From Hericium rajendrae (lineage: Eukaryota > Basidiomycota > Agaricomycetes > Russulales > Hericiaceae): a stretch of 64,000 bases of DNA. Below the pieces are notes generated by a model. The model saw nothing but the letters and a program-made list of their open reading frames with translations, was not told the DNA's origin and did no database searches. Shown here piece after piece: positions 1 through 64,000 of this stretch (within the stretch, counting starts at the first letter, position 1; every line of letters begins with the position of its first letter). A program made the translations under genes and the position numbers. The stretch covers positions 910,501 to 974,500 of the forward strand of contig CM065879.1 in assembly GCA_033439255.1 (NCBI GenBank), written 5' to 3'.

Positions 1-1030
1 GAGGGCGAGGGGCGCGAAGACGTCGATGAGCGGCTAGAGGCACCGCGCTCGGGCAGCGGGGCCCGCGCGCGAGGCATGGAGGCCAGGCGCGGGGCGTCGA
101 AGGCGGCGCGAGGCAGGGGCCGGCGGCGGGGCGGGGCGCGAGGTGCGAGGCACAGGAGGCGGGCGTACGGGGCATGTGCCACGTGGCAGGGCCCGTGTGC
201 GACGTGACGGACCCCGCGGCGGAGGCGGAAGGTGCTGGGGACGTGCGACGCAGAGGGGCGTGTGCGAGGTGTCGGCGGGCGTGTGCGAGGCGTCGACAGG
301 CCGCGCGAGGCCCACCCTGAGACTCGCGCAGTGGCGTAAGACACGCGGCAGGTGCATGAGGTCCGCGGGATGCGCGCGAAGCGTCGGGCTGCGACGGGCT
401 CTGCGCACGAGGCGTGGAGGTATACGCGACGCAGCAGGTCCGTGCGTGACGTAGAGGGCCTGCGCGCCGGGAGCGCACGGCGCGGGGGGCGTGGCGAGTC
501 GTTGCACTGCCGCGGAACCGTGCATGACGCGGCGAGCCTGCATGCGAGGCGGGATGGCCGCACGCGGGAGGGAGGGCGGCGCGGGACGTGAAGCATGGCG
601 CCCGTATGCGAGGCATCGGGCTGCGACGTACCTGCGCATGATCAAGCACGACGTACGCCACGTGCGCGCCCGTCTCGTGTTGTGTTCCGCTGGCGGGGCC
701 GTGCGCACGCATCATGGCGGGATCGCGCACAATCCATGGGCCGTGCGCGAGACGGGAGCCGCGCGCAGCGTGCCTGCCCCATGCCGCCAAGTAGCAGCGC
801 CGTATACAGGACGGCTGGACCATGCGCGAGGGGTTGAACCCGTGTGCGAGGCGGCGATGTGCGTGCGTCCGCCCACGCGATCGTGGTCGTTGGAGACGGT
901 GCGCCAGGCCCTGCGGGCATGGCGACGATGTCGGGGGCGAATCGATGGGAGAGATGGCGGCGGCGGGCGGGTCGGTGGATGGGAGAGACGGCGGCGGTGG
1001 GCGAAGAGAGGGGAGACCCGCGGGAGGGGG
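1..1030. repeat. GC-rich degenerate short-repeat tract
   Basis: This tract is very GC-rich and is built from loosely repeated phrases around the core GTGCGAGGC. Variants recur near 130, 240-300, 360-420, 600 and 840. A longer phrase (GGGCTGCGACG) occurs near 386 and again near 620, so larger units may exist. Long reading frames run through it on both strands, but they are rich in Arg, Ala and Pro, show no domain, and overlap one another, as expected when stop codons are rare. I see no gene. It could be a degenerate minisatellite or the flank of a transposon. Confidence 0.5.
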
Positions 1031-1039
1031 TAGCAAACG

Positions 1040-1069
1040 GAGAGTATCGCTCGTTCGAGCGATACTCTC
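1040..1069. repeat. Near-perfect 30-bp palindrome
   Basis: Two 14-bp arms (1040-1053 and 1056-1069) are exact reverse complements separated by two bases. The arm begins GAGAGTATCGC. A second small palindrome, CTGAGGG-G-CCCTCAG, follows at about 1115-1131. A stretch of six T lies between them. Function is unknown. It may be the end of a mobile element or a hairpin. Confidence 0.75.
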
Positions 1070-1438
1070 GATGTTAGCACGAAGAAGACCAATGAAAACT
1101 TTTTTCTGACTTACCTGAGGGGCCCTCAGCATTGCCCTCCTGTGGCCCAACCCTTCAGACCTTCGGACTTGACGACCTCGGAGTGAATGACGGAGGTTGG
1201 GAGGTAAAAGAAAGGACAGCGAGGAGGGATGAGAGATAGAGTGAGAGAGGCGAATCGTCGAAGTCGACGCGCGTCAGCCACCGAACATGAGTTCAAACGG
1301 TTTGAAGCACAACAAACCAGATCAAACCGTAGAAATTCACAGAAAAAACGAGCAGGTAACGATTGCTCGTATACATACATTGAATGAAAATGATATATAT
1401 CTACTGTACGGTATGTTCCTGCATATCATGTGTAAAGT

Positions 1439-1850
1439 TGTCACGTCTGGGATCCAGCCTCTGACGCGGAGCTCGGCAGCGCCCGGCAGCCACGATTCTC
1501 GGCTTCGCCCGGGATTCGTATATAAGGCTCGCGCGACGCGCGTTGCCTCTTGTTCTTAAACCCCACCATCCCTCTTGCCCGTCGTTGTCGCTCCCTTCTC
1601 GTCGTTGTTGCTCCCTTCTCGTCGTCGTCGTTGTTGCTCCCTTCTCGTCGTCGTCGTCGTCGCTGCCTTCTCATCGTCGGCGTCGTCGCTGGCTTCCTCG
1701 CTGGCTTCCTCGCTGGCGTCGTCGCTGGCTCTCTCGCTGGCGTCGTCGCTGGCTCTCTCGCTGGCGTCGTCGCTGGCTCTATTCATAGTAAGTTTTTTCT
1801 CTTAGTCTGTCATGTGTATGTCTAATGTTAATGTCTTCATACTTGTTACA
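1439..1850 (+). mobile_element. LTR-like segment (possible solo LTR)
   Basis: The segment begins TGTCACGTCTGGGATCC, which resembles the start of fungal LTRs. It has a TATATAAGG box near 1529 followed by a pyrimidine-rich leader, and could end in TGTTACA near 1850, giving TG...CA ends. The leader carries GTC/GTT triplet runs (about 1580-1670) and then CGCTGGC-type repeats (about 1690-1770). The TATA orientation is plus, opposite to the gypsy element next door, so it is unlikely to be that element's 3' LTR. No second copy, primer-binding site or target duplication was found, so the call rests on composition and ends only. Confidence 0.35.
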
Positions 1851-2235
1851 GTACTTTTGTAAGCTTACGAGATAAGCTGTGTTATATTTTAACACTGATG
1901 TCTTTAATTATCTTGTAGGCTTTTGCTTGTTGTGAGTTTGGTAAGTTTGTGTATACTATCCTTGCTTTCTCATTACTGTCTTCTTTTCTTATATATTCTT
2001 ACTTTGTGTAGTTATTGAAGGTTTGTTATCTTTTGTAGTTGTAGTAATGTTGTATTATCAATTCAAATATATAATATCTTTGAATTTTCGATGTTTGGAA
2101 CTTAAGATATAAAGTTATTAGATCTATAATATTTTTTTGGTTATATGCTGAGATAATATATCTGCCAGAGGTAATATAGAGTAGATATGAATCTTATTAG
2201 CTAGACATAATATCATGATAGAGATACAATATATA

Positions 2236-2445
2236 GTTGGCATAGCTTCTATAGCTATATTATACTATGATAGCTATGACAGCTATAATAGCTTATACTC
2301 TATACTATGATAGCTATGTAGCTGATGCTTTATGCTATGGCAGCTATGACAAGCTATGATAGCTTTGCATAGATTACTTGACTGCTATGAGACTGCTATG
2401 TATAAAAGAGGACAGCTATGGACCTAGGAAAGCTATATAGCTTAC
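2236..2445. repeat. AT-rich tract with AGCTAT repeats
   Basis: From about 1810 to 2460 the sequence turns strongly AT-rich, unlike the rest of the window. Within 2236-2445 the words AGCTATG and TAGCTATGA recur more than ten times in imperfect tandem. The tract abuts the broken end of the gypsy pol gene near 2470. It could be a simple-sequence expansion or the remains of an inserted element. No coding potential is seen. Confidence 0.7.
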
Positions 2446-4752
2446 ATAGTGTTATATACCAGTGACATATTTCTCAGATGGAAGAGAGCCCAGCGAGCTT
2501 GACGACGACTCAGCTTTTGGGCAGACTTGAAGTATTCCAGGTTCTTATGGTCGGTCCAGATCTCCACAGTATGGGGAGAACCTTCCAGGTAGTGGCGCCA
2601 GGCTTCGAGGGCACGGATGATGGCCAGGAGTTCCTTGTCATAGATGTCGTAGTTGCGTTCAGGGGCAGTGAAGGCCTTGGAGATGTAAGCAACAGGGTGC
2701 CATTGCTCGTCTTCCTCGCGCTGGGATAGGATACCTCCTGTGGCATAGTCTGAGGCATCGACCTCAACCAGGTAGGGTTTGGACGGGTCAGGCATGATAA
2801 GGACTGGGGACAAGGTGAACACAGCTTTAAGAGCCTCAAAGGCGTGTTGACATTCAGCAGACCAGGCCCAAGGATGGTCTTTCTTGGTAAGGTCGAACAT
2901 GGGACGAGCGACTTTGGAGAAGTCCTGGATAAATCGTCGATAGAAGTTGCCAAAGCCAACAAAGGACTGGACGTCCTTGACGTTACGAGGGGCAGGCCAT
3001 TCAGCAATGCCTGCAACCTTGACGGGGTCCATGGCGAGCGTGTTATGGGAGACGATGAGACCGAGGAACTCAACTGAGGGCTGCTCGAAAGAGCACTTCT
3101 CTGGTTTGAGGAAGAGGTCATTGTCCTGGAGGCGTTGGAGGACCTTGCGCACAAGGTCGTGATGTTCTTCGAGGGTTTTGGTGAAAATGAGGATATCGTC
3201 CATGTAGATGATGACTTTGCGCGTGTCGATGAGATCCTTGAAAAGTTCATTCATCATTCCCTGGAACGTGGCAGGGGAGTTCATTAAGACCAAAAAACAT
3301 CACCAGGGGTTCAAAGAGACCGCGGTTGGTTTTGAAGGCAGCTTTCCATTCGTCGCCCTCCTTGATGCAAACGTTGTTGTAACCCCAACGAACGTCCATC
3401 TTGGAGAAGACTTTGGCACCCTTGAGCTTGTCAACGAGTTCAGAGATGAGGGGCAGGGGATATTCATTCTTGATGGTGCCTTTGTTGAGGGTGCGATAGT
3501 CCTGGACAGGGCGTAGTTTTCCATCTTTTTTCTTGATAAAGAAGAAGGGACTCGCCATAGGGGATTTGGAAGGACGGATGTAGCCTTTCTTGACCTGGTC
3601 ATCAAGGAATGAATCGAGGTCCTCCTGTTCAGTAGGAGCCATGGGATAGACCTTGCAGGAGCGGGGTTCAAAGCCATCTTTCAGGTCAATGGCGTGATCC
3701 CAAGGGTGACGTTCGGGGAGGCGATGGGAGGATTCCTCGTCGAAGACAGGTTGGAAATCCTGATACTGAGGGGGAACCATCTCAGCAAAGGACCTCTCTG
3801 CAACACGAGTGGCCACACGCTCAGCCAGTTTCTGAGCATTGGTGAAAGAGCGACGGATACGGATGGTGTGTTGGTAGTCGGGGTCGTCGTCTGGTGGGGG
3901 TGGCGTGTCCCAGTCAGGGAGAACGCCAGCTAGGTGAAGGCCCTCTTCAACCCAGTCGTCATCGACATGAGGTCGGGGGTCATCGTCCTCAGTGAATAGG
4001 CGTGCAGGGACTTTGGACAGGTGGATGCGGCGAAGGCGGACGCCTTGGACTCGGCGAGCAGGGATCACGTATTTGGGAAGTGGGGCAGCGACAAATGGCG
4101 GGGGCAGTGGGAGCAATAGAGGGGGGCAAGGTGGGGGGAGCAGTACTGCAGCAGCACTGAGGACTGGTGGACGAGGGGCTGACTGGCGGCGTTCAGTGCG
4201 AGTGGACAGATTCTTGACCGGAGGTTTATTCAGAGTGCAAGAGGGAGGGCAGCGAGTCATGTCGACACGACGAGAGACCCAATCAATTTCAGAGTTGTGC
4301 TCCTGTAACCAATCAGTCCCAAGGATGATGTCGTAGTCGCCAATGTCAACGAGATAGAACTCAGCTGTCTCCTCATGGAAGGACGTCGAGTCCTTGGCGT
4401 AAATGTGGATGTTCTGGTTGACTGAATAGCGAACCCAGCCCATGATGTTTTCGGAGTTGTCCACGTTGCGAACGGGAAAGGGTTTAGGGAGTTTCTTGAG
4501 GGGGAACTGGTGTTTCTTGGCAAACTCGGGGTGCATAATGATGCCTTCTGCACCACTATCGAGAAGTGCCTCAGCGTCGATTTGTTTCTTGATCGGGGCA
4601 GTGATAATCTTGGCCTGGAGCGTAATGGACGGTGTCTGATGGTTGGGCGTGATAGCGGACATGCGCAAAGATGATGGATACGATTGCTCACAGGGGTCGG
4701 ATAGTACAGAGAAGCGATTCGACGGATCAAAGAAATGTTTCTTGCCACCCAC
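2442..4752 (-). pseudogene. Pol of gypsy element (protease-RT-RNase H), frameshifted
   Basis: The first part (4752-3247) has the aspartic protease motif ALLDSGAEGIIM and the start of reverse transcriptase (KKKDGKLRPVQDYRTLN, then FSKMDVRWGYNN). Near 3290, after MFFGL, the frame is lost and RT continues in a second frame (3293-2442) with NSPATFQ, the catalytic YMDD box (IIYMDDIL) and the RNase H motifs DASDYATGG, YDKELLAI and WTDHKNLEYF. The protein then ends in unrelated residues, and integrase is absent. A one-base indel in RT plus the 3' truncation makes it non-functional. It starts 24 bases after the Gag stop, in a different frame. Confidence 0.88.
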
Positions 4753-6980
4753 GGATGACGTGACCGGGGGGCGCTTTAAAAACCCTCAACCATATCCTTT
4801 AATGCAGCCTTTGCCTCTTCCCTCTCCTCCTTGCTCAAGTCCTTCAACTGCGATGATAAGTCAGCGATGGACCTGTTGATGGCGGGGACAGCGAGGGCAG
4901 CAGCTGTATCTTCTGGAGCTACTCCCGGGGCAGAGCCGGTTTCTAGCGCTCGGACACGAGGGGTTGGGGCACGAGGGTTGGAGTCGGCATTGAGGGGGCA
5001 GTCGCGGAAGCCATGGCCCTTCTGGCGGCAGCGGAAGCAACCGCCCTCACGTCTGAGGCGCTCACGGTCAGACTCTGAGAGTTTGGGCAGTTGGGCACCT
5101 GTAGCGGCAACTGTGCGGGATCGGCCAGTAGATGTGGACTGAGGGGAGCGAGTGCTCACTGGGGTGCGCCCAGTTGTAGGGCGGGGACTCTGGAACCGGG
5201 TGCGCATGAGATAGGCAGCGTTCCTGTCACGGGCCCTCTCCTTCCACTCAGCCAGTGTGGTGGGCGTGGGGTAGCTTCGCTGGCAATCATCCCGCAGCGC
5301 ATTGTTTAGGCCACGCAGGAACCAGTCAATTAGGGCCACATCATTGTAGCCGGTGCGAGGGGCGAGGGACTCGAACTCGGTGATGTAGTCGACTACTGGG
5401 CGTGTGCCCATCTGGAGGGTCTGGATGGCATGGGAGGCGTCCTTGGAGTCGTCGAGGGGGGAGAAGTCCAAGTTGAAGCGAGTTCGAAGGGCAGTGAGGT
5501 TGGCGTAGCGAGGAACATGGGATGGAGATGCAGCCACAAGGTCATCATCCTCAAGGATCTCCTCGACACGCTGGGTGGCCCACTGGCTGGCAATAGGGCC
5601 CTGGCAGAGGTCGAGAAAGAGGGAAATCTGGGCAGCATCCTCTTTATACCTGGCTGAGTTGGCGCGAAGGAATAAGCGAATACGCAGCTGGAATTCCTTG
5701 GATTTGGAACGATCTCCCTCAAAGGGAGCAGGTTTGATGCCGATCTCAGGGTTGGACATGTCAATGGTCGGTTGGACAGGGGGAGCTGGGGCGATGATTG
5801 GTTTGATGTTGACGGTGGATGTAACAGCGGCGACAGGTGGAGCAGGTGACGGGACAGGTATTGGGGTTGGGATACAAGGGGGTAGCGGTGAACGGAGGAC
5901 TGCGAGCCGGGTGACTCGCTCTTGCTCGCGTGCTTCTAGGACTTGGTGAGAGAGAGCGAGTTCAGGTTCAGTGATGAAGACGCTACTGGCCTGCCAAAAC
6001 CACTGATCTCTTCCTTCTACTAGGTTTGGTCTCCAGCCAACGACTAGTCATCGAGAGTTGGAACAGTATGCGTAGTACTTCCTGGTAACGGTGTTGAAGA
6101 TGATACCTGTTGGTACAAAGAGGGGTTCGGTGCGTGTGGGAGGGGAGTCGACACTAGGAGGAGCAACGGTGGGGAGCAGTGGAGTGGCTGGGTGTAGGCG
6201 GTGGTGTTCCTCCCTGGCGACGTCGAAGTCAACGAGTTTGAGGTAGGGGAAGTCTTCACGCTCAGTGAAGTACCACTGGCGGATGGCAGTGTCTTGGTGA
6301 GAAAAGTGGATCCGGGCGATGCCAGCAAGGGTGTAAACGTGGTAGTCCCCAAGTGACTCGAAGATCCCGGGTGGGAAGGGTGCAGTGGTCTGGAAGCGGG
6401 GGTCGGTGGAATCAATGGTGACAACCTACAGGAAGTCTGCCGCAACTGGACGACGTCCAAGGGCACGAGGGTACAAGGTGGTGGAGTATGGGGTTCTGAG
6501 GAATCGGTGGCTGAGGCGTTCTCTGGCCCACACAGGCTCAGGCGAGGGTTCTGGGGTGAAGAAACCTAGTGTGCAAAAGGGGAACGGGGTCGATGGCAGG
6601 ATGATCGCAGGGGATCCTTGGTTGGGTTGGCGACAGTGGTAGGCAATGTCCGAAGCACCGAACGTGAATTCTTGCAAGTCGACGTCAAAGGCAACTCGGA
6701 TTCGAACATATAAAGCAATGGAGATAGCACCTGCACGTGGTTTCCACGACCTCAATCGAAACCAAACTCCTTCGGCTTCCCAACACTTCGCAGCACAATA
6801 GCGGAGGAGGGGGATGAGTGCACTGCCCTCGATGGTGTTGGCGATGGGAAAGGGGAGATGAGGTTGATGGAATGGATGTCGAGATTCGGTGAAGATGTCG
6901 GCGGTGAAGGGTTCAAAGAAGAAAGGTATGATGGGCGATAGTAGGGAGGTGAGGCGGGTGTATGAGAGATTGTCCAGGTG
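2470..6980 (-). mobile_element. Degenerate Ty3/gypsy-type LTR retrotransposon
   Basis: The element runs right to left: a long Gag frame (6980 to 4776), then Pol in another frame (4752 to about 2470) with protease, reverse transcriptase and RNase H. The order protease-RT-RNase H fits Ty3/gypsy. Pol homology stops just after the RNase H/tether motif SRRQARWALF, where the sequence runs into an AT-rich repeat, so integrase and the 3' LTR are missing. I could not find a matching LTR pair. At least two in-frame stops in Gag and one frameshift in RT show it cannot move by itself. Confidence 0.85.
4776..6980 (-). pseudogene. Gag of gypsy element, two in-frame stops
   Basis: One frame reads from about 6980 to the stop at 4776 (about 735 codons), interrupted only by TAG at 6428-6426 and TGA at 6050-6048. 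The C-terminal third holds a CCHC zinc knuckle (CFRCRQKGHGFRDCP), the nucleic-acid-binding signature of Gag. The segment starting at the ATG at 5759 carries the capsid-like region, with the motif FLRGLNNALRDDC. The N-terminal part includes FPPGIFESLGDYHVYTLAG and QWYFTERE, which look like the leader domain found upstream of capsid in many basidiomycete gypsy elements; that family link is from memory. Both stops could arise by single C-to-T changes (CAG to TAG, CGA to TGA). Confidence 0.8.
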
Positions 6981-7910
6981 TCAAGACTCGGTCGTAGACA
7001 GCAGAGAACCACCCAAGTCACCAGTGATGATGGGAGCGAGAGAGCAGAGAGCGACTAGCAGCGCAGTGACCTGTATTGGAGGTACAGTACGGTACAGACG
7101 AAATGGACAATCTAGGGAAATAGGTGAGCGACAGGGAGCCTATAAGTACTGGGACGACAATGGGAAAAGAACAATGGACACCATAATGGGTCGAACAATA
7201 GGATGTCCCAAAGGGGAACAAGGGCATGGGTGAAGGATAGCCCCAGGTCATGTGAGGAAGTGAACATGTGATGGGGCTGCTGGAGCACATGACCGATGCG
7301 ATGCCTTGATGGCAGAGAAGAAGGCGGAGAGAAATGGAGCGATCCGTGACAGTATTCCATTATTGAGATCAAGCATGCTCTTGAAGGTAAGTGCATGTAC
7401 TTGTATTCAGTCGTTCATGTGCCTACAGCCATTTGACTAATGCGCAGCTCCTTGACAACACCTGAGAAGTTCACACTTGCCGGTGGCAGCAAGGTTTAGG
7501 TGCTGAGTGAGTGAAGGGTGCATGGGCACTATGTCCATTCCGTGTTGGCCACTGTGTCCAGGCGCTATTTGCGCATTACGATGACAGGCATGCGATGCAC
7601 AGGAACATGGCGCTGGTTATAACAGAGCTGCCGACAAACAGACTGCCAACCGCACTCTTGCCTGCATCACCCATTGGTCGCGAAGGCTCACTGACCCTGC
7701 TGACACTCGTCTCATAACCCATGCTTGACCACCTTGTCACACTGATCTTGTGGCGCACTGTGTGTCCACCGAGGACACTGGCTTGCCCATTTTCCATCCA
7801 CTGTTACACTACTACAGCACAGTCAGTGTCATCTTCGGGTTGCTTGCACACAGCGATGATGTAATGCTATGCTTCACGAAACGATAGAGGCTGTGTAGTC
7901 TAACTTGCAG
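6981..7910. other. No gene recognised; probable gypsy leader and flank
   Basis: The first few hundred bases probably belong to the Gag leader in a shifted frame: around 7000 a phrase like FSAVYDRVLTPG reads on the minus strand. Beyond about 7100 I see only short, uncharacterised frames. No LTR ends, tRNA or repeat could be identified. The upstream boundary of the gypsy element is therefore unresolved. Confidence 0.4.
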
Positions 7911-8437
7911 GCATCACCGCTATTTTCAAGGCTTCTGGCTCACAGCTCATCGATCCTCTGTAAGTTCAGTATCTGCATAAATCGACTTATGCTAGTTGAC
8001 TGTTTCTTAATACGAGCCTTTCCAGGTCCTCGCAGGGCACCTCTCCATCAGCACAGGTTGCTTCCCAATCGTGCCAAGCTGAGACCAGTTCTGGCCTGGC
8101 TCCTCCCCCCAAACCAACTCGGTCGCAATCAGATTCAAAGGCGAAGAAGTATTGCCTGAGCAAATCATCAACTACAGCCAGGTGTGTAGCTCACTCGTTT
8201 GCCATTGATATGATAGCTCAGTTCACATCTCTAGGAACCTATTTGGCCAAGTATATGCCCGCGATCATGAAGTTACAGTTCAAGACTTTGCGCTCGTGTG
8301 AGAAAAGTTGGACGAGAAGACAAAAAAGGTATCTTCATAGTCTGCTTCTCGTAGTTCGCATGCTAATTATCTGCAGGAGTACGAGCAGAAGAGCCTTCAA
8401 ATGAAGAAAGATGCACTGGAGGGTCAGCATGCAGTAA
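7911..8437 (+). pseudogene. Possible remnant of a multi-exon gene
   Basis: A coding-like block at 7911-7958 ends at a good GTAAGT donor, and a 66-base intron joins it in frame to a Ser/Gln/Lys-rich block (about 8026-8168) that ends at GTGTGT. Downstream, a block near 8236-8330 and, after another intron-like gap, a charged helical block (EYEQKSLQMKKDALEG, about 8376-8434) follow. No clear start codon, stop or domain is seen, and I do not recognise the family. It may be a degraded coiled-coil protein gene or the edge of a transposon-borne frame. Confidence 0.3.
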
Positions 8438-8727
8438 GTGGTCAATTTTGACTTCAGACACATCTTGACGCTTTGTATACTAATTCTAGTAACACGTACA
8501 TACTCCGCGCAAGACCAGGGACAGCAGCTGCTTGTGACGGATGAGCACGGACGAGAGTGATTCAGATCGGCCGCATTTTCAGTGAAAAAGCCCAATTGTC
8601 AGCGATTCAGGTAGGAGCAAGGCGAATGGTATCGATTCACAGCGATTGCAGCAGTAGCTACAAACAAAAAATGTACCTAAAATTGAATAAATGCAACTGC
8701 TGCTGCAACACCGACCAGATTTGATAT

Positions 8728-8880
8728 GATTCGAAATAAGCCAAAAGAGGACCAATGTCATTCGATGCGCTTCGCCACGCTCCAGCGCGACATCGAATGA
8801 CATCGATATATAGTCCAAAAGTTCGAATGAGATCAAAGTCGATGCTGACATTCGACCTCATTCGATTTGATTCGTGCCGA
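8728..8880. repeat. ATTCGA-rich cluster with a 12-bp inverted repeat
   Basis: The hexamer ATTCGA, or its complement TCGAAT, occurs at least six times in about 150 bases. Within it TGTCATTCGATG (8756-8767) and CATCGAATGACA (8791-8802) are perfect reverse complements across a 23-base GC-rich loop. The cluster ends about 50 bases before the left arm of the next inverted-repeat element. It could be a binding-site array or part of a mobile element. Confidence 0.55.
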
Positions 8881-8926
8881 TTCTCACTGGGACTCAACCT
8901 TCGTGCCTCAGGATCGTCTGTCTGAC

Positions 8927-9523
8927 GTCTGCTTTCAGTAACCCGGGGCTTGTCGGGAGGGACCCCTTAGCCACCCTGCCGAGCCACGGCACATTATGTA
9001 ATATAGCATATTTCCTCAATCAACGCATCTACATCGCTGGATACTTGACATTTGCTATAGTCACTAGAGCGAACAGCATGCAAGGATGTAAAAGTCCTTG
9101 TGAACGAACCCAACTCATTTCGCAGCCTGTGGTGATGCCTCGACATGATATATTTTGCATAGGGCCAGTTCTAAACAGCTTTATGGCGCAGTGGGTTATG
9201 GCATACAGTGCAGTGTCTCGACCCTTTTGGTTCGAATCCCAAGGCCGCCCACCCCCCCGGTTGTGAATTGCCCCTCGCGTGCCCCTCTTTTTTCGCATAC
9301 AGCATGCTTATACTCAGATGTTCTTTTCTGATGGTCCTTTTGGGATGCTTTCATTTTGTGGAGTTGACTGCCGCAGGGGCTAGGAGGCCAGCGAAGGGCC
9401 CGTTCATGAAATTTAATCGATAACCCACTTGTTAAGTTAATTTGAGCTCCGCCCCCGCGTTAGATTCAAACTCCGTCTGACAAGGTGACCCTCCCGACAA
9501 GGAATTCACTTATGAAAGCAGAC
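8927..9523. mobile_element. Short element bounded by inverted repeats (MITE-like)
   Basis: The left arm has GTCTGCTTTCA (8927-8937) and CTTGTCGGGAGGG (8949-8961). The right arm carries the exact reverse complements, at 9513-9523 and 9489-9501. Both arms have the same 11-base spacing between the two blocks, although the spacer itself differs. The 0.6 kb interior has no protein gene, but it holds tRNA-like A and B boxes. The F-box pseudogene's homology begins within a few bases of the right end, so the element sits at the pseudogene's broken 5' edge. I saw no convincing target-site duplication. It could be a non-autonomous DNA transposon or a SINE insertion with rearrangement. Confidence 0.55.
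9184..9293 (+). other. tRNA-like Pol III promoter boxes (SINE head or pseudo-tRNA)
   Basis: TGGCGCAGTGG (9184-9194) matches the Pol III A-box consensus and GGTTCGAATCC (9229-9239) matches the B box exactly. They are 45 bases apart, the normal distance in an intronless tRNA. A run of six T at about 9288-9293 could terminate a short transcript. However, the acceptor arms do not pair, and neither the D stem nor the anticodon stem folds well, so this is not a working tRNA. A tRNA-derived SINE head or a decayed tRNA is the likeliest reading. Confidence 0.5.
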
Positions 9524-9524
9524 T

Positions 9525-10955
9525 AGGCAAGGCAGTGGCAAGGCTGGTTGGTTCTCACTCACATCTACCACCGCTGGCGGCGCCAGCATTGTATGCGGGC
9601 ATTCCACGAGAATCACTTCTCTGGTTCAAGCTTTACAGTATATGCCACTCAAGAGCTGCTTATGTGTCTGTGGACTTGAACTTGGATCCAAATCATCGAG
9701 GTCGAAAGGTCACCAAGCGTCAGATGCGTTCCTTCCAACGGCTCGTGAACAACCTGCAGCGCGTCGACGAACTGGCCATCGCGGGTTACCTGACAACGGC
9801 CGTGGAACCAGCGCCGCATCTCCATGCTATACGGCTACATGCTAAACAGGACCATCAGATGAGCCACAGCGCCGCCATGTGGCCGAACTTCAAACTCCCG
9901 CTCAACCTCTTCCAAGGAGCACTTCCCAATCTCCGTCGTCTGGTCCTCTTACCATCCCTGCTCTCGAAAGGCTGTCCCTGTGGACAGAGAATGTGACGAA
10001 ATTGGGGCTCACTAGAGGTCGCCACAGTTCTTACTCTCGCAGCGGCCCCCTTATCTCATTTGTCCATGCTCTGCATCGCATGTCTCGTCTAGAACTTCCT
10101 TCAGTTGTCAATATCTTCACAAAGTCTTCGGATCACGTGGAACCCGTCCCCCTCAGCGAATACAACGCTACGGAGCCAATGGATCTGCCTGGGCTAGCAG
10201 CGTCGTTTTGCAACCACTGGAGTCTCCTGAGAAAGCTGCGCTTCTACACGCCCTCCGTCCGTCTTCCTGCCGGTGTGGGCAGCTGTAGGATGATGAGGCT
10301 CAGCAGACGCTTTCCTTCATATGTCATCTCTCGCCCTAATGATCTACCACCATTCCGCGCGTTCAAGCTCAACAGCTCGGCGATACCTCCTAGCCTCACC
10401 CTCGCCGGCTGGCGCACGCTTCCGGTGAACAACTGCTCGCTTCAGTCCTGTCACGGCGCAGCATTTTCGGCAACGTTCCGCCTGCAGTCCCAACAGGATT
10501 GCGTGGCCAGGATGCAAACGCTTTGTTCTGAACTCCCGCTGCATGCAGTCGAACTGTTATCCATTGGCTGCCAGTCCTCCGTTTCAGGCGCTGATGCCTA
10601 CGACATTACGGGCGACTACGCTCGTCTGCTCGCTTGCTTTCCCGCGGTCACCCGCATCGAACTCGATGCTAGATGCGACTATATCGACGTCCAGTGCGTG
10701 CTCGCTGCGCTGCTGGGAACGACCACGGACGCCTCCGGCCACACACAGCCGATCTGCCCTGAGCTGCACGAGCTGCATCTCGATGATGGTCCCACGCCAA
10801 CATCCGACAAAGTACATTCCAGGAGCACTTGTTCCGTTGGTCTCCTTTCCAAATTCGCCCATAAGCGTCTTCTGCACGATCACCGCTTGAAGGTTGCGGA
10901 GATCATGGACTCGGAGAGAGGTCTCAACTGCACGTTCAAGTCTAAGTCTGTTTGA
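9525..10955 (+). pseudogene. F-box protein pseudogene (paralogue of the 54-56 kb gene)
   Basis: The two frames 9535-9996 and 9879-10955 are homologous along their length to the intact F-box protein encoded at 54.3-56.0 kb. Shared blocks include VSVDLNLDPNHRG (LSVDLKLDPSHRG in the intact copy), VTKRQ, VEPAPHLHA and NLFQGALPNLRRLVL. The F-box itself is missing: homology begins only at the GWLVLTH region, immediately after the right arm of the inverted-repeat element. A short deletion removes part of the RRWRSIVTETPALYA segment, and a frameshift near 9950-9996 splits the leucine-rich part. The 3' end near 10940 lacks the conserved C-terminal SKLAEVVVLGRRIRCGT in clean form. It is not expected to encode a working adaptor. 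Confidence 0.8.
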
Positions 10956-11183
10956 GAAGGACAGGTGACTCGGTCGGTTTTCTGCGTATGGAGACGTACA
11001 CACGACGATATACCGTATAATACCCAGCGCCAACGGCGACAGCAAGAAAGAGATAGTGTAATGTACAAACGTCTCCGAGAGGGGGATATGTAACGGGACT
11101 GGGTGGAAACTTGTAGAGCTGTAACTGCACATTCGGAAAGACGTCTCGTCCAGCAATTGTTCAGCCATACCTAACACCATTCC

Positions 11184-14100
11184 CTACTGGACGGCCCGAG
11201 CGCCGAGCAAGCCTGCCATTTCCCAGAATTGCACGGATTTCAAGATGACCTCCGGATCCAAGGTCTCCATCCCGGCGAGGGTGTGCGCAGTTTTCGCCGC
11301 CTGCGTCGTATCGAGACGCACACGCTCCCCTAAATCGCCTCTCTGGAAAAACGGCAACAAGTTCAGTGCGCCGACATCTACACGATCATCTGCCTTGTCG
11401 GTATCTGCGGTATTGGCCAAGGCCTGTAGCCTGGAGAGCCATTCAGAGTACGGGACCATAGGCACTCCGAGTTTCTGAGCGACAGGCCTCAGCAGCGTGC
11501 TCCATGGAACAGGGTGAGGGGATACAAGGTGGAGGACAGGTTCGTACGTCCCAGTGGCGATCTCGACAAGAGCCAAGGCTGCGATATCCACCGGAACCCA
11601 TGAAACGGCCTTGATGATCAGATGAGATAAGACGAGGAAGTTTAGCCAGCTGTTATCATTTTGCGTATTGGCCACTTACCTCGTCCCTCTCAGGGAGGCT
11701 GTGAATGAGCTGACTACCCGCAACTAGTGCAGGAACCCACTCCTTGACTCCCCATCCGCCGATCCGTGTGTCACCGCAGAGCTGTCCGACGCGAACAGTG
11801 GTAGTCCGGAGGCCCGTTCCCTGCGTCGCGAGCATCAGGAGTTGTTCTGCCACCCATTTGCTCTCTCCATATCCGCCTCCTACGGACATCGTAGGGTCCA
11901 CGATAGGTAATTCAGCGACCGGATTCTTCGAAGGGTGATCTTTGGATGGGGAAAATAAATATCAGAGACCGGTAGCATAGTTTAAAGTCTAATATCGAAG
12001 ACGTACTCTGAAGTACGGCGATCGAACTGTTGAAAATCAAGCGGGCTCCCCCAGGGTGATCACAGGTCAAGCCAAGATCGATCAGCTTGCGAATGCCGAT
12101 GATCAAAGGCTCGAAGGATGACAGAGCCATGTTGAAGTCGACCTTCCAGGCTACAAACAACATCAACCGCAATTCATAGGAACATAACGTCAACATACCA
12201 TTATGAATGATTGTTGTGAGCGAGCGTTGGATCTGCAGAGTTCTTAGGATGTTGTCCAGGATGATAGAATCTTAGGGCAGAACATACCTGCTCGTATGCA
12301 TCTTGTTGAATCCCAAGCATGTCCTTGGACAGATCAGACACGAGCAGAGTCAACTTTTCTGATGACAGAAGGTCGACATGCAATCCCCAAGTTTCGAACG
12401 CATCGCGCTGTCGTTTCTGGAGACCGGCCAATGTTCTCGATGGGTCTCTGTTCAGCGCGAAGACTTTTTTGACGTTGGGGTTATCCAGCAATGCTGCAAG
12501 CAGGTGAGAGCCCAAGCGGCCAGTAGTTCCCGTCAACAGGATGGTCTCTCCGACGTCGCGCAGATGGTCGCTCGCGGCGCGCTGAGGTCCAAAAGCACTA
12601 AAGTTCCCGCTGTACTTCTGGACGAAGCGTTGCATCTCTTGGATCTTGCTCTCAAGCGACGTATCCTCAAAAGTCGAACCTGGCTCCTTCGAGAACAGGC
12701 CGCTCACGAAGTTGGCGAGCGCCCGGATCGAGGGATTGGAATACACAAAGGTGGACGGGATGCCGTGGATGGAAACAATGGACGCGCTTCGTAATGCATG
12801 CAGGATCGTGTTGCGGATCCAGGTAGCCTGGAGACTGATTACAGTGTGAGGGATCTCAATATGAATTCAAAACAAGGAACACTAACCTGTCGCAGCCTTG
12901 CTGAAACAAGTCGTCGTTGTCCTGCACAGGAGTCTTCATCACTCGCTTGACTATAAGGCGTACGAAGGACAGAATAGTTGTGGGCGTCCAAGAGTCGGGA
13001 ATGTTCAGCTCAGTCTGTGAGGAGTCTTTGACAGCGGCATAGACGGCATCGATCTCGTCGCTATACGCATTTATGCAGACTTGGCGCCTTGGCGTGCCCT
13101 TGGGAGTGTATTCAAAAGGCTTCGAGGGATTGGTGACGATGATCATCTGGTGAACGAAGTTCGTCAGGCATATCACAGGAAAAGAAGCATCGCCTTACCT
13201 CCTTGAAAAGTCTTGAATGAGAAGGTGCATATTCGTTCACTTTCTCAACAGTCGGCCTGTTCAGAGGGATCAGAAAGACAAGGCAGCATGATAAAGAGCA
13301 TTTTACCTACGATATCTTGTTTCTGAACTCAGCAAGCTTCGACAAGTCCGTCGGCTCAAAGGCTTCTTTCGGCTGGATGATGACACCGTTCTGGAAACGC
13401 CCACGCCCAAACATGAGTGCCGCCGCGATATGAGGATCCTGTAACAGTATGGCCTCTAGTAAGCCGGGCCGGTTAGTACATGCTGAGATCACGTCGAGCA
13501 TACAGTCCTTACCCAGAGGAACGGGATTCGTCTGGAGTTGAGCAAGTGATCAATAGGCAAAGGTAACAACGAAACAAAGTAGCACACCTTCTCGCCCGTC
13601 AACAGCATGAGCTGGTCATCAGCACGGCCGTAGACCCTCCAATAGTCGTTTTTAGTGGGATGACGCTGTATAAGATCACTCGTTCGGTAGGCGGGGATCC
13701 CGTTGATCTGCGTGTTGATGACGTGCGGAGTATATGGCAAATTTGTCTGCGCATGCGGTCAGAATCGCGTCCAGACATCCAGTCATGACGCACAAGCACG
13801 ACAGGCTCAAATATGTCTGTATAGCCATCCTGAGATTCGAGTTCGATCCGTAGATGCGGGGAGAGCTTGAAATATTCCCATTCTTCCTCGTCGGCAGGAT
13901 CTGGGATAAACTTTGAGAAGCAACCAACCTCGGTACTGTCATAATCTGAGTACGAGGGGTATCGGAAGTCTAAACAAGGGCGTACGAGGCGAAGAAAGGA
14001 GCGAGTTTCACACCAGCCTCCCACAGCTCATCTCCGATTTTCTTGTTCAAAGGCGCACCGCCGAACACCTGTCAACATCATGTGTCAGCATGCTTGAGCA

Positions 14101-15414
14101 TGGAGGGTTATCACATGTACGCACAATGGCTTGCATACTTTGCAGGATGGGCATGTTTGATGGAGAGCGGGACCATGCCTGAGGACGAATAAAGGTGCAT
14201 ACCCAACAAGAAATCCACGAGAAATACCTCTATATACGCAGGGACACAGTAGATTATTGAGCTCCGTGTCGCTACGATTGCTTCCAAAAAGTTATCGGGA
14301 TTGGGGAAGACTGGCGGCGACGAAGGCTTAAAACATCCCATGATCATGCCGGTACAAGCCTGTAGCGAATGAATGAGTCCACAAGAAGCATATAGATCAA
14401 ATATTACTCGCAGTCCAGACAATACAGAGGGCGCCCAGACCATCTAACAGGCTTGAGAAGAGCATTCGGCGCATCAAGAGGTCAGAGCGACTCACGGAAT
14501 ATGGGCATTGTGTGCGCTGCCATGACTTTGTCACACAGATCGACGTCGCCATAATCTAGCAAATCATGGTATCAGGGAGTGTGAGAGATGAAAGGGATCG
14601 GACATACAGATGAACAAACCGCATTGTAGCCAGTTCGAGTGCGTGAGCTTGATTGGCTTCGGGAATGCGGTGGAGCCTACATTTGGCACCTTAGCGGATA
14701 AATCTTTACAAGGTTCCCAATGAGATCCTCACCGGAAGAATGTAAAACCAATGCCAATCTATTGCTATGCAGCTCCCCGATCGACACACCTTCATGATCA
14801 TTGCTCCCATTGTATAAATCTTCGAATTGAGGCATCGGGAGGAGCTGCACACTAATGCCCTCCTTGGCGAGAATACCGATGGCCTCTTGACTGAGACGTT
14901 GCATAGCCGGATCTGGGCTCACAAATAACTGCAACACCGCGGTCGCTCGAAGAAGATGCGCTACGCCGGCCGCTGAATTGCGCGTGGAGATGGGAAAAGG
15001 CGTAAAACCGAGGTGCATGATGCCCACCATTAAGGTGAAGTAGGTAATGGAGTCTGGGTAGCCACAGTCAGTCAATTTTATCGCGGACCCTTGGGTACGA
15101 TACGTACCTGCGGTAGCCAGGATACCGATGATAGGTGCATCTGTAATCCCGTCGAGCTCGTACTTCCCTTGCGCGCGTTGGTAATGACTGGACACAAGCT
15201 TTGCTGCCTTGCGCATTCCACGATAAGCCTCGGGATACAGTATGTACTGCGACTCCTGACGATCGTTCGGATATACAAACAATGGGTGCTCCGGGCTATG
15301 TCTGGAGTGATATCCGAATATTTCGGGGATGGTCAACGAGCCGTCTACGGGCGGGGCATGCCATGTTGAGCTTTTCGTGCCTTGGCGGGTCCTGAGGATC
15401 GATAGGTCGAGCAT
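11184..15414 (-). CDS. Adenylate-forming reductase (NRPS-like A-PCP-R), copy A
   Basis: My splice model has 19 exons summing to 3,243 nt (1,080 aa) with every junction in frame. Order: an AMP-binding domain (residues about 1-600; HSSG-STAFPKPI is the A3 loop), a phosphopantetheine carrier domain with DLFQQGCDSLQ (Ser is the arm site, about 620-700), and a thioester reductase domain with the NAD(P) motif GTTGRLG and the catalytic YGESK. Such enzymes activate an acid as AMP ester, load it on the carrier thiol and release it reductively as aldehyde or alcohol; some Lys2-like members act on aminoadipate. Substrate is unknown. Oddities: the A5 motif reads FASTE where copy B has YGSTE, a conserved Trp in NRIWPT is Ser here, and one intron (donor 14411) begins GC instead of GT. 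The start was chosen at MLDLS, shared with copy B. Confidence 0.88.
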
Positions 15415-17222
15415 CGTAAAACTAAAATTGAAAGAAAAGCGTGAGGCAAAGTGAGCATGGCGGAATAAGAGGATGAGGACCAGAAGAACCGTACTGTTAC
15501 TGCCTGGAGTTCAATTGAGAGATTTGCAGGGTGTAACGAAGGGCAGAAACTGCTGACTTGTGAAGTGAATGCATTGGCCATTTTATCGCTCGAAGCTTCT
15601 AGGATCAAAGACGTCTTCAGAGACCTGGAACCATACTTGTGACAGATGATCATGTCCGTGGTCCATCTTCGTATTGACTGCACATCGGAATGCGGAATCG
15701 TGACGATTAAAATCTGAGGTCTCGGGAGCGCGATATCCAGGAAAGGCCATAGGGGGCGAATCACCTTCAGAACTTGTGAGCGTCGCTTTGACATAATGAT
15801 ATTCCTGGTGCATGCATGTTGGGCGTCGCCAGGAAGGAAAGGAAACCTCCATAGAGATTATGAAAGGACTGCTGCACAATGCCGTCGAATGGTGAGAACA
15901 TATGGGTATGGAAGAATGATGTCAGTTCATGTCCACCATCATGGCTGTCGAAGCGTCGACGTCCCAAAGAGGCATGGGATTGAGTGAATCATACCTGTGC
16001 ATAGTATCCATCGAACACCGTATCCTGCAACGCGGTAGTCCATGCGCTGCTGTGTTACGTGTCTCCTTGAATATATGAAGCTTCCAAGAGATGACAGCCT
16101 CGTAAATTGATCGATAAACTGATCCTTGGAATCTTCTGTGAAGCTACTGTATACGGTGGCATTAACAAGTCAGTGCTTAACGGGCTCTTTCAGGGCAGTA
16201 CATAGTCGAACGTGCGCACCTCAAAATAAAAGAGCGGCCAATCAGCAACCCTCAGCGTCCACACCTATCATGGGATCCACCTATCGTAGCAATCCACGAC
16301 CCACAAAATAAGCTGCGAATAGAGGAAACTTTGATGGCCACGGAGATTATGAACGACAACTGTAAATACCCCCTTCGCCAGCGACAACGGTCGAGATTGC
16401 GCTATTTGTGAAAGCGAAAAAGGCTCACCGGGGTGCACTATTGGTAAGGCCTTAAGGCGTGGGCGCATATTTCAAAGTCGAACAGAAGATCCAACTTAGC
16501 CCAACCTGGCGTCAAAGGGCGGCGATGACACGTATGTAAGTACGCCTCATGCTAACCCTTGAATAATGAGTCAGATGCTGCCGTGAAGACGGAGCAGCCA
16601 CGGTAAGTCTGTGGAGTCTGCCAAACAGGCGGCCTCCTCGGGCTCCTGTCAGGTTCTTGACGCCCGAAAATAGCAATGTGGAGATCTTCCAGCACCATCT
16701 GCCTAGGCTGTCGAAAAGATGATGAGCCCGGAGGGAAAACATGATGTCGGCACACGGTGCTGAGTACTGAAAAATGGAGATGAATGACAGATGAGTCGTC
16801 TAAAAAAATGCAAACATCAAGTACTTACACGTAAGGATAACAAAGACAACCCGACAACCCGACAATATGGCAGCTGGAGGAGCCAGATCTGTTTTCAGAG
16901 ACCCGTCGCCAACGTCGTTCCTTGACGCTCCCTACGCTAAAAGTCAAAATCAAACTGGGGTCTGTGTCTGTCAACAAATTCATCATATGTATATGTTCGC
17001 TTCCAGAAAATATGAACGTTGCTATGAGCCAACGCTCAAGAAAATCAAGTTCGAACTCGAGCATACTTACTTGTCCAGCGGCCTTGTTGCCGCCGGCCCG
17101 GGTTATGCCGTCGGCGACCTTTAAAATCTCAACGACGTCCCGACTTGTACTTATTCCTATTCCTATTGACTTGCTGTATCATTCTTCTCCCGTGAATCTG
17201 AATAACTCTGTAAAATTTCACA
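15415..17222. promoter_or_regulatory. Divergent intergenic region (reductase A / M20 dipeptidase)
   Basis: This 1.8 kb gap lies between two genes transcribed away from each other and must contain both promoters. The corresponding gap in unit B is about 1.3 kb and much diverged. Several reading frames of 60-150 codons cross it, but none has a recognisable domain or a consistent exon structure. I identified no specific binding motif. Confidence 0.4.
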
Positions 17223-19172
17223 ATGCCAGCTCCTGCCGATTTCCTGAAGTTTGTCGACAGCAACGAGGAAGCCTTCATCCAGCGCCTCGCTAGTGCCGTC
17301 GAGATCCCCAGGTCGGTTTTCATCTGGTTTCCATGCGTCAAGCTTGCAAGCTTGACGATCGCCTTTGATTCACGTCTCTCGCAGCATCTCTGGCGATCCC
17401 GCCCACCGCGAGGATGTCTTCCGCATGGCGTCTTTCCTGGAGTCGCAGCTTCAGGCATACGGCGTCGAGACCAAATCAGTTCCCCTAGGAACGCACGAAC
17501 TGGATGGCCAGAAACTGCAGCTCCCTCCTGCAATCTTGGGCAGGATCGGGAACGATAAGAGCAAGAAAACAGTCCTGATCTACGGCCACTTCGACGTACA
17601 GCCGGTCTGTCCATTTGTTCCGTCGTAGTGGAGGAGCGCCAATTACTGATTGCGATCGAACGGATACAGGCCGAGCTGTCCGACGGATGGACGCACCCGC
17701 CATTCGAGCTCACGCGCGACGAGTCGACTGGGCGACTCTACGGCCGCGGCTCGTCGGACGACAAGGGCCCCATTCTCGGCTGGGTCAACGTGCTGCAGGC
17801 CCACCACGATCTCAAAATCCCCCTGCCCGTCAACCTGCGCTTCTGCTTCGAGGGCATGGAAGAGAGCGGCAGCGAGGGCCTGGACGAGTTCATCCTTGCA
17901 GAAGTGAAGAAAGGCAAGGACGGATGGTTCGAAGGCGTCGACTGTGTTTGCATCGTGCGTCTTTATTCTACCGTCGTCTGGCATCTTGCTGAGTCGTGCA
18001 CAGTCGGATAACTACTGGCTGAACACGCGCACGCCGTGCCTCACGTACGGTCTCCGCGGACTGACCTATCTCAAGATCACAATCTCTGGTCCTGGGAAGG
18101 ACCTCCACTCTGGCGTCTTCGGCCGCATGGTACACGAGCCCATGACGGACCTCATCGCGCTCATGAGCAAGCTGGTCGACTCATCGGGCAAGATCCTGAT
18201 TCCAGGCATCGACGAGATGGTTCAGGAGGCGTCTGAAGAGGAAAGGTGAAGTGTTTACCTATCCAAATCTAGATTTCAGCTGCTAATCCTCTCCCATGGG
18301 GTGACAGGCAAATCTACGAGAAGCTGGATTACTCCATCAAAGACGTCGAGGAGTCCGCCGGCGGATCGATCGCGCTGAGCGACGACAAGGCAACCGTGCT
18401 CATGGGCCGCATGCGCTCGCCCTCGCTCTCCCTGCACGGCATCGAGGGCGCGTTCTACGGCGCCGGCGCCAAGACCGTGATCCCCGCGAAGGTCTCCGGG
18501 AAGTTCAGCATCCGGTCAGCGCGCATGTCGTTGCACATCCGCGTTGCCTGACGAGTGTCTGACAGGCTTGTGCCCCCGCAAACGCCGGAGAACGTCAACC
18601 CACTCGTGATATCGTACATCGAATCCGAGTTCAAGAAGCTCGGGAGCAAGAACACGCTCGTCATTGAGGATCTCCATGGTGGCAAGCCGTGGGTCGAGGA
18701 CTACAATCATTGGAGCTACGCGGCGGCCTGGAGGGCGACTGAGGTGCGCCATTTACTTGATACGGTTGCAACGAATGCGATCGCTTACATCCCTATCGCA
18801 GCAAATCTATAAGCAGACGCCCGACCTCACGCGCGAGGGCGGTTCCATCCCCGTCACATTGACCTTTGCCGAGGCATTAGGCGTCAATGTGCTGCTCCTG
18901 CCCATGGGCAGGGGCGATGACGGTGCTCAGTGAGTACTTTTCCTCATATAGTGTCGCACATCATCTCTGCTTGCATGTCACATCATATCTGTTGGCTAAC
19001 TTCTGTCTTACAGCTCCACAAACGAGAAGCTGGACAAATCCAACTACATCGAGGGTGTACGTTCTCGCTCTCCATTGTATCTCATATTCTGAAAGCTCAT
19101 GATAAATCTTTCCAGGTCAAGCTCCTCGGCACATACCTGTACGAGGTTGCAGAGGGGACGAAGGGGCAGTAG
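17223..19172 (+). CDS. M20 metallopeptidase, Cys-Gly/carnosine dipeptidase type
   Basis: Nine exons (17223-17311, 17385-17604, 17670-17954, 18004-18245, 18308-18514, 18566-18743, 18802-18929, 19014-19056, 19116-19172) give 1,449 nt, 482 aa, the usual length for the CNDP2/DUG1 family. The metal-site motifs are intact: YGHFDVQP (His ligand and Asp), [10 protein letters not shown] (bridging Asp), [10 protein letters not shown] (general-base Glu and ligand Glu), and GRGDDGAHSTNE near the C-terminus (His ligand). The dimerisation domain starts near [19 protein letters not shown]. Members hydrolyse Cys-Gly and other dipeptides in the cytosol, for example in glutathione turnover. It is divergent from reductase A. 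A decayed duplicate lies at 26.0-27.6 kb. Confidence 0.93.
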
Positions 19173-20024
19173 GCGCCGCCATAGCACTGCCGCCGGGTAC
19201 TCGTACGAGTGGGAAGCGAGGCTTGTAAGGTAAAGAAACACAATGTATCATCTGAACTGCTGTATAGGTATCCATGGAATTGCACAGGTATTGCTAATGT
19301 GACATTGTAGCATCGCAACCTTGATCGATGTTGTCTGCATCTATCCGAACCCTCTGTCCTTTCTTAAGAGCTACATTGCGGAACGTATGGTAATCCAGGG
19401 CCTTAAGACCTTAAGACCAGAATTGCAGCCATCGAGTCGCTGTGAGATAGGTACTTTGTGCTTGATAAGTTGGGGTTCATACTGCAGGATCATTGGTCAG
19501 GCCGGACGATTTGAAGATCGGGACCTTCTCCCGCTGTTTTCAATCATGAACTCGGCGGGATGCTGATTGCGGGAGCTGAGTCTGCTGGACGAACACCGGC
19601 GTTCAGATGAAGTCATCGTCGAAGCTCTGCGGCAACAGATGTGAAGAATATACAACCAATGCTCTCTGTTTGTAACGGTGCCAGTATACAGTACCATGTC
19701 GACCCGGATTTACTCACGACTCGATGCTTGAAACAGCGCTCACGGAATGAATACACGCGTCCATCCACAACGCCGGGTTTTCAAAGGTGCTTTTGGCCAT
19801 ATGCGGACCTATCTCTCCAATACGATGAAGACTTCGTCCTCAAAGGCGGGACTGCTTGAGTACTGCACAGCAATTCGGTCTGGTTTTCTTGGACGGCCAG
19901 TGCCTTTAGCTATTTAAGAAGTTGTGATATCTCGGTCGATTTCTCCTCCGGACGATCCAGCACAGGCTATATGAGCGGATGAAGTGGACGCTATCGATTG
20001 TACGGAAAACCGTCGCTTCACAAC
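19173..20024. other. Intergenic, duplicated DNA without a gene
   Basis: The 3' flank of the dipeptidase gene contains only short frames. Part of it is alignable with unit B: CATGAACTCGG-type wording near 19546 recurs near 28045, and the stretch leading to the membrane-protein start recurs upstream of 28785. I see no independent gene. Confidence 0.5.
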
Positions 20025-20252
20025 ATGCTGCTCGTCATAGCTGAACTCCTTGCGTTATTTCTGAAGAGCGTGCTCTACGGCCAGCACTCTGGAATTTGGT
20101 CTTCTATGCGCTATCCTATGCTGATTATTCTTGCATGCAGGCATATTTTTTCTACTTTATTGGGCACTGCTCGTGGCGTTGGTGCGCCAAGGAGATGAGG
20201 CTCGACTCCGGCAGCGTATTCTGCTACCAATCGCAAAGCTCATGCTGAACGC
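20025..20252 (+). pseudogene. 5' fragment of the seven-helix membrane protein gene (unit A)
   Basis: The first coding segment, ATG at 20025 then LLVIAELLALFLKSVLYG, matches exon 1 of the intact gene at 28785 (LLVKAELLALFLESVLYG). A second block (about 20140-20250) matches its exon 2 (IFLLLYFALLVALLYQGGEARVRQR against a near-identical reading here). The splice donor after exon 1 is destroyed: GGTGAGG in copy B is GGCCAGC here. Homology ends near 20252, inside exon 2. The rest of the gene is absent, because the next 180 bases lead straight into the 3' end of reductase B. This marks the breakpoint of the tandem duplication. Confidence 0.8.
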
Positions 20253-20429
20253 TACAGCATGAGATGCCGCTTGTCAGAGACAGCCAGACATGCCAATCAT
20301 CGAGAAACCTTCTTATACCAAGCTAAACAAGGTGGGAAAGACTACATAGGAGGACAGGGCCGAGGCATATAACTACACATTCGGAGACGTGTTCAACAAT
20401 CGTTCAATCAAACTTGCGGGGCAGAAGAA

Positions 20430-23400
20430 TTATATACCGCTATCGGCCGCGGGAAGGCTGGGCGCGCTGAGCAAGCCGTAGGTTGCCCAGAACTGCACAG
20501 ATTTCAGCACGAGCTCCGCACCCAATGGCTGCATCGTGGCGAGGGTGCGCGCAGTCTTCGCAGCCTGCGTCGTGTCCAGATGCACGCGCTCCCCGAAATC
20601 AGCGCTCTGGAAGAACGGCAAAAGGTTGAGTGCGCCAACATCATCCACGTCGTCTGCTTTGTCGGTATGCCTGGTGTTCGCCAAGGCCTGCAGCCCAGAG
20701 AGCCACTCAGAGTATGGAACCATGGGTACTCCGAGTTTTCGGGCGACAGGCCTGAACAGCGTACTCCAAGAGACGAGATGAGGAGACACAAGGTGAAAGA
20801 CTGGTCCATATGTCCCGGTGGCCATTTCGACAAGAGCGGTGGCCGCAGTATCCACTGGCACCCATGAGATGGCCTTTTTCAAAGACAAGATTTAGCCAGA
20901 TTTCATGTATCCGAGTATTGGCCGCCTACCTCGTTTCGCTCAGGGAGGCTACCTATCAGCTGACCTCCCGCAATCAGCGCAGGGACCCACTCCTTAATGT
21001 TCCATCCTCCGATCCGAGTGTCGCCGCTGAGCTGCCCGACACGGACAATGGTGGTCCGTAGGCCCGTTTCCTTCGCTGCGAGCGTGAGGATTTGCTCTGC
21101 TACCCATTTGCTCTCTCCATATCCACCTCCTACAGATGACTCGGGATCCATGAGAGGTACCTCGGCGATCGAGTTCTCCGAAGGGTGATCTGTCGACGGG
21201 GAAAGGAGAGACGTAAGAGAGGTTGAAAGCAAGGTTAACAGTCAAACCTTGGATGCTCACTTTGAAGTACGGCGATCGAACTAATGAAAATCAATCTGGG
21301 TCCTCCAGGGTGATCACAAAGCAACGCGAGATCAACTAATTTCCGAACACCGACAATCAAAGGCTCGAAGGATGATAATGTCATATTGAAGTCGACCTTC
21401 CAGGCTGTCAAAAATATTGTCAACCAAAATCCGCAGGAAGATGAAGTCCGAGTAGTAGACACACCATTGTGAATGATCATCGTAACGGAGCGTTGGATCT
21501 ATTGGGTGTTAAGCATTTCCTTGAAGAAGACACGTCTAGAAACATACCTGCTCGTAGACGTCTTCTCGCAGTCCGAGCATCTCCTTCGACAGATCAGACA
21601 TTAAGAGTGTCAACTTCTCCGATGCCAAGAGGCCGACGTCCAATCCCCAAGTCTCGAACGCATCGCGCTGTCGTTTCTTAAGAGAGGACAGCGAATGTGA
21701 CGGGTCTCTGTTCAATGCGAAGACACTCTTGACGTCAGGGCTGCATAACAAGCCAGCGAGAAGATGAGAGCCAAAGCGGCCGGTAGTACCCGTCAACAAG
21801 ACTGTCTCGCTAATGTTGCTCGCATGGTCCTGTGTATTATGCTGAGGGAGAGCGCCAAAGTTCTTGCTGTACTTCTGCACAAAGTGTTGCATCTCTTCGA
21901 CCTTGCTCTCAAGGGATGATACCTCGGAAGTCGAATATACCGTCTTTGAGAACAGGCTGCTCACGAAATTGCCGAGCGCCCGGATCGACGGATTGGAGTA
22001 CACGAAGGTGGACGGGATGTCATGGACCGAGATGGTGGATGCGACTCGCAAGGCATGAAGGATCGTGTTACGGATCCAAGTCGCCTGTAAGCTAACCATA
22101 ATGTGAGCGATCTCGGTATAAATTCAAAGCAGCAAGGACAGTTACCTGTCGCAGCCTTGTTGGAACAAATCGTCGTCGTCCTGTATGGAAAGCTTCATAA
22201 CCCGCTCTACTGTGATGCGTATGAAGGTCAGAATTGCTGCGGGTGTCCAGGATTCAGGCGGGTTTAGCTCGGTCTGTGAGGAGTGCTTGACGGCCGCATA
22301 GACAGCATCGATCTCATCGTTATACGCATTTATGCAGACTTGGCGTCTCGGTGTGCCCTTGGGTGTGTATTCGAAAGGCTTAGAAGGACTGGTGAAGATA
22401 ATCATCTTGTAATGAAGAACATCAGAGCTGTGCGAGGAGGGATGTATAACAGATAATAGCCTTACTTCCTTGAAGATTCTGGAATGAGAAGGCGCGTATT
22501 TATTGACTTTTTCAATGGTCGGCCTGACCAAAGGCATCAGAAAAGCAGAACATCATGATGGAGCACCCGTTGCATACCATATCCTGTTTCTGAACTCCAC
22601 GAGCTTGGATATATCGTTTGGCTCGAAGGCTTCTTTCGGCTGAATGATGACACCGTTCTGGAATCGCCCACGCCCGAACATTAGTGCCGCAGCAACGTGA
22701 GGATCCTGCACTAGTATAGCTTCTAGATAGCCGAACCATATCAGTACGGCGGAGATAAACCCGAATATACAGTACTAACCCAATGGAACGGGGTTCGTCT
22801 AGGAGAGAAAGAGTAGTCAGGAGGCAGAAATGAATAAAAAATCAAAGTAGTAGACCTTCTCGCCGGTCAACAATATCAGTTGGTCATCCGCACGACCGTA
22901 GACCCTCCAATAGTCGTCCCTGGTGGGATGGCGTTGTATAAGATCGCTTGTTCGGTACGCAGGAATCCCGTTAATTTTCGTATTGATAACATTGGGCGCG
23001 TACGGTGGAGATATCTGAAAGACGATCAGTCATCAATATCAAAGTCGCAATCAGGCATAGGGGCATGACGCACGAGCACAACAGGCTCGAAGATGTCAGG
23101 TGTACCATCCTGAGGAACCAGCTCGAGCCGTAGATGCGGGGACAGTCTGAAGTACTCCCACTCCTCCTCGTCGGCCGGATTCGGGATGAACCTTCCAAAG
23201 GAGCCAACCTCGGTACTATAACGCTATTACTACGAGGGGTGTAAAAAGTCTGAATGAAGACGTACGAGCCATAAAAAGGAGTCAGCCTGACACCAGCCTT
23301 CCACAGTTCATCTCCGATCTTCTTGTTCATGGGAGCGCCGCCGAATACCTGTCAGTGACATTATGCATCAGCATGCCTCAACACGCAGGATGGCCACATG

Positions 23401-24711
23401 GACGGACGATTGCCTGCATACTTTGCAGGATGGGTAGATTAGATGGAGAGCGCGACCACGCCTGTAAATGATTGAGGAATTGTACCGGGAAAGTGTCTTC
23501 AAAGATACCTCAACATGTGCGGGGACGGAATAGACTATCGAGCTTCGTGTCGCAACGATCGCTTCCAAGAAGTTGTCGGGATTAGGGAAGACCGGGGGCG
23601 ACGAAGGCTTGAAACAACCCATGATCGTGCCGGAGCAAGCCTGAAATCAAAGCGTCCGTGAGTCCTACGGCAAATACATGAAACAATTGGCGCTCACCGT
23701 CCACGTCATGAATGCGGCACCCATAGCATCTAGCATGCTTCAGAAAATATAATCAACGTGCTAGAGCTCGAGGCCACTCACGGAACAGAGGCAATGAATG
23801 TGCCGCCATGACCTTGTCACACAAGTCGACATTGCCATAGTCTAGCGGATCGCAGTGGAATCAGAAGGTATGAGGGACGCGAAGGAAACCAAACGTACAG
23901 ACAAACATGCCCCATTGCAGGAAGCTCGAGTGTGTGATCTTGATGGGCTTCGGAAACGCAGTGGAGCCTAGGGTTGAACCATCTTAGCAGCACATCCTAT
24001 ACTATGTCTCTCATGAGAAAATGCTCACCTGAAGAATGCAAAATCAGTGCCGTCTTGTCGTTGCTCAGCTTGCCGAGCGAAACCCCCTCATGTTCATTGC
24101 TTTCATTGTAGAAATCTTCGAACTGAGGTATCTGAATAAGCTCCACAGCAATGCCCTCCTTGGCGAGGATACCGGTGGCCTCTTGACTGAGGCGCTGCAT
24201 AGCAGGATCCGGGCTCACAAACAGCTGCAAGACCCCAGTCGTTCGAACAAGATGAGCTACACCAACGGCGGAGTTGCGCGTGGAGATGGGGAAGGGTGTG
24301 AATCCGAGATGCATGATCCCCATCATCAAGGTAAAATACGTGATAGAGCCTGATAGCTCGCAGTTAGCGAATTTTCGCCAAGGACCCTCAGAATGCGATC
24401 TTACCCAGGGTAGCCAATATACCAATGGTAGGCGCATCTTCACCCCCGCCGAGCTCGTACTCCACTTTCAGGCGCTGGTAATGGGCCGATACGAGTTTTG
24501 CTGCCTTGCGTATGCCACGGTAAGCCTCAGGGTACAGTATGTACCGTGGATCCTGGCGATCGTTGGGATACACAAACAGCGGGTGCTTCGGGCTGTGTCT
24601 AGAGTGATATTCGAATATTTCCGGCAGAGTCAACGAGCCATCTAGCGGCGGAGTATGCCATGTTGAACTCTTCGTGCCTTGCAGAGTCGGAAGATGGGAT
24701 AGATCGAGCAT
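20430..24711 (-). CDS. Adenylate-forming reductase (NRPS-like A-PCP-R), copy B
   Basis: This paralogue of copy A has the same exon-intron layout and domain order: AMP-binding, carrier, reductase. Recognisable motifs are HSSG-STAFPKPIK (A3), PFYGSTEVG (A5, canonical here), YRTSDLIQRHP and YGRADDQ (A7/A8 region), DLFQQGCDSLQ (carrier Ser), GTTGRFG (NADPH) and YGESKWVAE (reductase catalytic Tyr/Lys). The chemistry expected is ATP-dependent activation of a carboxylic acid and NADPH reduction to aldehyde. The C-terminus is a few residues longer than in copy A. Every junction I tested stays in frame, and intron positions equal those of copy A; the one exon that ends at a GC donor in copy A has a normal GT here. 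The start chosen is the ATG aligned with copy A; an in-frame ATG lies one codon upstream. Confidence 0.88.
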
Positions 24712-26029
24712 CATACAGCTATAAGCGAAAAAAATGCAGGCGAAGTGAGTACGACAAGACGATAGACTAAGGACTAGGATAATCTCACTATCCAAGATTA
24801 AAGCCCGAAGCTCGTAGGATGTGTCGAAGAAATAAGACTTTGTCCGGGTTACAGTGAGAGTGTGTTATCCATTTATACAGTTGAAGGAATCCAGGATCAG
24901 ACTTGCTGTCGCGAGATAGAAACCTGGATCCATGCCTTCACACACAATATCGCGACGGAAGGATGCCTGTGACAAATGTTCGTGCTTGTCACCCGTCATT
25001 CTGGATCATAGTCAGAACGACGAATCAGAATATCAACCATGAATGGAGGCCTTAGAAGCAGAGCATCTATGAAGTGTGACCACGTTTACACCCTGACCAT
25101 TCTCACAGCATCTCGGCGCTGATTTGACGGCGCGGAGCTTATGCTTCGCGAATCGCCAGAATAAGGTTCGAGCGCAGCAATCAACAGGCGTTCGGCTGAT
25201 GCAGATGCTGGGAACGGGGTTGCGGTCGTAATAAGCAAGAGGGCTCCGAGCTGCGTCAGTACACTGTTACGAATATGCTTGAACTAGCCCTGGGAAGGAT
25301 CAGAGGCAAGAGCGCCGAAAAAAGGTCGTTGGCTCCCCATCTGTGTCGCCGCGGCATTATGGAAGATTCTGAAGATGGAACACACACGGATAGGTCAATA
25401 TGTGTACAAATGTCATGCACAGGAGAAGCTCAAGGCGCAGAGAGGAATGCTCCATTATGACCTATAAGGATGGGTGTGTACAAGGCTCCGAGCATATCAG
25501 ATTAAGTCTTACTCACCTCGAGGTGTATGGCTAGTAGATCAACAACCCCGCAGAAATGGGCTCCATGATCGTGGCCGCAAATTAGCGCTTAGCGACATAA
25601 CCCGTATAATTCACAACTCACTATCCTCTTCATCAGCAGCATGGTGCATGACAGCTTGGCATCGTAGATAAAACTTGCCATCCCCGTGCTAGACTCGTAC
25701 CCAGTCCAGCACGTAAACTCCCTCATTTATGAGATCACGTGGAACCGGCTGGGAACGAGCCTATCCCCGTGCTACAGGCCACGTATGATCCAATGCCAGT
25801 GGCCGGGCCAGCTCAAGCCCAGTGGTCATCGATTTCGTAGAACGAACAGCTGTGACCGTATGCCGTGCTGCGCGACAGCAACTCGGAGTAGGCCTTACTA
25901 GTTCATCCAGCACTTCGCGAATGCCGTCGACCTAAGTTCCCAGTTTACTCTTCATTCGGTCGCCAATTCTTACAAGCCAACGTTTCCGCAGTGAAGGGTC
26001 GATGATCCACAATTGATTCACGTTTCTCA
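24712..26029. other. Intergenic region, unit B (promoter of reductase B)
   Basis: This corresponds to the divergent promoter gap of unit A but is shorter and poorly conserved. The first exon of the M20 gene could not be found here. No other gene is recognised; short frames such as 25275-25460 carry no motif. Confidence 0.45.
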
Positions 26030-27560
26030 CAGCATCTCCGGCGATGGCGTGCACCGAGAAGAAATCATTTGTATGGCATTGGAATCCTAGCTCCAGGCAT
26101 ATGGCGTAGAGACCAAATCAAACCAGCTCTCCTCGGAACTCATTTGTTTTCCGGCAAGGAGCTTCAGCTGCCTCCTGCAATTTCAGGTAGGACTGGAAAT
26201 GACACGAACAAGAAGATAATTCTTACAAGTGGTCGCTTCGATGTACAGCCGGTCTGTTGCTTTCTTTCTATTGAAATCAGGCACGGTGTGTTGATCACGG
26301 TGTAACGCACAGGCCGAGATGTCTGACGAATGCACCGGCCATTCAAGCTCCTTCACGATTAATCGATCGGGCGACTCTCTGGCCGCGGCTCGTCAGACAG
26401 CAAGGCATCTGTGCTTGGCTACGTCAATGCGCTGCAAGTCCACCACAGTTCATCATCGCAGAAGTGATGAATTTTGAGGATGAACGGTTCGATCGCTTTG
26501 ACTGTGTATCCATCCTGCGACTGTCCACCTTCATCCAACCTTTCGTCAAGGACATGCAATGCAGTCGAATAATTACCGGCTGAACACATGCACCCTCGCC
26601 TCATGTACAGTCTCCCTGGGCCGACATATCTTGGACTTACGGTTTCTGGACGTGGGAAAGGTCTTCATTTTGATGTCTACGGTCAAATGGTACATGAACC
26701 CATGACGGACCTAGTCGGAGCAAACTGGTCGACCTATCCTATAAGATTTTGATCTTAGGTGTCAACGGCGATAAGGCAAGTGTACGCATGGGTCGGGCAT
26801 CGAAGATTCCTTCGGCGGCACCGGCGTGCAGACCCTGGGAAGTTCAGTGGAAGTTCAGTGGAAGTTCAGTATCCGGTAAGTGCCGCACCGCACAAGCGGA
26901 TCACTTTTGGTTGACGAGTATCTGATTCAGGCTTGTACCCCTTCAAACACCCGAGAACATCGAGCCACTGGTGATATCCTGTAGTGTCCCGTGTCGAAAC
27001 GGAAATCAAGAAGCGCGGGGGCAAGAACAAGCTCGTGACTGAAGATCTCGATGGCGGAAGCCGTGGATGGAGAATTATGCACTGGACTTCTGCGACCTGA
27101 GAGGTGCTACACTCGTTTCACACAGCTATCTGCATGTGTGGAAGCTTGAACGTCCTTACTGCGGCATATCTACAAGCAGACGCCCGTTCCAACGAAGTAT
27201 CTCATTCCTGCCATATTGAGGCTCCAGGCGTCAATATGTTCCTCCTTCCTCATGTCATGAGTAGGGGTGATGGCGGGGCGCTTTTATCCACGACCCACTG
27301 GTCACCACCTCTACGTCTACATGCCACCTCGTGTCGATTAAAATACTTGTGGTGCGCAGCTCGGTGGACAAGAAGCCACATAAGTCCGTTCATGCTGAAG
27401 GTGCACGTTAGTATTCATTCCTCTGTTTCATGACGTATGATAATAGCAGGCGACCATGAATGCTTCTGGGCGAAACTTCTCCGCACGCATCTCCGCACAT
27501 CTTTCCGCAAGCATCTCTCCGCCCGCATCTGTACAAGGTTGCAGAAGCAAGGCCGCGCGC
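26030..27560 (+). pseudogene. Degraded copy of the M20 dipeptidase
   Basis: Stretches alignable with the intact gene appear in order: the exon-2 start (CTCACAGCATCTCCGGCGAT near 26030), the VETKS and LQLPPAI region (about 26100-26190), the GRGSSD region (about 26370), the [10 protein letters not shown] region (about 26630), the PENxxPLVIS region (about 26950) and the VNVLLLP region (about 27230). The metal-binding His block reads GRFDVQP rather than GHFDVQP, so a key His is lost. Multiple stops, indels and a triplicated GGAAGTTCAGT phrase near 26850 break the frame. Exon 1 is not detectable. Confidence 0.85.
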
Positions 27561-28784
27561 TAGCTGCGTGGGACGCATGCGAAAGGAATGCATCGAAACG
27601 TACGTATCTCAGCTGCTTCACAAGTATGAAGTTCCCGTGTCGGATTCCGTTTCCAGAATACTGTCTCCGGCCTGATCATCAGACTTATCAACCCTTCATC
27701 GCCCATGCTTCGGAACACTTGATGTCCTGGACCTTGGCACGAGGGTTGCAGAGGCATCTTCACTGTATAACCGGTGATCGGCTACAGATTTCACCAAATG
27801 CTTGCGGAAGATTTCGAAGCGGGGTATGCGCTGGGTCCCGATCGGACTCAATCGAGGGCGCCGCAATCCTGGCACACGTGGAGCCTAACATAAGATATTT
27901 ACTTCTGCGCATTCCAATGTTGCCTGTCGTCATCTGCTCAGTACTAATGATATTTGGTTTGTTGTAGATGGTTGCGACATTGGGGCTGGCGTGGAGTTGT
28001 ATCCGCGTCAAGCAGATACAAGTGGAGCATCCAGGATGTACTACCACAGTTCATGATCCAGAACTCGGAGGGACGCTGAGCGTTGATGCAGTGATCCTGT
28101 GCGTGGGCTCATTGTCTAAATAAAATTGTCGGCACCGATCAGCCCGGTTTGCACTCACGATATTCACGCTTACACCATCTCATCAAGGACTTTCTTCAAA
28201 AAATTGGATCGAAGATTCACGACCATTTTGTGAGTGCATCTGATCTTCATATTGAATCCTAGCTCTATCAAGTCCCCACGATTCAGAAATCAGGACTTCA
28301 GTCTCGACTGGTGACCTGTCGAACCAAGCGGATGTCTTGTCAATGAGGACTTAAAGAATCGTCTTTTTTCGACTAGAAAAACTGTCGGCAGTGTAGTCGG
28401 AGCCTCAACACCAAGATGAAGCATAGATTCTCACTCCATTTTCCAAGTCCCACCGTTATCACTCGAAGCTGCGAAATGCGACACATGGTGACTTCGGCTG
28501 CTTTTTCGTAAGTTACATCTTGGTTGTTTTGGCGACTTGCAGAGCTCGACTTCGTATTGGATAACGAGACCGACTGCGGGACGCAGCATCTGACCGTCGC
28601 GATTTCGGCGTGGTTGCGTCAGATGGTCGCAGGCACCTGCCCTGTGCAGAGTTCTGATATTCTGTTCGGGAAACACATCGTTCCTACAGACCCTGCATGC
28701 GGCTCTGAACGCTTCAGCACATGCTATATAATCAAATGAGCGCTATGATTCGATGGACGTACGAAGACCAGTAACCCGATAGCC
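27561..28784. other. Intergenic, no gene recognised
   Basis: The frame 27437-27967 overlaps the end of the dipeptidase pseudogene and has no domain. The region from about 28030 to 28780 has patches similar to 19540-20020 of unit A. Nothing here supports an independent gene. Confidence 0.45.
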
Positions 28785-30122
28785 ATGGGCATTCTGCTTG
28801 TCAAAGCTGAACTTCTGGCGCTATTTTTGGAGAGCGTGCTATATGGTGAGGATGATACTCCGCATATATGGTGAGGATCGTAACGCACTGATCATCTATA
28901 TATGAATCCAGGCATCTTTCTATTGCTGTATTTCGCTCTGCTGGTGGCATTGCTGTACCAAGGAGGCGAAGCTCGAGTCCGCCAGCGTACTTTGCTGCCA
29001 GTGGCAAGCTTGATGCTTGTGCTGGCGACTGCCGTAAGTTGCGTCGATTTGCGTCAGTCGCTCAAATAAAAACTTACGGGACATCTCTTGGTCTAACTTA
29101 CTAGCATGTCATCATTGGCTTCATCCGATGTTACGCGGGCTTCACTTCTTATGTGGATCCTTTGTCGTATTTTGAGAATATCGCGCATCCGCTTTTCGTT
29201 GCAAAGAATGTCATCTATGCCACTCAAACCCTGATTGGTGACGGTGTCTTGGTGCGTATCGGCCATCATGCCTCTCAATCAACGTCTTAATTTCATCTTA
29301 GATCTGGAGGTGCTACATGGTATACGGGAAAAGGCTATATGTCATTGCCGTCCCGGCCGTGGTACAGCTGGCCAACGCATGCAAGTCCTTCGCAGAAATC
29401 CTACTGCACATAACCTGAATCCGCCGTCCGTACAGGTGTCGGATACGTTGTCTGCTGGGAATTTTCACAGGCGAACAAAGGATCCACAGTGTTTGCTAGC
29501 GCATCCCGCTGGATCACGACATTCTTCGCGTTGACTATGTGCATCAACGTTTCTTGCACCAGTACGTGCTTTCGCCGTTCTTCCTGTCGCAAGCGATGAC
29601 CGCTGGCCATGTACGATTAGTTGCTATGTGCTGGCGGATTTACAGAATCGGACATTTCACGGAAGGAACCGCAAATTTGATGCCCGTTGTCACGTCAATT
29701 GTCGAGAGTGGCACTTTATACAGCGCCGGAGTCCTGGGCCTTCTCATATCTTACCTGAAGAAATCGAACGGCCAATACGCAGCAATAGACGTGGTCCCTC
29801 CCCTTGTGGTAAGCTGCCGAGCTGTATGCTGCACGCCTAGCATTGATCCGAATATTTAACATCGTAGGGCATCACGTTTACGTTGATCTCCCTACAGATT
29901 CACTTCAGGCTGGACCCAACCAGATTCCTGTCCTCTGCGGGATCACATATCCATTTTCGCCGTACGGCTCGCAGCGGCCCCGGGAGAAACAATGCCGTTT
30001 TGCCGATGGACACCTTCTCGGTACACATCCGTCAAGAGACTGAAGTCTACTCCTCAACCTTTCCCAGTAGCGAAGACAGCTCGAAAGCGAAAGGCCAGCA
30101 CGGGCTATCTGCACCGATATGA
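28785..30122 (+). CDS. Multi-pass membrane protein, basidiomycete seven-helix type
   Basis: Seven exons (28785-28845, 28912-29033, 29105-29251, 29302-29380, 29436-29561, 29621-29808, 29868-30122) sum to 978 nt, 325 aa, all in frame. Hydrophobic helices alternate with short loops: an N-terminal LLALFLESVLYG segment, IFLLLYFALLVALLY, TLLPVASLMLVLATAHVII, then helices near VIWRCYMVY, VPAVVQLANACVGYVVCW, WITTFFALTMCINVSC, and two more before a charged Ser-rich tail. The layout resembles the large family of basidiomycete integral membrane proteins of unknown function; exact family not certain. Intron 4 uses a GC donor (AT-GCAAGT). The gene lies at the right edge of the duplicated unit, and a 5' fragment is present in unit A. 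Confidence 0.82.
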
Positions 30123-30715
30123 CAGAAGCGAGCGGCACGCCGCTCTCAGCCTCGAGATCGGGAAAACACCGCTACGTTGTACTTTTATTGATGTTTGAGA
30201 GTCTATCGGCCTGGAAATTTGAAGGAACGAAGCTGGCGTCGTTCCACTGCGGGACCAATCAAACTCGTCAAAATACCGTTACCTACAGAATTTCTTGGCC
30301 GATAGACTCTTTTACTCTTAAGCTTCCTGCTTGGATCCATTCTTTGATTTCCTTGCCGCCGTGAAACTTTGGCTATTGCCTCAGATCTGACGTCGTATTC
30401 TTCATGTTGTGTCTGGTATTTAGGATCCCATTTGAATTGATCGTAGTCTTGTTATAGTCTTGGGTGGTCTTCCGTATCTATTGAATCTGTTTGATGCTCA
30501 TTCTGCGCCCAGCTTCGACTAATATCGGCCCTTACCACCGAACGCAAACCTAGACGCAAGGATTCGGGTTGTTCTGTATTCAACGACTTCGGCTGTTCAC
30601 AAGTTTCAAAGCATCTAATTGCATTATATACAAATATGGGGGATTGCGCAGATTACAGAACAAGAGCATACATGGATATCACCCGTTCACCAACACAGCA
30701 GAGAAAAGACGGGAC
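30123..30715. other. Intergenic between membrane protein gene and RTF1
   Basis: This gap holds the 3' flanks of two convergent genes. It is moderately AT-rich, with no frame of interest. Confidence 0.5.
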
Positions 30716-32844
30716 TCAGAAGTCGCCGAGGTCGATGTCGATCGACTCCAGAACTTGCGACTCGAAATCGGTCTTGGGCTTCGTCTTCTGCGGGCTGCCG
30801 TTCGCACGCGGCGTGGGCGAGAGAGAGCCGGGCGTGCCCAGCTGCGGCGTCTTGCCGTTCACTGCTGGCGTCGCTGGCGTGCTCGGTCTAAAACGTCGCC
30901 GGCGAGAACAAGGGAGAAATAACCGGTCGGCATCATACTTCAAGTCAAGCAAAGAAGGAAAACACAAACCTGGATGCAAACATCCGCGGCACGGTCTTCA
31001 GCCGCGCACTGGCATCGGAGGGCACAGGCGTGCCCGCATGGCTCGCGGCCAGCTTTCGCTCGCGCCGCTTGCGCTCCGCCTCGAGCAGCTCGCGCTCGCG
31101 CACCGCCTCGAGATTCGCCCTGCGGTTCCGCTCATTGACCTTCGCGAGCAAGTCGTTGCGGTCCTCGCTCGCGCGCGGCGTCGCGGGGCCCATGAGCACA
31201 GTGATCTCCTCGATCTGCTTGTCGAGCGTCGCCACTTCGACGAAGTCGTTGCGGCGGAGCGCGAGCGTGCGCTGTTGGTGCAGCCGCGACTTCTCCAGGC
31301 TGCGGGAAGAGGAGAACTGGCCGCCCGCCATTTGGGCTTTGCGAGCGAGGATGGCGGTCACGTCGCTCTGTTGGGGATGTCAGCAACACGAAACGTTTTC
31401 AGGAGATGGGGACGAACGTCAGTGAGAGGCTTGCTTGCTAGTTGCTGCAATTGTTCGGCCTTCCTCTGTATCTGGCGCTTTGATGGAGGTTTGATATGGT
31501 CCGCCTCGAGTACTGTCATGAGGCGATCAAACTCGCGCTACGGGGATTTCAGGACTGGATGTACACGAGAGGTTGGGTTCGCAGACTAACCTGTGTATAT
31601 GGTGAGTTGGACACTTTATCCATAGGCCATGCTTTGACAGATTTTCCGTGCTTCAGCTCGACCTCTTGGTTGGTGAAGTGACCGTTGATCTTATACGGCT
31701 TCACGAGATCCACGGCGAGGTCTTGAAGAGGTTATTATGGGCTGTATGCACACATAGAAACCTGGACGTACTCTGGATCTCACAGATACGATAGATGGGC
31801 TGGCCACTTTCTCTATCCTGACCAATCAGGTAGCGCACCCATGCACCTAGCGTGGCATATGAGATTATGGTGATCCATCAATCCGAGGGCCTTACCTTTG
31901 ACGTAGTCCTCAAACCATGGTGACAAGCAGTGCTTGGCGAGTTTATCTCTCGTCAATGAGGCATGCCAGAGGTCTTCCATCGTAATCTTCTCCTCATCCG
32001 GGTGGGTCTTACCAAGCAGTTTGAGCTCCTTCTCTTCCTCTTGTTCGTACTTGCTAATCTGGCCATCTTCCTCGTTTTCAGAGTCGGTCTCCATATCCAT
32101 AGGCGATGAAGAACGATCACGCTTCGGAGATGTGCGGTTCTTAGAGCCTGTGAGTACCGTATGCGAGGGAGACATGCGCCACACGTACCCGCTTGTTATC
32201 GTCCTTCGCTCTTCTCTTCGCCTTGAGCTCATCAAGCTTCCGGTTCTTCTCCTTCGTCTCGCCACGCACGGCATGTTTCCCTGTATCCGGACTATTTATA
32301 TCCCGCCCAGACGACAGAACGATAGATGAAGAGCGTACGCTTGGCTGCCTTCGAGACACCGTCTGCTTCAGCTCCCCTCTCCTGCTGCTTAAGCATCTGG
32401 TCCAAGTTCCGCTTGTCCTGTATGCGCTGCATCTCCTCCAGCCGCTGTGCAAGGACCTCTTCACGCTCCATCTCAGTCATATCAAGTAGTCTGCAGCGCA
32501 TGTATATGCGTAAGCCAAGAGTAGAGGATGCATTGCGCGCCCAAGGATGCGTACCGGAGTCGGTCGGCCTCGTCGGTATACTTGCCCTCCAGCGGATATG
32601 GGTTCATGTTGTCGTCCTCCTCTTCGCTCTCGGGGGCGTCGCGGTCGCTTTCGCTGCTTGAATCGACGCTATAAGATGCACACATCAGTAAAGAGAAGAC
32701 AGACAAAGAGACGAAACAAGGAGCTCACCTTGCTTTGCGCCGTTTGGAGCCAGATCCCTTAGACTGACGTCTTTTGCGCTTCTTCTCGGTCGCCCCCGCG
32801 AGCTCGAGCAGCTCGTCGGAGAAGTCGCCTTCAGAATCAGACAT
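30716..32844 (-). CDS. RTF1: RNA polymerase-associated protein Rtf1 (Plus3 domain)
   Basis: Ten exons (32844-32729, 32668-32555, 32490-32339, 32280-32189, 32139-31896, 31846-31772, 31721-31591, 31537-31418, 31367-30970, 30887-30716) total 1,614 nt, 537 aa. The N-terminus is acidic then basic (SDSEGDFSDELLELAG, then KKRKRRQSKG), typical of Rtf1. The Plus3 domain spans about residues 208-335: it opens with ITMEDLWHASLTRDKLAKHC, continues through WVRYLIGQD, YRICEIQN and VDLVKPYKINGHFTNQEVEL, and ends near MTVLEADHI. A charged coiled-coil segment follows (RKRRERKLAASHAG). Rtf1 is a Paf1-complex subunit that binds Spt5 through Plus3 and promotes histone H2B ubiquitylation during elongation. Exon 5's acceptor is the least certain junction. 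It is head-to-tail with SOF1, about 200 bases apart. Confidence 0.93.
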
Positions 32845-33047
32845 TGTTGTGCAAGAAGAGGAAGGGAGGAGATGGGAGGAGGGAGAGTGATGAGTTGGTT
32901 GCTCGAAGATGTCTTGTCCTCTTACCACGCCCTGCACAGCCACCGGATCTGGCGGTCCGGCGCTTACAACTCAACAACATCTCGACAACATCTCGACATA
33001 TACATCTACGCGAGCAGCAAAAATACAGAACAGAGGACACAACCTGA

Positions 33048-34845
33048 TCACGATTGCTCCGCAATAACCACCTTCTTCCTCTCTGCCTTCGGCTTGCTCT
33101 CGCCGGCCCTCGTGTGCTTTCTCCTGCGCTCTTCCTTGACGCGAGCGGCTTCCACCCCAGTCCGCTTGAGCTCTCCTGCTTTGTAGACAGGTTTTGGTAT
33201 ATGGCGGCTCCTGAACAGCGACAGGCGTGAGTAGACAATCGTGATGAATAGATATAAAGGACTGACCGTTGTACTTTGCCGACCTGGGCGTCCGTCTTCC
33301 ATCGCTCCTTGAGACTCTCGCGGTATTCGATCGCGGCACGTTCTCTCGCGGTGACAATACCCAGCTTCTCCGACGCGTTCGCCTTCCATACGCGCACGTT
33401 TCCGTCGTCCGATCCCGACAGCACGAACCGGGCATCCGCCGAGAACGCAGTCGACAATACCCTGGATAATGTGACATTAGCTGGCTTCTCGCTGGATTGT
33501 GCTAGACGGAGCTTACCTCTGCATTCGTTTTGTGTGGTAGACCTCGGGGTGCGTCCCCTGCCCTTCTTTCCAGATCCGCACCGTTCGATCCCAACCGCCG
33601 CTCACGAACTCCGTGCCAGTGGGACTCCAGTCACAGCTCATGACAGCTGCCACATGGGCCTTGTATATTTGTGTAGGCGCCGATAACGAGCGAATGTCGA
33701 ATGTATAGAGATTGTGGTCTTCTGATGCGAGAAGGATGGATGTGGGGAAGGTAGGCGACCATGATAGCGAGTTGGCTCTCATCTGCGAGGTTCAAGTTCA
33801 GACCCAATTGTGGACAAGAGGTAGCTGGACCTCACCTGCATGACGACTCGCCTCTCCGCCTTTCCAGTACGGATATCGTAAAGAATGAATGTACGGTCAG
33901 AGCCTATTGAAGCCAAAACCGACGACTCCGACAAGTTGAATCTGACGTGGCTGACGGACTCCGTAGAGGTGGGGAATGTAAGATTGGAGACGGGCGCGCT
34001 CCTTGGGGACAATGAGAGCTGAAATTTGTAAAGAGTGTGAAGAACACGTACTTCGTTTCGTCCCATATTTGTACGATATTAGAAGCCGTGGCAAAAAGGG
34101 GATCAGTGCGATGGTGGTCTATCGAGCTGCGCAACAACAATCAGCATTGCAATACAATAACTCGCAAGAAGACGATCTCACTTGAACGCAGTTTTTCCCG
34201 GAAACACACTGAGTGGTTTCCGCTGTAAAATCTTCAGCACACCTTTCCGACAGCATAAGAAGTATCCCCATACCTCAGACGGACCAGCGACCATCGATTC
34301 ATCCAGCTCCGACGCCGGGCGCATGTCCCACATCTTGACATTGCGATCCACACCACAACTTAGCACGCGATGCTCGTCCGCGAAACACAGCCCCGACACC
34401 TTGCCCTTATGCGCGCCCGTCACCCTCGCCACATGCGTCCTCCTCGCAAGATTGTGCAAAATGATATCTACACACGCGATCAGACATGGAGCCCGCTACC
34501 ATACAGGGGAGAGAGAATGCGCACCTCCGTCCCAGCTCCCGCTCACGACGTCCGTGACGGACTCGGGGCGGCGCTTGAGCACCTCGACGGCGTCGACGTG
34601 GCCCTCGAGCGCCGCGACGAATGGCTTCGCGAACATGCGCTCCATCTTCGCGGCGTTGAGAGCGCGGGTGCGTTCGCGCGCGCGCGCGAAGGGGTGCATC
34701 AGCGGGTCGAGGTTGCGCTGCGTCGGCGTCGGGTCTCCCGGGCGCGCGGGGAGGTGCGTCGAGGGTGCATGTTGCAGCACCGACACTCGCTGTGGATCCG
34801 TCTGGATGTGTGTGCGGGGAGAAGAATGGAAGTGCGTACCACCAT
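33048..34845 (-). CDS. SOF1: U3 snoRNP WD40 protein Sof1 / DCAF13
   Basis: Nine exons, from a 6-nt first exon (ATG GTG, 34845-34840) to 33210-33048, total 1,371 nt, 456 aa. The N-terminal signature HPFARARERTRALNAAKMERMF is followed by WD repeats ending GSWDGG, CGVDRNVKMWD, IVQIWD, IGSDRTFILYD, LYTFDIR, SGGWDRTVRIW and SGSDDGNVRVW. The C-terminal Sof1 domain (about residues 395-456) has SRHIPKPVYKA and the basic RRRKHTRAG stretch. Sof1 acts in the small-subunit processome in the nucleolus for 18S rRNA maturation; the metazoan homologue is also a CUL4 adaptor. The mini-exon start was chosen because it restores a typical N-terminus and a proper intron; a longer upstream reading frame has no homology I recognise. 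Confidence 0.94.
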
Positions 34846-35190
34846 GATGTACCGTTTTAGGGGGGTCAAATTGCTTGCCGGCTCTGCGCTTTCTGGACGG
34901 TAAATCTACTCGAGTGCAAGACGCGCGGAATAAATGCCTGCTTGGGTGGTTTTTGACGCAGTCAGACGTCTGGATGAGAGGGGGCCTTGAAGGAGGCGGA
35001 AATGGCAGAAAGCGAGTATTTTGAGGCACGTGATGTGAAATTTCCGGGCGCGTCGCGCCTCTGGCTGAGGCGCGCGACTCGTTCGTTCAGATGCTAACTT
35101 ATGTCGACAACAAAATGCTTCTTGTTCTACAAAACGTTCCGTACATATACTTGACTCCCAGTCTATCTTAAAATACGGGCATTCCTTTGC

Positions 35191-36458
35191 CTAGGCCTTC
35201 TGCGCCCAAGCGAAATAGAACGGCAAGACCGACTTCCGGCTTGGGTCGTTCATCTCCGCCTTCCACGCCTCCTGCAGCTCCTTCGTAAAGCCTGCCGCCC
35301 TCAGCTCAGGCGTGATATCCGTATCCCCCAGCGCCTTGATAACATTGATTCTGTGTACCCGCGAGAATGCCGCCAGGGGATCATCCCCTGCAGGTGCCAT
35401 CAACCTCGGCCATACTATCCAATGCAGCCCAAGCCGAGAGACGCACCTTCTGGCACGGGGTTCAAGCATACATATGGCTTGTGCGTGTGCACAGAGCGGA
35501 ACGCGTGCGACTCCTCGAGGATCTGCGCCATGTGCTCGCTGAAGTACGGATCGAGGCCGCGCGAGACCATCCAGTTGTAGCGCACGCGGCGGAACTCGTG
35601 CTGTGCGGGACCGGAGGATTCATCGTACGTCGGCATGCTAAGGTCCTCGAGCAGAAGCCACCCGCCTGATTTCAGGAGTTCGGTGACGCGGCGGATGACA
35701 TTCGGCGGGTTGGGCAGCTGGAGGCGGGTTAGCGCTATGGGAATTGGGAATGGGAGGGATGGGAGGAAGATTGGCGTACGTGGAAGAGAACGAGGCGGAT
35801 GTGGATGACGTCGAAGGACTCGGGGTCGAAGGGGAAGGGATCCATGATGTTGAGCTTGTGGAACTTCAGGTTCGACGGGAGCGGGCTGGGACGAGTTAGT
35901 ATTGGTTCCTCCGCAGGTTGGTACAGGAGTGTGGGCCACGAACCGAGGAGGTAGATCTGTCTTGTCAGCGGCGATGACCTCTGCTTCGGGGTATGTTGAA
36001 GCAGCATGTATGGCCCTGGAGACGAGCATCAGCTTGCGAAGCGAAAACATAGCAAGGTCAGTCCCGCACCAAGCACCAGAACCTGATCTATGATCGACGA
36101 TAGGCATTAAATTCCATCAGGCGGGTTCATTAACTGGAAATTAGGACGGTATACCCCAATTCGAGTATCCTTCGCGGGTTCTCAAAGGGCGCGAAAGTCA
36201 AATTATCCCCTGTGTATCGACAGACACCTTCATGGAGCTCGTCAAGGCTGGAGATAGGCTCCGACGTTAGGAAGAGAGATCCGAAAAAGAAGCCAAAAAT
36301 ATACTCACCGTTTCCATTCGGATTGCCAGTCATGGATCTGTGAGTGATAGAGTTGACGGCTGTCCAGCAGGAGATGTCAGACCTGGACTCACCTTAAACA
36401 TGTATGGCGCCGCCTCGGTGCCATTGCTGCTCAGCTGCGTCGTAGTCGCAGCCGGCAT
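35191..36458 (-). CDS. SAM-dependent methyltransferase, class I
   Basis: Eight exons (36458-36393, 36337-36309, 36247-36155, 36087-36070, 36015-35944, 35885-35780, 35717-35447, 35414-35191) sum to 879 nt, 292 aa. Motif I, ILELGSGSGAW (about residues 59-69), is created across an 18-nt micro-exon. Motif II is EVIAADKT; the acidic-aromatic motif FDVIHIRLVLFH and post-motif LKSGGWLLLEDL follow. The C-terminus, LPFYFAWAQKA, resembles the FAWARK ending of related fungal enzymes. This group is usually annotated as a generic S-adenosylmethionine-dependent methyltransferase, similar to the LaeA/UMTA type; substrate unknown. It is transcribed in the same direction as SOF1 and RTF1 but is not part of a shared pathway that I can see. 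Confidence 0.86.
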
Positions 36459-38971
36459 AGCTGCAAACGCCAGTAGAAACAACTGATCAAAAATGGGATG
36501 GTCCGCACCCGCTTTTATGGGGAGACAACTTCATCAAGGTAGTGGGCCTAGCCGGGCACGTCACCCTCGCGTGCCGTAGACCAGATCACAATGAAGCCGC
36601 GCGCTGTATTCAGAAAACATCCTTCTGGCAAGCCCGCAGCGTGCGGAACAGCGTTTCCGCAGATGCCCCTGAGAAAGAGTCACACGGACGGCCCCAGTGA
36701 TATTGCTGAGTTTCGAATCCTGATGAACGTTCGCCCTTTCCCGCCGGTATCAGAAACTCACCTGTCAGTTTGCTGTTGAGATGGATGGGCAGCGGCTACC
36801 ACACGAGCGCCGATCAAGGTACAAAGTACATTCATGATTCTATCCGTGCACTTGATTGAGCGTGAGTGCTCGGATGGCAGATCTGTGGGAGGGGTTTGAA
36901 TGGAAGGGGGAAGGAGGGATGGAAGGATGAGGCAAAGTTAGATATCTTAATTTTGGCTTGACTGCACCCAGGATCGACAGGTTCATGGTTCCTTTAATAG
37001 CTGAAGCGCTGACCCTGCAGCGCGCCGAGGAACAAGCTTATTTTAGGAACGACGGCGTTCTGAGAGAGAGAGCGTGCGGTCGTGCGGGAGAACAGGACTA
37101 CTACATACGGTGAACGCTCGACCAGGGAGCGTATGTGTGGAGATAACGCGCCCCGCAAATGATGAAAGTGAGATAACACGGCGACACGGGTCTAGGAACA
37201 TGACGCACAGCGAAACCGTGACCGTGGTGTGTAGGCATCCATTAGAGATGCGAATTTTGTCTGATCACCGGGGGAAAGTCCTCAGATAAGTGCCCTGTAG
37301 AGTTAACAATAAGCAGCTACCAGCATGGATGTGTCCAATGGAAGTGATATATCGCATTTGTAGGTCCGAAGAGTCATGGTATACGTACCGAGCATAAAAA
37401 CGACGGAGGCTGGAGAGGACGTTCTCAGGTTGTATAAAAGATCATTGAAGGCGATGGGGGGAATTGGCTTACGGTCTAAAAAATCAACCTGATTTAACTT
37501 GGTCCGCGAAAGGATTCTGTTTGTGATACACGCCGTGATTCCTGCATCCATTCGCCAAAAGGCCTACGTTGTCTTCGGCAAAGTCAGATCATTCTCATCA
37601 CCTTCACATTCATCTGCTGGATTCTCGACGCCACAGCAACCAGGAACAGCGCTCGTAACCATCCGTCGCCGCCAGACTGAAGCGACACGGCGTGCCGTCA
37701 TAACAAGGCCTCATCTGGACTCATGTTGGCGTACCAGATCTGGCGGCCTGGATGGGAGCTTCACCTCAGAGCATACTCAGAAAATGAAAGTGAGACAAAA
37801 CAAAGAGGAGGACCGCTCGATGTTCTGACGAAAGCGCCATCGATATCTAGCCTTGTATAGGTGGAGAGATTGTATCAGCTGGCAAGGACAGAACAAGGCT
37901 CTTGGACTTGCAAAGTAATGGCGTCAAACCCGGAAGAGGTACCCGTGGAAACGCGCTTGTTTCAATCGCATGGGTGAAATTTTCTGCTAGGTTTTGAGGA
38001 CAGAAGAATAGCTGGCAAGGTACAAGGGATAAGTACGTGTTAATGCATGCTTCTGAGACGGTCCGCAATTCCATTGCACGGTCAGATCTTGGAGCTTCAA
38101 CGGCCGTCGATTCCGTAGTCGGATTAGCCAAGTTCAATATATGTGCTATGAGTTCATAGCAGTTGTAGACCAGTCGATTGCCTGGGATGAAGTGGAGGAA
38201 GGCTCTTAAAAGGGACCGCCAGTGGACCGCCGCGGTTACCTCGCCAGATCAAACGAGGAAAGCGGCAAGCCTGATTTGGTAAGGCTCGTAGCCATGTTCT
38301 CCGAACCGCCAAGATCCTATCGGGCCACAACCCGTCGTCGACGACCGTATCCAAAGTTTCCAAACCCTATCAACTTTTTGGCGTTCGGCCAGCTCAACCC
38401 GGTACGGTCATAGAAGGCTAAGTGCCACGGGTAAGCATGGGTAAGCAGACAAATATATTTTTCGAGGTAAGTGTGGACATCGTCGGCCTCGCAGCAGCCT
38501 GCGCCCCAGGGCCTGCGGAAATTGCGCCGAGTCGGAACACCCTCAGGAGAGCAGCGGCCGCCTCGAGTGAGAGCATGTCCACATGGTGTCTCACGAAGGT
38601 CTACAGCAGATTACCCAGCACTGACCTCAAAGTTACAGGCCAAAGCCGCCCTGGCCATGGCATCTCGCGTGGTGACGGTAAGCGGTCTTGTTCTCTTCAA
38701 CACGCAGATTTCCCAGATTGCTTCCGTCTTCGCCGATCCCTTGGTCAGGCAAATCAGACGACCCCCTTTACTAGGGCGCCGCTGAGCGGCGCGGTCACTA
38801 GCAAAGGCAATCGGACTGCGACCTGGCCGGCTCTCCGGATGGAATCCGAAACAGATGCGTACGCGCGGATACTCGAGATTGGGACCGCTGCGCGGGGCTG
38901 TTGCCCCGCCGTATAAGATCAGGTCCTGCGCGGGTCGCGGTCGCTGCCTGAAGCGATATCCAACCCCCACT
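36459..38971. other. 2.5-kb gap without a supportable gene
   Basis: Frames of 60-164 codons occur on both strands (for example 37303-37551 minus, 37847-38137 minus, 38422-38916 plus), but none has a recognisable domain, good splice partners or a paralogue in the window. The minus-strand frame near 37303-37551 is mildly hydrophobic. The promoter of the methyltransferase (left) and of the hydrolase (right) must lie here. Confidence 0.45.
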
Positions 38972-40206
38972 ATGTCTCGCGTCGAAGTCATGAAGTATGG
39001 AACGCTGGCCTGCAGTGACACAGGCGCACCCCCAGGGTCTTTAAACTATACCACGATCGTCATGCTGCATGGCTTTACGTGGCATGGAAGTACGACCTGG
39101 CTCTCCGTATTTGTATCCCTCGTTCTCACTGTATCTAATTTCTAGATGTCTTCAAGAATCTCGCGCCTTACGCCAGCAAATACAACCTGCGCTTCATCTT
39201 CGTGAACCGCCGCGACTACCCCGGCTCCGATTCATACGAGCAAGACGAGCGAGATCTGATATCGCCATCCCGGGGCACGACGGCCGCCAGTGTCCGGGCA
39301 TTTCTAGACCACCGCGCCGTCGAGCTCACAGACTCGCTGAAACTCATCATTGCGGACAAGCAGCTCCCCCGCGCACACGGCACGCAAGGTGGCGTCATCC
39401 TCGTCGGGTGGTCTTTCTCCGGCGCCTGGATCCTTTCGTTCCTCGCGCGCATATCCGCCGCGCCACACGAGTTTGACGACCTTCGCCCATACCTGCGCCG
39501 CGTGGTCCTCTACGGTCAGCCCGCATCTTTCTTCCCGCTGCGACGTCGCTGACACTACCGTGCTCCACAGACATACCATACCACGTCTTCGGTTATCCCC
39601 CGCCCTACGAACAGTACCACCCCATGCACGACGCAACACTCGACCCGCTCGAGCGCCCAAAGGCCTTCGCGGCATGGGTCTCCGGCTACTTCCTGCACGG
39701 CGACTCCGAGAGCGAGCTCGAGCTCAAGCGCCCACTCGAGGACCCGTTGTCCACAATCCTCACCATCTCCGACGCGGACCGCAGCGAGTGCCTCTTCTTC
39801 GGGCCGGGCGACCCGGGCGGATCGGATGTCGCGCTCATGGACGAGGGCACGCGGCACGGCGTGTACGCGCGGCTGAAGGACGACGCGTTTTTCCTGCCCG
39901 GCGAGGAGCGGGGCGCGTGGGATGAGGTGGAGATCGTGTATCTGTGGTGCGATCGGTCGGTGTGGGAGATGCCGTGGGGGACGTGGGCGCTGCAGGCAGA
40001 GCTGGAGGAAGCGAAGAATGCGGGGAGGCGGATGAGGAATATCAAGATGCGGAGGATGCGCGGGGCGAATCATTTCGTGCGTTGTCAATCTCACTCCTTA
40101 AGCTTGTTTATTTATGTCAATACTACAGGCACATTGGGACCAGCCAGAACGAGTAGTCCGCGCCGTACTCGTTGGCAGCGACATTCCGCAACTGTCCACC
40201 TTATAA
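38972..40206 (+). CDS. Alpha/beta hydrolase fold protein
   Basis: Four exons (38972-39089, 39146-39514, 39571-40076, 40129-40206) give 1,071 nt, 356 aa, all junctions in frame. Signature elements are the oxyanion-hole motif MLHGFTWHG (about residues 30-38), the strand-turn FVNRRDYPGS, the nucleophile elbow VGWSFSG (Ser near 129), and a late HWDQPE in the last exon that can supply the catalytic His. The C-terminal half contains an acidic, Arg-rich helix (RRMRNIKMRRMRG). The family includes esterases, lipases and epoxide hydrolases; substrate cannot be told. It is convergent with the aldo-keto reductase gene, with about 240 bases between their stops. Confidence 0.88.
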
Positions 40207-40445
40207 GTAGTGACTTGATCGAGAGAGGAGGGGATGAAGTTATTCTGTATTATTCGCTCACTTTTTTTGCTCTGCGTCACGTACTCTCACGAACTTACAG
40301 TATTATTTCAAAAGACGACTCGCAGCTGAGGCGATAAACCTGGCATCATCTGTAACACGACTTCTCACAATACAGATTGTTACGCGTTTACGTTAATCAT
40401 ATTCCCGCAATCCCCAAGCCAGTCTTCGTCAATTTCCCGCTGAGT

Positions 40446-42128
<1,683 letters not shown>

Positions 42129-43960
42129 GTTGTCCGCTACGAAGGGGGCCTTGGTGTAAGGAGTAGTCTGCCTAGGAAGCAGGAGATGCGTTTTGAAAGA
42201 TAAGCCTCAAGCTTTTATAGTCGCGGAGGCTCCCCGGGCCTGCAAGTGCGCTCTGTCCACTGATCAGCACGTCATATGCTCCCGTCAGCAGGTCGGAAGT
42301 ATTTTTGGGATGCCGCTTACCCACTACAACTTGCTAGGATACTGGCGTCTTCTATAGAGTGCATCAGCTACGATTTCAAGTGAGTACTTGAGCCCTGACA
42401 TAACTTACATGCACCTGCGGCTCCGTTGAAATGGACTCAATGGGTGGGCCGGTGGACATCGTGTGTCCTCGTATGTTTTCGCGGACACCAACATCTGACT
42501 CAGAAATCATATTCCCACCCTTATATTGTTGTCCGTCCCTGGCAGATGTTCAGTGCTCTCAGTGCCCACAGTGCTCACAGTGCTCGGTGAGTCTGCAACT
42601 TGATCGATTATCTCTTCTTGACTGGTACCCGTGATGAGGCTCGCAATCTGGAGCTTGGATCAAGGTGACAGAATGATGGGGGAAGTTCGCTCACCTCAGG
42701 AGACGACAATGGCTGCATTACCAGGAAACGACGTCGACGTGGCTAAGGACGATGGCGGAGAACAGTGGGCGCCTGTTTCCTCCCACTATGCTGCCATTGT
42801 CGGATTGTCGAGTTGTCCATATTATTACGTGTGATATCTTCAGGGCTGGCAGGGGCGGGCGCCGTCTCTCATTCGTGTCCATTCCTCGGTGCTCAGTCCT
42901 GTGTCGATGCCAGGCCCCAAACATAGACCACGATCATGTGTACCCACCTGGAAGCATGTAGAATGGTTAGTACAATCCTCTGCATTCCCACAGCCCGTTC
43001 GTAATCGCCTTCATCGGCTGTTCGACGTGACAGGCATCGCTTCAACTTCTTGAATTAGTGACGCTTCCGCACTCCTTGCAAGAGTCTTCTCTTTCAATGT
43101 CGTCCGTCGACATGAAGCCTCAGGCACAAGCTCTATACGGACACTGGCCTGATCAAGAGGCCACTTTGATTAGATCAAATCTGTCGAGGCGTTCGCCGTA
43201 TGAGTCGTAGAAACATCGGCGTAGGATTGAATGGAGATGGCCTCTCAGCTCCACCAGGGGGCAATTCCGATTTCCGAATCGGACTGCCTTACGGACAGGT
43301 CTCGTTGAAGATTGACATTGGAGGTGCGCCCAATGGTCGTATGACACATACCAGTGCTTGATCGTTATTTGCAGCAGGTACTCGAGGCCGACGACGTGTC
43401 TAATTTCGATTTCGTTCTGCACCCGCTGGACTTTTGTGTCTATGGCCTTCATCCATCGCGGTATGTGCGTGATGTTGATTACGCTCGTAGGTGCGATCTC
43501 CTTGGGTGATATGCTATTCCAAGCCAACTTGACGCTTCCAGAAGCATTGCCAGAGCCGCTGTGTATCGCGTCTAATAGCAACGGCCAGGTCCCATCTGCC
43601 AGGTATGCCGTCCCACTTCCCTTTGGTCTTCGTCTTTCAATGCTACGCCCCTGTAAGTCCCGTACAATCTTTGATCATCAGATCGCAGGTCTATAGAGGC
43701 GCTTGGATGCGATGGTGAATCTTAATTTTAGGATCCTGCATCAGGCACGTATCTACTCTGCGGCCTATCTTCAAGATTGATTACCTGCTCGCGCCTCGGT
43801 GGTTCCGCGCTTCACTGCGTCAAGCCAGCGATCTCGTTCCGACCGGAAAAGCACTGTCAGCGACCTAGGCCTGGGGCGTCCATCATGGACACCGGTTTGT
43901 TTCCGAGGGCCTTATAAGCCCCGTCCGACTGCAGTCCTCTGGGGGGTCTTCTCACGAGCC
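42129..43960. other. Intergenic with a short tandem repeat and unassigned coding-like segment
   Basis: At 42550-42585 the word CAGTGCTCACAGTGC repeats about four times. Between about 43098 and 43700 both strands carry frames of 110-142 codons; a plus-strand reading (starting MSSVDMKPQAQ near 43098) is interrupted by stops, and no domain is recognised. It could be a decayed gene. The right part must contain the promoter of the DUF6534-type gene. Confidence 0.4.
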
Positions 43961-45957
43961 ATGCCCGCTCTCATTCCTGTCGACAACTCGTTAGGTGCTC
44001 TCGAGATCGGCGGTATTGTCGCGACTGCGTGAGTCCACCAGTGTTCTTTCTAGCTGCTATGATTCTAGACAATAAATGTGCATACAGGATATGGGGTATA
44101 ACATGCATGCAAGTGTATATGTATTACACGGAACATTGTGGCCGCGATGGAGCTATGTTGAAGAGTTATGTAGGTCTATATCTTTGTCACACTCGGTCCG
44201 TTAATTCTGACGTGAATATCGTAGGTCGCCCTTCTCATGTAGGTAACCTGTCTCATCCGCCAGAATATGCGCTCACTACAGTACAGGGTAATTGACACGT
44301 TTCACGCTGGCTTAATTGCTGCATTCCTGTATCATTACACCGTCACAAACTTCGGAGATTACAACGTGCTTGCTCGGGATTCATGGTGAGCATTGTGGTT
44401 CATACCTTGTCATTGGTCAAGTCATCCCTGACTGTAAAATTCAGGATGTTTTTGGTGAGTATCATCGCATGGCTCCGGATGCAGCATTCTTATTTTTCCC
44501 ATTCCAGGTCCAAATCGCCATCGGAGTAAGTCCCACTAGTTTCGAGATATAGTCGAGTCTCACTCGCCGGGTTACCATTCGCCGGGTTATTAGGCTCTTC
44601 TGAGCCTGTGTGTGCAATAGTCAGTACACTGTCCTTCTTACCGCGACAAAACTTCTTATATCAGCCGATATTCAGCTTTTATGCGTATCGCATCTACAAC
44701 CGTGCGTCTCTCGTCTTGCCTCATTTTTATGTTCTGACTATCGGCTTATTCAAGTATGCGGCAAGAAGCGGTGGATACCGTTGCTCGTCGTGCGTACTGT
44801 TCTTAATATCTGTCGTTTGAATGCTAAAATTTCCAAATGACCACTCGCAGTGCTTCTTCAGTGTTGCACAGCTATGTTCGTTTCCTATCCTATCACCTTA
44901 ATAAAGAATGCTCACACGACGCCTTATAGCTATGGCAACCGGTGACGATCCCGCCTCCTTGTGAACGCCCGATTACTAAATCAGCCTTGTCATGACGCGT
45001 AGCATTTGTCGTCCAATCGTAAGCATGGCCAACATCGATCATTGCGATGAGTTTTTGACACAATATTGCAGGTTCAAAGCAGTCTACTTCGCGAACTCGT
45101 CATCCGTCACTGTTGAGTACTTTTTATCTGGACTCTCTCTCCGGAGACTAATGGCTGCTTCACGACAGCCTTACGCAACGGGCGCGCTATCCTTGCACAT
45201 CACATGTGACGCTACTATCACAACCGCGATGGTATATTATCTTCTGAAAAACCGTGGGGGGACTGGCGTCCGCAGGTCGGAGTTGTTTTTGCTCAGAGTG
45301 AAGCATGAAGTAACGTGCACCGCTTGCGACTTACAGGACACGTAAGATGGTCACCGTTCTCATGGCGTATGCCCTGAATACTGGTGCGTGGCTTGTTGAG
45401 ATTCCCGAAATGGTGATGATCTAATGATCCTCAGGCCTTTTGACAACGTATCTCTTATTCCCTTGCTCGTTAAGATTTTCGAAGCTCATGGAGTTTGCAG
45501 GACGTGCAACATTGCTTGTTTAATCGCTGTAAGTCCTTCGACATTGTTTATATCCGCGTCTGGTTGATTGTTGCGTCAATTATATAGTGGGTATCTGCAA
45601 CGGACACGCTCATATTCGCGCCTTTTTTCTTCGTCTATGTCAAGCGTGAGTGGGGTTTTCTGTATAGCCATGATGCTAAAAAGCTAATTCTCTCGCCAGT
45701 CTACTCGTGCTCGTTCATGGCCATGTAAGCTTATTTCTCAAGGCATTATAATTTTGTTGCTAACTCCTTTCGCATTCAGTCTCAACTCTCGGGACTATAT
45801 CAGAGGCGGGTTGACCGGCGCCAGCGAGGTGATCACATTTTCACAGCTAGGATCAAATTCGATGCGCAATGCAGCATTTATGAATGGCAGAGCCGACGAC
45901 GAGCTGACGAAGGATCCCATTGACATTCACATCGCGAGCGAAGTGATCCATACATAG
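43961..45957 (+). CDS. Membrane protein of the DUF6534 type
   Basis: The first exon encodes MPALIPVDNSLGALEIGGIV, the classic N-terminus of a large basidiomycete family in which LGALxIG begins helix 1. Following segments fit in order: WGITCMQVYMYY, VIDTFHAGLIAAFLYHYTVTNFG, FYAYRIYN, then the DUF6534 core near 45205-45480 (TTAMVYYLLKNRGGTGVRR, then MVTVLMAYALNTGLLTT) and the terminal LNSRDYIRGGL with a short polar tail ending at 45957. The family is predicted to have seven helices, function unknown. At least eight introns are needed, and the middle (44430-45000) is hard to splice cleanly, so exons there are uncertain and the gene may be damaged. Confidence 0.65.
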
Positions 45958-47201
45958 GCTTCGTCAGCTCTGGGCGACTCGATTTCAAGGACAGTCTTCT
46001 TTACTTATTTGTCGTCCTTTCTACCTCTTGAGGGCTATTTATTTTTTGTATTATGGTGTTCGGTGATCTGAGAGTGTCACAATTAACAGGCCAGCACTGT
46101 GAGCGTATCGTTAACCAAGAATAGCACCCTGACTACAGGAACTGTCTGATTAGGTGCGAACCACCGTTATTTCTTCTTTTCCCCACACCATCCTGAAGAC
46201 GTGATGAGATGGGCGCGGATCCGAAATGACACTAACAAAGCTTCTCGAGAAAGCAATGTACGCTCCGACTCGGAGTTCCTGCCTTTCATTTGATGCGATC
46301 TTTCGAGTCAGTGCGGATTCACATGGAGCCTTCGACTGTTCCCACCTCGAACATCCCACTCAATATGCCTCAGAAGGGCGGCAGCGGCCATTATCGACCG
46401 CTATCCCAGCGATAGGCCTGTGTGCCGCGTCGTTAGGGTAATGACACGCTGATCTCTGTGTTAGGGCAGAAGTGCGGCCGGATTGTGCCTCCATAACGTG
46501 GAAGAATTAGAGACGAGCAAATCGACGCTTTCCATATCGACGCAGCGAGGCAGGGGTCTTCGAAGGATGTCTAGTTCATCTTGAGCTATCCATCTTTCAA
46601 TCGTGGATATGCCGCTTGGCCTGGATCGTAATTAATTAGTGGGAGTCGCGGCGTTGAGGTGCTGGGAAGCAGTCTCGTTAGAGCGAAGCGAGCAAAAAAT
46701 TCGATAGAACCTTGGGCTTTCTTTTACAACCGTCTAAATTTAGCATGAAATCATTACGATTCGCTGATCATGGGGTTAGTATTGAAGCTACAGTACACGA
46801 TACTCCATATACATAGTATGGCCATAGCTGTTTACTTGAAGCTAAGTACTGACCCAAGTCACTTCGCGCCGTGTTCGCGGCGCGATGGCACGTGGAGGAG
46901 TTTGGCTTGTGATAAGATTGACCGGCAACCTGCACAGTCCTCGATCGTCTTGTCGCTGCAGGTGAGCGCACGGTCGTTCAGCGCAAGATTTATTGTGTCT
47001 AGACGCGTATTCCTTCACTATTTGGATGTGACAGAAGTGGGCAGGTTGTTTCATTCGAGGGCACGACATCTTGCTCGTGGATATACCCCACCATCGTGCA
47101 GCGAAAGAGCTAGTGACGACCATTGCTTTCGGCGGCATCATCGGTGAGTAAGTTGTCGGGCTTATATACGTGGCCGAACTGATCTGCAAGCAGCACCTTG
47201 C
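45958..47201. other. Intergenic, no gene recognised
   Basis: This 1.2-kb gap is relatively AT-rich around 46600-46800. Short frames are present, but none has a domain or a paralogue here. Confidence 0.5.
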
Positions 47202-50200
47202 ATGCGGTATTCATCTCTTGGACTAAGACGCACCGTCTCTCCGCATTTCTTCGCTCGCCCACCTTCACACTGTACCTCCATCATGTCCCCAAAACGCCGT
47301 CTGGATCGTGTGCTGCACGCACTCGCACCCACACCACCGTCCATCGGCCAGCTGACGTTTGGCGACATCACGTTCGACGTCCCCGCGTCGCAGACGCCAG
47401 CACGCCTCCCGCATTTCAGGGAGCCGCCGCTGGACACATCTGACGCCATGAATGCAGACAACTTGCACTTCATGCTGCAGAAGTATCTGCTCGGGCAGGA
47501 CGTCTTTCTGCTCTCGCAGCCGGGGCCGTACGCGCGCAGGCTGGCCCTAACGTTCAGCAGGTGCGCTTCTTTCATCTTGTCGTAAGCGCGCATAGGCTGA
47601 TGGGCGCTCAGTTTAATTAATTCGGAGTATGAGTATATTGCGCTGCATCGCGATGTGGGTGAGACCGAGTTAAAGCAGGGTAGGGAGATCCGCGCGGGAG
47701 GGAATCTTGTGTATGTAGACAGTGCTGCCGTGCGTGCAGTGAAGAGCGGTCGCATTCTTATTATAGAAGGCATTGAAAAGGCCGAGAGAGGTATCATGCC
47801 AGTAAGTGTCTTCCTGTCTTTTGCTCGAGGTGACTGACATCGACTTGCAATTCAGGTGCTCAACAATCTACTAGAGAATCGCGAGATGTGAGATCATTTA
47901 CACTTACAAAGGTTTGTTTACGAAGTTCCTTCCAGGAATCTCGACGACGGAACGCATATACTGCACCCCCATCGACACGCCCTCCTAGATCTCGAGCCTT
48001 CCACATCGAACAAGATCTTTATTCCTGCTCACAAGAACTTCCGCGTCATCGCGATCGCCGCGCCCGTTCCGCCATATACCGGCTACCCTTTAGACCCTCC
48101 ATTCCGTAGCCGCTTCCAAGCCCGCTTCGTCGACCCCGCCGGTGCGCTCCTCGCCCTCACCCGCCCACTTTCCGCCAACGTACCAACTTCCACGGAAACC
48201 ATTTTCTCTAAACTGCGCGACCTCATCCTCTCGACTCAGTACGCAAGCGAATCGCGCCATGCTCTCGATTCCGTCGCCAAGTCCGCTCTCCCCGCCTTCC
48301 CGCAGACCGCGCTCGCGAAGCTCGAGAAGCTCGTGTCTGTGTTCCCTCTGCCCACGAGTGGACTCTCCCCTGGCGCGCTCTCGCGCCTGCTGCTAACGCT
48401 GCATCCCGCGCTCATGCACGCGCCGTTCCAGGCGTGGGCGATGCTGAGCGCACGCACGGAGGAAGTAGGCCTCGGCGAACTCGGCGCCGTCTCTAGCGCA
48501 GGCGCCCTCGGGCTCTTAGGCTACCACGCGCGGCGCATTACGCGCATCGACGAGCGCACCGCATCCGTTGAATTCGCCATCCCCGACTCGGAAGGTAGCG
48601 TGACAGTAAATGTCCCCGCAGGCCCGAACACGCTCCGACCGTTCCCATTCACCGGATCCCTGGAGTTCATCGTGACGAACAGGTTCGAGGGGCTGCTAAC
48701 GTGCTTCTTGCAGGCTCACGCGCTCGGATGGGATATTTCCTACATCCCGCCCGCGCTGCCGTCGACCGCGTCGTGCTCGACGTCGACGCTCGTGCGCGTG
48801 TTCGGCGAGGTACTGGGGTATGAGACGGACGCGGTGCACATGTACAAGGAACTCGGCGGGCGCGAGCTGCTCATGCGGCGGAAGATCGAGGACGGGGGTG
48901 CGACGAGCTGGGAGCCGAGGTGCGTGTGAGGCTCTCGTTCCGTGCCAATGCTGAGTGCGCCGTCTGCAGTCCACTGATTGAGGGAGCGTGGAATGGGCGG
49001 CTCGTTCATTTGTCGGGTCTTGATGTGATCGGTTTGACTGCTGGGTCGCTGGCCCGGCTGACACAGGACCGGGAGACGGAGCTCTGGGAGGAAAAGCGGA
49101 TCGTCTCCTTCCTCGCTCCAGACGAAAAGGTAAATATAGCGTCGCTCCAAATGCTCACAACTCACTGCCTACTCCACTCCAGACAACTTCCCCAGAACTT
49201 TCAACCGTACACCCCTCCTTCCGCGTCATCAGCACGGCGTCGAAGTCCACGCTCCTCAAAGATTGGCTCTCCGACGAGCACGCGAACATGTTCCTCCCAA
49301 TCCCCGCGCAGCCCATGGCGCACGCGGAGGAGGCCACGCTGCTGCTGCAGACGGGCTGCGCGGCGTCGCTCGCGCATACGCTCCTCGCGTTCGCGGAGAA
49401 ATACCGCGCGAGCATGTCCGCAGAAAGCGTGCTCAAGAACCGCAGGCTCGGCACGCGCGCGCTGCTGCGCATCGCGCGGCGGCTCGCGCGAATACCGGGC
49501 GACGTCGACCTGCACGCGCTGCTGTGCCAGGCGTTGCTCACGGAGTTCCTGCCCGCGACAGAGCGCATGAGCATCGAGACGCTCCTGGAGGAGTGTGGGA
49601 TCGCGAAGATGGCGCCTGTGGTATGCATTTCGCTGGGCTGCGGTGGGCGGGGTGCTGACGTGGAGACGTGTAGTTTCATCCCTCTCCGGTCGTTGAGGAA
49701 GGCGGGATCCGCTTCCCTGTGGCGCATGACCAGAAGCGGACGGTGGACGCTACGTTTATCCCGCTGTTTGATGCTGCCCAGGATCCGGAGGGCGTTGCGT
49801 CTCATGTCCCGTACATGGACCACTTCTACGACAATAGCTTGCAGACGGCATTAATGCGCGATCTTGTTATTGACTTCGAAGTCCTCGGCGAGCATCTCGT
49901 GCTTCTTGGAAATCAGGTAATGTTGAGCGCTTGCTGCGATGGTATCGATCCTTATTGGTTTCTACAGGGCGTAGGCAAGAACAAGCTAATAGACAGGTTC
50001 GTTATAAAACTATTCCTCTTCACTGATTGAATCAACACAACTACGGCAGATTATGCCAGCTACTCCGCCGCCCACGGGAGTATATTCAGCTCCACCGCGA
50101 CACTACCGTCAATCAGCTCATGTTCCAGACGTCCCTCGAGGGCGGCATCATCAAGCACACGGACTCGCCGCTGCTGCGTGCTGTCGCGCGTGGGCGCGTC

Positions 50201-52714
50201 ATCATCATCGACGAGGCTGACAAGGCGCCAGAGCATGTGGTCGCGATCTTCCGCAGCTTGGCCGGGCAGGGCGAGCTCACGCTTGCGGATGGGCGGCGGT
50301 TGCGGCGGACGAAGGAGCGCGAGGGCGACGTGGTGATTCATCCGAATTTTAGACTGATCTTGCTGGCGAATAGACCTGGATACCGTGAGCCGCCTCTGAT
50401 CCATCTGCCGTGCGGCACACTGACATTTATTGGGTAGCTTTCCTCGGAAACCAATTCCTGCAGGTTCTCGGGGACAACTTTAGCTGGTGAGTGCCATATA
50501 CGAGCTTCCAATCCGGGTTGCTGATGGATTGACCTTGTAGCCATGCTGTGTCCAATCCGGACCTCGAATCAGAGCGGCAACTGCTTGCGCAGCTCGCACC
50601 CGAACTCGATGAAGATCTGTTGCGGCGCCTCGTCGGGGCATTCCATGACCTGAGAAAGGGTTATGATGACGGGTCGCTGACATATCCGTATTCCCTGCGG
50701 GGTGCGTACTGCCCGTGGTCTCGTTGCATAGACTGTCTCACAGCCTTGCCGTCCTCGCAGAACTCATCGCCCTCGTGCGCCATATGCGTGCATACCCGAC
50801 GGACACGCTCGACAACGCCCTCCGGAACGTCTTTGATTTCGATGTGTACAAGCAGGACACGATCGACAAGCTCGCTGACATCCTGCAGCATCATGGGTAC
50901 GACTCTCACACGTCGACTTGGGCTGACTTGCCGACGGCTGACCGGCGTGCGCAGGTTGAAAGTACAACACCTCGGACTGGACGCATCGCGCGAGAGTGCA
51001 GCGAAGAAGGTGCTTGATATGAAGTTTGAGCCTAGAGAGACAGAGCTGGATAAGCCCAAGCGGGGGAAAGACGACCCGAAGGACGAGCCGCACCAGGGCG
51101 GAAATACCTTTTCCGGCGGGGTAAGCAGCGGACTCTGCTCACCTCTAACGAGGCATGCTGATGCTCTGGCAGACTGGTGGACGGGATACCGCGGGCATGG
51201 GCGGTCGCGGCGGGTACATGCGATTGTTCAAGGGCGGGGATATCCAGCAGGTCATTTCATTGCCGACTGCTCTCTGCGACGCCGTGTTGATGCGTTTGGG
51301 TATCTGTGAAGGTATCGGACAAGCTGAAGAACCAGGTCTCAGACGAATTCAAGGAGCAGGCGCGCGAGATGGCGCGGCAGGAGCTTGCGCGCCGGCTGGA
51401 AGAGCTGAATATGACCGCGATGGAGGCCAAGGGCTATGGCGCTTTGTTGACTGCCGTACAGTCACATATTGCGCCATTGCATGATCTGCTGGAACGTGAG
51501 CTCTCCGACGTTCCTTTACATTTCCAATAAGCTTTTGGTGATCTAGATCTGGCGGCGAAGGAAGAAGAGCGCGTCTGGATCAAGCGCCAGACGGACGGAG
51601 AACTAGATGATAGTCGTCTCACTGAAGGTCTGACTGGGGAAGCTACCGTTTACAAGCGTAGGGGAATGGCCAAGCCGGAGATCGGTCGGCCGCAGATCAA
51701 GTGCGTGGTGATCATATTTGGCGGATTCACAAAATTGATAACTGGCATGTTACCAGGCCGAAGAGGATCCGGTTCTTGTTCGATGTTAGCGGATCTATGT
51801 AAGTCGACAAAATGGGTGTAAAAACCTGCATCGTTGCTGACGATGATATGAAGGTACCGTTTCCAGTACGACGGTCGCTTGCAGAGAACTCTGGAGACAG
51901 GTATATTGTCACCTTCAGTGTCACAATCTAAGACTAACTGGTCGTCAACAGCTGTTATGCTGATGGAGAGTTTCAACCGTCTGCAGCGGAAGGACAAATA
52001 CGTCTGGGATGTAAATCTTTGGGACCTTGTTCCTTATTCAGAGTCTAATATTCTCTCCTTTCTTTGCAGATGTATGGCCATGTGCGTCAATATGCGGTTC
52101 ATTGAAAGACTATGCTGATCCACGATCATTTTTAGTCCGGAGATTCTCTTGAGATCCCACTGGTCACCGTCGGCCAACCCATAACGGAAGTTTCGCAGCG
52201 ATGGGCAGTCGCAGAGAAGATGAACCTCATTACGCAGTACGCCTTCGCCGGCGACTTCACTGGTAAGCACGTCAGACTTTGATGACCCGATGTCTTCTCA
52301 CACCCAGAAAAGTTGAAGCACTCGAGAAGGCAGCCATCGAAGTCTCCAAGTTTGACGGTGGTAAGTAACGGTGATCAGCGTAGGCAGTAAATTGTTACTC
52401 ATCGCCTACGCCCTGTCCATAGACGACCACTTCGTCATCGCTATATCCGATGCAAACTTTTCTCGGTATGGGATTACGGGCGACGATCTGCAGCGCGCGA
52501 TGAATCGCCATCCCAAAGTGAAGACCGCGCTCATCTGCATTGGTGAAGGAGCCGAAGCAGCATGGTGAGTGCATAATCACTCCGATATTTGAATCGCTAA
52601 TCACGTATTCTTAGGATCCCGAAGCAGTTCCCTGATCGTGGGTTCAGGGTCGCAAATACTGCTGATATACCGAAGGTGTTGCGAAGCATTTTGTCCAGTA
52701 TGGTTGATGGGTAG
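47202..52714 (+). CDS. VWA8: VWA8-like AAA ATPase with C-terminal VWA domain
   Basis: This large multi-exon gene encodes roughly 1,500 residues. The N-terminal module contains DVFLLSQPGPYARRLALTFS (a degenerate P-loop, as in the first VWA8 AAA module), YIALHRDVGETELKQGREIR and AERGIMPVLNNLLENREM. A later AAA module has a true Walker A, LLGNQGVGKNKLIDR, then REYIQLHRDTTVNQL and Walker B VIIIDEADKAPEHV. The C-terminus is a VWA domain with the metal site FLFDVSGSM and ends near LRSILSSMVDG. Animal VWA8 is mitochondrial. The first ATG (47202) adds a 27-residue Arg/Ser-rich, acid-free leader before MSPKRRLDR (47283), which looks like a mitochondrial presequence; that start is preferred. Exon boundaries were checked at several junctions, not all. 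Confidence 0.9.
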
Positions 52715-53144
52715 CGGAAGGCAAGTGACGTTTGGTGTGCGACAGTGCAGGAAAATGAATATATTTTGACGTATCTATCCGTATACTCACCGATATGTCT
52801 TTGTGAATCGGGTTTTTGGGCAGCCGCGAGGAATGTTCAGCCCTGCTCTTCCAGCAGATAGTGACGTCAAGAACCGCGACAAGAACGTCAATGGGCACGA
52901 TCATCTTTTTCGTTCCGATTTCATGTCGTGTTAAGCCCTGCGTCTCTCCGTTGTTGGTCAGCTCATAAATAGCAATGCCTTAGCCATGATGAATAGGTCA
53001 CAGCCCTCAGTGTGTCTTTGTCCAGCAGTGCATTGGTATATGGATATCTCTGAGCATTTCGCATACGCCCTGGCTGGACATACTAGTATTCGCGCAAGCA
53101 GCATGACGCACCGTGCATGTATGTACCGACCGTCAGAGACGCAT
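52715..53144. other. Intergenic 3' of the VWA8 gene
   Basis: Only short frames cross this stretch. It contains the terminator region of the VWA8-like gene. No repeat or gene is recognised. Confidence 0.45.
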
Positions 53145-53646
53145 TCAGTCGTCCACGATGAACTCGTCGACGACTTCCCTCAGCGCCTGCGTCCGATCAG
53201 TGTTGATGCGCGAGCACCTGTGCAACGTCCGTTTTCGAAGCGGGGAGCCGGATGCCTTGCGTTTTCGTGAGTCATCTGTCAGGACTCGGGCGAAACACAC
53301 CTGGATCAGACGAGCGTACATCATCCTATAATAGCTGCACATCTGGAAAGCTTTGTCTCATCGCAACTCCCATAGAAGAATGACATGAAGTTACCTGCTC
53401 GTCGAACCTCGAGCGATTCTGAGCCCGTTCTTCCTGTATGATCAGCAAAGTACGGGGGGGACGCACCTTGTCAGTCTGGCTACAGCTGCAGTCACACGTG
53501 CAAGCGCAGCGGTGTCGCCAATGGCAGACGAAAGAGAAGCCATACATAGCGATGACCGTGTAGATTATACACAGACGAGCGTGTACCCGAGTAAGGCTAA
53601 CGTACATCCTGACGGCAGATATTGGGCAAGTGAGCGACAACGGCAA
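53145..53646 (-). CDS. Putative small Cys-rich membrane protein (uncertain)
   Basis: The minus strand begins MPLSLTCPISAVRMYVSL (53646; alternative ATG 53607), then a hydrophobic stretch (CIIYTVIAMYGFSFVC) and a dense cysteine cluster (CHWRHRCACTCDCSC). An acidic/basic segment EERAQNRSRFDEQ follows. A second frame ending at 53145 encodes DDSRKRKASGSPLRKRTLH and a tail ending FIVDD. Joining them needs a plausible 69-base intron (53394-53326), but the phase then requires a further 25-base gap, which is too short for a normal intron. So it is either a short protein, a mis-spliced model or a decaying gene. A related sequence occurs at 56388-56472. Function unknown. Confidence 0.3.
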
Positions 53647-54260
53647 AGTGGATCGCCGCGTCAGATGCGAGATGTAAGGGTTGCATAGGATCAGATGGAG
53701 CCATTGGGTCTTATTTTGTAGGCAATATTAAGAGATACAGCTCAGCAGGGATCCCGAAGCTTCAATGCTTCAGTAGACGGGTAGGTCGATGAGTGTGCTG
53801 AGGGCGCTTGAGGCTGGCGCCGCCGCCAATTGTCAGAGACCTCGTCGACCGATGGGTTTTGATCATCTCTGCAAGTCAAACTGGGTGAATAACTGAGCAG
53901 AGTGAATTTGAATCTTGAAACCAATACTGGAGCCTTGACGCAGTGAACGGTTCCAATAGCCATTGATGACAAGGAGACTTCGTCACAACGTGCCATCAAT
54001 ACAACTCCACCGCATGAACGTCGTGACGCTGCCACCGTCCACGTTCAAACAACTTCTTTCGACCTCATCCAACATCTCACACAGTTTTTCTCGACGAATG
54101 GAAGCCTTGATCTCTCGAGGAAACTGCAGGGAGGATGAGGTGGTCCGTCTATACAAACGATCCCCCCTAACCTAGCAACGGCTCAAATGCTTCCGTCTTT
54201 GACCTTTCGCCATTCAGATCAGCTCCTATCCTTGCATCCCGAGCTCCCTGACAATCCAGC

Positions 54261-56048
54261 ATGAGAGGTAAAGACCTATTCAAGTTATTTGATAACTGCT
54301 CATACATCATAAACCCACGACAGAGAAAATTGAGTTTTGCCAACGACAATTGCACTTGCAAGCAGCTCGGGTCATTCGGAGTGAGGTGCGACACTTTTCG
54401 CCTTTGTAGTGCAACCATGTTCATAGGTTATCTACCGTATTCACAGTCACGCCTGTCGAAAGAATGCCCATCTGGCTGGGCGTCTCTACCCGCCGAGATA
54501 CTCATCTCCATCTTCGAGGAAGTCAGAAATATCTACCGCCCGCATCTCGACATTCCAAAGGCAAACTCGCGCTGGGTCCGCTGGGATCCCGGCTGGTTGG
54601 TCCTCACTCATGTCTGCCGCCGCTGGCGCAGCATCGTAACCGAGACACCCGCATTGTACGCCAGCATACCGCGAGCATCGCCCCTCTGGCTTGAGGAATT
54701 TATACGTCGCTCACGAGATGTTCATCTGTCCGTGGACTTGAAGTTGGATCCAAGCCATCGAGGTCAAAGGGTCACCAAGCGTCAGAGGCGTTCTCTCCAA
54801 AGGCTCGCAAAGAGCCTCCATCGCGTTGACGAATTGATCATCGCGGGATACCAGGCGTACGATTTCCTGTCCATGGCTGTCGAACCAGCGCCGCATCTCC
54901 ATACTCTACGACTGTATGCCAAACACGACCAGCAGATGAGTCGCAGCGCCGCCATGCGGCCGAACTTCAGATTCCCGCCCACCCTCTTCCAGGGAACGCT
55001 CCCCAATCTCCGTCATCTGGTGCTTTCGGACATCTCTGCTCTCGATATGCTGCCCCTATTGACAGAGAATGTCACGAAGTTGGAGCTCACCAGAGACCGC
55101 CACAGTTCATGCCCGCGTAGCGTCCCCCTCATCCCATTCCTCCTCACTCTGCGTCGCCTGCCCCACTTGACGCTTCTCTCCGTTGTCAATGTCCTGCAAG
55201 AGCTCTCGGACCATCGGCAGCCCTTCAACTTTGACCAGTACGACTCTCTGGAGCCCGTCGACCTGCCCGAGCTCGCGGAGCTGTACATCTACTGCCCATC
55301 ATCGTTCAACTGTATGCGCCTCCTGCGAAAGCTGCGCTTCGACCAGCACGCCGTCCGCCTCCACATCGGCAGCGAGATCCCCTACGCGGCGGCCTTCCCC
55401 CCATACATCACCTCGCCCCCCGCCGACCTCCCCCCCTTCCGCGTCGTCAAGCTCATCAGCTCCGCGCTCCCCCCCGGCCTAACCCTCTCCGCCTGGCGCA
55501 CGCCCCCCGCGCCCACCACCCCGCCCTATCCGCCCCACCCCGCCGACTTCTCCGCCGAATTCCGCCTCTGGTCGCTCCACCACTGCGCGCACGACGCCTA
55601 CTCCCTCTGCTCGCAGCTGCCCCTGCACACCGTCGAGCTGCTCTCCCTCGGGCTGCACTCCCTGCGCACCGACGCAGACACCACGGTCGAGTACGAGCGC
55701 CTCCTGCGCTGCTTCCGCGCCGCGACGCGCATCGAGCTCGACCGCCGCTGCGACGCGCTGCACGCGCGCGCGGCGCTCGGCGCGCTCGCGCTCACGACGC
55801 GCGACGCGGCGGGCCACACGCAGCTGCTGTGCCCCGCGCTGCGCGAGCTGCACCTCAACTACACGCCTGCACCGGACGGGCGCGCGCCGGGCGCGGAGAT
55901 GGACGGCGTCGTGGCGCATGTCGCGGAGCAGCGGCTAAGGCACGATCGGCGGTCGAAGCTCGCGGAGGTCGTGGTGCTTGGCAGGCGCATCCGCTGCGGG
56001 ACGCTCGCGGATACGAAGGCTATTCGAGAGCGAGAGAGTCAGGATTGA
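54261..56048 (+). CDS. F-box protein with leucine-rich C-terminal region
   Basis: A single open frame of 595 codons. The F-box lies at about residues 70-135: WASLPAEILISIFEEV, then after a loop WLVLTHVCRRWRSIVTETPALY, which is the usual basidiomycete F-box-like layout. The rest has irregular leucine-rich segments (LPNLRHLVLSDISALDML, HTVELLSLGLHSL, LCPALRELHLNYTP). The C-terminus ends with a conserved block, SKLAEVVVLGRRIRCGT. Such proteins are predicted SCF ubiquitin-ligase adaptors that bind Skp1 through the F-box. The N-terminal 50 residues look unlike the family, and the ATG at 54417 (MFIGYLPYSQS) may be the true start, or an upstream exon may exist. The 3' half is far more GC-rich than the 5' half. 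Confidence 0.85.
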   Translation: MRGKDLFKLFDNCSYIINPRQRKLSFANDNCTCKQLGSFGVRCDTFRLCSATMFIGYLPYSQSRLSKECPSGWASLPAEILISIFEEVRNIYRPHLDIPKANSRWVRWDPGWLVLTHVCRRWRSIVTETPALYASIPRASPLWLEEFIRRSRDVHLSVDLKLDPSHRGQRVTKRQRRSLQRLAKSLHRVDELIIAGYQAYDFLSMAVEPAPHLHTLRLYAKHDQQMSRSAAMRPNFRFPPTLFQGTLPNLRHLVLSDISALDMLPLLTENVTKLELTRDRHSSCPRSVPLIPFLLTLRRLPHLTLLSVVNVLQELSDHRQPFNFDQYDSLEPVDLPELAELYIYCPSSFNCMRLLRKLRFDQHAVRLHIGSEIPYAAAFPPYITSPPADLPPFRVVKLISSALPPGLTLSAWRTPPAPTTPPYPPHPADFSAEFRLWSLHHCAHDAYSLCSQLPLHTVELLSLGLHSLRTDADTTVEYERLLRCFRAATRIELDRRCDALHARAALGALALTTRDAAGHTQLLCPALRELHLNYTPAPDGRAPGAEMDGVVAHVAEQRLRHDRRSKLAEVVVLGRRIRCGTLADTKAIRERESQD

Positions 56049-56387
56049 CGGCCTGCTCGCATCGCGTTCGTGTCTTGAGAGCTATATGTGAGTCGGCTAG
56101 TCACTTGCCGCGCAGGTCTTCTGAGCTCCCGTCCCCGACAGCTCCGATGGTACGGAGAGACAATTATTCGGCACGCCTGCACGCTGTAGCCGTAGCCCGT
56201 CCTCTTCATTGAAGGGGCATCTCTCTGTATCCACGCAATGCATCGGTCAAGTGCCGAACGGAGGGCAATCCCGTTGTGTGAGTTTCGGAGTGTCGAGGAA
56301 CTGGGATTGGCAACAAAGAATATGAGCAATCAAGTACGCATATTCAAGCACTGCACACCTTCCACGGGCGACATGCCGACATCCTGC

Positions 56388-56472
56388 CCAGGACAAAAGA
56401 GATCCATATCCACAACCGCGACCATGTAGATTATATACAGATGAGCGAGCAAGAATAGCGTACATCATGCGG
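56388..56472 (-). repeat. Diverged copy of the 53.5-kb segment
   Basis: The stretch GACCATGTAGATTATATACAG (minus one base) and its surroundings match 53526-53616, where GACCGTGTAGATTATACACAG occurs, with roughly two-thirds identity by eye over about 85 bases. The copies flank the F-box gene on both sides in the same orientation. A further echo (GACGAGCGTACATCAT) lies at 53310. The region 56049-56622 otherwise holds only the 3' ends of the two convergent genes. Confidence 0.5.
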
Positions 56473-56622
56473 GTGATAAGGAAGCAAGTAAAGCTAAAAT
56501 GCTGACCCCAGACAAAACGATAAAAGTATGGACTCCGATATGCAAGAACGACGAGGACGTGCAACGACACTGTGACTGTATGCAAGCAAGCACCCGGTCC
56601 CCGAGAAACGAGACGCCGACCC

Positions 56623-58906
56623 CTACGCCTTCGACCCGCCCTTCGACAGCGACGACGCGATCGTCGTGATCGTCGCCCCGCCATTCGACCGCCCCGCCGG
56701 CACCGCGGGCGGCTTCCGTCGCTTCGGCGGCGGCGCAGGCGGCTCGCGGCGCCTCGGCTTCGCCCCCGCCCCCGCCCCCGGTGAAGCGCCGATACTCGGA
56801 CTCACGCTCACAGACGTCGCGCTCGTCGCACTGAGCGTGCTGAACGTCGTGCTCGTCGCGCTCGGGCTCGCCGACGCGGGCGACAGCGGCGGCTCGACGA
56901 CGAGCGCCGCCATGTGCGCCGCGGGCGCAAACGTCCCCGCGAAGTGGAGCGGCGCGACGATGCCGTCCGAGTTGGCGCGCACGGGCGCGGCGTGCTCGAG
57001 GTGCTTCCCGCGGACGTGCTCGAGGTCCGCCGAGCCGAGGCGCTCGCGCCGCGTCCCCGCGGCGGTCGGCAGGCTGAGCACGCTGTCGTTGCTCGGGCGC
57101 CGCAGGGTCTGCTGCACGGCGCGCACGGGCGGCTTGCGCGTGGGCGCGAGGGCGGCGGCGTCGCGCAGGTTCTCGACGCTGCGGCTGGCCTTGAGCGACT
57201 TTTGGCGGCGCATCGAGCCTTGGCGGGTGAGGTTTGGCGGGGCGGCGGCGATGTTTTGGGCGGCGATGTGGGCGTTGCTTGGGCTTTCTGTCCGGAGCAG
57301 TAGCAGGTCGGCCTCTCGGGTGAGCCGCTCTGTGTCGGCTGCTTTGCGAAGGTTGAGGCACCAGTCGCCGCTGAGACAGCGGTCGACGAGGCGTCGCGTC
57401 GTCGGGCTGACCTCGCGGATGTTCGGGTTCGAGATGAGGGATTCGAGCGTGTGTACGATTTGCGGACGCTTGTAAGGCGTCTGCCGTAGTTGCGTTTTGG
57501 TGAGGAGAGGATGCAGGACGCGAAGGAAGGTATGTCGAAGCTGCAAACATGTAAGTCTCATAGTATAGGAGACATGGTTAGGAGCTTACCGATTCGGCTT
57601 CCTCGTCCAAATCCCCCAGTTCGCGTAAGAACACGTCAACCAGGACGCACAAGTCATTCGTGTAGAAGTACTCGCACGTCCCCGTCGTCGTGAACAGCAG
57701 GTACAGCATCTTGAGCACGAGCAGCTGCATCACGAGATCTTCCGGGCTGCGACCTGCATCTTTCCTATGAGATACTCTACTCGCCGCCGTAAATATCGCA
57801 CTCACTTGCACGATTGAGCATGAAGATCATGTTCTCGCCGAACGTCTGGCTGAGCCCAAGTCGCCGCGTCAATACCTGCAGCACGCGATTCTCGCCAAGC
57901 TGCTCCGCGCTCTGGCGTGCCAAGTCCGTGCCTGCACCCTTCAGCGCAGCGACCATGAACTGCTCGTTCAGCGCGACCTGCAGAGGGAGATAAGGCGGCG
58001 TCCATGAGAACGAAGCAACGCAGACTCACGATAAGCTTGATCACAGAATAATTGAAGCTATCATCCTGCATATGGCGCGTCTGCTCTACAAGATCAAACA
58101 GCCTATCGATGAACGAATCATCAAATATCCCTGCGCCCAAACACCATCAGCACACGCAAGAAGCCACACAGGAGTCCCCCGCTCACGCAGCTCCGCGACG
58201 CTCAGCTTCGACGCGCGGCAGACCTCATACAGCAGGCGCACGGCGAGCGAGCGCAGCTTCGCCTCGATGGGGATCGCAATGCCGCGCCAGCCCGTGCTCG
58301 GCCCGGAGCCCGCGCCCGCGTACACGTCGTCGACGTCCGGGTCGATGTCGACGAGGACGTGGTCGAGCAGCAGCGGGATGATCGGCTGCCAGCGCTTGTA
58401 CGAGCGCAGGAACGGCGGGTTGCGCCGGCCGTACTGCAGGAGCACGTTGTACAGGATGAGCTGCTTGTGCGGGTCCGTCGTCTGCGTGAGCGTGAGCGTC
58501 AGTGTCAGTGGGGGTGCGGCGAAGGGGCGGGGGACGCACGGAGCTGCCCTCGTCGGTGAGGATCTCGCACATGCGGCCGGAGTGGAACGCGAAGAGCTCC
58601 GAGTCGAGGAGGAGGTCGCACGCGTGCTCGAGCTGCAGCGGGCTCTGCAGGAACTGCTCTGCTGGGCGGCGTGAGCGGGCGGCGCGGAGAGGGGCTGTAT
58701 ACGCACCGTGATAGGACGCGCTGAAGGACACGAAGCGCTTGAGCGCGGCGTCGAGGCTGGACAGCGTGGCGGTGCTCTGGACGTGCAGGATGTCGTCGAG
58801 CTCTGCGCGGGGTGAGCGAGAGAAGAAGGGCTATTCTGGGAAGGGGCGCACCGGACCAGAACTGCTGGGCGGTCTCTATCAAGTACACGATCCCGAAATC
58901 GTCCAT
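56623..58906 (-). CDS. LDB17: SPIN90/Ldb17 leucine-rich (DUF2013) protein
   Basis: The start [17 protein letters not shown] (58906) opens a short exon, and later exons carry [97 protein letters not shown] and [17 protein letters not shown]. These are the helical repeats of the SPIN90/Ldb17 domain; the last motif is highly characteristic. The long final exon is Ser/Pro-rich and ends with a proline run ([15 protein letters not shown]) likely to bind SH3 domains. Ldb17 regulates actin assembly and the lifetime of endocytic patches; SPIN90 activates Arp2/3 to nucleate linear filaments. The frame is open upstream of 58906, but that part has no recognisable homology. Confidence 0.88.
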
Positions 58907-59529
58907 CGTGCGTGCAGCGCGGGGGGCGTCGCGCGCGGGTAGTGGGCTCGGTGGTCGTCGACGGTGTTGGCGTCGGTGGATGGGGTTTCGTGGTTCAGGC
59001 AAACGAAATTGCTGGTCTCGTTGGCCAAGCGCTGGCGGGAGCGGCAAGTCCGATATATAAATGCGCGATGTTCCCACGGGTGATTTTACCTTTAACGCCT
59101 GGGTGTGCTCCACAAACGCTCTACGAAGGGGATCCTTGTGTCGTATAGCGTCGTGTCGTGGCGCGATGGGCGATTATGGATCGCGCTGGCTCCGGCAAGG
59201 TCCAGAGTAACAGAAGCATAGCATCAGCGTACCTTTTCGAGACGCGTTTGATGATCTACAAGGAGATTGCTGACTACTTCATACAGCTGCGGAGATGGAC
59301 CTAGGGCGCTCCCGGCAAGAAAAACAGCAGTGGTGCGGAACGCCCGAGACGTTCAACAAGGTGGAGAAACAAGGCAGAAAAACAAGTGACTGTGTTATAT
59401 AAAGGTCCCAGTATATGCGTAACGACGATCCTGTCTACGTACATACCGTAGCTAACAACTATGACCTAAAGGTACACGGATGTAATGCTGCATGACGCAT
59501 TGTCGAATACCAATGTCTGTATTTCACGT
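58907..59529. other. Intergenic between LDB17 and the secreted-protein gene
   Basis: This stretch contains the LDB17 promoter and the 3' flank of the secreted-protein gene. No other gene is seen. Confidence 0.5.
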
Positions 59530-60244
59530 CTATATTTCGCCCTGCACAATCATGATGTGCACCTGCTCGCACGTATCGCTCTTAAACTCACTCGGATTGC
59601 CGCTCTGGAACGGCGAGTACACCACGAGCTCATCCACGTCCGATGTCGCGCTGTCGCAGACATAGAACCCCTCCGTATTGTCGTACACCGCAAGCAGCGG
59701 GTACGCGTACGTCTGCTTGTCCGGCGACTCCTAAACACAAGCCGTCAAGTAAGTACGGAAAAAGGGAAAGGACAAGACCAGCGCGCACCTGAAGACAGTA
59801 GATGTTGTCCGGGCTCTCGTTCTTCCCCTTCTGCGCCTCGAACGGGACGATCTCATTGGAGAATAGCTGCGCGTCGTAGCGCGGCACGTACAGGCCCCCC
59901 GACGTCGACGACGTGAGGCCGCTGTTCGTCATCGTGAAGTTGACGCCGAGGACGTCGGCGTCCTGCAGCTGCGCGCGCGTCTGCACGTTCGAAACTCAGC
60001 GCGTGCATCAGCCGCGGAAGGAGGAGGCACGCACCCCGAGCCAAGCAGTAGCCGACGAGTCGTTGCCGTTGCCCGTGAGCACGAGCTCCTTCTGCAGTCC
60101 CGAGGCGTACTGCGCGACGAGGCCGAACTCGGCGACGTTCGAGACGGTGCAGCCGGGTGCGGGTTGCGTCTGGCGGGCGACCAGAGGCGTCGCGAGGACG
60201 CTAGACAGACAGAGTGCGAGGGGGGCGAAGAGGGAAACGAGCAT
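59530..60244 (-). CDS. Small secreted protein, family unknown
   Basis: Three exons (60244-60035, 59980-59789, 59730-59530) sum to 603 nt, 200 aa. Residues 1-19 (MLVSLFAPLALCLSSVLA, cleaved before TPLVAR) are a clear signal peptide, followed by a short pro-like segment ending VARQ. The mature part has four cysteines (PGCTVS, IYCLQ, YVCDS, DTCEQ), which would allow two disulfides, and N-glycosylation sequons in GNDSS, NFTM and NESP. No transmembrane helix or catalytic motif was recognised. A longer frame from 60313 exists, but starting there would bury the signal peptide. It is probably an extracellular protein of unknown role. Confidence 0.83.
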
Positions 60245-61451
60245 CGTGGTGTCGGCGAAAAGAGACGGCGAGTAGGTGAGTGCAAAGAATGTACGGCCGA
60301 ACCTGGTTTGCATAAAAGAGAAGGCTTGCCTTTATACGAGGCGGGCGCGACGGCTGGTTCGCGATGAAACAATGTATATTGAGGTTTGACGGACATTGTA
60401 GACCGCGTGCAATGCAATGGGCGCGCGCCTGCAAATTAGCGTAAAGGCTTGCCGCTGCCAACTAAGTAGACGTAGAAATCACCGGAGCAGCATGCTTAGC
60501 GCTGGATTGCTTGGCAGGATGTTTCATGGAGCCCAAGCGCAGAAGCACGCGTCAGTTGACGAGTGACATTGTCCAACATTGGGCGGTGCTCTGTTGCGAG
60601 TGATTCAGTGAAGCTGGTTTGGAGGGTAGGAGCGAGCGCGCCGTGCACTATGAAGGAGCGCTAGAGGTGATTGCTACTTCCGATGTCCGGTGCATTAGCC
60701 AACTTGAACACAGGTGCAAGGGCATTAAAAGCCGCGATGGAATAAATAGAGAACACAGCCGGAAGGCACTTCTTCGCAAAGGAGACGACGCCGAATCAAC
60801 TCTGAGATGAGAGCAGAGTGCAGGCGACGAAGTGGAATATCACTGGGAATTGAATGCGGGATAAACAAAAAACGTAAGGCACGGTACCTAATGCAAGGCA
60901 GGAGGTCTAGTCACCGTCTAGCCCATGGACAAGTCCGAAATAATCAGCGCGCAGCTCATCATCATGAGAGCTCTTCTCTCCTCGTTCCACCATCATACGC
61001 AGAAGGGAGACGCACCGCGACGACTGGTTCTCCGAAAGAGACGTTACAGTAATTGCACCCAGTCGCGATTGTTGTGAGTACCTGGATTCGGATTTTCAGC
61101 TTCATTAGATACTCACCTCATCTATGAAGACCTAGAATTTGACAGCGCTGAGATGGCACGTCATTCCTTCATAGCATATCATCCGTGGCTAACGCCAGGT
61201 GGACAGCGTACACAGAGCCCCTCGTGGTCAGTGCAGAACGACCGAGCGTCGGACTGGCCGCGAGCGAGAGCAGCGGCGACAAGAGCCTGCCGACGGCACA
61301 CGCCAGTGGCTGACAAACGCACGTGATCGCATGACCTGCTCGCCACAGCCTTCCTTTAGCCTTTTGGCTGGAGCACATCTCTCCTCCTCCCCGTCCATCC
61401 TCCCAACCACCACCACCCACCACCACCCTCCCTACAGTGCGCCCAGCAAGC
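60245..61451. other. 1.2-kb divergent intergenic region
   Basis: This region lies between the secreted-protein gene (minus) and the iron transporter gene (plus), so it contains both promoters. Frames of 60-81 codons near 60619 and 60807 are without motif. A CT/CAC-rich tract (61380-61435) precedes the transporter start. I see no recognisable iron-response element with confidence. Confidence 0.45.
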
Positions 61452-62889
61452 ATGGCCTCGCAAGAAACCAATGGTGCATCGGTTCCTCTTCCCAATCGCA
61501 GGTATTCGACCTCGAGCAAGAACAAGCCGCCCGTCTGGTCCGTCGATTCCAGCGCCAATACCGCCATTGCGACGCCTCTCCCCGCGAAGTGCTCGCGGCA
61601 CGCCCGGGAAGGCGTCTGCTGCAAGGAGCTGAAGGGTGAGGATGAACGCACGCTCATCGACCCGGATGTGGTCCGCGATGTGTAAGTCTCCACTTCTTTC
61701 TTGTGACTTTCATCCGTGTTTCGTGCTCGTGCTTTGCGAGCGCTATGGGGGCCTTGGGGAATCTGAGAAACAGCGGGGCATTTTGGCCATCGATAGTCGA
61801 CGAGAGGCGGTGTGCCGAGGACCGCGTCAGCCATCACTGTCCGCCACACCGTCCGCAGTGTGCGGTGACAAGCATTGTCACAATTCAACCACTTATCAGA
61901 TACGCCTATGCGCTATTCGGATGCACGATAAGGCAGCGGCTGACGGGGCCATATTCGTGCGATGGCTTTCCGCCAATGACATTCCTCTGTTTTGGCATTG
62001 CTTCTCCCGTGGCTCCGAGGCCTTCCATTTCGCACAGCGCACCTCACAACTCCATACGGACATTTTACTGATACTTTCCTTCCAGTGTCATCGGCCTCTC
62101 TGACGGCCTGACGGTCCCGTTCGCGCTCACCGCGGGCCTCTCCTCCCTCGGCGAATCGAAACTCGTCGTCCTCGGCGGCGTCGCGGAGCTCATCGCGGGC
62201 GCCATCTCCATGGGCATCGGCGGCTTCCTCGCCTCGCAGGCGGAGCGCGACCACTACCGCTACCTGCGCCGCGCGACGTCCGCGCGCGTGCTGCGCTCGT
62301 GCGACGGCGAGATGGAGCGCGAGGTGCACGACGTGCTGGGCAAAGTCGGCGTCGACCAGAAGGTGTCGCGGCAGGTCGCGCATAGTCTGCGGGAGGTCGA
62401 GGTCGGCGCGCAGGAGCGGCCGAGCAGCTCGCGGGGGAGCGTGAGCGTGAGCGATGAGGAGGAGGGCGGGCTGCGGTGGAGCGACGAGGTCGGGCTCACT
62501 GCGTTTTTGCTCAAGTTTGGCGCGGGTCTCGGTGCGTTTCCTCTCATTGTTACTGTATTGCCTGATGACTGACGCGAATCTATGAATCAGAGGAAATCCC
62601 GACGAAACGCCTGTACCTCTCCGCAATCACGATCGGCATGGGCTACCTCCTCGGCGGCTTCATCCCGCTTATACCCTATTTCTTCATCCCCCGCGCGCAT
62701 ATAGCGCTCATCTACTCGTGCATTCTTACTGGCATCGTGTTGCTCATCTTCGGCGCTGTGAAGGCACGCATCACCGGTGCCGGCAATGGCGCCGGCGGGT
62801 ATGTCTGGGGCGCCGTCAGCACGTTGTTCGTCGGCGGTGCGGCTGCCGCCGCCGCGTACGGCATTGTCGCGCTGCTCGAGTCGGACTGA
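61452..62889 (+). CDS. CCC1: Vacuolar iron/manganese transporter, Ccc1/VIT1 family
   Basis: Three exons (61452-61681, 62086-62531, 62591-62889) give 975 nt, 324 aa. After a hydrophilic N-terminus (cysteines in CSRHAREGVCCKE), helix 1 carries VVIGLSDGLTVPFALTAGL, a hallmark of the family, and helix 2 ELIAGAISMGIGGFLASQAERDHY has the conserved Met/Gly-rich motif and the start of the Glu-rich cytosolic domain. Helices 3-5 follow: GMGYLLGGFIPLIPYF, HIALIYSCILTGIVLLIFG and VSTLFVGGAAAAAAYGIVAL. Ccc1 loads Fe2+ and Mn2+ into the vacuole. The cytosolic metal-binding segment is followed by a Ser/Glu-rich loop. Intron 1 is 404 bases, much longer than the neighbours' 50-60. Confidence 0.93.
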
Positions 62890-63568
62890 GATTCAGCGTG
62901 TATCTGCTGTCGTTTGCGTCTGGACTTTTTTCTCATACACGAGTATTCGAGACTGCTGCTATCATTGCCATTTGTATTCCATTATGCTGGTTCCCTCGGT
63001 CACCTATATTCACACTTGATTCACACTGTAATATTTATTGCACCTCTGCCTCTAGAATAGACTCGTCATATGCATCACCTCATGATTGGATGTATTATAA
63101 CTGTTGCTCGACCTTCGTGACGCGCAATCTTGACTCAACTACAAGGTAAGCACCTCGAGTGTCATTCTAGCGTGGTCACTTTCACCCTTTTCAATTTCAT
63201 TGCATTGAACATATGCCCACCGCCGTTGCACCGAGAGAACCGGCCGATTCATTTTTTTTTTATGAATCCATATTTCCGATGCGTCATGCAGCATGCCGAG
63301 GGATGGCGGGTTTGAAGCGATGTTGGGAGGCGGGCGGACGGCGGCATTACCGCGTTTCGCGTACACAACCATAATCCTTCCTGATCCAATACAGTACCAC
63401 CGCCTTTCCCCACACCCGAAGCCCGTGTGATCATCTTACCCTGCGCTCTTCTGCTCTCCGGTTTCCTACCCAACCGAGCTAGAATGTCCGACGTCATGGC
63501 ATGGAGGCAAATCCACGAGGCCGTGGTGCAGGAGCCGGGAGGGGCGCCGACACACGTATATATGGCTC
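62890..63568. other. Intergenic, no gene recognised
   Basis: This is the 3' flank of CCC1 and of the convergent F-box gene. It includes a run of ten T near 63252. No gene is seen. Confidence 0.5.
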
Positions 63569-64000
63569 TCAGAGGACGGAAGCTCCGCTGTCAATATAAC
63601 CTCCGCTCTCTCGAACAGCCCTGATCTCGTCGGGCGTTCCGCAGCGGATCCGCCGACCCAACACCACGACCTCCGCAAGCTTCGAGCGACAATCAAACCG
63701 CCGCCGCCGCGCCGCCACATCCTTCACCAGCGCGTCGAAATCTCTGCTTCCCGCGCAATGCTCCGCAAGCGTCGGCGTGTGCTCGAGATGCACCTCGCGC
63801 AGCTCGGGACAGAGCAAGTGGCCGTTCCAGTCCGCGCGCACCAGTCCACCGAGCAGGCCCGAAGCCTCGACGCTGCTGCACCTATAATCGAGCTCGACGC
63901 ACGTCAGCGCCGGGAAGTGCGCGAGCAGGCACGCGTAGGTGCTCGCGTTCGCGGCGTGCGAGTCGCGCCAGCCGAGCGAGAGCAGCTGCACGGCGGGGAG
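63569..64000 (-). CDS. F-box family protein, C-terminal part (runs off the window)
   Basis: The frame is open to the window edge and reads VQLLSLGWRDS, then CVELDYRCSSVEASG, LCPELREVHLEHTPT and the C-terminal block SKLAEVVVLGRRIRCGT before ending at 63569. Each block aligns in order with the C-terminus of the F-box protein at 54.3-56.0 kb (VELLSLG, IELDRRCDALHAR, LCPALRELHLNYTPA, SKLAEVVVLGRRIRCGT). The N-terminus and F-box lie beyond the window. The tail after the shared block differs (about 15 extra residues). No damage is visible in this part. Confidence 0.8.
   Translation of the reverse strand, partial: LPAVQLLSLGWRDSHAANASTYACLLAHFPALTCVELDYRCSSVEASGLLGGLVRADWNGHLLCPELREVHLEHTPTLAEHCAGSRDFDALVKDVAARRRRFDCRSKLAEVVVLGRRIRCGTPDEIRAVRESGGYIDSGASVL

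Follow-up and report, generated by a model that had tools for sequence, protein, structure and literature searches.

The window analyzed, a 64,000-nucleotide stretch of the Hericium rajendrae genome (C2:910501-974500), includes two neighboring segments, units A and B, with an identical gene order. An adenylate-forming reductase on the minus strand is followed by an M20 dipeptidase of the DUG1/CNDP type and a predicted seven-transmembrane (seven-TM) protein, both on the plus strand (Table 1). Comparison of the window with itself revealed a 4.36-kb direct repeat of 75% DNA identity, and a sensitive self-comparison (blastn) linked the units by four collinear blocks on the same strand, after exclusion of a fifth row that was the self-overlap of the two compared ranges. 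The same analysis of 20 shuffles produced 0 matches. The limits of recognizable homology, 20,277 and 20,370, indicated that the units abut with only the short junction between them. This junction showed no homology to the four candidate sources, among them the downstream portion of membrane gene B (P 0.40-0.79 against shuffles). The interval delimited in the initial annotation, 11184 to 30122, ends at the stop codons of the outermost gene models, and the tandem units of equal gene order that it described were confirmed. Units A and B are a true, old tandem segmental duplication.

Table 1. Features of the duplicated locus (positions refer to the window; paired coordinates are units A / B).
Feature	Position	Strand	Description and basis
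Duplicated unit A	11,122-20,277	no strand	Extent of recognizable homology; edge local alignment and collinear blocks
Duplicated unit B	20,370-29,057	no strand	Extent of recognizable homology; edge local alignment and collinear blocks
Inter-unit junction	20,278-20,369		92 bp; stretch 20,271-20,372 compared with four candidate sources
Block 1	11200-15495 / 20464-24789	same strand	74.1% identity, 4363 columns
Block 2	17255-18214 / 25873-26767	same strand	62% identity
Block 3	18438-19063 / 26796-27409	same strand	63% identity
Block 4	19946-20246 / 28703-29017	same strand	66% identity
Reductase A (RA)	11184-15414	-	Adenylate-forming reductase, A-T-R, 1083 aa, 19 exons, open; intron 5 GC-AG; spliced model and Pfam
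Reductase B (RB)	20430-24714	-	Adenylate-forming reductase, A-T-R, 1089 aa, 19 exons, open; spliced model and Pfam
Dipeptidase A	17223-19172	+	M20, DUG1/CNDP type, 482 aa, 9 exons, open; spliced model and Pfam PF01546, PF07687
Dipeptidase B remnant	25697-27547	+	M20 pseudogene with frameshifts, stops and 49 guide residues missing; blastn blocks 25873-26767, 26796-27409
Membrane gene A remnant	20025-20260	+	Exons 1-2 only, residues 3-61 of the intact copy
Membrane gene B	28785-30122	+	325 aa, 7 exons (one GC-AG intron), open

The two reductases have 18 intron positions in common, and an aligner guided by RB recovered 18 introns in RA with 0 frameshifts and 0 stops. Three Pfam families were found in both proteins: the AMP-binding domain (PF00501, 98-100 bits) and its C-terminal subdomain (PF23562, 130-136 bits), each above the cut-off in both copies, and the thioester reductase domain (PF07993, 118 and 104 bits), where GxTGxxG-type and YxxxK motifs were seen. 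The carrier-domain motif GCDSLQA is present in RA and RB; the Pfam carrier model scored 19.8 bits in RB (cut-off 20.8) and was absent from the RA listing. This A-T-R domain order is that of the fungal carboxylic acid/adenylate-forming (NRPS-like) reductases, and identity reached 52% with a Trametes cinnabarina protein named ATP/NADPH-dependent carboxylic acid reductase and 47% with its Boreostereum vibrans counterpart. The reductases C3:2012k and C3:2043k, which by position fall in this genome's polyketide cluster, are more distant (36% and 32% identity to RB). Judged by their sequences, RA and RB look intact and functional, and are putative reductases of carboxylic acids to aldehydes using ATP and NADPH. 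They share 78.6% identity over 1078 residues. Over the corresponding 1078 codons, dN and dS were 0.126 and 0.952 (NG86), 0.130 and 0.865 (YN00), and 0.129 and 0.788 (ML), for a pairwise dN/dS of about 0.13-0.16 at a dS of about 0.8-0.95. Since this ratio is far below the expectation for a pair with one neutral copy, both reductases appear to be constrained. These results support the retention of RA and RB under purifying selection, in line with the selection for two reductases that had been considered possible in the initial annotation.

The condition of the other two genes differs between units. Dipeptidase A matches the cytosolic M20 dipeptidases DUG1 and CNDP2 over its full length with nothing notable differing, and both the catalytic and the dimerization domains are present (PF01546, 109 bits; PF07687, 37.5 bits). 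Its best solved relatives are CNDP2 (4ruh, E 3.4e-165; 2zof) and then DUG1 (4g1p, E 5.9e-153). DUG1 has a housekeeping role in the degradation of glutathione. In contrast to these enzymes, the copy in unit B has become a pseudogene: standard settings revealed 7 frameshifts and 4 stops (looser settings, 14 and 3), and it retains 51% identity over 428 positions, with 49 residues missing. The search of the genome (46,767,965 bp in 19 contigs) that recovered dipeptidase A and the unit B remnant found one further M20 relative (C3:1223k, 39% identical over 443 positions). Dipeptidase A shares 93% identity with a protein of Hericium alpestre, and the kinship with polypores or agarics implied earlier does not hold, the host being a tooth fungus of the Russulales.

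The membrane gene presents the opposite pattern. The unit A remnant is 77.6% identical to the intact copy over 58 residues and stops after exon 2, and its donor sites are changed to GC and, by alignment, AT, while the intact copy has GT. The protein encoded by membrane gene B matched no Pfam family up to E 1. A structure model of its homologue P0241 (52% identical) comprises seven long helices plus an eighth of 7 residues (mean pLDDT 67.3, pTM 0.65), and membrane gene B is modeled through this homologue as a seven-TM protein. The seven-TM fold agrees with that of a fungal class D GPCR (Ste2), but comparison gave no clear preference for Ste2 over other seven-TM folds. The locus is therefore organized as first described: unit A holds an intact dipeptidase and a truncated membrane gene, unit B a ruined dipeptidase and an intact membrane gene, and each of these passenger genes survives once while only the reductase is kept in duplicate.

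The genome search identified three reductases on C2, at about 890, 922, and 931 kb. A phylogeny of the family within this genome (14 members) unites RA and RB as sisters (bootstrap 100), the next nearest being the C2:890k and C10:1400k copies. The pair also holds, with support 1.0, in a tree of 130 sequences composed of 10 of the 14 genome members and 120 listed of 599 database matches. A published classification describes its clade V as mostly basidiomycete (PMC9605436). The genome report for H. rajendrae NPCB A08, in its cluster predictions, assigns g3046, g3050, and g3052, all NRPS-like, to a single cluster (Chr2 860,561-963,214) (PMC10608310); this interval spans all three C2 reductases, and by position RA and RB are g3050 and g3052. 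The third copy next to the locus (C2:890-895k) has a reductase that looks broken and a membrane gene that looks intact, a mirror of unit A. No dipeptidase remnants were found at E <1 in the 22 kb searched beside this reductase. The predicted three-gene cluster of this edible mushroom would thus consist of one apparently broken gene and two functional-looking genes.

The tree also bears on the age of the duplication. The H. alpestre proteins P0019 and P0046 lie at tree distances of 0.18 and 0.07 from their respective partners, the C10 and C3:260k copies, and the RA-RB distance is 0.27. Given similar rates, the duplication is probably older than the separation from H. alpestre. No RA/RB ortholog from another species, H. 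alpestre included, was present among the 120 matches listed (of 599), which makes the order of events dependent on a single genome; the missing H. alpestre ortholog could reflect gene loss, a fragmented annotation, or the length limits of the search.

We consider it likely that the locus as a whole reflects an old tandem duplication followed by decay of one copy of each passenger gene, with both reductases kept. This reading builds on the observed collinearity, open frames, divergence, and sisterhood of the reductases, and all the features testable at the locus agree with tandem segmental duplication and loss of redundant copies. Differential loss after duplication is an ordinary course of evolution. 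What distinguishes the locus from a typical case is that two neighboring genes lost opposite copies, which is expected half the time.

A possibility compatible with this explanation is that both reductases were kept because RA gained a new substrate. The adenylation domain of RA accumulated more unique changes than that of RB, 37 versus 18 with the C10 copy as outgroup (chi2 6.56) and 32 versus 15 with the C2:890k copy (chi2 6.15). The excess was not significant over the whole protein (71 versus 53, chi2 2.61; 66 versus 49, chi2 2.51), and the relative-rate counts showed no significant RA/RB difference in the domains other than adenylation. Of 192 sites that do not vary among the seven other paralogues in the comparison, 6 are changed in RA alone and 2 in RB alone. 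In the A5 motif, which PMC11643632 describes as crucial to substrate recognition, Phe-Ala in RA replaces Tyr-Gly, the Gly being kept in 119 of 120 homologues. RA-RB differences are also denser in three windows near substrate-pocket motifs (22/63 versus 70/379, nominal P 0.004). However, these windows were picked after the alignment was seen, their P values are nominal and uncorrected, and the A3 motif window includes just 1 difference in 14. The A5 residues found in RA occur elsewhere (Phe in 11 and Ala in 1 of the 120 homologues), and the catalytic motifs other than A5 are intact in RA and RB. The departures from sites conserved in at least 85% of the 120 homologues are little different (11 for RA and 8 for RB, of 242 sites), and at the 126 sites conserved in at least 95% they number 2 and 1. 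Gain of a new substrate by RA is a candidate to which we give somewhat less than an even chance.

The dates of the two losses were approached through the differences at codon positions 1, 2, and 3. These were 0.159, 0.097, and 0.391 in the reductase (1078 codons), 0.361, 0.290, and 0.506 in the dipeptidase (421 codons), and 0.207, 0.121, and 0.448 in the membrane fragment (58 codons; counts 12, 7, and 26). Intron identity was tried as a neutral clock and rejected, as a control showed that the 75.7% obtained by permissive alignment was inflated. With splice signals trimmed the permissive value was 73.6%, and non-homologous introns reached 71.1% at equal gap costs. Under three stricter gap costs, intron identity was 63.4, 60.0, and 58.6%, against 51.4, 44.8, and 38.3% for non-homologous introns. 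The stricter identities match simulations at about 0.5 substitutions per site, a lower value than that of synonymous sites (0.79-0.95). Therefore, the dating was repeated with the neutral rate free between 0.4 and 1.0, in simulations conditioned on third-position divergence at three constraint levels.

These simulations weigh on another explanation, in which the right-hand breakpoint lay within the membrane gene, leaving the unit A copy incomplete from the outset, and only the dipeptidase copy degenerated. The position of the remnant would fit: homology ends at 20,277, 92 bp before the start of unit B at 20,370, where the duplication junction must fall, and the junction is devoid of homology to the downstream portion of the intact membrane gene or the three other sources. 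Although the truncation abuts the junction, the codon-position divergence disfavors this explanation. The remnant has 19 differences at positions 1 and 2, and about 38-40 would be expected had it been neutral since the duplication (P at most 0.007, and similar with fixed neutral rates), on the assumption that the fragment encodes nothing under constraint. Neutrality for the whole history of the remnant gave P 0.007, 0.000, and 0.000 at the three constraint levels, neutrality for half of it gave P 0.14, 0.073, and 0.030, and the best fit was 0-25%. A copy truncated at birth is thus improbable, and the membrane A copy was most likely lost after the duplication. For dipeptidase B, 210 codons, hand-picked from well-aligned blocks and hence biased toward a late loss, fit about 50% neutral history; 0% and 25% were excluded, 75% was borderline (P 0.063, 0.043), and 100% gave P 0.007. 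The lower neutral divergence of the introns (about 0.5) would shift the dipeptidase loss earlier. Loss of the membrane A copy probably postdates that of the dipeptidase B copy, with date ranges that overlap or touch; the order is uncertain because the membrane fragment has just 58 codons and neutrality for half its history was not firmly excluded.

A third explanation, that the assembly joined two haplotypes end to end, has a starting point in the sequenced strain, a dikaryon with 3.61% heterozygosity processed with purge_haplotigs according to the genome report (PMC10608310), but copies only 75% identical in DNA with a dS of about 0.8-0.95 lie far beyond that heterozygosity, and no second near-identical copy of either reductase was found among the scored candidates of the genome search, making such an artifact extremely improbable and the array a genuine tandem one, as the initial annotation had proposed.

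Under the favored reading of an old duplication with decay of one copy per passenger gene, a block formed by genes for an adenylate-forming carboxylic acid reductase, a dipeptidase of the DUG1 type, and a seven-TM protein would have been copied in tandem long ago. The dipeptidase would be a passenger with a housekeeping role; its extra copy, in unit B, was redundant and may have been free of constraint since about midway through its history or before. In unit A, the seven-TM gene would have remained constrained over the greater part of its history, and its probably later loss may have been due to a deletion reaching from its intron 2 to shortly ahead of reductase B. The probability that two independent losses hit opposite units is 1/2, and the complementary pattern accordingly calls for no explanation. 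The reciprocal degeneration proposed earlier is thus real as a pattern, but a single linked process behind it is unsupported, the losses probably differing in date. Membership of the enzyme in a large secondary-metabolism family of this fungus may account for the retention of both reductases. RA and RB may have started to diverge in the adenylation domain, and two working-looking reductases are thereby suggested to have drifted apart in the domain that chooses the substrate.

The seven-TM family is also flagged as a possible partner of these reductases. The two could act as a functional pair in mushroom fungi, one making an aldehyde and the other, a receptor-like membrane protein, sensing or handling it. 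At this locus the pair would have been duplicated and retained as such, and the unrelated dipeptidase lying between its members discarded; we regard this as a rather doubtful proposal. No title or abstract opening in the literature surveyed describes this duplication or a reductase/seven-TM pair, a survey that does not establish absence from print, and a word search of PMC11508549 returned neither NRPS-like nor duplication terms.

Concerning the wider distribution of both families, reductase-family and membrane-family genes lie near each other in this genome more often than expected. In Agaricus bisporus, genes of the two families carry consecutive gene tags.

A third copy of the reductase, which appears broken, lies outside the window (locus L047; G000:C2:890033-895274, that is, contig CM065879.1 of the H. 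rajendrae assembly), and its position indicates that it is the annotated NRPS-like gene g3046. The membrane-family gene adjoining this copy contains 0 frameshifts and 0 stops.

Two introns were of the GC-AG type. One is intron 5 of reductase A (window 11184-15414), where copy B has GT at the same intron, and the other is in membrane gene B (window 28785-30122). In unit B, about 1.2 kb (window 27547-28785) separates the dipeptidase remnant from membrane gene B, compared to 0.85 kb in unit A. A 177-aa open frame at window 27434-27964 had no Pfam match. Directly upstream of dipeptidase A, window 16914-17055 shares a 143-bp stretch (84.6% identity) with positions 23-165 of locus L060 (G000:C2, about 903.0 kb).

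The window includes a second repeat, 9639-10419 versus 54701-55503, found as two pieces with 78% and 80% identity. The open frame at 54252-56045 gave an F-box-like match; no match was obtained for the open frame at 9846-10952. Two further features are listed below.

Other features in the window
Feature	Position	Strand	Remarks
Retrotransposon pieces	2445-6047	minus	gag, aspartyl protease, reverse transcriptase and RNase H matches
Sof1-like WD-repeat match	32840-33601	minus	right of the duplicated block
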